Origin: Saccharofermentans sp.
GTDB taxonomy: Bacteria; Bacillota; Clostridia; Saccharofermentanales; Saccharofermentanaceae
Reading direction: 5' to 3'
Length of the DNA stretch: 42,845 nt
Assembly (NCBI GenBank): GCA_016292145.1
Contig: JAEFBA010000012.1
Coordinates: forward strand, 1 to 42,845
This document shows, piece after piece, positions 1 to 42,845 of this stretch; positions within the stretch are counted from its first letter, which is position 1; each line of letters begins with the position of its first letter. Under the pieces are notes generated by a model that saw only the letters and a list, made by a program, of their open reading frames with translations, had not been told where the DNA came from and searched no databases. The position numbers were made by a program, and so were the translations under genes.

Positions 1-744
1 GCAGGATTCCTTCTGTGCATAATCTTCATTCTCGTAAAGACGAAGTTCAGGCTCAGGTTCAAGAACATCTTCCACGCGGATATAGACTTAAGGCAGAGAT
101 TCTCTAAGTACACTCTCCCCTACCTTCTGAATTCCCTTCTCTGGGGATTCGGCTTTACCATGATCACCGTTATCATGGGACACCTGGGCTCTGATGCTGC
201 GGCTGCCAACGGTATTGCAGCGATCGTCAAAGACCTTGTTTCCTGCCTCTGCTTTGCTATCGCAGGCGGAAGCGTCATCATCATCGGCAACGAGCTCGGT
301 GCCAACAGGCTTGATAAAGCGAAGGAATACGGTGATAAGCTCTTTAAGATCACGGTTATCTCAGGTATCGTCTTGGGACTTGTTGCTGCCGTATCTGCGC
401 CTCTTGTTCTGCACTTCGTTAACCTCACGGAGACAGCCGAACACTACCTGTTCATCATGCTCCTGATGTGCAGTTACTACATCCTCGGCAGATCGATCAA
501 CTCAACGCTCATCAGCGGTATCTTCTCTGCAGGCGGAGACACGAAGTTCGGCTTCATTTGCGATACTGTAACGATGTGGGCATTCATCGTGCCTCTGGGA
601 TTCATCTCAGCATTCGTACTTAACTGGCCCGTAATGGTCGTCTACTTCATCCTGAATCTGGATGAGATCGTTAAGATCCCTGTCGTAATCGCCCACTACA
701 AGAAATACAAATGGGTGAAGAACATCATCAACGAAGAAGTATAA
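1..744 (+). CDS. MATE family efflux transporter, 3' part only
   Basis: The reading frame is open from the first base of the window, so this is the C-terminal 247 residues of a protein that usually has about 450. It is a multi-pass membrane protein with at least five hydrophobic segments. The stretch GHLGSDAAAANGIA followed by GNELGANRLDKAKEYG is typical of the second half of MATE drug/sodium antiporters (the GxxLGAxxxxxAxxxG pattern). The family exports cationic drugs, metabolites or lipid-linked substrates using an ion gradient; the substrate here cannot be told. An internal ATG at 160 is not the start, because homologous sequence continues upstream of it. The gene converges on the HD-GYP gene, with the hairpin repeats at 778-901 between them. 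Confidence 0.85.
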   Translation, partial: AGFLLCIIFILVKTKFRLRFKNIFHADIDLRQRFSKYTLPYLLNSLLWGFGFTMITVIMGHLGSDAAAANGIAAIVKDLVSCLCFAIAGGSVIIIGNELGANRLDKAKEYGDKLFKITVISGIVLGLVAAVSAPLVLHFVNLTETAEHYLFIMLLMCSYYILGRSINSTLISGIFSAGGDTKFGFICDTVTMWAFIVPLGFISAFVLNWPVMVVYFILNLDEIVKIPVVIAHYKKYKWVKNIINEEV

Positions 745-777
745 TTAGTTTTTTAGGTCCGGCGAAGAGCAAAGGGT

Positions 778-901
778 GAAATCGTACGTTTTTAATCATG
801 AAAAAAGTACGATTCTACCGGTTGCAACTTGCAAGCATTCAAATCGTACGTTTTTAACCTCGAAAATGGTACGATTTTACCATTTGCAACTTTCAATAAA
901 A
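778..901. repeat. two tandem 62-bp hairpin repeats
   Basis: Two direct copies, about 778-839 and 840-901, repeat with a 62-bp period. Each contains the perfect inverted repeat AATCGTAC...GTACGATT (780-787 with 807-814, and 842-849 with 869-876), an inner T-run pairing with an A-run, and a trailing TTGCAACTT. The stems are conserved while the loop bases differ (AATCATG versus AACCTCG). The element fills the gap between two convergent genes. It may act as a two-way transcription barrier or be a small dispersed repeat. No spacer-like organisation is present, so it is not a CRISPR. Confidence 0.75.
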
Positions 902-930
902 GAGGCTGCATTAGAGACAGCCCTTATCAA

Positions 931-2694
931 TTATCTTGCGTAATCCGTGTGCTCGAAAGATTCGTAGAGAGCAATTATCTCTTTCTTCAACGAGATAAAT
1001 ATGCGTCCCAGGTGCGGATCGAAGTGATGCCCGAGTTCCTGTCTGATGAGCTCGAAAGCTTCATCGTAAGACATAGGATCCTTGTAATAACGGCGGCTTG
1101 CCAGGGCATCGAAAACATCAGCCAGCGCCATTATCCTTGCCTCGAACGGAATGCTCTCGCCTCTTAACTGGTCAGGATAGCCCGTGCCGTTATATTTCTC
1201 ATGATGGTAGTGGGCAACATTCGTAGCTACTCTTACGAATTCCTTATCTTCAACGTCTTCAAGGACCTTGCTCATGATCTTCGCGCCATAAGGAGCGTGG
1301 ATCTTCATCTTCTCATATTCCTCGTCCGTAAGGCCGGAAGGCTTTCTTAAGATGGAGTCATCAACGGCGATCTTGCCCAGGTCATGGAGAGGTGCAGCGT
1401 TGATTACGGAATCCCAGTAATTCTCGCTCATGTTGTAGTCATCAAGCTTGCGGAGATGCTCAACGAACAAAGCGACGCAGGCAGATGTTCTGTTGATGTG
1501 ACCGCCCGTGGAGTTGTCACGTGATTCGATCATGGCAGCCATGCCGAGGATCGTGGACATCTGCATCGACTTGGCTCTCTTGGTCTGACGCTCAACTTCA
1601 CGCTTCAATGACTCGCCCCTGAAGCTCATGGACTCGATCATGTTGTGCTGTTCAGTGTCGTCGGTGATCTCAACGAGATAACCTGATATGTGATTTCTGA
1701 ATCCGACATGGATAAAGCTCAGCTCGCACTCAAGGTATCTTCTCTCGTTGGGGCTTCTGTCATTTATAACGATGGATTTCTTATATTTGCTCTGCTTCTG
1801 GTCAGATTCCTCGACTTCTGCAGCGCACTTTGCTACCCACTTAAGGAGATCCTTCAAGGCATAGTCTTTGGCGATGATCTTGGAATCGATCCTGGCATTG
1901 GCGATCTCAGGGAAGAACTTCTCTGACACAGAATTGCTTCCGACATAATTATATTTCTTGTCGAAAACGATATATCCGAAGGTGCTGAGCTCATTGATCT
2001 TCTCCTGAACGCTCAAGTTAACGTTATAGATCGTGGATCTTGCGACCACGTAATCAAGCATAAGTGTGCAGATGAGATAGAAGAACGGGATTATCTCATA
2101 CTTCAGTCCGAAGAAGCGTGATCCGAGATAGACGAGCATGACACCAAACAGGGAGCCTGCATATGTGACCATGAGCCTGAAGGAAGCGCTTCGCTTGCCG
2201 AGATAGGTCAGGATCGTAAAGAATGCCGCAAGTCCGACTTCAACAGCCAGTATGATGTATCTGATGTAATAGATCTGTCCGGGTTCCTTTATGAGCGGTG
2301 AAGGCGAAGAAGGATCAAACTTAAGGTCTGAATAGAAGAACGGGAATCTGTCTGTAAGGAGCGTGGAGATAAATACGAAGATGTTTATCAGAAGGATAAC
2401 GACAGAGAACCACGTAGGGACCTTAGAATCCGAATAGTCGATGAGGATATAAACGATGAGGAGCGGCAGGAAGATACCGCCGACATAGGCAAGTGCATTG
2501 GCCAATACTGCTTCCTGGAGATTCCTTGAGCATGATAAAATGAAGTAACCGGAGTTACTGATCATGACACAAACTGACATTAGAATCTCAAGCGTATTGG
2601 CGCCCCGCCTCGAGAAGAGTACGAGCGCAAAAGTAGACAGCATGCTGAGTAGCATTACTACTCCCAATACAATAGAATATATACCCATGTTCAC
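931..2694 (-). CDS. membrane-anchored HD-GYP domain protein (likely c-di-GMP phosphodiesterase)
   Basis: The protein has 587 residues. Residues 1 to about 225 form seven or so hydrophobic helices resembling the 7TM sensor module of some histidine kinases. A PAS-like region lies at about 235-350, and an HD-GYP domain at about 375-575. The metal-binding HDLGK is near residue 435, followed by HAPYGA, HYHHEKYNGTGYP and the ALADVFDAL helix, so the residues needed for cyclic di-GMP hydrolysis look intact. The family cleaves c-di-GMP; the membrane module presumably senses an envelope signal. It is transcribed alone, divergently from birA. Its promoter is proposed at 2779-2806, leaving a leader of about 78 nt that contains a nested hairpin. 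The stimulus is unknown. Confidence 0.85.
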   Translation of the reverse strand: MNMGIYSIVLGVVMLLSMLSTFALVLFSRRGANTLEILMSVCVMISNSGYFILSCSRNLQEAVLANALAYVGGIFLPLLIVYILIDYSDSKVPTWFSVVILLINIFVFISTLLTDRFPFFYSDLKFDPSSPSPLIKEPGQIYYIRYIILAVEVGLAAFFTILTYLGKRSASFRLMVTYAGSLFGVMLVYLGSRFFGLKYEIIPFFYLICTLMLDYVVARSTIYNVNLSVQEKINELSTFGYIVFDKKYNYVGSNSVSEKFFPEIANARIDSKIIAKDYALKDLLKWVAKCAAEVEESDQKQSKYKKSIVINDRSPNERRYLECELSFIHVGFRNHISGYLVEITDDTEQHNMIESMSFRGESLKREVERQTKRAKSMQMSTILGMAAMIESRDNSTGGHINRTSACVALFVEHLRKLDDYNMSENYWDSVINAAPLHDLGKIAVDDSILRKPSGLTDEEYEKMKIHAPYGAKIMSKVLEDVEDKEFVRVATNVAHYHHEKYNGTGYPDQLRGESIPFEARIMALADVFDALASRRYYKDPMSYDEAFELIRQELGHHFDPHLGRIFISLKKEIIALYESFEHTDYAR

Positions 2695-2715
2695 CCTTGT
2701 TCACACACTATAAGG

Positions 2716-2757
2716 CACTTTACCGAATATATTTTACCGCATATTCGCTATAAAGTG
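2716..2757 (-). promoter_or_regulatory. nested inverted repeat in the HD-GYP leader
   Basis: Outer arms CACTTTA (2716-2722) and TAAAGTG (2751-2757) enclose inner arms GAATAT (2725-2730) and ATATTC (2741-2746). If the promoter at 2779-2806 is right, the whole element lies in the 5' untranslated RNA and can fold into a 42-nt stem-loop. It could equally be an operator. It does not match a riboswitch that I recognise. Confidence 0.5.
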
Positions 2758-2766
2758 TTATTATTT

Positions 2767-2794
2767 TTGCTAATTAGTTATGTATTTTTACTAA
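2767..2794 (+). promoter_or_regulatory. possible birA promoter
   Basis: TTGCTA (2767-2772), a 16-bp spacer and TACTAA (2789-2794) form a moderate sigma-A match on the plus strand. It overlaps the proposed HD-GYP promoter on the other strand, so the two divergent genes would compete for polymerase. Confidence 0.35.
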
Positions 2795-2806
2795 ATTTGA
2801 TGTCAA
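2779..2806 (-). promoter_or_regulatory. HD-GYP gene promoter
   Basis: On the minus strand TTGACA (2806-2801) is followed after 16 bp by TACATA (2784-2779). The -35 box is perfect. The predicted transcript starts near 2772. Confidence 0.55.
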
Positions 2807-2829
2807 AGAGAGGATAAAAAGTCTGAAAA

Positions 2830-3822
2830 ATGCTTAAAGACGATGTTCTGAATATTATCTATTGGGAAGAGGATTTCATCTCAGGCGAGGCCATAAGCCG
2901 GAAGCTGGGAGTCTCCAGAGCTGCGGTCAATTCTGCCGTAAAAGCATTAAGGGACGAAGGCTATGAGATTACCTCATCGACCAATAAAGGCTATCTTCTG
3001 ACCAGGAGCCCTGATGTCCTTACAAAGGGCTCTGTCTCAGTGCATCTTCCCGAGAGCATATCCAAAAATGTCCATGTTTTCGAATCCGTGGACTCAACAA
3101 ATGACGTCTTAAAAGACATGGCCAGGAAAGGCGCCCCTTCAGGCACTGTCGTCATATCCGACTGCCAGACAGGCGGAAAAGGCCGGCGCGGCAGGAGTTT
3201 TGCCTCCCCCAAGGGCGTCGGGATATATTTCTCCTACCTATTCAAGCCGGAATCAGGCTTAGATAAGATATCCAATCTTACGAGCTGGACCGCTATTGCG
3301 GTCTCTGACGCGATCTACAACGCCTACGGCATCGATTCACAGGTCAAATGGGTAAACGATCTTCTGATGAACAGGAAGAAGATCTGCGGCATCCTCACGG
3401 AGGTTACGGTGGAAGCCGAGAGCGGACTTATCGATAACTGCATAATCGGCATCGGGATCAACGTAAATGAGACATCCTTCCCTGAGGAGATATCTCAAAT
3501 AGCAACTTCGATCTCCATCGAGAACGGAGGAAAGACATTCGACCGTTCAAAGCTTGCCGCAGAGCTCATCAAAGCCATGGGTGATCTTGTCTACAGATGG
3601 CCTGATGATGAATACTATCTTAACCGTTACCGCCAGAGCAACGTTACAGTCGGATCCAGGATCGTAGCTTACCCGCAGCTTGCGGAGAACAGTGAGGGCC
3701 GTTCGGGCACGGCAATAGCCATCAACGAGGACTTCACGCTTAAGGTAAAGTTCGATGACGGTTCAGTGTCGGACCTCCGGAGCGGCGAAGTCAGCGTCAG
3801 AGGCCTTTACGGCTATACCTGA
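2830..3822 (+). CDS. birA: biotin-[acetyl-CoA-carboxylase] ligase with HTH repressor domain
   Basis: BirA attaches biotin to the biotin carboxyl carrier protein through biotinyl-5'-AMP and, in bifunctional forms, represses biotin genes. The 330-residue length matches the bifunctional type. Residues 1-60 form a winged helix (RKLGVSRAAVNSAVKALRDE). The catalytic domain carries GGKGRRGRSFASP (adenylate loop), KWVNDLLMNRKKICGILTE (KWPND motif, with Val for Pro) and GIGINVNE. A small C-terminal SH3-like domain follows. The ATG at 2830 gives the complete HTH. GAGAGG near 2808-2813 is a distant ribosome site, so initiation may be weak. The stop codon abuts the comEA stop on the other strand with no gap. 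No biotin genes lie nearby. Confidence 0.93.
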   Translation: MLKDDVLNIIYWEEDFISGEAISRKLGVSRAAVNSAVKALRDEGYEITSSTNKGYLLTRSPDVLTKGSVSVHLPESISKNVHVFESVDSTNDVLKDMARKGAPSGTVVISDCQTGGKGRRGRSFASPKGVGIYFSYLFKPESGLDKISNLTSWTAIAVSDAIYNAYGIDSQVKWVNDLLMNRKKICGILTEVTVEAESGLIDNCIIGIGINVNETSFPEEISQIATSISIENGGKTFDRSKLAAELIKAMGDLVYRWPDDEYYLNRYRQSNVTVGSRIVAYPQLAENSEGRSGTAIAINEDFTLKVKFDDGSVSDLRSGEVSVRGLYGYT

Positions 3823-4548
3823 TCAGACACAGATATAATCCTTTATCCGGTTGTATTTGGAATCACCTATTCCGGTGACATTCTTGATGTCTTCCACGGC
3901 CTTGAAAGGGTTCTTCTTCCTGTAATCGACTATGGCCTGCGCCGTCACGTCGCCTATCCCCGGAAGGGTCTTAAGATCATCTGCAGAAGCGGTATTGATG
4001 TTTACGATGCTGACACTTCCGCTCACGCCGTCAGAAGATGCTCCCTGCCCGCCGCCCCAGACATAGACGCCCTTCTGCCTTATGATGTCACCGCCGTTAA
4101 AGCCTTTCTCAACCTCCGATCTTGAGGGTATATAGATCGACATGTTGCCCGTTATCTGGTAAACGAGATTGATGTTGTCGGCTGAGGCATCTTCCGTAAG
4201 GCCTCCTGCCTCTTCGATAATGACATTCAGCATGACACCTTTTGGCGCCTCGTAGATGCCCGGCCTGTTCACCTCTCCGCAGATATAGATGCTGACAAGC
4301 TGTATGGTCTCAGGAGCTTTAGATGACGCCTCTTCAGACTGATGGGCCCGGCCGGTATCTTCCGGATCGCCCATATGGCTCCCGGCTTCAGTGATCACCG
4401 CCGACTTGCCGCTCTTAAAAGCGTTGACGGTAATGTCATTCCGCCCTTTAAACACGAACTTATATACGACACTCAGGATGATTACCAGGATGAATGCCAG
4501 AGGATAGACCAGTTTCTTGATTGTCGCCTTCGTGCTTTTCTTTATCAT
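3823..4548 (-). CDS. comEA: ComEA-like competence DNA receptor (SLBB + helix-hairpin-helix)
   Basis: ComEA binds incoming double-stranded DNA at the outer face of the membrane during natural transformation. The 241-residue protein has a short basic N-terminus, one membrane helix (about residues 11-32), a variable linker, an SLBB domain (IYICGEVNRPGIYEAPKG onward, about 85-150), and a C-terminal pair of helix-hairpin-helix motifs (VNINTASADDLKTLPGIG and VTGIGDSKYNRI). The frame extends to a TTG at 4590, but that TTG lies inside the operator/promoter. I chose the ATG at 4548, which begins MIKKSTKATIKK. It has no Shine-Dalgarno sequence and coincides with the predicted transcription start, which suggests a leaderless message. 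comEC is not adjacent. The gene stands alone, with its own promoter downstream of rsfS. Confidence 0.9.
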   Translation of the reverse strand: MIKKSTKATIKKLVYPLAFILVIILSVVYKFVFKGRNDITVNAFKSGKSAVITEAGSHMGDPEDTGRAHQSEEASSKAPETIQLVSIYICGEVNRPGIYEAPKGVMLNVIIEEAGGLTEDASADNINLVYQITGNMSIYIPSRSEVEKGFNGGDIIRQKGVYVWGGGQGASSDGVSGSVSIVNINTASADDLKTLPGIGDVTAQAIVDYRKKNPFKAVEDIKNVTGIGDSKYNRIKDYICV

Positions 4549-4554
4549 ACGGAA

Positions 4555-4612
4555 AGCATAACACCGGTCTTTGTCGGTTTTTGCCGACAAAATCTAACAA
4601 AAACCGACAAGG
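4555..4612 (-). promoter_or_regulatory. comEA promoter with triple TTGTCG operator shared with the Flp locus
   Basis: Reading the minus strand, TTGTCG starts at 4610, the degenerate TTGTTA at 4600 and TTGTCG again at 4590, each 10 bp apart. An extended -10 box (TG-T-TATGCT, 4563-4555) begins exactly 50 bp after the first half-site. The -35 position (4583-4578, CAAAAA) is poor, as in an activator-dependent promoter. The last half-site also pairs with CCGACAA at 4577-4571 to form an inverted repeat. Bases 4612-4585 match 34005-34032 at 25 of 28 positions. Confidence 0.65.
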
Positions 4613-4662
4613 ATCATCCCTGCCGGCTTCAAACATTATTTTAAAATAATTACTAGAACGGA

Positions 4663-5007
4663 TTACTCTTCGCCTTCTCTGCGCTTTGTCTCCCAGAACT
4701 TCTCGATATTGTAGTTCTCGCGCTCTTCCCTGCCCATGACATGAACGACAACGTCCTTATAGTCAAGGAGGATCCACTTGTCGCCGGAGCGGCCTTCGAT
4801 GTGGTCGGGAGTGATATCGTAATCCTTCTTAAGGACATACTCTACTTCATCAGCCAGAGACTTGATCTGAGTGGTCGAATTACCGCTTGCGAGAACGAAA
4901 TAATCAGCGAGTACTGTCTTTCCTGTAAGGTCTATCGTCTCGATATCGATACCCTTCTTTGAATCAAGAATGTCAACGATCTTAGCGGCTAATTCTTTTG
5001 TGTCCAT
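4663..5007 (-). CDS. rsfS: ribosome silencing factor RsfS
   Basis: RsfS (Iojap/YbeB family) binds ribosomal protein uL14 on the free large subunit and blocks joining of the small subunit when nutrients are scarce. The 114-residue length is typical. The family pattern is complete: DLTGKTVLADYFVLASGNST, then IEGRSGDKWILLDYKDVVVH and the closing FWETKR. The ATG at 5007 follows a strong AAGGAG with good spacing. It is the last gene of the nadD-yqeK/rsfS arrangement common in Bacillota, with a 50-bp gap from the upstream gene. An A+T palindrome at 4635-4650 follows it but lacks a clear U-tract. Confidence 0.95.
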   Translation of the reverse strand: MDTKELAAKIVDILDSKKGIDIETIDLTGKTVLADYFVLASGNSTTQIKSLADEVEYVLKKDYDITPDHIEGRSGDKWILLDYKDVVVHVMGREERENYNIEKFWETKRREGEE

Positions 5008-5057
5008 TATTTATCTCCTTGGATTTATTAATAGTCTGATTGTATCACAATAACGCC

Positions 5058-6278
5058 TTACATATGTAAGTCTTTCATCATAAGTACCGTCATCGGGTGG
5101 ATGTCCCTTCCCTGTGAGACGAACTTGTTCTTAACTGCCAGTGCGGTCATTCTCATCGCGCTGTCCAGATCGATCTCTGCAGCAGTCCTGATGGGTGTCA
5201 GATCCGTGTAGTTTCTGGACGGTTCGATCTTGTCTGCCAGATATACGATCTTCTCCAGAAGCGTCATGTTGCCCCTGCCCGTCGTGTGATAGCAGATGGC
5301 ATCAAGGATCTCCTTGTCTTCTATGCCGAATTCATCGCGCGCGAAAACCGCACCTGCCGGTGAATGAAGGAGCTTCTTCTCCGTGAACAGATCACCTGAG
5401 TACTTCTTTGCAAGCTCCGTCTGCTTCTCGAGAGGGAGTTCTTTCGCGCAGTCGTGAAGTGCGCCTGCGATAAGGGCCTTATCCTTGTCACAGCCGAAGA
5501 CATCAGCAAGGTGCGCAGACAGATAACCTACGTTAAGCGTGTGGAGGAGTCTTTTCGCGCCAAGATACTTATACATCCAAACAGAGCTCTCAAAGAACTG
5601 TTTGCGGGCTTCGTCGGAAACGCCTTCGAGCTTTGTGTTCTCGGTATAAAGAGCATGCCTTTTAATAAACTCTCTTGCAGGCTCCGGAACCATCGAAAAG
5701 TCACCGGAAGAAGTGATCGCAGACGATGAACAGTCAACGCCGTTAAGACGGAATATCTCCACCTTGCCTCCGAGATTCTTCCTGATAGAATCAGCAGCCC
5801 TTTCAACATCCGTCGTATCGCCGGGCCTTACAGCGGCAAGCAGGGCCGCATGGTTAAGGATCCCGCCAGGGTTATACCAGGTCTCGAAAGTGCCGAGCGT
5901 GTCTGAGCCCATGATCCAGAAGAATTCATGATGCTCTTCAGCCTTCTTTTTCTTGATGTCATTGGAGATAAGGAAATCTCTTATGTATTCATCAGACGTG
6001 AGCTTTTCGAGAACTACGGATGTATAGCTTACTCCGTCTATTCCGAACTCTATGTCGTTTACAAGGCAGTTCTTGATGCCAAGGCCCTCAATGGTCTCCT
6101 TCATCATGCAGAGACGGTACGGGGGTGGAAGCTTGTTGGAATAGAGCTTGAAGTTATTCCTGACCGAAGGAATAACGATCACAAGGTCAACGAATCCGCT
6201 CTTCAACGCGGAATTGATCATTGCTATGTGACCGTCATGAACGGGATCGAACGAGCCTCCGTAGATGCCTATTCTCAT
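5058..6278 (-). CDS. nadD: fused nicotinate-nucleotide adenylyltransferase and YqeK-type HD hydrolase
   Basis: This is a 406-residue two-domain protein. Residues 1 to about 200 are NadD, which makes nicotinate adenine dinucleotide from nicotinate mononucleotide and ATP in NAD synthesis; GGSFDPVHDGH is the nucleotide-binding motif. Residues 220-406 form an HD domain (HTLNVGYLSAHLADVFG, then GALHDCAKEL) of the YqeK family, known to hydrolyse diadenosine tetraphosphate. In many relatives these are two adjacent genes; here they are one polypeptide. An oddity is that the ISSTxIR motif near residue 190 reads CSSSAIT, lacking the usual Arg. The start lies 3 bases after the purD stop, so the two are probably translationally coupled. 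Confidence 0.92.
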   Translation of the reverse strand: MRIGIYGGSFDPVHDGHIAMINSALKSGFVDLVIVIPSVRNNFKLYSNKLPPPYRLCMMKETIEGLGIKNCLVNDIEFGIDGVSYTSVVLEKLTSDEYIRDFLISNDIKKKKAEEHHEFFWIMGSDTLGTFETWYNPGGILNHAALLAAVRPGDTTDVERAADSIRKNLGGKVEIFRLNGVDCSSSAITSSGDFSMVPEPAREFIKRHALYTENTKLEGVSDEARKQFFESSVWMYKYLGAKRLLHTLNVGYLSAHLADVFGCDKDKALIAGALHDCAKELPLEKQTELAKKYSGDLFTEKKLLHSPAGAVFARDEFGIEDKEILDAICYHTTGRGNMTLLEKIVYLADKIEPSRNYTDLTPIRTAAEIDLDSAMRMTALAVKNKFVSQGRDIHPMTVLMMKDLHM

Positions 6279-6281
6279 TTA

Positions 6282-7535
6282 TTAACCGAGTGTCCTTCCT
6301 ATGTCGTGGCGGAAGTGCATATCCTTGAAGGAGATCTTAGCGACACCTTCGTATGCGCCGTCGATTGCCTCATCAAGTGTATCTGCCTCATCGTATACGC
6401 AGAGAACGCGTCCGCCGCTCGTAACGAGCTTGCCGTCCTTAAGTGCCGTACCTGCCTGGAATACGATCTTGCCGCAGGTATCGATGCCTGTGATCTCGTA
6501 GCCCTTTGCATAGCTCTGGGGATATCCGCCGGAAGCCATGACAACAACGCAGGAGCACTTGTTCTTCCACTTGAACTCGACCTGGTCGAGCTTGCCGTCG
6601 ATTACTGCATCGACTATGTCAAGGAGACTGTTCTCGAGGAGAGGCAGTACTGCCTGTGCCTCAGGGTCTCCGAAACGTGCATTGTACTCAACTACCTTCG
6701 GACCTTCAGGTGTAAGCATGAGGCCGAAATAGATAACACCCTTGAAAGGTCTTCCCTCTTTCTTGAGAGCTTCGACTGTAGGTGTGATGATCTCGTTCTG
6801 AATGCGTGCCTTAAGCTCATCAGTCATGTCGGCACCGGGTGTAACAGCGCCCATACCGCCTGTGTTAAGGCCTTCGTCATGATCGTATGCTCTCTTGTGG
6901 TCTCTTGAAGAAACCATCGGAACACATGTGTTGCCGTCTGAGAATGCAAGAACTGTGAGCTCGGGACCTGTCATGCATTCCTCGATAACGATCGTGGAGC
7001 CTGCACTGCCGAACTTCTTGTCTTCCATCATGTCCTTAACTGCCTGCTTAGCCTCATCAAGGGTCTGGGCAATGATAACGCCCTTACCTAATGCAAGACC
7101 GTCGCACTTGATAACGATAGGCATCGGCTGTGTCTCAAGATAATCCAATGCCTTCTGCTCGTCTTCAAAGATCTCATACTTTGCAGTAGGGATCGAATAC
7201 TTCTTCATGAGCTGCTTGGAGAAAGCCTTTGAGCCTTCGATGATAGCTGCATTAGCCTTAGGGCCGAAGGCTCTGAGACCTGCTTCTTCCATCCTGTCTA
7301 CCATACCGAGGGCGAGCGGATCGTCAGGAGCTACGAAGACGAGATCAAACTGCTCTTTCTTCGCATATTCGACCATACCTTCAATATCTGTAGCCTTAAT
7401 ATTTACACATGTAGCGATAGAAGCGATACCGCCGTTACCGGGAGCGCAGTAAAGCTCCGTTACCCTGGGATCCTGCTTGAGCTTCCAGCAGATAACATGC
7501 TCTCTTCCGCCGCCGCCTACTACGAGTACCTTCAT
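6282..7535 (-). CDS. purD: phosphoribosylamine-glycine ligase
   Basis: PurD (GAR synthetase) joins glycine to phosphoribosylamine using ATP, the second step of purine synthesis. The 417-residue length is normal. The N-terminus GGGGREHVICWKL is the family signature (usually REHA). The ATP-grasp core includes VIKCDGLALGKGV, and the C-terminal part has VVEYNARFGDPEAQAVLPLL. The ATG at 7535 has an AGGATAT ribosome site. It follows hom by 31 bp. No other purine genes are in the window, so its place in this operon is not explained by pathway. Confidence 0.97.
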   Translation of the reverse strand: MKVLVVGGGGREHVICWKLKQDPRVTELYCAPGNGGIASIATCVNIKATDIEGMVEYAKKEQFDLVFVAPDDPLALGMVDRMEEAGLRAFGPKANAAIIEGSKAFSKQLMKKYSIPTAKYEIFEDEQKALDYLETQPMPIVIKCDGLALGKGVIIAQTLDEAKQAVKDMMEDKKFGSAGSTIVIEECMTGPELTVLAFSDGNTCVPMVSSRDHKRAYDHDEGLNTGGMGAVTPGADMTDELKARIQNEIITPTVEALKKEGRPFKGVIYFGLMLTPEGPKVVEYNARFGDPEAQAVLPLLENSLLDIVDAVIDGKLDQVEFKWKNKCSCVVVMASGGYPQSYAKGYEITGIDTCGKIVFQAGTALKDGKLVTSGGRVLCVYDEADTLDEAIDGAYEGVAKISFKDMHFRHDIGRTLG

Positions 7536-7566
7536 TTATATATCCTCCAAATTGTTTGTTTTTCGA

Positions 7567-8745
7567 TTACTTAAGATAGTGCATCCAGGATCTTGCGCCC
7601 GTCTCAGCCATGAGCGCTGCGATATCCTTATGCTTGATGCCGCTTACAAGGATCGCTTCCTCAGAGAGGTAAACACAGCTGTAGCCCTTTACCACTGCTT
7701 CTGCGGCATTGTCGACCCTGATAACGATATCGGCGATGATCTCATCGTAAGGCATGATCTCAACGCTCTCAGACGTCCATGCTCTTGCTTCTGAAGGATT
7801 GCCCATCGCAGCCTCAAGAACGTCACCGCAGACTGCAGATGCCGTAGGGAGCGTGCCTGCGCCCTGACCGTAGAACATGGCCTGGCCTAAGCTGTTGCCG
7901 TCAACCATTATCGCATTGAATACACCGTTTACGTTATACAAGAGATTGTTTTTCTCGACCATTGCAGGCGCAACATAAGCGACAGGCTTCTCGCCGGCCT
8001 CGTAAAGTGCGATGAGCTTGATGTCGCATCCGATTGACTTAGCAAATGCCATATCGTCTGTCGTGATCGCGGAGATGCCTTCAGCAGAGATCTTCTCAGG
8101 TGCAATGTAATCACCGTCATTTGCGATCGTGGAAAGGATCGAGAGCTTTCTCTGAGCGTCGATGCCGTCGATATCTGCAGAAGGATTAGCCTCTGCAAAG
8201 CCGTTCTCCTGAGCCTGCTTCAATGCCGTAACAAAATCCACGCCCTCATCCTTCATCTGTGAGAGGATGTAGTTCGTTGTGCCGTTAACGATGCCTGCGA
8301 TCTTCGTGATCTTGTTAGCCGCAAGGCACTTATAAAGAGGTCTGATGATCGGGATACCGCCGCCTACTGCAGCCTCGAAAAGATAGCAGCAGTTGTTCTC
8401 CTTTGCGATCTGAAGGAGCTCGGGACCCTTTGTTGAGACAAGTTCCTTATTGGAAGTTACGACGCTGATACCCGAAGACAGAGCGCGCTTTGTGTATTCA
8501 TAAGCAATCCTCGCACCGCCTATGGTCTCGACTGCAATCTGTATGTCGCTTCCGAAAACCTCATCAGCGTCATGTGTTACAAGATTTGCGAATCTGCTGT
8601 CAGGAAAATCCCTGATATCAAGGATGTACTTAACGTTGACCTCTTTGCCGATACGCTTGGAGATAACATCCTTGTTGACGTCCAGAGTCTCGGCAACGCC
8701 TGAACCGACCGTACCGAAGCCCATAATTGCGATGTTGATAGCCAT
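7567..8745 (-). CDS. hom: homoserine dehydrogenase
   Basis: This enzyme reduces aspartate semialdehyde to homoserine with NAD(P)H on the path to threonine and methionine. The 392-residue protein starts with the Rossmann motif GFGTVGSGV and contains EAAVGGGIPIIRPL, GIVNGTTNYILSQM and ADIDGIDAQRKLSIL, all diagnostic. The C-terminal regulatory ACT region (from about residue 335) is short and diverged. Feedback control may therefore come from elsewhere, possibly the ACT protein encoded 19 bp upstream. An AAAGGAAC ribosome site precedes the ATG. thrB, thrC and the aspartokinase gene are not in the window. Confidence 0.95.
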   Translation of the reverse strand: MAINIAIMGFGTVGSGVAETLDVNKDVISKRIGKEVNVKYILDIRDFPDSRFANLVTHDADEVFGSDIQIAVETIGGARIAYEYTKRALSSGISVVTSNKELVSTKGPELLQIAKENNCCYLFEAAVGGGIPIIRPLYKCLAANKITKIAGIVNGTTNYILSQMKDEGVDFVTALKQAQENGFAEANPSADIDGIDAQRKLSILSTIANDGDYIAPEKISAEGISAITTDDMAFAKSIGCDIKLIALYEAGEKPVAYVAPAMVEKNNLLYNVNGVFNAIMVDGNSLGQAMFYGQGAGTLPTASAVCGDVLEAAMGNPSEARAWTSESVEIMPYDEIIADIVIRVDNAAEAVVKGYSCVYLSEEAILVSGIKHKDIAALMAETGARSWMHYLK

Positions 8746-8764
8746 TTCTTTATTGTTCCTTTCG

Positions 8765-9211
8765 TTATTCCCTGCTCAGCACCATGCACTTGCGTACACC
8801 TGCGAGCTTAGAGATATCATTGATTATGTCGTCAACTGTTCCGTACATCGATACTGTCTCAATGGAGATAGAGATATCGGCGAGGCCGTTGATCGGAATA
8901 TTCTGGTTGATCGTCAGAATATTGGCGCGTGATTCCGCGATAGTCCTTATGATCTCGGACAAAATGCCCTGGAAGTTCTCGACAGACAGAAGGAGCGTAA
9001 CCTTCTTGCCGCTTGCAGCCTCATAGAACGGCAGCACAGAATCCTTGTACTTGTAGTATGCACTTCTGGAGAGCCCGGTCTTTCTGACCGCTTCGTTTAC
9101 GGAAGTGGACTCGCCCGTGTTAAGGCGCTGCTTAACTTCCATTACCTTAATGAAGACTTCAGGCAAAACTCTTTTGTCGACGAGGAAATATTCGGGGTTA
9201 TCCTGATGCAT
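8765..9211 (-). CDS. ACT domain-containing protein, UPF0735/PheB family
   Basis: The 148-residue protein has an N-terminal helix-turn-helix-like segment (VNEAVRKTGLSRSAYYKYKD, about residues 38-57) followed by an ACT domain (VTLLLSVENFQGILSEIIRT onward). ACT domains bind small ligands, usually amino acids. The family commonly sits beside homoserine dehydrogenase genes, as here, so an amino-acid-sensing role for the pathway is likely but unproven. It is the first gene of the operon running to rsfS, and its promoter is at 9286-9314. The start codon is immediately preceded by a palindrome (9212-9225) that includes ribosome-site bases. Confidence 0.85.
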   Translation of the reverse strand: MHQDNPEYFLVDKRVLPEVFIKVMEVKQRLNTGESTSVNEAVRKTGLSRSAYYKYKDSVLPFYEAASGKKVTLLLSVENFQGILSEIIRTIAESRANILTINQNIPINGLADISISIETVSMYGTVDDIINDISKLAGVRKCMVLSRE

Positions 9212-9225
9212 AAGGTCAAGACCTT
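9212..9225 (-). promoter_or_regulatory. small hairpin overlapping the ribosome site of the ACT gene
   Basis: AAGGTCAAGACCTT is a near-perfect palindrome directly abutting the ATG. In the mRNA it would pair the AAGG ribosome-site bases with ACCTT, so it could modulate initiation. It may also be chance. Confidence 0.4.
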
Positions 9226-9285
9226 TCTATGAGATTATCGCGCCCAAGTATACTTCCACAGACGGACATTTGTACGCGCCTGACA

Positions 9286-9314
9286 ATATTAACACGATTA
9301 AGGGGTGTTTTCAA
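9286..9314 (-). promoter_or_regulatory. promoter of the ACT-hom-purD-nadD-rsfS operon
   Basis: On the minus strand TTGAAA (9314-9309), a 17-bp spacer and TAATAT (9291-9286) make a good sigma-A promoter, giving a leader of about 68 nt. The rest of the 238-bp gap (9212-9449) shows no gene or known riboswitch. Confidence 0.7.
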
Positions 9315-9449
9315 CGAATTATAATTAATAAAGTCATTTGCACGGGATTTATCCGTTACCGTACAGTCAAATTCTTTAAAAACGACTATTTTGACCGGTT
9401 CTTGGACGAATCCTAAGGAAATCAGCAGTTCAGCGCGTGTAAAAAAGCA

Positions 9450-10055
9450 TCAGCCAAGTTCAGCCTTCAGCTTCTCCGCCATGGCCCTTGAAGCTTTGCC
9501 CCTGTGGCTTATGGAATTCTTCTGTTCCTTGGTCATCTGGGCCGTGGTCATGCCGAATTCGGGCACGTAAAAGATAGGATCGTAGCCAAATCCGCCGTCA
9601 CCCATGGGCTGCTCGTGCAGAACACCGCAGACTTCGCCCCTCACGGTAAATTCAGATCCGTCAGGTCTTACGACAGCGATGCTGCAGACGAACTTTGCAG
9701 TGCGCTTCTCTTCCGGGACGTCTTTCAGCATCTCGAAGATCTTTGCAAACTTCTCCGGGTAAGTGGAATCCTCACCGCAGAATCTTGCAGAATAGATTCC
9801 CGGAGCGCCGTCGAGCGCGTCGATGCAAAGACCGGAGTCATCTGCCATTACATAAGCGCCTTCTGCAAGAGCGTGTACGGCGCGAGCCTTTATCAGAGCG
9901 TTCTCTTCGAAAGTCTTGCCGTCCTCAACGATGTCCGGATCAAAGCCCTCCTCCTTCATTGTCGTAACGACAAAAGGTGTGCCGTCCAATATCTCTGCGA
10001 TCTCTCTTGCCTTGTCCTTGTTGGATGTCGCAAGAATGAGTTTGAATTCCGTCAT
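9450..10055 (-). CDS. rdgB: XTP/dITP diphosphatase (RdgB/HAM1)
   Basis: RdgB removes non-canonical purine nucleotides such as XTP and dITP by cleaving them to monophosphates. The 201-residue protein has ILATSNKDKAREI, the catalytic MADDSGLCIDALDGAPGIYS, YDPIFYVPE and KNSISHRGKA motifs, all intact. The frame has an ATG at 10067, but the ATG at 10055 is preferred. It overlaps the upstream stop as ATGA and is preceded by GGAGG with a 5-bp spacer. It is the last gene of the argS operon. Confidence 0.96.
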   Translation of the reverse strand: MTEFKLILATSNKDKAREIAEILDGTPFVVTTMKEEGFDPDIVEDGKTFEENALIKARAVHALAEGAYVMADDSGLCIDALDGAPGIYSARFCGEDSTYPEKFAKIFEMLKDVPEEKRTAKFVCSIAVVRPDGSEFTVRGEVCGVLHEQPMGDGGFGYDPIFYVPEFGMTTAQMTKEQKNSISHRGKASRAMAEKLKAELG

Positions 10056-11482
10056 ATAAGCCTCCATGCCTTGGGATACATATTTTTTGCGGTCTGTCCG
10101 TTGATCTTCGCAAAGCCCAGCGGATAGTTGCCGATACCTACGAGAATGGTTCCTGAAGCCTTTAAGCCGTCTTCAGGAGTAACAGATATGGTCTCACCTC
10201 TTAAGTACTTAAGGAGCCTGTCGTCATCGCGCTTAAGCCCGAGATATGAGTCGTCCCTGATCTCATCTCTTGTTAAAGCCAGAGCTATGCTGTTGGAGGG
10301 CTCGAAAACCTTCTTTCCCGACTTAAGTGGCTTTAAGTCGCCTACGTAAAGGCCTGTCTTTACGACCTTGAGGCCCTTGAAGAGCTTCTCATCGAAGGTC
10401 ATCTGGAAGATACCCGTTCCGTGGCTGATAAACGCGCCTTTAAGGATGTCTTCCCTGCCCTTATCTGATAAGACTTCATCGAGCATGCCCATGGCTGCTT
10501 CGACGTTCTTGTCCTTGGATCTTACCTCGCCTGCAATAAGCAGTTCTGAAGCTGACTTAAGATCCTTCTCCTCACCTTTAACGATATGCACGCAGAAGTG
10601 ACCGTCACCGTCTGATAAGTGCGGCCAGATCCTCATGGAACCCGGAAGGATCGAATCTTCTCCGCCGTGAGTGATGCCCGTTATCTCAGGATGAGCCTTT
10701 ACGTGATATTCGGGATGGCGCTCAATGAAACGCTTTATCTGGTTCTCGTCTTCATCAACGCAGAACGTGCATGTGGAATAAACGATGGAACCGCCTTCTT
10801 TCAGGCATTTGTGGGCAGCTTCAAGGATCGATTCCTGCAGAGGAACACAGACCTTGGGTCCGTAGTTCATGTAACTCTTAACAGCGCCCGGATCTCTTCT
10901 GAACATGCCCTCACCTGAGCACGGCGCGTCGATAAGGATCTTGTCGAAGAATAAAGGGAGCCTTGATGCAATATTCTCGGGCGTCTCATTGAGAATGACA
11001 CAGCCCTTGATGCCGGAACGCTCGATATTGCGAAGGAGCGCTTTTGAACGGTCGAAGCTTATCTCGTTTGCTACAAGGATTCCTTCGCCCTTCATGTCCT
11101 CGCCGAGCCTGCAGGCCTTGCCGCCGGGAGCGGCGCAAAGGTCTAATACGGTCTCGCCGGGCTTTGCCGCCATGACCTGTGCAGGGAGCATTGCGGAAGG
11201 CTCCTGGGGATAGTAAACGCCGGCGTGATAGAGAGCTTCTTTGCCGCCGGTCTCGTTATTGATGTAATAGCCGCCGGAGCACCACGGAACAGGGTTTTCG
11301 CCCTCTCCGAGCTCAGCAAGGAGCGCGTGCTCTTCATCAGCGGAATCAATCTTGGTCCTGGAGAATCTTATTCCCTTCAAAGGCTCTTTTTCGAAGCTCT
11401 CGTAAAAGCCTTCCTGCGGTACATACGTATAACGCGAGAAGAAATCATTCATCTCTTTTAAGAACTCTTCAGGGAACTTCAT
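10052..11482 (-). CDS. RsmB/NOP family RNA cytosine-C5 methyltransferase (RsmF-like)
   Basis: The 476-residue protein belongs to the NOL1/NOP2/Sun family, which places 5-methylcytosine on rRNA or tRNA using S-adenosylmethionine. The SAM site is VLDLCAAPGGKACRLGEDM. The two catalytic cysteines sit in DAPCSGEGMF and STCTF. The C-terminal 170 residues form the RsmF-type RNA-binding extension, ending in a PUA-like segment (KASGTILVGIGNYPLGFAKI). RsmF/YebU of E. coli methylates 16S rRNA C1407; the exact target here is inferred only from the domain layout. It lies 7 bp after the oligopeptidase gene and overlaps rdgB by 3 bases. Confidence 0.9.
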   Translation of the reverse strand: MKFPEEFLKEMNDFFSRYTYVPQEGFYESFEKEPLKGIRFSRTKIDSADEEHALLAELGEGENPVPWCSGGYYINNETGGKEALYHAGVYYPQEPSAMLPAQVMAAKPGETVLDLCAAPGGKACRLGEDMKGEGILVANEISFDRSKALLRNIERSGIKGCVILNETPENIASRLPLFFDKILIDAPCSGEGMFRRDPGAVKSYMNYGPKVCVPLQESILEAAHKCLKEGGSIVYSTCTFCVDEDENQIKRFIERHPEYHVKAHPEITGITHGGEDSILPGSMRIWPHLSDGDGHFCVHIVKGEEKDLKSASELLIAGEVRSKDKNVEAAMGMLDEVLSDKGREDILKGAFISHGTGIFQMTFDEKLFKGLKVVKTGLYVGDLKPLKSGKKVFEPSNSIALALTRDEIRDDSYLGLKRDDDRLLKYLRGETISVTPEDGLKASGTILVGIGNYPLGFAKINGQTAKNMYPKAWRLI

Positions 11483-11489
11483 TTAAGCC

Positions 11490-13202
11490 TCACAGATTAA
11501 GGAAATCCGCACACTTGAAGGCAAGGCGCTTGATGACGTCGACGTCAAATGGAGACTCGATGCCGGACTTCTTTATGAGATTTAAGAATGTATCGCTGCC
11601 GCCTAACTGGCAGAGCGTATTGTACTTCTCCAAAGCTACCTTCATATCGGTCCTGGACTCGTCCCAGAGCTCAAGAGCGCAGATCTGCGAGAGGCAGTAA
11701 TCGATATAATAGAAAGGCGTCGTGAAGATATGGTCCTTCTTCATCCAGGCGCCGCCCAGAGCGTGGAAAGGCGTATCCTCAACATCGTATTCGGTGAACG
11801 GCTGATAGGTCTGCTCTAACATCCTCCAGATCTCATGACGCTCGTTGGGTGTCATGTTCGGATTATCGTAAATTATGTGCTGGAACTCATCGACCATACA
11901 TCCGTAAGGCAGGAACAAAAGGCCGTCCGTCATGTGGAGCTCACAGTACTGCTCAGCCTGATTGCCGTAGAAGATGTTCATGAAAGGATATGACATGTAT
12001 TCCATCGATGTCGAGTGGATCTCGCATGTCTCAAGCGTAGGAGACAGGCACTCTACAAACGGTGAAGATTCAGCACCTGCAAGTGCTGCATAGGCATGTC
12101 CGCCCTCGTGGATAACAGTTGCAACGTCATCGAAAGTGCCGTTGCCGTTCATGAAGATAAAAGGAATGCAGTAATCCTCAAGATACATGCAGTAGCCGCC
12201 CGTGGACTTAACGGGACGGGATAAAAGATCCGTATAACCGTGCCCCGAGAGAATGTCAAAGAAGCTCGGATTTGCGCCGAACATCTTTCTGAAGAACTTG
12301 CCGGCTGCTTCCTCGTAAGTATCCTTGCTTATTACAGGCGCAGGGTTGCCCTCTTTGAAGAGACAGGGAAGGTCATGGAACATGAGCTGGTCGACACCGA
12401 GCCTGTCCTTCTGGAGCTTTCTGATCTGTACCGTAAGAGGAACAATGTATCTCTTGATGTTCTCCCTGAATGAAGCAACATCTTCCCTTGTATAATCGTA
12501 GCGCTCCATGCGCTTATAGCCGAGCTCTGTAAAATTCTCATATCCGAGCTTTTTGGCAGCCTGTGTCCTTACCTTAACGAGGTCATCGTAGATAACATCG
12601 TAGGTGTCTTTACGGGACATATAGTATTTATCGAGCGCGATGTGAGCCTCTCTTCTTACCTTTCTGTCAGTTGACTGGAGGTAAGGCTGGATAAGGCTTA
12701 AGTTCAGCGTCTTCTTGCCGAGCTGGATCTCAGCTTCGGACTGCTTCTGGGAGTACTCGTTCTCAAGCTTTGATTCCTCAGTGAGGTCGTCAATTACTTC
12801 GCTCGAGATGATCTCCCTCTGGTTCTTGGCCTTGCGGAAGATCATGGGGCCGTACTTGACCTTCAGCGAATCAGCGCAGGGCGCCGTAAGAAGGCCGGAT
12901 AACACAGCGGACGAGAGTTCCTGGACTCTGGCAGTTGCCTCGTCGAAGAACTCTAGCTCGGTATTGTAGAACTCGTTTGAAGTATCGAGATCGTGGAGGA
13001 TCTGGCAGAGCGCATACTGTGTGTCGAAAGAGCTTATCGCAATCTCGTACTCACTTATCGCTTCATCGGCCGCCTCGATAGTCTTGGCGGTCATGAGCCT
13101 CAATCTAACGGCTTTTACTGTCTCCGTGAACTTATCAAGATCAGGTCTTGTGTATTTCAGTTCCTTAAAATCAGGTACCGAGCTGTTAGTCGTATTCTCC
13201 AT
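11490..13202 (-). CDS. M3 family oligoendopeptidase (PepF-like)
   Basis: This is a zinc metallopeptidase of 570 residues, probably cytoplasmic because no signal peptide is seen, that trims short peptides. The zinc site is VIHEGGHAYAALAG near residue 364, with the third ligand expected in the ETCEIHSTSMEY segment about 25 residues on. The N-terminal half is the all-helical M3 prodomain. The closest named type is the M3 oligoendopeptidase group of Clostridia. It lies in the argS operon, 32 bp after argS, which is a co-transcription link rather than a functional one. Confidence 0.92.
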   Translation of the reverse strand: MENTTNSSVPDFKELKYTRPDLDKFTETVKAVRLRLMTAKTIEAADEAISEYEIAISSFDTQYALCQILHDLDTSNEFYNTELEFFDEATARVQELSSAVLSGLLTAPCADSLKVKYGPMIFRKAKNQREIISSEVIDDLTEESKLENEYSQKQSEAEIQLGKKTLNLSLIQPYLQSTDRKVRREAHIALDKYYMSRKDTYDVIYDDLVKVRTQAAKKLGYENFTELGYKRMERYDYTREDVASFRENIKRYIVPLTVQIRKLQKDRLGVDQLMFHDLPCLFKEGNPAPVISKDTYEEAAGKFFRKMFGANPSFFDILSGHGYTDLLSRPVKSTGGYCMYLEDYCIPFIFMNGNGTFDDVATVIHEGGHAYAALAGAESSPFVECLSPTLETCEIHSTSMEYMSYPFMNIFYGNQAEQYCELHMTDGLLFLPYGCMVDEFQHIIYDNPNMTPNERHEIWRMLEQTYQPFTEYDVEDTPFHALGGAWMKKDHIFTTPFYYIDYCLSQICALELWDESRTDMKVALEKYNTLCQLGGSDTFLNLIKKSGIESPFDVDVIKRLAFKCADFLNL

Positions 13203-13234
13203 CGGTCTGCCTTTCTAATTAGATCTTCCGGGGC

Positions 13235-15007
13235 TTACATCTTCTCGACTACGCCGATTCCGAGCATATCGAGTCCGGACTTGATCGTGTCTGCCACTGC
13301 TTCGCAGAGTTTGAGACGTGCGTCTCTTAATTCTGCTGAATCGCAGTTCAGGATCCTTGAATTATTGTAGAAACGGTTGAAGTTCCTTGCGATAAGAGCG
13401 ATCTGGCGTGAGATCATGAAAGGCTCATAGCTCTCAGCTGCCTTAACGACCGCATCCTTGAAGTCTGCAAGGCTTCTGATGACTGCATATTCGTCTTCAG
13501 CCGTAAGCTGCGCAGCGGCATCAACAGAGCCCTTAAAGCCCTGATCTTCAGCCTTTCTGAGGATCGACTTGATCCTTGCGTATGTGTAGATCAAGTAAGG
13601 CGCTGTATCGCCTTCGAAATCGAGCATGTCATCCCAGTCAAAGAGGATATCCTTCTCTCTTCCGGCCTTGAGATATGTGTAAGAGACTGCGCCGAGACCG
13701 ACTATCTCGGATACCTTTGCTATCTGCTCGTCGGTCATGTCACCGCCTCTAAGCTCGCTGTTCTTTCTGATGATCTCAGCAGTCTTCTCAGTAGTCTTAT
13801 CAAGGAAATCGTCAAGCTTGATGATGTTGCCGGCACGTGTAGAGAATGCCTCAACGACCTCATTGCCGTTCTCATCCTTCTTGGGCTTGAACTTCAGAAG
13901 TCCGAAGCCTACGTGTACGCAGTCATCGGCAAAGTCATAGCCAGCCTTCTTGAGGACAGCGAAAACCTGCTTGAAGTGGAGTTGCTGCGGAAGACCTACA
14001 ACGTAGATATTCTTGTAGAAATTAAACTCCTCGTGTCTGTAGAGGACTGCTGCAAGGTCTCTTGAAGCATAGATCGTGGTACCGTCACTCTTAACAACGA
14101 GGCACGGAGGAAGGCCCTCTTCATCGAGCTTTACTACCTTGGCGCCTTCGCTCTCCTCCAAAAGGCCCTTGTCTTCAAGCATCTTTACGACGCCGGGGAT
14201 CCTTGATGAATAGAAGGATTCGCCGTTATAGTTATCGAACCTGATGCCCATTCTCTCATATGTCTTCTCGAAAACCTGGAGTGACAGATCCCTGAAACGC
14301 TGCCAGAGAGCCACTTCCTCAGGTTCGCCCTCTTCGAGTTTCCTGAAGTTGTCTCTTGCGGTGTCTTCGAGCTCCTTCTCGCGCTCGGGAGATACCTTGC
14401 ACTCATCGTGGAACTTTACGTAAATCCTCGTAAGCTCGTCAATCGGGTTGTCCTGCATGGCTTTCTCGTCGCCCCAGAGCCTGTAAGCCGTGATGAGCTT
14501 ACCGAACTGAGTGCCGTAATCGCCAAGGTGGTTGAATCTGATTACGTTATATCCGAGTCTTGAATAGATATTTGCAAGTGAATTGCCTAAGATCGTCGTG
14601 AAAGCATGACCTACATGGAAAGGCTTTGCGATGTTAGGAGATGAGAACTCAATGATGACATTCTTGCCCTCACCGATGTTCTTATTGCCGTACTGATCGC
14701 CTGCTTCTGTGATCTCAGAAATAACGCTCCTGGCAAGGATACCTCTGTCGATCCTGAAATTGATGTAAGGACCTGCAGTATCAACTGTGACCGCACCGTC
14801 AAAGCCTTTTACGAGCTCAGGAGAGTCCTTGAGTTCATTAGCGATCATGGGCGGAGCCTTGTGAAGAGTCTTGGCCAGAACGAAGCACGGGAAAGCGTAA
14901 TCTCCGAGCTCGAGCTTGGGCGGAATCTCAATAAGTCCTTCTATCTGCGCCTTATCAAGGCCGGTGCAGGCTGCCAGATTTGTAGCTATTAAATCTTTGT
15001 AATCCAT
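13235..15007 (-). CDS. argS: arginine-tRNA ligase
   Basis: ArgRS charges tRNA-Arg. The 590-residue protein has the N-terminal Add1 domain, the class I HIGH motif as FHVGHAF near residue 132, FSTRAGNIIKLDDFLD in the KMSKS position (ArgRS often lacks canonical KMSKS), and the C-terminal DALR anticodon-binding domain with NRFYNNSRIL. The start codon has a clean AAGGAG ribosome site. It leads a four-gene minus-strand operon. I found no T-box in the 164-bp upstream gap. Confidence 0.97.
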   Translation of the reverse strand: MDYKDLIATNLAACTGLDKAQIEGLIEIPPKLELGDYAFPCFVLAKTLHKAPPMIANELKDSPELVKGFDGAVTVDTAGPYINFRIDRGILARSVISEITEAGDQYGNKNIGEGKNVIIEFSSPNIAKPFHVGHAFTTILGNSLANIYSRLGYNVIRFNHLGDYGTQFGKLITAYRLWGDEKAMQDNPIDELTRIYVKFHDECKVSPEREKELEDTARDNFRKLEEGEPEEVALWQRFRDLSLQVFEKTYERMGIRFDNYNGESFYSSRIPGVVKMLEDKGLLEESEGAKVVKLDEEGLPPCLVVKSDGTTIYASRDLAAVLYRHEEFNFYKNIYVVGLPQQLHFKQVFAVLKKAGYDFADDCVHVGFGLLKFKPKKDENGNEVVEAFSTRAGNIIKLDDFLDKTTEKTAEIIRKNSELRGGDMTDEQIAKVSEIVGLGAVSYTYLKAGREKDILFDWDDMLDFEGDTAPYLIYTYARIKSILRKAEDQGFKGSVDAAAQLTAEDEYAVIRSLADFKDAVVKAAESYEPFMISRQIALIARNFNRFYNNSRILNCDSAELRDARLKLCEAVADTIKSGLDMLGIGVVEKM

Positions 15008-15067
15008 ATCATTTACTCCTTAATTACAAGTTGTTATATTAACATATTTTGGCCAAGACTGACGAGG

Positions 15068-15097
15068 CAATCAGGTCGATTTATTGCACTATTTGAT
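15068..15097 (-). promoter_or_regulatory. weak candidate promoter region for argS
   Basis: The divergent 15008-15171 gap must hold the argS promoter. The best minus-strand match I can find is TTGCCT with TATGTT about 18 bp downstream, roughly in or just below this interval. The match is poor and the assignment tentative. Confidence 0.2.
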
Positions 15098-15113
15098 GAT
15101 TTTTTTATGCGTT

Positions 15114-15142
15114 TTGTTAGGATATAATGCTTTTGTTATAAA
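15114..15142 (+). promoter_or_regulatory. promoter of the MraY-like gene
   Basis: TTGTTA (15114-15119), 17 bp, then TATAAA (15137-15142). A second possible -10 box, TATAAT, lies at 15123-15128 but has only a T-run at its -35 position. Confidence 0.55.
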
Positions 15143-15171
15143 AAACCTTAAATGAGCAAGAGGCATTCTTA

Positions 15172-16206
15172 ATGTATTTTATATACAAGATGGCAATAGG
15201 TCTTGCAGCCGCATTTGCCATTACAATGGTCCTTTTGAGATTCCTCCCCGGTGAGAGGATCTTGTTGGGACATGACCGCGGACGCAAGTTCGCCCAGGGA
15301 GCTGAAGCAAACATCGGTAAGCCTACCGGTGTCGGTTTTTACTTTATGCTGGTTTTCCTGGTAATCTCCGCCCTCCTCTGCTTTATATATTACCCGGTAA
15401 CATCAGACAAAGGCTTTTTCGCGAGCGGCAATGAAGTAACCGGCCTTGCCATGGGTCTTATTGCCACCCTTGCTGCAATGGTCACCGGCTGGCTCGACGA
15501 CAGATCCGTAAATGCCTGGAACGAATATCTAAAAGGCGCCCTAGACTTCATCGTATCCCTCATCGGCGCATTCATCTGTGTCCATTTCTTCGGCACAAGA
15601 GTCTATATCGCTATCACAGGCGCGTATTTCGACTTGAATCCGGTCGTTTTCTATCTTCTCGCAGTGATCCTCTTTGTCGTATCGATCAACGCAACAAATG
15701 CCACTGACGGCATCGACGGCCTGTCCGGCACCCTCTCGATCCTTGCGGTATTCACGACATTCCTCATGGGATTCATGGCACTTTCCCTGCCCGACAGGAA
15801 TTCGATCATACTCCTGGTCGTCTTCATTCCTTCGGTCATGGCATATCTTCTTTATAACTTCAATCCCTCGAAAATGCTCATGGGCGACGCAGGCTCCCGC
15901 GGCCTCGGCTTCTTCATCGCATTCTTCCTGATCTACTGCAGAGTGCCGCTCCTCTACTTCATCGTAGGACTTCCCTTCCTTTGTGACGGCGGTATCTCCA
16001 TCGTTAAGATCACTGTCGGAAGACTTACCAAGAAGAAGATCATCCTCTTCAAGAACATCACAACGCCTCTTCACGACGAACTCCGAAAGAACAGAAAGTT
16101 CAGCGTCAAGCGCGTCTGGTTCGTCCTCGTCATCGCAGCAGGCATGATCGACTTCCTCTATGTATTTGCCGCAACGCTGCTCAGGGTATTGGGAATCGTA
16201 GGGTAA
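15172..16206 (+). CDS. MraY-like/glycosyltransferase family 4 membrane phosphosugar transferase
   Basis: This is a 344-residue polytopic membrane protein of the PNPT superfamily, which transfers a phospho-sugar from a UDP-sugar to undecaprenyl phosphate. The core motifs are present: GWLDDRS (metal-binding DD), NATNATDGIDGLSG and LMGDAGSRGLGFF. The MraY HHH loop, usually like MAPxHHHFE, reads TTPLHDELRK. Only one histidine remains, so substrate or mechanism may differ from MurNAc-pentapeptide transfer. It is transcribed alone and not near mur genes, so it could be the cell's MraY, a paralogue, or a WecA-type enzyme for another glycan. Its stop abuts the stop of the next gene on the other strand. 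Confidence 0.8.
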   Translation: MYFIYKMAIGLAAAFAITMVLLRFLPGERILLGHDRGRKFAQGAEANIGKPTGVGFYFMLVFLVISALLCFIYYPVTSDKGFFASGNEVTGLAMGLIATLAAMVTGWLDDRSVNAWNEYLKGALDFIVSLIGAFICVHFFGTRVYIAITGAYFDLNPVVFYLLAVILFVVSINATNATDGIDGLSGTLSILAVFTTFLMGFMALSLPDRNSIILLVVFIPSVMAYLLYNFNPSKMLMGDAGSRGLGFFIAFFLIYCRVPLLYFIVGLPFLCDGGISIVKITVGRLTKKKIILFKNITTPLHDELRKNRKFSVKRVWFVLVIAAGMIDFLYVFAATLLRVLGIVG

Positions 16207-16779
16207 TTAATCTTCTGCTTTCTTAATACGGTTTGCATTCACCAGGTACACAACTCCCGATAAAACCAGCGATACAGCTACACTGGCAATTAAACTTGCT
16301 TTACGGGCAGCCTTTACTCTTGAATAATATCTTTCATGGAGTTCCTCATACTCAGCAAGAATGGTTTGGGAATCTTCTATATCTTTCAGGCTAAAAACAA
16401 CTACAACGCCATAGATATCACCTTCAAGCGTATAAATACCCTTTTCTGAATCAGGATCGATCGAAATGGCAGCATCGACACCGGTTCCGTTCTCGGAATG
16501 TATGTGAATATTAATATACTCATACCCTTTGATTTCAACACCGCCTGAAACACTTTCTGAGATTGAACCCTTCGTACCGGCAGGGAACGTCAATGGTCCT
16601 CCATAGAAATCAACGATCTCCGGCTCATCAAAAACAACGTCATTGACCAATGTAAATTCTTTAAAATGCGTTTCGGATATAAAGTATTCATATGAATTAC
16701 CCATAAACAATCCAATGGGCACGCTGATTACAACCAAAGCAATGCAAATGATCAAAACAGCAATAGTATCCTTCTTCAT
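16207..16779 (-). CDS. unknown small membrane protein with two anchoring helices
   Basis: I do not recognise this 190-residue protein. It has an N-terminal membrane helix (about residues 7-27), an exported region of about 120 residues rich in beta-type sequence (GGVEIKGYEYINIHIHSENG; VVVVFSLKDIEDS), and a C-terminal helix (about 160-182) followed by a short basic tail. The central part resembles a small sensor or carbohydrate-type beta domain, but no motif decides it. It lies 64 bp downstream of the last solute-binding lipoprotein on the same strand and may be co-transcribed with it. An AGAGGCTTT ribosome site precedes the ATG. Confidence 0.65.
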   Translation of the reverse strand: MKKDTIAVLIICIALVVISVPIGLFMGNSYEYFISETHFKEFTLVNDVVFDEPEIVDFYGGPLTFPAGTKGSISESVSGGVEIKGYEYINIHIHSENGTGVDAAISIDPDSEKGIYTLEGDIYGVVVVFSLKDIEDSQTILAEYEELHERYYSRVKAARKASLIASVAVSLVLSGVVYLVNANRIKKAED

Positions 16780-16843
16780 AAAGCCTCTGCCTATCCAGTC
16801 ACCGGATAATGTTCATTTACATAATAGCATTAGTCAGTACCGG

Positions 16844-19231
16844 TTACATCTCCCTCACGTACTTAGCGACTCTGTCATTAAGGTACCTTATCGCATCGTC
16901 TAGTGAACGGTCGCCTGCATAGTATGGCGCGAGTTCTTCTTCTAAGAACTGAACTATCGTGTAGTCCTCGTAATAGCAGATAGAGATCGACGCGAGGCTC
17001 TCGCGGAAGATACGGATCATTCCATCGGTTGAATACTTATCGCCAAAAACCTTGTCATAACCCGTTGCAGGACGGAAGACTCCACTCTTTACATTGGCTT
17101 CATAAGCTGCGTAAATATCGTTATTGTGATCCGAGAGACACTGAATGTTTTTATCCATGATCTCTTTATTGGTTACTATCTGCATGAAATTGCATTCGGC
17201 TGAAGCAAAAGCCGTGCCGGAGAAAAGATAGTTAATAAACTTTCTGCATCCTTCCTTAACATCGGTTGTAGCCGATACAGATATTGTCTCAAGCGCACTA
17301 AATCTGGGGCCTGATGCATCAACAGAGGGCGTGCCGATTATCGAGTATTCATCCTTGGCATTGTAGCAGGAATGCACATAATCAAGATAGTCAGCGATCT
17401 TAGTGTAATAGCATTTGCCTCTGTATCTGTCCCAGCTGCCTATATATTCGTCGGGCGTTTCTTCCACATTGTTATATTTGATGTTGGCTTTTGCATATTC
17501 TGCTGCGGTCCGGAACTGTTCTGTTCCGAACTCGATCTTGTCACCTTCGATGGCGCGCTTTGTATCAACACACGACAGAATGAATGCGCGTTTGTTATAG
17601 GCCTTTGAATCCGTATAGTCATAGGGCGAGAAACCGTTCATTTGATCCTTTATCAGCTTGTCAAATTCTTCGAAAGTGATCCCTGAAGCTCCGTCTTTCA
17701 CCATATCAGACTTAGTAACCAGACCTTCTATTTCGAGTGTTACCGGGAGGAAATAAAGCTTGCCGCCGATTCGTCCTGCCTCAATAATGTTTTTATACTG
17801 CTTATCCAGAACCTCGGGATCAAGGAAATCTGTAAGGTCCATAAACACGTCGTCTCTCATCGCATAATTCTTCTGGATATCAAGAACAAGGTCGGGCGCA
17901 TCATCAGCTTTAAGGTCCTGGATCATCTGAAACACCTCAGACTCATTGTTACGGTTAATCCCTATACCCCTTGCTGTGAGTTCCGAACTGACAAAACCGT
18001 TCTTATACTTGTCCCAGATCCTGATGAGATATTCATTATCCGATTTGTTGAATTCAAATATGGCTCCTGAAAGATATTCGGTAATTCCTGAATTCGGCGG
18101 CAAGGCAAGTTCTATTACCTTTTTGCCTTCATGAGGATTCTTTTCTGCCTTCTTGAGGATCCTGAAATACTCAACTTTTTCGTATTCTAAACATGCATAT
18201 GTTACCCATTCATAATCCAAGATGACCGCACCATTTTCGGAACAGCTCAGAACAGTAGAAGAAAACGTCTTATCCTGAGAAACAGGAGGGCAAAAATACG
18301 GCGTGTACCAGTTAGTATCAATAGCAGTCTCAGTCGTCATGGTGTCAGCATTGACCTTCACGATATTTCCGAGAGAGTCGATCTTGCACATATCGCCGGT
18401 ATTAGTAATCTGGTATTCCCAAAAGTTAATTGAATTATTGTCTGTTGTATCAACAGGATTCCTGCTCTTAAGTTTGCCGCTGTTAAGATCAAATTCCAGA
18501 TTTAGGATGTCAGTTTTTTCATAGCCATATACAAATATGGAACCTTTAGATTCATCTATATTAAATCCGCCGAGCAGGACCCTGAGCTGTACTGATGACA
18601 AGTCGAGTGTGGCAACATATTCATTATGCTTAAACAACTGGAGATTATAACCTAAACTATTGCCTTCAAATACATTTAAAGACACAACTGAATAATCACC
18701 TAAGGGATAGATCGTATCAAGAGACCCTTTGACTTCAGCTTTGGCTTTGCCGCTATATATTTCCCTTTCGTTTACTACTTTTCCGGATTCAACATCAATA
18801 TCTAAAAATACATCATCGTTTCTTCCATATGGAACGTGATACCAGACAGCAGCAGTAACAGTTTTTCCATCAGCATCTGCGCTGAGGAAATATATATTTA
18901 CTATGTAGTGATTATCGGCACAACTAATTTCCTTGCGGTCTGTCAGATTGCCATCATAATCATAAACATCAAGGACTGTTCTGTACGTGCTGCCACCGTC
19001 TGCTGTCATGCTATACATATAGAAAATGTTGTCATTGCTTGTGCAGATCCTGGACAGCTCCTCCTCCTCGTGTTCGCGGATGTCTCTATTGATCTTAACC
19101 CTGGTCGTTTCGTACCATGGATCATCTTTTTTTACTGTGTTTGAGCCCTTCTTACCAGACGAGCAAGAAGTAAACAAAGTCATCAGCATAACGGCAGTCA
19201 TCGCAGCAGCTAAAAGCTTGGTTTTCTTCAT
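16844..19231 (-). CDS. solute-binding lipoprotein with N-terminal sensor-like domain, copy E
   Basis: This is the fifth and last of the tandem paralogues (795 residues). A lipoprotein signal ends in LFTSC with Cys23 as the lipid-anchored residue. A linker leads to DDPWYE (about 37-42), conserved in all copies. Residues 45 to about 360 form a beta-rich region with recurring D-x-DGK-T and DSLGNIVKVN patterns, suggestive of a propeller. From about residue 365 to the end lies an ABC-type extracellular solute-binding fold (EFNKSDNEYLIRIWDKY, APDLVLDIQ, KLYFLPVTLEIEGLVT, IIGTPSVDASGPRFS, and the closing DRSLDDAIRYLNDRVAKYV). Binding of an oligosaccharide or similar ligand is inferred from the fold only. 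No permease or ATPase is nearby. The upstream gap contains a double palindrome at 19264-19300. Confidence 0.75.
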   Translation of the reverse strand: MKKTKLLAAAMTAVMLMTLFTSCSSGKKGSNTVKKDDPWYETTRVKINRDIREHEEEELSRICTSNDNIFYMYSMTADGGSTYRTVLDVYDYDGNLTDRKEISCADNHYIVNIYFLSADADGKTVTAAVWYHVPYGRNDDVFLDIDVESGKVVNEREIYSGKAKAEVKGSLDTIYPLGDYSVVSLNVFEGNSLGYNLQLFKHNEYVATLDLSSVQLRVLLGGFNIDESKGSIFVYGYEKTDILNLEFDLNSGKLKSRNPVDTTDNNSINFWEYQITNTGDMCKIDSLGNIVKVNADTMTTETAIDTNWYTPYFCPPVSQDKTFSSTVLSCSENGAVILDYEWVTYACLEYEKVEYFRILKKAEKNPHEGKKVIELALPPNSGITEYLSGAIFEFNKSDNEYLIRIWDKYKNGFVSSELTARGIGINRNNESEVFQMIQDLKADDAPDLVLDIQKNYAMRDDVFMDLTDFLDPEVLDKQYKNIIEAGRIGGKLYFLPVTLEIEGLVTKSDMVKDGASGITFEEFDKLIKDQMNGFSPYDYTDSKAYNKRAFILSCVDTKRAIEGDKIEFGTEQFRTAAEYAKANIKYNNVEETPDEYIGSWDRYRGKCYYTKIADYLDYVHSCYNAKDEYSIIGTPSVDASGPRFSALETISVSATTDVKEGCRKFINYLFSGTAFASAECNFMQIVTNKEIMDKNIQCLSDHNNDIYAAYEANVKSGVFRPATGYDKVFGDKYSTDGMIRIFRESLASISICYYEDYTIVQFLEEELAPYYAGDRSLDDAIRYLNDRVAKYVREM

Positions 19232-19263
19232 AAATTAATCCCCACTTCTTTGTTTTTTAACCT

Positions 19264-19300
19264 GAACAGTCAGATAATGGCCATTATAAATCTACTGTTC
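19264..19300. promoter_or_regulatory. nested palindromes between copies D and E
   Basis: Outer arms GAACAGT (19264-19270) and ACTGTTC (19294-19300) enclose a perfect 14-bp palindrome ATAATGGCCATTAT (19274-19287). No U-run follows on either strand, so a terminator is unlikely. An operator or an RNA processing hairpin fits better. Confidence 0.5.
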
Positions 19301-19311
19301 CAAATAAGAGA

Positions 19312-21711
19312 TTACATCTCCCTTACATACTTGGTCACTCTGTCGTTGATGTACCTGACCGCATCGTCAATAGAGCGGTCGCCGGCATAATAAGGCGCCA
19401 GCTCCTCATCAATAAATTGTACGATCGTGTAATCCTCGTAATAGTAGGTGGAGATCGATGCCAGGCTTTCAAGGAAGCTTCGAGCCATCTCATCGGTCGC
19501 GTATTTGTCGCCGGTAGCCATATCCAGGCCCGGAGCAGGAATTATGACACCGGTCTTTATGCTGTTCTCATATACTGCGTATGAATCGTTGTTGCACTTT
19601 GTGAGTATCTGAATATTTTTCTCCATGATCTCCCTATTGGTAACTATATGCCTGAATTCACATTCGGTCGAATCATAGGCCTTGCCTGAGAAGAGATAAT
19701 TTATAAACTTCCTGCAGCCGTCCTTCATGTCTGTAGTTGCCGATACCGATATCGTCTCAAGAGCGCTAAATCTCGGACCTTTTGCATCCACGGAAGGCGT
19801 TCCGATTATCTTATAGTTTCCTTTGGCTTTGTAGCATGAATGAACATACTTAAGATAGTCATCCATCTTTGCGTAATAACATTTGCCTCTGTATCTTTTC
19901 CAGTTGTGAACGTAATCTGCGGGAATCTCATCTTTATTGTTGTAATTAATGTTGTTTTTCGCATATTCAGCAGCAGCACGGAACTGATCTGTACCGAATT
20001 CGATTCTTTGACCTTCAATGGCACTCTTTGTATCAATGCAGGACAGGATAAAGGAGCGTTTGTTATAGTCCTTTGATTCAGGATAATCATAAGGTGAGAA
20101 ACCGCTCATTTTATCCTTTATCAGCTTATTGAAATCATCGAAAGTGATCCCTACGGCTCCTTCATTTAAAAGCTCCGTATCTGTGACAAGACCTTCTATC
20201 TCGATCGTTACCGGGAGGAAATACAGCTTACCGTCTAACTTACCTGCCTCAATAATGTTCTTGTACTGCTTATCCATAACCTCCGGATCAAGGAAATCCG
20301 TAATGTCCATGAACACATCGTCTCTCATCGCATAATTCTTCTGGATATCAAGAACAAGATCAGGTGCATCATCACATTTAAGATCCTGGATCATCTGAAA
20401 GACTTCCTGATCATTATTGCCTTTTACGTCAATACCCATATGTGTGAGCACCGTAGTTGCATAGCCGTTCTTATACTTATCCCATAACCTTATGACATAT
20501 TCATTGTCTGTTCTGTTGAATTCACTTATGGTATTCGCCATGTATTCCGAGAAACCGGAGTCAGGAGGCAAACCAAGTTCTATTACCTTTTTGCCGGCAT
20601 GGGGATTCTTATCAGTCTTTTTTAAGATCCTGAAATACTCATCATTAAAAAACACTTCACTTCCATATGTTTTAAATTCTTGATCGAGAAGAACTGCCCC
20701 TGTATTACTGCAGGTCAAGATAGCTGTAGAAAGCATGTGTTCTTCATTATCCTGCATAAAATAATAAGGCGTATACCAGTTAGAATCGATCACCGTCTCC
20801 GTAGTCATGGTATTAACATCAGCCTTAAGGATATTTCCGAGAGAATCGATCCTTAACATATCGCCGGTATTCGTCCTCTGGAATTCCCAAAGGTTAACTG
20901 AATCCCCGCCTGACGGCTGAACAGTCTCCTTATTCTTCAGTTTGCCGTTATTCAGATCGAATTCCATCCTGATGATGTTGCCTTTCTCGTAACCAAACAC
21001 AAATATAGAACTCTTGGCTTCATCAATAGAAAAACCATCGAGCAAAATATTGAGCTGTATTGATGATGTGTCGAGTCTGGCAACATAATCAGTTTGCTTA
21101 TACAACAAGAGTTCTGTAGAAAACACATAGTCAACAACCTTGGAAAAAGACACTACCAGATAATCGCCTACTTTATACAGCTCATCAGGCGAAGGGGAAT
21201 GCGCATCTAATGCTATTTCACCTTCTTTAGTAACGATCTTCTTAACGTTAGATACTGTTCCGGATTCAACATCAATGTCTACAAACATATCATCAATGAT
21301 TTTTCCCGGTGGACAATACTCGACAGCAGCCTTAAGAGTCTTTCCGTCAGGATCGGAATCAAGGTAACGAATATGATGGATGGTGGCATTATCTTCGCAG
21401 GTGATTTTCTTACGGCTTAAGAGATTACCTTCAAGATCATATGTATCAAGAACTGTTCTGGTTGTGCAGGCAGTTTTATGAAACAAACTGTACAAGTAAA
21501 AGATCTTGTCCTTGCTTGTACAGATTTTGGATATATCCTCATCCTCATCGGCGCGTATATCCTTATCGATCTTGACACTGAATGATTCGTACCACGGATC
21601 ATCTTCTTTTACTACCTTGGTGCCCTTTTTCCCGGATGCAGAACACGATGTAAACAACGGCATCAGCATAACGGCAGCAAGTGCAGCAGCTAAAAATTTC
21701 ACTTTTCCCAT
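19312..21711 (-). CDS. solute-binding lipoprotein with N-terminal sensor-like domain, copy D
   Basis: This 799-residue paralogue has the same layout: lipobox LFTSC with Cys23, DDPWYE, a beta-rich N-terminal domain, and a solute-binding domain from about residue 370. It is closest to copy E by eye. Both share MTTET in the DSLGN segment and the run NYAMRDDVFMD; a 41-base stretch is identical at DNA level (20318-20358 with 17850-17890). Distinctive changes include GFSEYMANTISEFN at the start of the binding domain. Its start has GGGGG seven or eight bases upstream of the ATG. It follows copy C by only 19 bp, the tightest spacing in the array, so these two are very likely one transcript. Confidence 0.75.
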   Translation of the reverse strand: MGKVKFLAAALAAVMLMPLFTSCSASGKKGTKVVKEDDPWYESFSVKIDKDIRADEDEDISKICTSKDKIFYLYSLFHKTACTTRTVLDTYDLEGNLLSRKKITCEDNATIHHIRYLDSDPDGKTLKAAVEYCPPGKIIDDMFVDIDVESGTVSNVKKIVTKEGEIALDAHSPSPDELYKVGDYLVVSFSKVVDYVFSTELLLYKQTDYVARLDTSSIQLNILLDGFSIDEAKSSIFVFGYEKGNIIRMEFDLNNGKLKNKETVQPSGGDSVNLWEFQRTNTGDMLRIDSLGNILKADVNTMTTETVIDSNWYTPYYFMQDNEEHMLSTAILTCSNTGAVLLDQEFKTYGSEVFFNDEYFRILKKTDKNPHAGKKVIELGLPPDSGFSEYMANTISEFNRTDNEYVIRLWDKYKNGYATTVLTHMGIDVKGNNDQEVFQMIQDLKCDDAPDLVLDIQKNYAMRDDVFMDITDFLDPEVMDKQYKNIIEAGKLDGKLYFLPVTIEIEGLVTDTELLNEGAVGITFDDFNKLIKDKMSGFSPYDYPESKDYNKRSFILSCIDTKSAIEGQRIEFGTDQFRAAAEYAKNNINYNNKDEIPADYVHNWKRYRGKCYYAKMDDYLKYVHSCYKAKGNYKIIGTPSVDAKGPRFSALETISVSATTDMKDGCRKFINYLFSGKAYDSTECEFRHIVTNREIMEKNIQILTKCNNDSYAVYENSIKTGVIIPAPGLDMATGDKYATDEMARSFLESLASISTYYYEDYTIVQFIDEELAPYYAGDRSIDDAVRYINDRVTKYVREM

Positions 21712-21730
21712 ACATAACCCCCTTTTCTTT

Positions 21731-24115
21731 CTACATCTCGCTTATATATTTTGTCGTCCTGTCATTCATATACTTTATGGCATCATCGAGAGACCGGTCG
21801 CCCGCAAAGTATGGCGCGAGCTCTTCGAATATAAACTGTACAACCCTCCGGTCCGTATAATAATATGTTGATATCGTTGACAAGCTGTTAACAAAACTAT
21901 TCCGCATCTCATCTGTTGCTTCCTTATCGCCATATGCTTTGTCATAGCCCGGTGCAGGTATTATCGCTCCGCTTTTTACGTCAGCTGCATATTTAGCATA
22001 TTTAGCATTATTGATCCCGGTAAGCGCTGTTATATTCTTGTCCATTATCTCCTTGTTGGTTACTATCTGCAGGAAGTTGCATTCGCTTGAATCATATGCA
22101 TAACCGGAGAAAAGATAATTTAAGAACTTCTTACAGCCATTCTTAACATTGGTATTTGCTGATACCGATATCGTCTCAACGGCTCTGAATCTCGGACCCG
22201 ATGCATCCACTGACGGTGTGCCTATGATCTTATAGCTCTTATCGCCAACGCGGCAGGCACGCACATAATCCAGATAATCATCCATCTTCAAGTAATAGCA
22301 TTCACCTCTGTAACGCTTCCAATCGAAAACATAATCAATCGGGATACTCTCTTCATCATCATACTGGATGTTTTCTTTCGCATATTTAACCGCCGTGCGG
22401 AACTGCTCCGTTCCGAATTCGATCTTATCGCCTTCTATGGCACTCTTCGTGTCTATGCATGAAAGAATAAAAGATTGCTTGTTGTAGTAAAACGAATCAG
22501 GATAATCATATGCCGAGAATCCGTACATTTCCTCTTTTACCAGTTTCTCATATTCTTCAAAAGTGATACCGGCAGCACCGTCTTTTATCAGATCAGTATT
22601 TGTAACCAGGCCTTCGATTTCCAGTGTCACCGGGAGGAAGTACAACTTACCGTTAAAGCTTCCGGCCTCAATAACATTGCTGTACTGCTTCTCCATAACC
22701 TCAGTGTCAATAAATCCGGTCAGGTCCATAAAAACTTCATCACGCAGCACATAATTGCTCTGTATCCCGACAACAAGGTCAGGCGCTTCGTCGCCTTTGA
22801 GATCCTGGATCAGTTTATAATCCGATTGTTCATCAGGATTTGAAATTGCCATACCCATTGTTACGGCGGAACCTGACTTACGCTTATCCCACAGTCTTAC
22901 AAAATATTCATTATCCGTTCTGTTAAACTCATAAATGTTCTTTGCAAGATAATCCGATAGTCCTGAATCGGGCAAATAAATCTCAACGATCTCCTTGCCG
23001 GCATTAGGATTCTTATCAGTCTTCTTGAGTACTCTGACGTAATCTATACATTCCTTATCAAAACCCCCAAACACATATTCCTCGTTATCGCATATCACCA
23101 CTCTGTCATCAGTACAACTAAGAACCGATGATATGATACGGTGTTCCCGGCAATAAAGCGTCTGTATAAACGGTGTGTACCAATATGTATCAACACAAGT
23201 CTTGACAGTCATGGTATTAACATCCAGCTTTTCGATGTTTCCGAGCGAATCAAGCCGGCACAGATCTCCATTATCCGTAACGGAAAACTCAGTAATGTCA
23301 ACAGGATCATCGTCTGTTTTAAGAAAAGCATTTTTGTTTTTAAGTTTCCCGCTTTGCAGATCGAATTCCATTGTTACTAAATCGCTTCTTTCTGTACCGA
23401 CAGCATACAGTGAACCGGCAGCGGCATTTATAGAGAAACCATAATCCAGATACGAGAGATTCAACGATGACAGATCAAGTTCACAAACAAATTCGTAATC
23501 CTTAAACAGCAGCAGTTGATAATCATGCTCGTAACCTTCCGAACGGTCAAGCACATCAACAACATAATCGCCTACGCGGCTTACATGTAATAATCCGGCA
23601 GCGGTTTTGTCGTACCTTTCCGCTTTACCGCTCAAAAGCTTTTTCATGTTTGTTACTATTCCGGTCTCAATATCTATATCAGCAAATATGGCCGAGATTT
23701 TACCGCTGGCACTAAGACTGAGAATAGTTTTCAGAGTTTTACCGTCAGGATCGGCACTGACTGAGTAAATATCATAGACCCTGAAGTTTTCCATCTCAGG
23801 ATAAGTGACTACCGTACGGCCAACCCTTTTACCGAAATAATCGTACGAATCAAGGACGATCCTTGTAGTTGCATAACTGTCATTGGTAGAAGTATAGATT
23901 GAATAGAACCTGTCATCGCCGGTACAGATCTTGGCAGACAGCATTCTGTCGTTTTTCCTTAGGCTTTTGTCGAGTTTGAACCTGGTCGATTCGTACCATG
24001 GATCATCTGCCTTGATCACATTCTTTCCCTTCTTACCGGGCGCAGAACAAGACGCTAACACGGACGCCAGCATGACGATAACCAGTATGATTGTTGCCGG
24101 CTTAATCTTCTCCAT
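21731..24115 (-). CDS. solute-binding lipoprotein with N-terminal sensor-like domain, copy C
   Basis: This 794-residue paralogue is the most divergent of the five by eye. The signal peptide ends VLASC (Cys23). The conserved core has changes such as NYVLRDEVFMDLTGF for NYAMRDDVFMDLT and NISEFNR replaced by NIYEFNR. DSLGNIEKLDVNTMT, KLYFLPVTLEIEGLVT and IIGTPSVDASGPRF are kept, so the fold and probably the binding-protein role are preserved. The regions that differ most are the N-terminal domain and the segment after DKRKSG in the binding domain, which could alter ligand specificity. A GTGGGGGA ribosome site precedes the ATG. Confidence 0.75.
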   Translation of the reverse strand: MEKIKPATIILVIVMLASVLASCSAPGKKGKNVIKADDPWYESTRFKLDKSLRKNDRMLSAKICTGDDRFYSIYTSTNDSYATTRIVLDSYDYFGKRVGRTVVTYPEMENFRVYDIYSVSADPDGKTLKTILSLSASGKISAIFADIDIETGIVTNMKKLLSGKAERYDKTAAGLLHVSRVGDYVVDVLDRSEGYEHDYQLLLFKDYEFVCELDLSSLNLSYLDYGFSINAAAGSLYAVGTERSDLVTMEFDLQSGKLKNKNAFLKTDDDPVDITEFSVTDNGDLCRLDSLGNIEKLDVNTMTVKTCVDTYWYTPFIQTLYCREHRIISSVLSCTDDRVVICDNEEYVFGGFDKECIDYVRVLKKTDKNPNAGKEIVEIYLPDSGLSDYLAKNIYEFNRTDNEYFVRLWDKRKSGSAVTMGMAISNPDEQSDYKLIQDLKGDEAPDLVVGIQSNYVLRDEVFMDLTGFIDTEVMEKQYSNVIEAGSFNGKLYFLPVTLEIEGLVTNTDLIKDGAAGITFEEYEKLVKEEMYGFSAYDYPDSFYYNKQSFILSCIDTKSAIEGDKIEFGTEQFRTAVKYAKENIQYDDEESIPIDYVFDWKRYRGECYYLKMDDYLDYVRACRVGDKSYKIIGTPSVDASGPRFRAVETISVSANTNVKNGCKKFLNYLFSGYAYDSSECNFLQIVTNKEIMDKNITALTGINNAKYAKYAADVKSGAIIPAPGYDKAYGDKEATDEMRNSFVNSLSTISTYYYTDRRVVQFIFEELAPYFAGDRSLDDAIKYMNDRTTKYISEM

Positions 24116-24188
24116 AGTTGATCCCCCACTACAATTCTTATTATCCCAAGTGTTTTCCGGCCTTAAGAAAGTCCTCTTCCCTAAGCAC

Positions 24189-26576
24189 TTACATCTCTTT
24201 TACGTATTTGGCTGTTCTGTCATTCAGGTATCTTATCGCATCGTCAAGAGAACGGTCTCCGGCATAGTATGATGCGAGTTCCTCATCCACGAATTCTATT
24301 ATTGTATGATCCTCATAGTAGTATGTTGAGATTGAAGACAGGCTTTCCTTGAAGCTCTCACTCATGTCATCCGTTGCTTCCTTTTGACCATAAGCCTTGT
24401 CTAAGCCCGGAGCCGGTATAAACTTGCCGCTTTTAATACCCTCTAAATACTTACTATATTCATCGTTATTGTTCCTTGTAAGGAACTCGATATTCCTGTC
24501 CATGATCTCCTTATTCGTTACGATAAATCTGAATTTACAATCGTCTGAATTGTATGCTGCACCTGAAAACATATAATTCAAGAACTTCTTGCAGCCATCC
24601 TTTACATCTGTCGTCGCCGACACCGATACCGTCTCTATGGCTTTGAATCTGGGACCGGAAGCATCTGTTGACGGCGTACCGATGATCTTATAGCTTGCAT
24701 TTGACTTGTTGCAGGCGCACACAAAATCAAGATAATCTCCGATCCTGGTGTAATAACATTCGCCTCTAAATCTTGTCCAATCGTTTTTATAGTCTTCGGG
24801 TACGCTCTTTTCGTTATCGTACACGAAGTTATCTTTCGCATATTCTGCTGCAGCACGGAATTGATCCGTTCCGAATTCGATTTTTTGACCTTCGATCGCT
24901 CTCTTCGTATCTATGCACGACAGCAAAAATGTGCGTTTGTTATAGGCCGTAGACCTCGGATAATCATAAGGTGAGAAGCCGTTCATTTCATCCTTTATCA
25001 GCTTTTCGAATTCTTCGAAAGTAAGACCTGCGGCACCGTCCTTGATCAGCTCCTTATTTGTTACAAGCCCTTCTATCTCGAGCGTAACCGGAAGAAAGTA
25101 CAGTTTGCCATCAATCCTGCCGGCCTCTATGATATTCACGTATTGTTGTTCCAGCACCTCAGGATCTAAGAATCCTGTAAGATCCATAAACACATCATCA
25201 CGCATCGCGTAGTTTTTCTGGATGTTGAGGGCGATGTCCGGTGCATCATCATTTTTAAGGTCCTGGATCATCTTGTATACTTCCTGATCATTCTCATCCA
25301 GTGCACCATATACTAAACCAACAGTATAACCGGACTTATATTTATCCCACACCCTTAAGAGATATTCATTGTCTGTTTTGTTGAATTCAAATATCGTTTT
25401 TGCCAGATAATCCGACACGCCTGAATTAGGCGGTAATGCGATTTCGACGATTTCTTTTCCTGCATTAGGATTCTTTTCTGCTTTTGTAAGCACACGGATA
25501 TAATAATTCTGCTCGGGCACATCAAATCCAAATTGCAGATACTCATAATCCACGATTACAGTTCTTTCTTCACTGTAGTTTATGAGCTTGGATTGAACTC
25601 CCTGCTCATCAGAATATACAGGATAAAAATACGGCGTGTACCAGTTAGTATCGATAACGGTCTTAGGAATCATTGTGTCGGTATCTATCTTAACAACATT
25701 CCCAAGAGAATCGATCTTACAGAAATCACCCTTATCGGTCGCAGCATATTCAGCAAAATCGACATCACCACCGCCTACCTCCCGGAAAGACCTGACATTT
25801 TTCAGTTTTCCGGTCGTTATGTCAAATTCCAGAGAAGATGTATCATCATAATCATAAACACCTATAAAGATGGAATTCGTTGATTCATCGATTGAAAAAC
25901 CGTCTAGCAACCACATAAAAGTTATATTCGACAGCTCAAGCTCTCGTACAAACTCCTGATCTTTAAACAAAAGTATCTGACGATTTGTGTCTCCACCAGT
26001 GCGAAAAGTACCCCACAGCAATGCGATCGTATAGTTTCCGGAAGATACTATATCGAAGATGTCGAATTCGGGTTTTATTACTCTTTTTGCTTTCTCCCCG
26101 ATCAAATCTTTCATGCCTGTTACTTTTCCGCTCTCAGTATCGATCTCGACAAAGGCAGCCTCACCATCAATTCGATCTGCAAATTTAACAACAGCAGTAA
26201 TAGTTTTCCCTTCAGGATCGGCATAGGAACCAGTCACCTCAATAAGATAATGTTTATCAGGGAAAGTGATGTCCCGGCGGCTTAGATGATTGCCTTCAAA
26301 ATCATATGTATCAAGAACCGTTCTTGAAGTATTCCACAGATCAGGTGATACGCAGTACAGCGAAAATATCCTGTCATTGCTTACACATATATCAACGTCA
26401 CACCCGGAATTGCCTTTGTCGATGTCTTTCATCAATTCGAACCTGGTCGATTCGTACCACGGATCATCTTCTTTAACTACTTTAGCGCCCTTCTTAGCCG
26501 AAGCCTTACAAGACGTGAACATTGACACCGACATGACAGCAGCCATTGTAACAGCTAAAATCTTTGTTCTTCTCAT
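24189..26576 (-). CDS. solute-binding lipoprotein with N-terminal sensor-like domain, copy B
   Basis: This paralogue has 795 residues from the ATG at 26576. The frame can be extended seven codons to a TTG at 26597, but those codons are the GGTGGGG ribosome site itself, and the ATG gives a signal peptide of the same length as the others (Cys23 in MFTSC). The N-terminal domain carries the DIDKGNSGCDVDICVSNDR segment unique to this copy. The binding domain has EFNKTDNEYLLRVWDKYKSG, APDIALNIQKNYAMRDD and IIGTPSTDASGPRF (Thr for Val). It lies 82 bp after copy A. Confidence 0.75.
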   Translation of the reverse strand: MRRTKILAVTMAAVMSVSMFTSCKASAKKGAKVVKEDDPWYESTRFELMKDIDKGNSGCDVDICVSNDRIFSLYCVSPDLWNTSRTVLDTYDFEGNHLSRRDITFPDKHYLIEVTGSYADPEGKTITAVVKFADRIDGEAAFVEIDTESGKVTGMKDLIGEKAKRVIKPEFDIFDIVSSGNYTIALLWGTFRTGGDTNRQILLFKDQEFVRELELSNITFMWLLDGFSIDESTNSIFIGVYDYDDTSSLEFDITTGKLKNVRSFREVGGGDVDFAEYAATDKGDFCKIDSLGNVVKIDTDTMIPKTVIDTNWYTPYFYPVYSDEQGVQSKLINYSEERTVIVDYEYLQFGFDVPEQNYYIRVLTKAEKNPNAGKEIVEIALPPNSGVSDYLAKTIFEFNKTDNEYLLRVWDKYKSGYTVGLVYGALDENDQEVYKMIQDLKNDDAPDIALNIQKNYAMRDDVFMDLTGFLDPEVLEQQYVNIIEAGRIDGKLYFLPVTLEIEGLVTNKELIKDGAAGLTFEEFEKLIKDEMNGFSPYDYPRSTAYNKRTFLLSCIDTKRAIEGQKIEFGTDQFRAAAEYAKDNFVYDNEKSVPEDYKNDWTRFRGECYYTRIGDYLDFVCACNKSNASYKIIGTPSTDASGPRFKAIETVSVSATTDVKDGCKKFLNYMFSGAAYNSDDCKFRFIVTNKEIMDRNIEFLTRNNNDEYSKYLEGIKSGKFIPAPGLDKAYGQKEATDDMSESFKESLSSISTYYYEDHTIIEFVDEELASYYAGDRSLDDAIRYLNDRTAKYVKEM

Positions 26577-26658
26577 ACTTAGTTCCCCACCTTTCAAATT
26601 ATCCCCTGCAATCTTTCGAAAAGTACTTGTATTGTTATAAATATCCTAAGCCTGAAAA

Positions 26659-29043
26659 CTACATCTCCCTTACATATTTAGATGTTCTGTCATTTATGTA
26701 TCTTATGGCATCTTCAAGTGAACGGTCGCCTGCATAGTATGGTGCGAGTTCTTCAAAAACAAATTGTACGATCGTATAGTCCTCGTAATAGTAAGTCGAG
26801 ATCGAAGACAGGCTGTTCTTAAAGCTCTCACGCATGTCAGCTGTTGCTTCCTTGTAGCCATAAGCCTTGTCTAAACCAGCCGCCGGCAAAAACGTTCCGT
26901 TCTTAACCTTTTCCTGGTAATCATTAAATGCTTCGTTATGGAGTCTTGCCAGAGTATCAATGTTTTTGTCCATTATCTCCTTGTTGGTTACTATATGCCT
27001 GAATGAACAGTCACCGGTATTGAATGCGGTACCTGCAAAAAGATAATTAATAAACTTCTTACACCCGTCCTTAACATCAGTAGCAGCTGATACTGATATC
27101 GTCTCACGCGCTACAAATCTCGGACCGGCTGCGTCTGCTGAAGGTGTTCCGATAATGCTGTAATGATCTTGGGAATTGTAGCAGTCCTGCACAAAATCCA
27201 GGTAATCATTAATCTTCGCGTAATAACATTTACCTCTGTATCTGTTCCAATCGTTTAAGTAATCTTCAGGCGTGCTGTCCAGATCATCGTAGTTGAAGTT
27301 CTCTTTTGCATATTCGGCTGCGGTACGGAACTGTTCCGTTCCGAATTCTATCTTGTCCCCTTCGATGGCACTCTTTGTATCTATACATGAGAGGATAAAT
27401 GCTTTCTTGTTATAGTATGTTGAGTTCGGATAATCATAGGGCGAGAAGCCTTTCATTTCATCCTTTATCAGCTTGCCGTATTCTTCGAAAGTGATCCCAA
27501 CGGCACCGTCCCTAACCATGTCTGTTTTTGTGACAAGGCCTTCGATCTCCAATGTAACCGGAAGGAAGTAGAGTTTGCCGCCAATCCTTCCTGCCTCAAT
27601 GATATTGCCGTACTGTTTTTCCATGATCTCAGGATCAAGAAAACCCGTAAGATCCATAAAGACTTCATCACGCATCGCATAGTTTTTCTGTATGCCGATA
27701 GCGAGGTCCGGCGCCTGATCGCCTTTAAGATCCTGTATCATCTTATAGACCTGCTGTTCATTCTTATCACCGGAAGCAAGCGCAGTTCTTCCCATTACGA
27801 ATCCGGTCTTATACTTATCCCATACTCTTATGAGATATTCATTGTCAGTTTTATTGAATTCAAATATGGCTTTGGCGAGATAATCCGTAACGCCTGAATT
27901 CAGAGGCAGTGCGAGTTCAACGATCTTTTTTCCTGCATGAGGATTCTTATCTGCCTTCTTAAGAACTCTGACATACTCATGATCAATGTATTCGAGACAA
28001 CCATAAGATATTACCTCGCCGTCCAGAATGACAGCTCTATCTTCCGTACAGTTCAGGACCGTGGAAAAAACACTGTATTTTTCATTTTGGATATCATAGA
28101 AATACGGTGTATACCAGTTGGTATCGATCACGGTCTTAGGCGTCATGGTATTATAATCGATCTTCACTATATTGCCGAGAGAATCGATCTTGCACATCTC
28201 ACCGTTATCAGTCATGGTGTATTCTGCGATGTTAACTGACTGGGTATCTATATCATTAAAAGACTTCTGGCTCTTAAGTTTTCCGTTATTAAGATCGAAT
28301 TCCATGTTGATGTTATCACGCGGTATAAAACCTGACATGTACAGGGAATTCTTAGTCTCATCTACAGAAAATCCTTCCAAAGAGTGTATAAGCTTTATTG
28401 ATGACGTATCAAGTTCGCAGACATACTCAGTATTCTTAAACAATATGAATTGATAATCCGTTTCTGCGCCGCTTCCGCAATCGAGCACAGCAAGAGTATA
28501 TTCACCTATGGTTTCTATTCTTGCAAAAGCGGAACCAGGTCTTCTGACCTTCTCTGCCTCTTTGTCAAAGACATCCTTTATATTCGAGACCAATCCTGTC
28601 TCAGGATCAAGGTCCGCAAATACAGGCCCGTGCTTTCCGGATGCATTAATATAGGCAATTAAATGCATGGTCTTTCCATCGCCGTCGAGCCCGAAAGAAT
28701 AGATGGTCATGATACAGAATTCATCCAACTCATTACTCGTAATTTCCTGACGGTTAAGCCGATTACCGTCATAGTCATACGAATCCAGAAAAGTCTTTAT
28801 TGAAGCCCACCCGTGGTATTTTACATATATGTTGAAAATCCTGTCATCACTTACACACAGACTGGATGCCTGTATGTCATCGCTTTTCCGAACATTTTTG
28901 TCCAGTTCGAACTTGGTGCATTCGTACCATGGATCATCAGCTTTGACTATCTTCTGTCCTTTCTTTTCCGCCGAACAGGATGTAAAAACAGACATCAGAA
29001 TAGCAAAACAGATAACCAATGCTAAAAGCCTGGATCTTCTCAT
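26659..29043 (-). CDS. solute-binding lipoprotein with N-terminal sensor-like domain, copy A
   Basis: This is the first paralogue in transcription order, 794 residues from the ATG at 29043. The frame opens at a TTG at 29103, but GGAGGGG lies just upstream of 29043 and the ATG there restores the shared 23-residue lipoprotein signal (VFTSC). DDPWYE and the DSLGNIVKIDYNTMT segment are present in the N-terminal half. The binding domain contains APDLAIGIQKNYAMRDE, KLYFLPVTLEIEGLVT and DRSLEDAIRYINDRTSKYV. The 155-bp region upstream holds two 19-bp direct repeats and is the most likely site of the array's main promoter. Confidence 0.75.
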   Translation of the reverse strand: MRRSRLLALVICFAILMSVFTSCSAEKKGQKIVKADDPWYECTKFELDKNVRKSDDIQASSLCVSDDRIFNIYVKYHGWASIKTFLDSYDYDGNRLNRQEITSNELDEFCIMTIYSFGLDGDGKTMHLIAYINASGKHGPVFADLDPETGLVSNIKDVFDKEAEKVRRPGSAFARIETIGEYTLAVLDCGSGAETDYQFILFKNTEYVCELDTSSIKLIHSLEGFSVDETKNSLYMSGFIPRDNINMEFDLNNGKLKSQKSFNDIDTQSVNIAEYTMTDNGEMCKIDSLGNIVKIDYNTMTPKTVIDTNWYTPYFYDIQNEKYSVFSTVLNCTEDRAVILDGEVISYGCLEYIDHEYVRVLKKADKNPHAGKKIVELALPLNSGVTDYLAKAIFEFNKTDNEYLIRVWDKYKTGFVMGRTALASGDKNEQQVYKMIQDLKGDQAPDLAIGIQKNYAMRDEVFMDLTGFLDPEIMEKQYGNIIEAGRIGGKLYFLPVTLEIEGLVTKTDMVRDGAVGITFEEYGKLIKDEMKGFSPYDYPNSTYYNKKAFILSCIDTKSAIEGDKIEFGTEQFRTAAEYAKENFNYDDLDSTPEDYLNDWNRYRGKCYYAKINDYLDFVQDCYNSQDHYSIIGTPSADAAGPRFVARETISVSAATDVKDGCKKFINYLFAGTAFNTGDCSFRHIVTNKEIMDKNIDTLARLHNEAFNDYQEKVKNGTFLPAAGLDKAYGYKEATADMRESFKNSLSSISTYYYEDYTIVQFVFEELAPYYAGDRSLEDAIRYINDRTSKYVREM

Positions 29044-29101
29044 AAATAATCCCCTCCGAAAACTACACCAGTAATTCCAAAAAGTCCTACTGTTCCCCAA
29101 C

Positions 29102-29174
29102 AATCGGTATCAAAATTATTTGAATACATCTTCATAGTAAAGTTCAATTACATCAAATCGGCATCAAAAGTATT
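29102..29174. repeat. two 19-bp direct repeats upstream of the lipoprotein array
   Basis: 29102-29120 and 29156-29174 match at 17 of 19 bases (pattern AATCGGyATCAAAAkTATT), 54 bp apart. They lie between the end of comF and the start of copy A, where the array's promoter is expected. I found no further copy in the window. A regulator-binding pair is plausible. Confidence 0.55.
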
Positions 29175-29198
29175 AACTTTTTTGGGGGATTGCTTTTA

Positions 29199-29999
29199 TC
29201 AGAAAGGCTCTGCATTCTTTACCGCTCTGTTACCCGCAAATGCAACACATAAAACTTTGGCTGCACCTGCTTTATACAGGGTCTTTGCCGCTTCATGAAG
29301 AGTTGCGCCTGTCGTAGCGACGTCATCTACGATGACAATTCTAAGGCCGGTCACATCCCAGCTGCTGCTAACTTCAAAAGCGCCTCTTACATTTCCTGCT
29401 CTCTTATTGCTGTCGTGTATCTCAGACTGCCTTCCGGTATCCCTGGTCCTTATAAGACAGTCTTCTGCCACGGGGACAGAGTTGATCCTTGATACAGGAT
29501 ATGCGATCTCATAGGCCTGGTTAAAGCCTCTTTCAGCTAACCTCTTCTCTGACAGAGGAATGGGAACAATCAGATCCGCTCTTATTCCTTCATCACGGAG
29601 GAACGATCCTAAGACCGTTCCAAACAGTCTTGCGAGTTCTTTGTTCTTTCCGAATTTGATGGCAGGCACGGCACGCTCCGGTATGCCTTTATACGGGAAA
29701 GGCATATAGAGCGCAAGGCCCGGACACGGGTCATTCTCGACCGGATTTGAAAGACACAGGAACCATCTTTTGTCCTCATCACTCGCATCAAGCCTGGAAA
29801 GGCACTTGCCGCAGATGTGGAGTTCAGGCTCCGTTCCGTAGAGCTCAGTATAAAGCCTGTCGTAGTTCACAAACCGCTCTTCGGTATCAGAAACGCCGCC
29901 GCAGACCGGGCATTTGAAAGGAAGGATAAGATCCACCGCCCTCTTAAATGCTTCTCTTACTTCGATCGGGATTACTTTTTTGGTATCTGCTCTCCGCAC
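29199..29999 (-). CDS. comF: ComF family phosphoribosyltransferase-like protein
   Basis: ComF proteins are needed for natural transformation and are thought to help DNA entry or single-strand handling in the cytoplasm. The 266-residue protein has an N-terminal four-cysteine zinc site (CPVCGG and CGKC), then a type I phosphoribosyltransferase fold with VPIPLSEKRLAERGFNQA and the PRPP loop VIVDDVATTGATL. The GTG start at 29999 overlaps the recD2 stop (TAGTG), so the two are translationally coupled. The lone TTGTCG motif upstream of recD2 does not form the triple operator seen at comEA. Confidence 0.93.
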   Translation of the reverse strand: MRRADTKKVIPIEVREAFKRAVDLILPFKCPVCGGVSDTEERFVNYDRLYTELYGTEPELHICGKCLSRLDASDEDKRWFLCLSNPVENDPCPGLALYMPFPYKGIPERAVPAIKFGKNKELARLFGTVLGSFLRDEGIRADLIVPIPLSEKRLAERGFNQAYEIAYPVSRINSVPVAEDCLIRTRDTGRQSEIHDSNKRAGNVRGAFEVSSSWDVTGLRIVIVDDVATTGATLHEAAKTLYKAGAAKVLCVAFAGNRAVKNAEPF

Positions 30000-32347
30000 T
30001 ATTTATTCCTGCGGAAATCAACGGTCTTCAAAAGGTCTTTTAAGCACGTCTGCCGGGTGTCGCCCTTAGGCGCCTTCAAGAACTTCTGAAGCGTTCCTTC
30101 AAGCTCAACGATGGTAACGTTCATCCTGCCCCTCGTTACCGCCGTATAGAGCAGGCTGCGCTTATACAGGAGCATATTCATCTTGCCCAAAGCGATTATG
30201 ACCCTGTCAAATTCGCAGCCCTGTGATTTATGTACCGTAACGGCATAAGCAAGATCAATGTTCTCCAGGAGCTTTCCCTTATACTCCGCTGACTTGCCTT
30301 CATCAAAAGTTATGGTGCAGCTGCCCTTCACAGGGTCGATGTCACTTACAACTCCGAGTTCGCCGTTGAATATGCCCTGCAAAACCTCACCCGTAACAGG
30401 ATCTATCCATTCGGTCTGGTAATCGTTCTTATTCTGCATGACCTTGTCGCCGACATGAAGCGTCAGGCTCTGGCCACGCTTAATAACTTTCAGTTCATCT
30501 TTTACTTCAAGTGCCTGGATCAGCTTATTAAGCTGGACCGTACCAAGAGCAACATTCTCATTCTTCGTGGGCGTAAGACAGATAAGATCTTCGTCCTTGT
30601 GCTCCAGAATAAGCCTTGCTATGGTCTCCTGAGCTTCCTCTTCGGTCTTGCAGGAGATTATCTCAAAATCACCGCCGCAGTTCTCAGGCATTGTGCCTTC
30701 AAGTATGCGTTCAGCGTTGACAGCAATAGACCCGTCATCTGCCTGTCTGTGCAGCGCATCAAGCCTTATCTTCGGAATGGAATCGCAGGACAAGAGATCT
30801 CTCAGGATATCACCTGAACCTACGGACGGAAGCTGGTCCGGGTCACCTACCAGTATTATCGAAGTGCCTTTATCCACGGCATCGAGAAGGTGCCTGAACA
30901 GCATCGTATCGACCATCGACATCTCATCGATGACTATTACCCTGCACACAATAGGATTATCTTTCCCGTGCACGAAAAGAAGGCTGTTATACTGCCCCGC
31001 CCTGTCGTCGGGAAGCAGGTCTTCATCGTCTGATTTAATTGTATTCCTGACGCCCAAGAGCCTGTGTATCGTGGAAGCATCTGTACCGCTCGCCTCCGAC
31101 AGTTTCTTCGCTGCTCTCCCGGTAGGCGCTGCAAATACGCAGCTGATCTTATTGCGTCTGAAATATTCTCCAAGAACGCCCATAATGGTGGTCTTGCCGG
31201 TGCCGGGGCCGCCCGTAATTACGCTTATCGGACTGTACATGCAAAGATACAGGGCATCGAGCTGGGACTTGTCGGGAATGATACCGAGATCTGACGCAAC
31301 TTCCTTGATTATCCTGTCGCTCTCATCCCTTGCCGGAGGATTAGTCCTCGTCTTAAGCATCTCGTTTATGCGTCTCTCGATCGCAAGCTCGGACGCGAAA
31401 TAACTCATAGTCGCAAAGCGCGCATCGTTGTCTTCCACATCGCACACCGCGCACTTTCCGTTATCGTATTTATATACTGCGATCCTCTTGTCTTCTATCG
31501 CAAGTGACGCCGCATCCCTGAACACACCGGAGAACTGCTCTGAGGTTATTTTCGATTCATGCAGATTAACGTATTCAAGCGCTCTTTTCCTGACATCCTG
31601 AGGCATGAGAGCCGTAGACTTCGTATCCTCGTGAAGATACATGCATGCCTGATAAAGCGCTGCAGCGATCCTCTCTTTGGCAGTGATCTCCATTCCTTCG
31701 CCGAGAGCTATACGGTCAAGGATCTCAAAGCCTGCGATACCATGCCCCATAAGGGCATAAGGTCTCTTGCGTATCTCTTCGCAGTCGAGCTTATCCGTAT
31801 TGTTAAGGAGCTTTATCTGAGCCTGCGAAAAGCCCATGAGCTTAGCTTCGAGGCCCTGATCGAAGAACTCATATTTATCGACTATCTGATCGCATATGGC
31901 GATCGCTCTGGAAGAAGTAAGACCGCTCACTTCAGAAGCTGCAAGTTCAGGCGTCTCTGTAAGGACCTTCAGGATATCTTTGCCGAACTTCTCAGCGAGA
32001 GCTTCGGCAGTGGTCTTGCCCAGACCGCTTATGTTATCTGCAAGAAATGATGCGATAAGAAGCGTATCGCCGGCATCCTCATCGACTTTGATCTTCTTTA
32101 ATGTGACCTGAGGTCTGTTGTTCCATTCCGTAACCTTGCCGGAGATTATGTATGAGCCGCCTTCAACGATATCGACCTTGGATCTGCCTGCCACGGTAAA
32201 TCTTCCGTCACACAGGAAAGAGACAAAATTATTGGCCTTCCTCGGGCAGAAGACCTTGATGCAAGTAACCTTTGCATCCTCGATCTCACTGCCGATATCA
32301 GCGACCGTCAAAGTGAGCTTCTTATCTTCCTTTGAGTCGTTCTTCAT
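29999..32347 (-). CDS. recD2: RecD2-type ATP-dependent DNA helicase
   Basis: This is a 5'-3' SF1B helicase acting in DNA repair and recombination outside RecBCD. The 782-residue length matches RecD2. The N-terminal OB-like segment (about residues 15-90) is followed by helix-hairpin-helix repeats (NISGLGKTTAEALAEKFG), the Walker A motif ITGGPGTGKTTI near residue 380, Walker B VIDEMSMVD and the C-terminal AYAVTVHKSQGCEFD. The frame begins with a TTG at 32404, but homologous sequence starts only at the ATG at 32347 (MKNDSKEDKKL), so that is chosen. The metK terminator lies just upstream. It is coupled to comF by a one-base overlap. Confidence 0.94.
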   Translation of the reverse strand: MKNDSKEDKKLTLTVADIGSEIEDAKVTCIKVFCPRKANNFVSFLCDGRFTVAGRSKVDIVEGGSYIISGKVTEWNNRPQVTLKKIKVDEDAGDTLLIASFLADNISGLGKTTAEALAEKFGKDILKVLTETPELAASEVSGLTSSRAIAICDQIVDKYEFFDQGLEAKLMGFSQAQIKLLNNTDKLDCEEIRKRPYALMGHGIAGFEILDRIALGEGMEITAKERIAAALYQACMYLHEDTKSTALMPQDVRKRALEYVNLHESKITSEQFSGVFRDAASLAIEDKRIAVYKYDNGKCAVCDVEDNDARFATMSYFASELAIERRINEMLKTRTNPPARDESDRIIKEVASDLGIIPDKSQLDALYLCMYSPISVITGGPGTGKTTIMGVLGEYFRRNKISCVFAAPTGRAAKKLSEASGTDASTIHRLLGVRNTIKSDDEDLLPDDRAGQYNSLLFVHGKDNPIVCRVIVIDEMSMVDTMLFRHLLDAVDKGTSIILVGDPDQLPSVGSGDILRDLLSCDSIPKIRLDALHRQADDGSIAVNAERILEGTMPENCGGDFEIISCKTEEEAQETIARLILEHKDEDLICLTPTKNENVALGTVQLNKLIQALEVKDELKVIKRGQSLTLHVGDKVMQNKNDYQTEWIDPVTGEVLQGIFNGELGVVSDIDPVKGSCTITFDEGKSAEYKGKLLENIDLAYAVTVHKSQGCEFDRVIIALGKMNMLLYKRSLLYTAVTRGRMNVTIVELEGTLQKFLKAPKGDTRQTCLKDLLKTVDFRRNK

Positions 32348-32395
32348 TGCCTGCTCTTCCCGTAAACTTTTCCAAATGCTAACAGTAAAAGCTCG

Positions 32396-32440
32396 ACAAA
32401 ACAATAAGCCCGGCCAAAGTTGAGACTCTGACCGGGCCTT
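32396..32440 (-). terminator. metK terminator
   Basis: On the minus strand AAGGCCCGG and CCGGGCTT form the stem, followed by TTATTGTTTTG. It lies 23 bases past the metK stop. Confidence 0.75.
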
Positions 32441-32462
32441 AAATGCTGATTATGTCCTCTTA

Positions 32463-33653
32463 TCAGATACCGGCGAGCTTTCTGATCTCTTCTGCCTTAT
32501 CTGTCTTCTCCCAGGGGAGTTCGATATCCGTTCTTCCGAAGTGGCCGTAGCTTGCTGTCTTAGCATAGATAGGTCTTCTAAGATCAAGATCCCTGATGAT
32601 GGCTGCAGGTCTTAAGTCGAATACCTTGTTGACGATCTCAGTGATCTTCTCATCGCTGATCTTACCTGTATCAAATGTATCTACCATTACGGATACGGGC
32701 TTTGCAACACCGATCGCATATGCAACCTGTACCTCGCACTCTGAAGCAATGCCTGATGCTACGATGTTCTTTGCGATATAACGCATCATGTAGCATGCTG
32801 AACGGTCAACCTTCGTAGGATCCTTACCGGAGAAGCATCCGCCGCCGTGACGTGCAAAACCGCCGTATGTATCAACGATGATCTTTCTGCCTGTAAGACC
32901 GGAGTCACCCTGAGGTCCGCCTACTACGAATCTGCCTGTAGGATTGATGTAGATCTTAGTATTCTCATCCATGAGATCTGCAGGAATGACAGCCTTGATG
33001 ACGTTCTCCTTGATATAATCCTCAAGATATTCGAGAGTTACGTCAGCGCTGTGCTGTGTTGAGATAACGACTGCATCGATCCTCTTAACCTTATCGTTCT
33101 CATACTCGACAGTAACCTGTGACTTACCGTCAGGTCTTAAAAAGTCGGCACCGTTCTTACGTACTTCAGTAAGGCGGATCGTGAGCTTGTGAGCAAGAGC
33201 TATCGGCATAGGCATAAGCTCAGGAGTATCATCGTTTGCATAACCGAACATCATGCCCTGGTCGCCTGCACCTGTATCGAGTTCCTTTTCGCCGCCGTGA
33301 CGTGCCTCATAAGACTCGTTAACGCCCATGGCGATGTCGGGAGACTGCTCGTCGATAGATGTAAGGACGGCGCATGAGTGGCTGTCAAAGCCCATCTCGC
33401 TTGAGTTATAGCCGATCTCCTTTACCGTATTTCTAACGATGGAAGGAATATCAACATATGCTGATGTGGTGATCTCGCCCATAACGAGTACCATGCCTGT
33501 CGTTGTGCATGTCTCGCATGCAACACGTGCTGTCGGATCCTGCTCTAAGATGGCATCAAGCACGCTGTCAGAGATCTGGTCGCAGATCTTGTCGGGATGT
33601 CCCTCAGTAACTGATTCGGAAGTGAACAGCCAGTTTCCTTTTTTATTTCTCAT
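32463..33653 (-). CDS. metK: S-adenosylmethionine synthetase
   Basis: MetK makes SAM from methionine and ATP. The 396-residue protein has [28 protein letters not shown] and [19 protein letters not shown], all catalytic signatures. The ATG at 33653 follows AAAGGAAAG. It is monocistronic, with a consensus promoter, an S-box riboswitch with its own terminator in the leader, and a terminator at its end. Its product feeds the methyltransferases of the cell and closes the feedback loop through the riboswitch. Confidence 0.98.
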
Positions 33654-33669
33654 TTTCTTTCCTTTCTAC

Positions 33670-33685
33670 CATTGCCTTGGCAATG
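33670..33685 (-). promoter_or_regulatory. 16-bp palindrome between riboswitch terminator and metK ribosome site
   Basis: CATTGCCTTGGCAATG is a perfect palindrome of two 8-base arms (CATTGCC and GGCAATG around a central TT). It follows the terminator U-tract and sits directly before the ribosome site. It is not part of the standard S-box and might serve as a second control or stability hairpin. Confidence 0.45.
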
Positions 33686-33713
33686 AAAAAAACCTCCTCC
33701 CGAAAGGAGAAGG
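33686..33713 (-). terminator. riboswitch-controlled terminator of metK
   Basis: On the minus strand CCTTCTCC and GGAGGAGG pair (one G-U) around a short loop and are followed by seven U residues. This is the expression platform of the upstream S-box. Confidence 0.85.
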
Positions 33714-33718
33714 CCAAC

Positions 33719-33833
33719 GCTTAATGTATCGATCCTCATCTTTCAGGTTTCCCTGCCGGAATTGGCACCGCTGCTTTCCGCGGTTGCCGGGCTCATAACG
33801 GGCCGGTCCCTAGAGCCACTCTTGATAAGCAAG
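33719..33833 (-). promoter_or_regulatory. SAM-I (S-box) riboswitch aptamer
   Basis: On the minus strand the conserved S-box blocks appear in order: CTTATCAAGAGTGGC, AGGGACCGGCCC, GAGCCCGGCAACC, GGTGCCAATTCC, GCAGG and GATGAG. High SAM stabilises the aptamer and permits the terminator at 33686-33713 to form, shutting off metK. Confidence 0.93.
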
Positions 33834-33853
33834 ATTTATATTGTAACGACAAG

Positions 33854-33882
33854 ATTGTACTTATACCTTTGCTCTTTGTCAA
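33854..33882 (-). promoter_or_regulatory. metK promoter
   Basis: TTGACA (33882-33877), exactly 17 bp, then TACAAT (33859-33854) on the minus strand. It is near-perfect sigma-A consensus. Transcription should start near 33847, just before the riboswitch. Confidence 0.85.
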
Positions 33883-34004
33883 TCATCAATATTCCTATTG
33901 TCCTGATAGGATGAAAAAGTTCTCGAAAATCTGTCCCCAAAAGCGATTTGTTAATAATAATAATTAATTTATTACCCCCTCGAAAAGGCTGTTTACGCGT
34001 TTTT

Positions 34005-34062
34005 CCTTGTCGGTTTTTGTCGTATTTTGTCGCTTCTATCAAGGCTTTCAGGGCCTTACAAT
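34005..34062 (+). promoter_or_regulatory. Flp locus promoter with triple TTGTCG operator shared with comEA
   Basis: TTGTCG begins at 34007, 34017 and 34027, one DNA turn apart. The -35 position (34034-34039, TTCTAT) is poor, while the -10 box TACAAT (34057-34062) is good. The -10 begins exactly 50 bp after the first half-site, as at comEA. The arrangement fits a response-regulator-type activator bound next to the -35 region. The predicted start near 34069 gives a leader of about 29 nt with AAGGAGGA at 34083-34090. Confidence 0.65.
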
Positions 34063-34097
34063 CCTGCTTAAGAACCATAGTTAAGGAGGAACGGTAA

Positions 34098-35006
34098 ATG
34101 GCATTTACGATCAAGATCTATGAGAAGAATGAATACATATCGGAACTTTTGAAGAAGAGACTCAAGAGTTTCTTCCCCGATGCCTATATCGTTAATCCTT
34201 ACTTTGACGATCAGGATCAGGAAACAAGATTCAGCGATTATGAGAGAGTCTTATACGATCCCAAAGATATAAGCAAGGAAGAACTTTCCTCATTTTCAGT
34301 CTCACCCATTAGGCTTACGGAAGACGGCGGGATAATTGATTGTGCCCGATTTATCCCCATGATCAGGAAGAATGCGGAATCCCCCTCTTTTCTCGCACCT
34401 GTCACGGGTTCTTTGACCGCCGTCATTCCGTTCGTCTACTCGGATGTAAGAGACAGATATATCTGCAGCTTAGGACATGATCTGTCAGGAGCAGACTTTA
34501 ACATCAGGCTCGATTTCACGAGCAAGATCAGATCTCTATGGAGGTCTCCTGCAGGTTCTAACATGACAGCACTTCTGGAGGCATGCAGGTCAAAGAAGTT
34601 CGAGCCCGAAGACATCCTAAAGTACTGCAATATGGATGATGCAGGTTTCCTCACACCGGGAAGCTGCATGAATAATGATGATGTCTATGATATCGGCGTA
34701 TCACGTTCTATGACTCTCATGAACCATGCAGCAACACTCGCACACTCAAACAGGAGGTTCGTGAACGTCATATCTGTCGTCGAAGGCTTCAGGACAAATG
34801 ATCTTCCGGAACTCTTAAGCAGCTGCGACAAGGTTACCATTCTGCTGCCCGCCATAAATGCAGGTGAAGACATTGGTTCCAAGGACCTTATCGCGCAGCT
34901 TACCAAAGCCCTCGGAAGAGAGCGGATCTCCGTCTTCTATGCAGATGACATTTATGATCCCGGCATTCTCGATATCAGGTTAAGTCCCGGGAGACAGGCC
35001 GTATGA
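34098..35006 (+). CDS. TadZ-like protein with degenerate ATPase site, first gene of the Flp locus
   Basis: I cannot name this 302-residue protein by motif alone. The N-terminal 100 residues resemble a receiver-like domain (IKIYEKNEYISELLKKRL, as in TadZ/CpaE). The rest resembles a MinD/TadZ fold: AVIPFVYSD where a P-loop would be, then LGHDLSGADFNIRLD, NMTALLEACRSKK, DAGFLTPGSCMNN, and FVNVISVVEG followed by KVTILLPAINAGED. No GKTT-type Walker A is present, so it would be a pseudo-ATPase. TadZ proteins place the pilus machine in the cell, and its position directly before the CpaF ATPase supports that role. It overlaps cpaF by ATGA. Confidence 0.55.
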   Translation: MAFTIKIYEKNEYISELLKKRLKSFFPDAYIVNPYFDDQDQETRFSDYERVLYDPKDISKEELSSFSVSPIRLTEDGGIIDCARFIPMIRKNAESPSFLAPVTGSLTAVIPFVYSDVRDRYICSLGHDLSGADFNIRLDFTSKIRSLWRSPAGSNMTALLEACRSKKFEPEDILKYCNMDDAGFLTPGSCMNNDDVYDIGVSRSMTLMNHAATLAHSNRRFVNVISVVEGFRTNDLPELLSSCDKVTILLPAINAGEDIGSKDLIAQLTKALGRERISVFYADDIYDPGILDIRLSPGRQAV

Positions 35007-36199
35007 ACCAGGTCAAGGCAGATCCCGCCGACATCAAAGAGCAGATCACTTACTGCGTTCTGAATGCCATATCAGGTGAGACGGACCCGTCGGATGAGAA
35101 GCTCAGGGAGATAATCTCTGACGTCATCTCCGATAATCCTTCCTACAAGATGAATCTGGACCAGAAACGCGAGATGGCTCAGATGGTATTCAATTCGTTA
35201 AGGCGCCTCGATGTCATAGAGCCACTGATGGAAGATCCGTCGATCACGGAGATAATGGTCAACGGACCCTATAAGATCTTTTTCGAGCGCGGAGGAAAAC
35301 TCTATAAATCCAATCTTTCCTTCCGCGATGAAGAGTCGCTTAAGACATGCATCTCGTGCTTTTTCGCGAACCAGAACAGACCTCTTAACGAAGCTAACCC
35401 CATTGCTGATTTAAGACTTCCTGACGGCTCAAGAGCAAACGCCGTGCTGCCTCCGATATCAAGGGAGACAACAGTAACGATAAGGAAGTTTACCGGCATC
35501 ACGCATGACATCGTAACGCTGATAAGACAGGACTTCATAAGCGAAGATGCAGCAAGGTTTCTTGCGGAGTGCGTAAGGAATAAAAGGACCATCTTCATAT
35601 GCGGCGGTACAGGGAGCGGAAAGACAACTTTCCTGAATTCACTGTCGAACTTCATACCGAAGAATGAAAGGATCGTAACCATAGAAGACTCGGCTGAACT
35701 AAAGCTTCAGGGGATCGACAATCTGGTTCAGATGGAAGGAAGGCTCCCCGGGCCTGACGGCACAGGAGAAGTAAACATAGGAATGATGATCAGAGCCTCT
35801 CTTCGTATGAGGCCTGACCGCATCATCGTAGGTGAAGTCAGAGGCAAGGAAAGCGCAGATCTCCTGTCCTGCTTAACAAGCGGGCACCCGGGCTCCATGA
35901 GCACGGGACATAGCAATTCCTGCTTCGAGATGATGGAAAGGCTTACGGCCATGATAATGTCCGGGTCATCTCTTCCCTACGACGCAATCCTTTCACAGGT
36001 ATCGATGGGAATAAACATAGTCCTTCACATAATGAGAAGCCGTGAAGGCAAAAGATACATAGATGAGATCTGTGAGGTAATGCCGCCTCAGGATCACGAA
36101 TACAGGCTTAAGACTCTTTACAGAAACAAAGGAGGTGAAGGACTTGAACGTATCGCAAGCGATGAAGATATCAAAAGAGCGATGGCTTACCGTGCGTAA
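35003..36199 (+). CDS. CpaF/TadA family pilus assembly ATPase
   Basis: This is the secretion ATPase that drives Flp/Tad pilus assembly (and retraction in some systems). The 398-residue protein has the N-terminal helical part, the family segment ITEIMVNGPYKIFFERGGKL, Walker A ICGGTGSGKTTFLNSL, ERIVTIEDSAEL, RMRPDRIIVGEVRGKE and STGHSNSC (His box). It lies in the cytoplasm beneath the inner-membrane platform encoded by the next gene. Translation is coupled to the preceding gene, and the 3' end overlaps the next gene by 56 bases. Confidence 0.93.
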   Translation: MNQVKADPADIKEQITYCVLNAISGETDPSDEKLREIISDVISDNPSYKMNLDQKREMAQMVFNSLRRLDVIEPLMEDPSITEIMVNGPYKIFFERGGKLYKSNLSFRDEESLKTCISCFFANQNRPLNEANPIADLRLPDGSRANAVLPPISRETTVTIRKFTGITHDIVTLIRQDFISEDAARFLAECVRNKRTIFICGGTGSGKTTFLNSLSNFIPKNERIVTIEDSAELKLQGIDNLVQMEGRLPGPDGTGEVNIGMMIRASLRMRPDRIIVGEVRGKESADLLSCLTSGHPGSMSTGHSNSCFEMMERLTAMIMSGSSLPYDAILSQVSMGINIVLHIMRSREGKRYIDEICEVMPPQDHEYRLKTLYRNKGGEGLERIASDEDIKRAMAYRA

Positions 36200-37706
36200 C
36201 AGAAGTCACCCCTTTGCAGTTTTCCTTGCAAAGACTGTCTGGGTATATCCGGTCTTTGTTGCCGTTGTATATTTTGCGTCCGGCCTTTTCATCAGTTCTG
36301 AAACTGTAAGACTGATACTCGCAGTTGCGCTGAGTATCCTTCCGTGGAAAGAAGCAATGAAGAAGATCTACTCGAATAACTACAGGCACATGAGAACCCA
36401 GCTTCTGGTCCTTCTTCAGGTGCTTACCACAAGTGTGTCGAGCGGATATTCGATAGAGAAATCACTTCTTCTGATAAGACCCGTTATCGAGAGGACATTC
36501 GGCAGACGTTCAATGCTGTTAAAGCCTCTGATAAATCTCGAGAATAATTTGAAGCTTCATGTAAGCCTTGAAGAATCTCTTAATACATTTGCACGGCAGA
36601 TCGCATTTCCCGAGACAGTTCCAATATTCCATGCCCTTGCCATATCAGGAGAGATCGGCAATAACAGTCTTTCGATACTGAGAAGTTCATGTCAGATGCT
36701 GTCTGAACTTAATGCGGTTCAAGGAGAGATTGCGGCTTCCAATGCAGGCAAAAATGCCGAAGCGGCCATACTGTGCGCAATGCCTTTTGGCGTAACATTC
36801 GCACTTAACTACATGAGCCGTGAATATCTTGATATGGCAAGAAATACAAGGACCGGATCTTTTCTCCTGGCCATAGCGTTCGGCGTATGCACGATAGCAT
36901 GTGCGATGCTCTTAAAGTTCATGTCACATGAGCATGGAAGAAAAGCTTATAAGTCCGAACTTGCAGTAAATCTGACTTCAGGGAAAGCATACAAGACACC
37001 CCTTACCGGACTTATAAAGAAGATCTTTCCTGCAAGCTTCATTACTGCAAGACACGAACTCTTTAACGAGCTCTCGGTAAATCCGGATTACACTTATGAG
37101 CAGTATCTAAAAAAGCAGCTTTTGACAGGAGCAGTATTCCTTGCCCTGTCAGCTTCAATACTCATAACACTTGGTAAGAACCCTCTCTTTGCGCTCTTTT
37201 TAACGGCCGCATTATTGTTACTTGGCGGATTTGAGATCAGGTCTGATGTTGAGCGCAAAAGAGAGGATCTTATGAGTGATATCCCCTTGTTCCTGTGTCT
37301 GATGTCGACACTTCTTGAATCAGGAATGCAGCTGCCAAAAGCGATATCAATTTGCGCTAAAGCATTCGATGAGAACAAGAGTTTATCGCTTGAGATAAAG
37401 AACCTAAGAGCAATGATCTTAAGCGGCATACCCGCTTCAGACGCGATCGAGAAATTCTCCTTAAGGATCCAGATCCCTGAAGCGCAGGCAGCGCTGCTCC
37501 TTGTGGCAAGGTACGGCAGGCTCGGCACCTCGGAAGTACTGAACATGTTGAATCTTCAGTCCCAGGCATGCTGGAACTTGTGCAGAAACGCCTCGCGCAA
37601 AAGGCAGGAACGTGAAGCATTAGGAATGATCATCCCTATGACGCTTGATTTCATAAGCGTCCTGATGGTCGCCATGACACCCGCAATTATCTCACTCGGC
37701 ATATAA
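36144..37706 (+). CDS. fused TadB-TadC pilus platform protein
   Basis: The 520-residue protein carries two type II secretion F (GspF-like) domains that in most Tad loci are the separate proteins TadB and TadC. The first domain (about residues 60-250, with TQLLVLLQVLTTSVSSGYSI and HALAISGEIGNNSLSILRS) is followed by two helices. The second (about 330-520, with FLCLMSTLLESGMQLPKAIS and LLVARYGRLGTSEVLNML) ends in a final helix. At least five membrane segments are visible. A TTG at 36144 is the preferred start because AAAGGAGG lies 8 bp before it. A GTG at 36135 sits on the ribosome site itself, and an ATG at 36162 is also possible. The fusion fixes a 1:1 ratio of the two halves. Confidence 0.85.
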   Translation: MNVSQAMKISKERWLTVRNRSHPFAVFLAKTVWVYPVFVAVVYFASGLFISSETVRLILAVALSILPWKEAMKKIYSNNYRHMRTQLLVLLQVLTTSVSSGYSIEKSLLLIRPVIERTFGRRSMLLKPLINLENNLKLHVSLEESLNTFARQIAFPETVPIFHALAISGEIGNNSLSILRSSCQMLSELNAVQGEIAASNAGKNAEAAILCAMPFGVTFALNYMSREYLDMARNTRTGSFLLAIAFGVCTIACAMLLKFMSHEHGRKAYKSELAVNLTSGKAYKTPLTGLIKKIFPASFITARHELFNELSVNPDYTYEQYLKKQLLTGAVFLALSASILITLGKNPLFALFLTAALLLLGGFEIRSDVERKREDLMSDIPLFLCLMSTLLESGMQLPKAISICAKAFDENKSLSLEIKNLRAMILSGIPASDAIEKFSLRIQIPEAQAALLLVARYGRLGTSEVLNMLNLQSQACWNLCRNASRKRQEREALGMIIPMTLDFISVLMVAMTPAIISLGI

Positions 37707-37720
37707 AGGAGGAAAAGGCT

Positions 37721-37894
37721 ATGCGACAGACAAAGAAACGTTGGAATAAGAAAGGTATGGGAACCGTTGAGATCGTAATAATCATCGCGGTGCTCGTAGC
37801 ATTGGCCCTGCTCTTCAGGACCGGTCTTACGGAATATGGAGAAAAGGTTATGGATTTCTGTTTTGACGATTCAAAGATAGCTTCCGCCTTCTGA
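37721..37894 (+). CDS. flp: Flp-type type IVb prepilin (57 residues)
   Basis: This short gene was found by reading the gap after the platform gene. It encodes a basic leader MRQTKKRWNKKG, then MGTVEIVIIIAVLVALALLF and a 25-residue acidic tail. Cleavage after Gly12 would leave Met+1 and the required Glu at +5 (Glu17), the hallmark of type IV prepilins, followed by a hydrophobic spine. The size matches Flp1 pilins of Clostridia. AAAGGAGG at 37705-37713 lies 7 bp before the ATG. It is probably the major structural subunit of the pilus built by the preceding ATPase and platform. No prepilin peptidase gene is in the window, so processing must come from elsewhere. Confidence 0.88.
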   Translation: MRQTKKRWNKKGMGTVEIVIIIAVLVALALLFRTGLTEYGEKVMDFCFDDSKIASAF

Positions 37895-37944
37895 ATCCTC
37901 ACCTGTAAAAAGAGTTTTTGAGTTATTTATAAAGGACCATAAAA

Positions 37945-39222
37945 ATGCAGATAAAGAAGGGACCCTACGGATACTACGCTATAGAGAAGCTGGACAGTCC
38001 GGATAAAATATGTGCTTATGCCGAAGAGGTAATTGCCGGAAACAAGTCAGACTTCTATCTTCAGCCTGTTACCGATCTATTCGGATCGGGAGCAATGTGC
38101 AGTTTTGAATTCTCAGGTTATTTACAACTCACAGACCCGGAGTTTTCCGTATTTTCTCCGGGAAAGAAAACCGCCTCACACAAAAAAGATAATAAGAACC
38201 TGAGTTTGAGGCGCAGATCTGTCGGGGACCTTTTTTATGCATTCGCCAAGCTATTAGATAACCTTATCTCCCCCTCATGTTTAGTGCTTGACCCTAACAT
38301 GATATTCACCGATCCTGAAGGCATCTCCGTTAAGATGTGCTGCCTTCCGGTAAAGAGCCATCCTGAAGATCTCTGCATATCTTCATTGGGTGCTGCGCGT
38401 CTTGAAGAACTCCTTAATTGTGATTTCTTCAAGAGCATCATTACCGACGACGAGAAAAACGCATTGGTATACAGCGTAAAAGAAAACAACGAAGAGATGT
38501 TCTTAAAGATAGCCGGACTCATCAGAGGCAACGGCGAAGATGACTCCGTATCCATGAATATTCAGAGCAGGAAAGCACCTGCTGCGGAAGGACTTCCTTC
38601 AGCTTTAAGGAACCTTTCCAAAAGCGAGAAAGACCTTGTTATCGCAGCTCTTTCGTCAGTTCTCTCAGTACTTTCGCTGCTCGGTAAGATGCCTCTTCCC
38701 TGTATCCTATTCTACTTGCTTTCAGTGATAATATTCATTTCCACGCTGATGAATCAAAAGAAGACAAAAGCAAGTATCAGGAAAACAGAATCACAGGAAC
38801 AATCAAGACAGAGAAGCTCGATCCTGTTTTCGGATAACCCTGTGATCTCTCAATCTGACGACAGCTCATCTGAGAGCGGAACCGAATATGCATTAGACCT
38901 TTATAAGCCACTTATTACGGGAAGACTTACGTTGCTCTCGGACAATGACAAAATAAACAGCAACTACACGCTCTATCTTGATAAGACGACTATAGGTTCT
39001 GACTGTTTCCTGTCGGATATAGTTCTGGATGAACAAGGTATCGCACCTCTTCATGCAGTGATAAGACAGACAAACGGATCTTTCTACTTAGAACCCGCAA
39101 AAGGCTCCGGGAAAACATTTATAGAAGATTCTCCGGTTGAAACCGGCAGATCATATGAAATCAAATCCGGACAGAAGATAGCATTTGGAGATATTGAGTT
39201 CAGGTTTGGAACATCAAATTAA
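37945..39222 (+). CDS. membrane protein with N-terminal DUF6382-like region and C-terminal FHA domain
   Basis: The 425-residue protein has an N-terminal cytoplasmic region of about 220 residues resembling the DUF6382 domain found in Flp loci of Clostridia (SVGDLFYAFAKLLDNLISP). One or two membrane helices follow (about 235-270, LVIAALSSVLSVLSLLGKMP onward), then a Ser-rich linker and an FHA domain (about 330-425, with TTIGSDCFLSDIVLD, PLHAVIRQTNGSFYLEP and a closing IAFGDIEFRF). FHA domains bind phosphothreonine, so Ser/Thr kinase control of the pilus is a reasonable inference. FHA conserved Gly-Ser and His are kept, but the usual Arg of the GR motif is missing. It lies 50 bp after the pilin gene. 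Confidence 0.8.
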   Translation: MQIKKGPYGYYAIEKLDSPDKICAYAEEVIAGNKSDFYLQPVTDLFGSGAMCSFEFSGYLQLTDPEFSVFSPGKKTASHKKDNKNLSLRRRSVGDLFYAFAKLLDNLISPSCLVLDPNMIFTDPEGISVKMCCLPVKSHPEDLCISSLGAARLEELLNCDFFKSIITDDEKNALVYSVKENNEEMFLKIAGLIRGNGEDDSVSMNIQSRKAPAAEGLPSALRNLSKSEKDLVIAALSSVLSVLSLLGKMPLPCILFYLLSVIIFISTLMNQKKTKASIRKTESQEQSRQRSSILFSDNPVISQSDDSSSESGTEYALDLYKPLITGRLTLLSDNDKINSNYTLYLDKTTIGSDCFLSDIVLDEQGIAPLHAVIRQTNGSFYLEPAKGSGKTFIEDSPVETGRSYEIKSGQKIAFGDIEFRFGTSN

Positions 39223-39248
39223 TACAAATAAAAAGTGGAGGAATAATT

Positions 39249-39884
39249 GTGAGCACCTGTTACAACTACTTTTTAGGGTACATGAAGGATGATAAGATTT
39301 TTCCGCTAGGCCCTTATGACAGCAAAGGAAAACTTAGATCAATCAACTCAAGTGTATTCGGAAAGATTCAAGATAAATGCAGCTTTACTGACGTCAAGAA
39401 TTCAGAAGCAAGTGAAGAGCTCCATAAAGAATTCGATTACGAGAGTAATGTCAATAGAAACAAAACCAAAATGGTTCTAACCTCACTGAAAAAGGCCAAA
39501 CTAAATGATCTTCCCTCTGGAGATTATATTAAACGTGGTTATTTTCTGATGAGTGATGTAACAAATTATGAATCCTCAGATGGTCGGGATTTCTATTTTC
39601 ACGACTATAAATCTCCATCTGTATTTTCAGAAATGATAAAGAATGAGAACCAGAATAAGACCAAATCATACGATTACGACGGAGAACCTGTTTATCGAAA
39701 TATCACTTCGGATTATATGTATTTTGCTTATCCTGATTACAGCAGTGAACAATATGAATCATTTGTTATAAAAACATTTGCTGAATCACTAAGAAAAAAC
39801 GAAGGTATACCTGCAAGTGAAATAGTCGTATTGTACACAGAAACAAAAACGGTCGAAAAGGAAAACTATACGTTTGTTATATAA
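39249..39884 (+). CDS. unknown A+T-rich protein at the end of the Flp locus
   Basis: I do not recognise this 211-residue protein. It starts at a GTG with GGAGG well placed (39238-39242), 26 bp after the FHA gene. It has no signal peptide or membrane helix and is rich in Lys, Asn, Asp, Ser and Tyr. It opens MSTCYNYFLGYMKDDKIFPL and includes DFYFHDYKSPSVFSEM; both resemble small toxin-antitoxin or phage-associated accessory proteins only in composition. Its base composition is visibly more A+T-rich than the pilus and atp genes on either side, suggesting recent acquisition. It may be co-transcribed with the Flp locus. It converges on atpC with a 6-bp gap. Confidence 0.6.
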   Translation: MSTCYNYFLGYMKDDKIFPLGPYDSKGKLRSINSSVFGKIQDKCSFTDVKNSEASEELHKEFDYESNVNRNKTKMVLTSLKKAKLNDLPSGDYIKRGYFLMSDVTNYESSDGRDFYFHDYKSPSVFSEMIKNENQNKTKSYDYDGEPVYRNITSDYMYFAYPDYSSEQYESFVIKTFAESLRKNEGIPASEIVVLYTETKTVEKENYTFVI

Positions 39885-39890
39885 CTATCC

Positions 39891-40397
39891 TTACTGCAGT
39901 CTCGGCATTTTTCCGTCAGGGAAATCAGTCTTCTTGTAACCTGCGAGTCGTTCTCTCTGAGCATCGGTACCGTAACGTTCGATGAACTTCATTCTCGCAA
40001 GGGCACGCTTTCCTTTAGCAACGCTGTCTTCGGAGAATACAGGTCTGCCGTTCTTATCGACATGAGTCTTTATCTCTTCCAAAGCATTGTTATAAGCGGT
40101 AACGATCCTTCTAAGACGCATGTTTTCGGGCCATTCTGCTGAGTTGCAGATGATAAGCGCAAGCATGCCGTTGATCTCGCAATAGCCTTCAGAGACCATA
40201 CAGTACCTTGTCTCACCGTTGGTCGTAAGCGCACATGCACCGGGCTCCAAGGCAGCTACAAAGGGTGTGTGGCCTGCCATGAAACCGAACTCACCGTCGC
40301 TCGTGGGAATACGGACGCTGTCAACCTGACCCTCGAAGAAATCTTCATAAGGGGTAACTATAAGAAGGTTGATCTTGTGAGATACGTGGTCTGCCAT
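39891..40397 (-). CDS. atpC: F1 ATP synthase epsilon subunit
   Basis: The epsilon subunit couples the gamma shaft to the c-ring and can inhibit hydrolysis with its C-terminal helices. The N-terminal beta-sandwich is clear (INLLIVTPYEDFFEGQVDSV, PTSDGEFGFMAGHTPFVAAL). The helical C-terminal part runs to 168 residues, about 30 longer than the usual 130-140, ending in a Lys/Pro-rich tail. It follows atpD by 9 bp without a clear ribosome site, so translation is probably coupled. Confidence 0.9.
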   Translation of the reverse strand: MADHVSHKINLLIVTPYEDFFEGQVDSVRIPTSDGEFGFMAGHTPFVAALEPGACALTTNGETRYCMVSEGYCEINGMLALIICNSAEWPENMRLRRIVTAYNNALEEIKTHVDKNGRPVFSEDSVAKGKRALARMKFIERYGTDAQRERLAGYKKTDFPDGKMPRLQ

Positions 40398-40406
40398 ATA
40401 AAGAGA

Positions 40407-42801
<2,395 letters not shown>

Positions 42802-42805
42802 AAGA

Positions 42806-42845
42806 TCAGTAGTCCTCTACGTACTCCTCGTGATCCCTGAGGAAT
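42806..42845 (-). CDS. atpA: ATP synthase alpha subunit, last 12 codons
   Basis: The edge of the window holds a minus-strand frame ending FLRDHEEYVEDY-stop, 4 bp before atpG. Gene order alpha-gamma-beta-epsilon is standard, so this should be the 3' end of atpA. The identification rests on context, because only 12 residues are visible. Confidence 0.6.
   Translation of the reverse strand, partial: FLRDHEEYVEDY

Follow-up and report, generated by a model that had tools for sequence, protein, structure and literature searches.

A triple 0A-box-like operator shared by Flp pilus and competence genes of Saccharofermentans, with a Spo0A-like protein as candidate activator

Introduction

The window analysed here, a 42,845-nucleotide stretch of DNA from a Saccharofermentans sp. 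of the Clostridia, carries a Flp pilus operon and, on the opposite strand, comEA, and it raises the question of why the promoters of two unrelated genes should look nearly the same. A first-pass annotation had proposed that a single activator, bound as tandem subunits, turns both on together. Here we describe how far the shared sequence extends in this genome and its relatives, which genes stand behind it and which protein might read it. We consider it probable that both sites are operators of a genus-wide natural-competence regulon, likely activated by a single-copy Spo0A-like protein. The features that bear on this reading are collected in Table 1.

Results

Two promoters of the window carry the same operator

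Direct reading of the sequence confirmed what had been noted for the two promoters: positions 34005-34032 (+) and 4612-4585 (-) are identical at 25 of 28 bases, each promoter holds three half-sites at a 10-bp period, the middle one being degenerate (TTGTTA) at comEA, and in both the -10 box starts exactly 50 nt past the start of the first half-site. The -35 region is poor in both. The spaced pattern TTGTCG-N4-TTGT-N6-TTGTCG has only two matches in the window, at Flp and comEA, both perfect, and dinucleotide shuffles of the window gave an expectation of 0.40 matches with three mismatches allowed. At comEA, the last direct half-site and an inverted one form TTTGTCGG-N5-CCGACAAA at 4593-4570 (-). 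The inverted half-site is also present in the close relatives G005, G004 and G008, and this element of the subclade's comEA promoter is a possible candidate site for a symmetric dimer.

Table 1. Coordinates of the operators, promoters and genes discussed in the text
Feature	Position	Strand	Basis
Flp operon operator, TTGTCG (0A-box-like) half-sites 34007, 34017, 34027	34007..34032	+	exact triple
Flp -10 box TACAAT, 24 nt past last half-site	34057..34062	+	sequence; -10 position fixed over 124 sites
TadZ/CpaE-like first gene of Flp operon (name inferred from position and sequence)	34098..35006	+	no Pfam match
TadA secretion ATPase (T2SSE)	35003..36199	+	Pfam PF00437, E 4.4e-50
TadB/TadC-like inner-membrane protein (T2SSF)	36135..37706	+	Pfam PF00482, E 2.9e-8
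57-aa Flp-pilin-like putative prepilin (KKG/MGTVEIVIIIAVLVALALLF)	37721..37894	+	sequence
FHA-domain protein of Flp operon	37945..39222	+	Pfam PF00498, E 1.6e-10
Hypothetical protein, putatively the end of Flp operon	39249..39884	+	no Pfam match
comEA operator, half-sites 4610, 4600 (degenerate TTGTTA), 4590	4585..4610	-	sequence; orthologous promoters
comEA inverted half-site CCGACAAA, directly after last direct half-site	4570..4577	-	sequence
comEA -10 box TATGCT, 24 nt past last half-site, 6 nt ahead of ATG	4555..4560	-	sequence
comEA (SLBB and helix-hairpin-helix), ATG at 4548, predicted leaderless	3823..4548	-	Pfam PF10531, PF12836
Spo0A-like protein of the same genome	G000:C11:45175-45717		genus profile, E 1.7e-72

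Beyond the window, TTGTCGN4TTGTNGN4TTGTCG with at most two mismatches matched 10 times in the 2.7 Mb genome to which the window belongs, against once for the reversed pattern. With at most one mismatch, 24 of 40 related genomes contained the triple, up to 13 times each, against no genome for the reversed pattern. No 10-bp-spaced triple, even with three mismatches, was present in 838,910 bases taken around another gene in related genomes, and other repeat periods, used as controls, gave nothing comparable to 10 bp. The operator is spread across the genus (rumen and gut Saccharofermentans), and in relatives the motif is kept at the Flp and comEA promoters. Starting from the genes instead, we found the triple, allowing up to two mismatches, before the Flp operon in 18 of 22 genus genomes, and the triple or two perfect adjacent half-sites stood at comEA in 10 of 16, at comM in 15 of 21 and at comEC in 10 of 17. 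About 115 neighbourhoods, annotated by clustering and Pfam, yielded 124 merged sites with at most two mismatches; the DNA flanking the sites is not common to them.

Pilus, DNA-uptake, recombination and nuclease genes stand behind the operator

The first gene downstream of the 124 sites belongs most often to a PD-(D/E)XK nuclease family (39-41 sites), followed by the Flp operon (16), a TadE-type pseudopilin operon (15), comEA (10), comM-dprA-topA (7), recA-recX (7), comEC (5), tiny membrane peptides (5), Rpn-like genes (4) and an unknown 196-aa family (3). An A24 prepilin peptidase, ppnK-argR-recN, yraN and a HicAB-like pair are single-site targets, and 7 sites were given no gene class. About half of the sites precede pilus, pseudopilin, DNA-uptake or recombination genes, and most others the nuclease family. 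The same operator at comEA, comEC, the dprA operon and recA is what marks the set as a probable competence regulon. In addition to the two sites of the window, this genome has operators at a second pilus operon (DUF5702 and TadE-like pseudopilins, C117), at two paralogous nuclease-like genes (C13, C101), at recA (C84) and in a gene-poor cluster (C135), and its comEC, also on C117, has two perfect half-sites about 84 bp upstream of the ATG. The recA operator lies about 200 bp upstream of the gene in most genomes, mostly without a -10 box at the usual distance.

The first-pass annotation had predicted further copies of the motif in front of comEC, dprA, a prepilin peptidase and a response-regulator gene. 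Sought in related genomes, the motif was found at the first three, and a response-regulator gene carrying it was not found. Absence of the motif from relatives and wide occurrence at unrelated genes would both have spoken against a common regulon, and neither held. For the sites lacking an obvious gene, Rfam gave no match. Clusters of many TTGTCG and CGACAA copies with no obvious gene occur at L012 (about 8390-8620), L160, L133 and L134; they lie near a GTTCGGAGCATATATGTTC palindrome and are conserved between this genome and G020. The HicA/HicB-like pair follows a minus-strand operator on L155 (G012).

Identification of the pilus locus as Flp/Tad follows from T2SSE and T2SSF genes recognised by Pfam, together with the prepilin-like protein of 57 aa and the TadE-type pseudopilins read from the sequence; the names TadZ, TadE and prepilin are readings of sequence and position, not family matches. 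The TadE-like pseudopilins sit in a second operon, which also bears the operator. The TadZ/CpaE-like first gene of the Flp operon is present in 22 of 24 genus genomes, and the listed GTG start of the TadB/TadC-like gene may be too early. Because PilB/PilT-type genes and a second TadA without the operator are likewise present in the genus, the Flp pilus is, by gene content, not the sole candidate uptake filament, and we rejected for the genus the view of it as the sole type IV filament. For these filament genes, several f2 and f4 genomes with ComEC gave a single match only, which we assumed to be TadA. Elsewhere in the window, six genes of about 800 aa stand in a row at 16844-32404 (-), broken by a ComF-like gene (29199-29999) without an operator; one of the six, when read, resembles an extracellular solute-binding lipoprotein.

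The nuclease-like family is multicopy (L100:3589-4383 and 38 others in 16 genomes, with up to five operator-linked copies per genome) and corresponds to no Pfam family. In its c0 proteins, E, K, D and E residues are invariant and arranged in the way typical of PD-(D/E)XK enzymes. The proteins also match, weakly, Bax1, T7 endonuclease I, Holliday junction resolvases and the C-terminal end of PDC-S68 (a candidate defence protein). Their role may be to cut or process DNA that enters the cell, or to protect against it. That this family is the largest class of targets, and that five sites stand before genes for tiny membrane peptides of Hol-Tox-like or holin-like type, would suit a general stress or stationary-phase regulon of the Spo0A-like protein, in which competence is one branch and nucleases and small membrane peptides are the main business. 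However, nearly all other recurrent targets are pilus, DNA-uptake or recombination genes, and the nuclease genes suit DNA processing in competence equally well. We regard a general stress regulon as unlikely.

The membrane-peptide genes themselves encode 28-43 aa (L080:3660-3749, L168:3621-3752, L109:3328-3414, L178:3568-3654 and L154:3594-3680); one of the five matches Hol-Tox (PF16935) and others are holin-like. At L080, the leader is complementary to sequence downstream of the gene, an arrangement known from type I toxin-antitoxin mRNAs.

A divergent Spo0A-like protein is the candidate regulator

The TTGTCG half-site matches the 0A box of Spo0A, whose core TGTCGAA is contacted specifically at G2, C4 and G5 (PMC3485338). 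Of the 124 sites, no fewer than 123 have G2 and no fewer than 120 have G5 in each of the three half-sites, and C4 is present in 118, 101 and 123 (first, middle and third half-site), the middle one having A in 22. The Spo0A_C profile PF08769 detected one protein per genome in 34 of the 40 relatives, over the curated cut-off in 28 of 40, and among 14 control genomes it matched only in B. subtilis. Profiles of the genus proteins added three others and the copy of the genome studied here, which is too divergent to give a PF08769 match below E 0.001. A Spo0A_C protein was therefore detected in 38 of 40 genomes, including this one, with never more than one match per genome. Two genomes, G006 (97% complete, at least 9 sites) and G022, have operators, yet gave no Spo0A-like gene in two to three profile searches that included a broader profile.

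The Spo0A-like proteins are about 180-250 aa long, and their genes keep the same surroundings, with ligA-side genes on one flank and a convergent HU gene on the other. Against the full-length Spo0A equivalog model TIGR02875 (cut-off 200 bits) they reached at most 45 bits, with the effector region alone matched. An AlphaFold2 model (pLDDT 75) matched the Spo0A effector 1fc3_B with Z 12.5 and an rmsd of 2.0 Å over 94 residues, and the Spo0A DNA complex 1lq1_C with Z 11.5; the next unrelated entry had Z 5.2. Among 50 relatives, residues E143, R144 and R147 do not vary; their counterparts in Spo0A form the E-R-x-x-R of the recognition helix. Departures from it occur in G014 (K-R), G026 (D-R), G038 (N-R) and genus g5 (KVCYxxRY). 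Within the operator-bearing genus the motif is conserved apart from the one E-to-K change in G014, which has sites, and genus g5 has no triple site. Since several members of the order (G024, G028, G030 and G037) keep E-R-x-x-R without a triple site, recognition helix and operator correlate one way only.

In place of a receiver, for which Pfam gave no match at E up to 1, the proteins have an N-terminal domain of 45 residues (L240:8079-8282) that is present across the order, with invariant D, G, G, Y, D and R in the pattern VVCSDxxLLxxINxxL...G.I...D..G..HYIVDGR. Modelled alone, this domain gave no fold match above Z 2.1; its conserved D22 and D53 make a reduced receiver possible. Because the isolated DNA-binding domain of Spo0A binds its targets without phosphorylation (PMC3485338), control of the Spo0A-like protein via its level is plausible. 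Autoregulation through the motif was rejected, given that no site lies within the neighbourhood of the gene. SpoIVA is absent from all 40 genomes (0/40), and on this ground the order is very probably asporogenous.

The same regulon could also be governed by another regulator, of the OmpR, NarL or LytTR type or some other factor, which binds the repeats while the Spo0A-like protein acts elsewhere. Binding to tandem repeats spaced at 10-11 bp is common among OmpR-type regulators, and the two operator-bearing genomes without a detectable Spo0A-like gene would fit such a factor. In contrast, the half-site is the 0A-box core at the very bases known to be contacted (PMC3485338), a genome never has more than one Spo0A_C match, the base-reading helix has been conserved while the rest of the protein diverged, and no first gene downstream of the 124 sites was seen to encode a transcription factor. 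For these reasons another regulator appears quite unlikely.

Promoter anatomy points to activation and to leaderless transcripts

A TAnnnT hexamer follows the last half-site at offset 23 in 33 sites and at offset 24 in 45, that is, in 78 of 124, against about two per position at other offsets. A second TAnnnT peak (n=19) at offset 34, one helical turn further, belongs to a subclade with a degenerate fourth half-site. Given this fixed distance to the -10 box, the half-sites would lie at about -39, -49 and -59, thus in the position of a class II activator, and the proposal of one activator bound as tandem subunits fits both the helical phase and the distance. The interval from the -10 hexamer to the ATG is exactly 6 nt in 7 comEA, 2 comEC and 21 nuclease promoters, with one more case at 7 nt in each class, so that a 6-7 nt spacing is found at 8 of 10 comEA sites, 3 of 3 comEC sites with a -10 box and 22 of 33 nuclease sites with a -10 box. 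Because the ATG lies so close to the -10 hexamer, comEA, comEC and many nuclease genes are predicted to have leaderless mRNAs that start on the start codon. Leaders are longer at the Flp, TadE and comM genes, and many of them contain a ribosome-binding site. As an independent rule, the 6-nt spacing supports the promoter assignment.

A reading of the repeats as operators for a repressor, or as a repeat element that plays no part in activation, is very improbable. Clusters in this genome (C135), G016 and G020, with many TTGTCG copies and no clear gene behind them, could be taken that way, but the -10 box at a fixed distance in helical phase, the second peak displaced by exactly one turn, the poor -35 at both promoters of the window and the exact 6-nt spacing in leaderless genes indicate functional activator sites, and the flanks are not shared. 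That two AT-rich promoters of the window resemble each other by chance, a view for which we found no supporting point, is refuted by conservation at orthologous promoters and has a negligible probability; the earlier judgement that the likeness is hard to put down to chance is borne out by shuffles, reversed patterns, control DNA, orthologous promoters and the fixed -10 distance alike.

Discussion

The sites, targets, promoter geometry and conservation observed here, together with the regulator gene, its predicted fold and the absence of SpoIVA, would fit a mechanism in which an activator keeps the DNA-binding domain and recognition helix of Spo0A while a short N-terminal domain replaces the receiver. 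Its subunits would line up head to tail along three TTGTCG (0A-box) half-sites of 10-bp period whose centres lie near -39, -49 and -59, and the bound activator would recruit the housekeeping RNA polymerase to promoters with a good -10 box and no clear -35. The Flp/Tad pilus, the TadE-type pseudopilin operon, ComEA, ComEC, ComM-DprA and the PD-(D/E)XK nucleases would be switched on jointly, with RecA joining the set in several genomes, so that pilus, receptor, channel, DNA-protection and recombination genes would be turned on together. We infer that the Spo0A-like protein binds these sites and activates, and that competence results, with the Flp pilus as the filament that takes up DNA.

In evolutionary terms, we lean towards a scenario in which an order without SpoIVA, probably non-sporulating, turned a stripped-down Spo0A into a dedicated competence activator via triple 0A boxes, with the Flp pilus coupled to DNA uptake and with leaderless mRNAs for a nuclease family as well as for the core uptake genes. 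This suggests that spore-formation control was reused for DNA uptake. Spo0A has been noted in apparent non-spore-formers, with an alternate role raised as one possibility (PMC6136694). Control of DNA uptake would be a concrete and testable role for the Spo0A-like genes of such bacteria, and the open-licence literature that we searched holds no paper linking a Spo0A-like protein to competence in Clostridia. If the proposal is true, it provides, within that literature, the first operator-level evidence for a Flp/Tad pilus in a competence programme of Clostridia, and it predicts that abundant rumen bacteria are transformable once the factor is expressed, opening a practical route to their genetics.

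Among the closest known systems is Spo0A of B. subtilis and Clostridia, with its spoIIG and spoIIE promoters. At spoIIG, tandem 0A half-sites lie directly upstream of a sigma-A-type -10 box. The protein described here shares with Spo0A the effector-domain fold, the E-R-x-x-R recognition helix and the half-site core TGTCG, and the operators share the spoIIG geometry as generally known. Unlike Spo0A, it has no recognisable receiver, measures about 180-250 aa, is not encoded beside spoIVB and occurs in genomes without SpoIVA, and its regulon comprises competence, pilus and nuclease genes rather than sporulation genes. The ComK and ComX regulons of Bacilli offer a parallel in which one factor turns on uptake, DNA-processing and recombination genes together, although the factor and the operator differ and the regulon here includes a Flp pilus. 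A sporulation-initiation-related regulator reused for competence in a non-sporulating Firmicute has a precedent in Lactobacillus sakei, where Sigma-H controls competence genes (PMC3364868); that regulator is a sigma factor, whereas the candidate here is a Spo0A-type DNA-binding activator with 0A-box-like operators. Finally, Flp/Tad-dependent transformation is known in Micrococcus luteus (PMC4322843, PMC8467076), where Tad/Flp genes likewise occur together with comEA and comEC. M. luteus belongs to the Actinobacteria; in the Clostridia studied here, a shared operator ties the pilus to the com genes, and a candidate regulator can be named.
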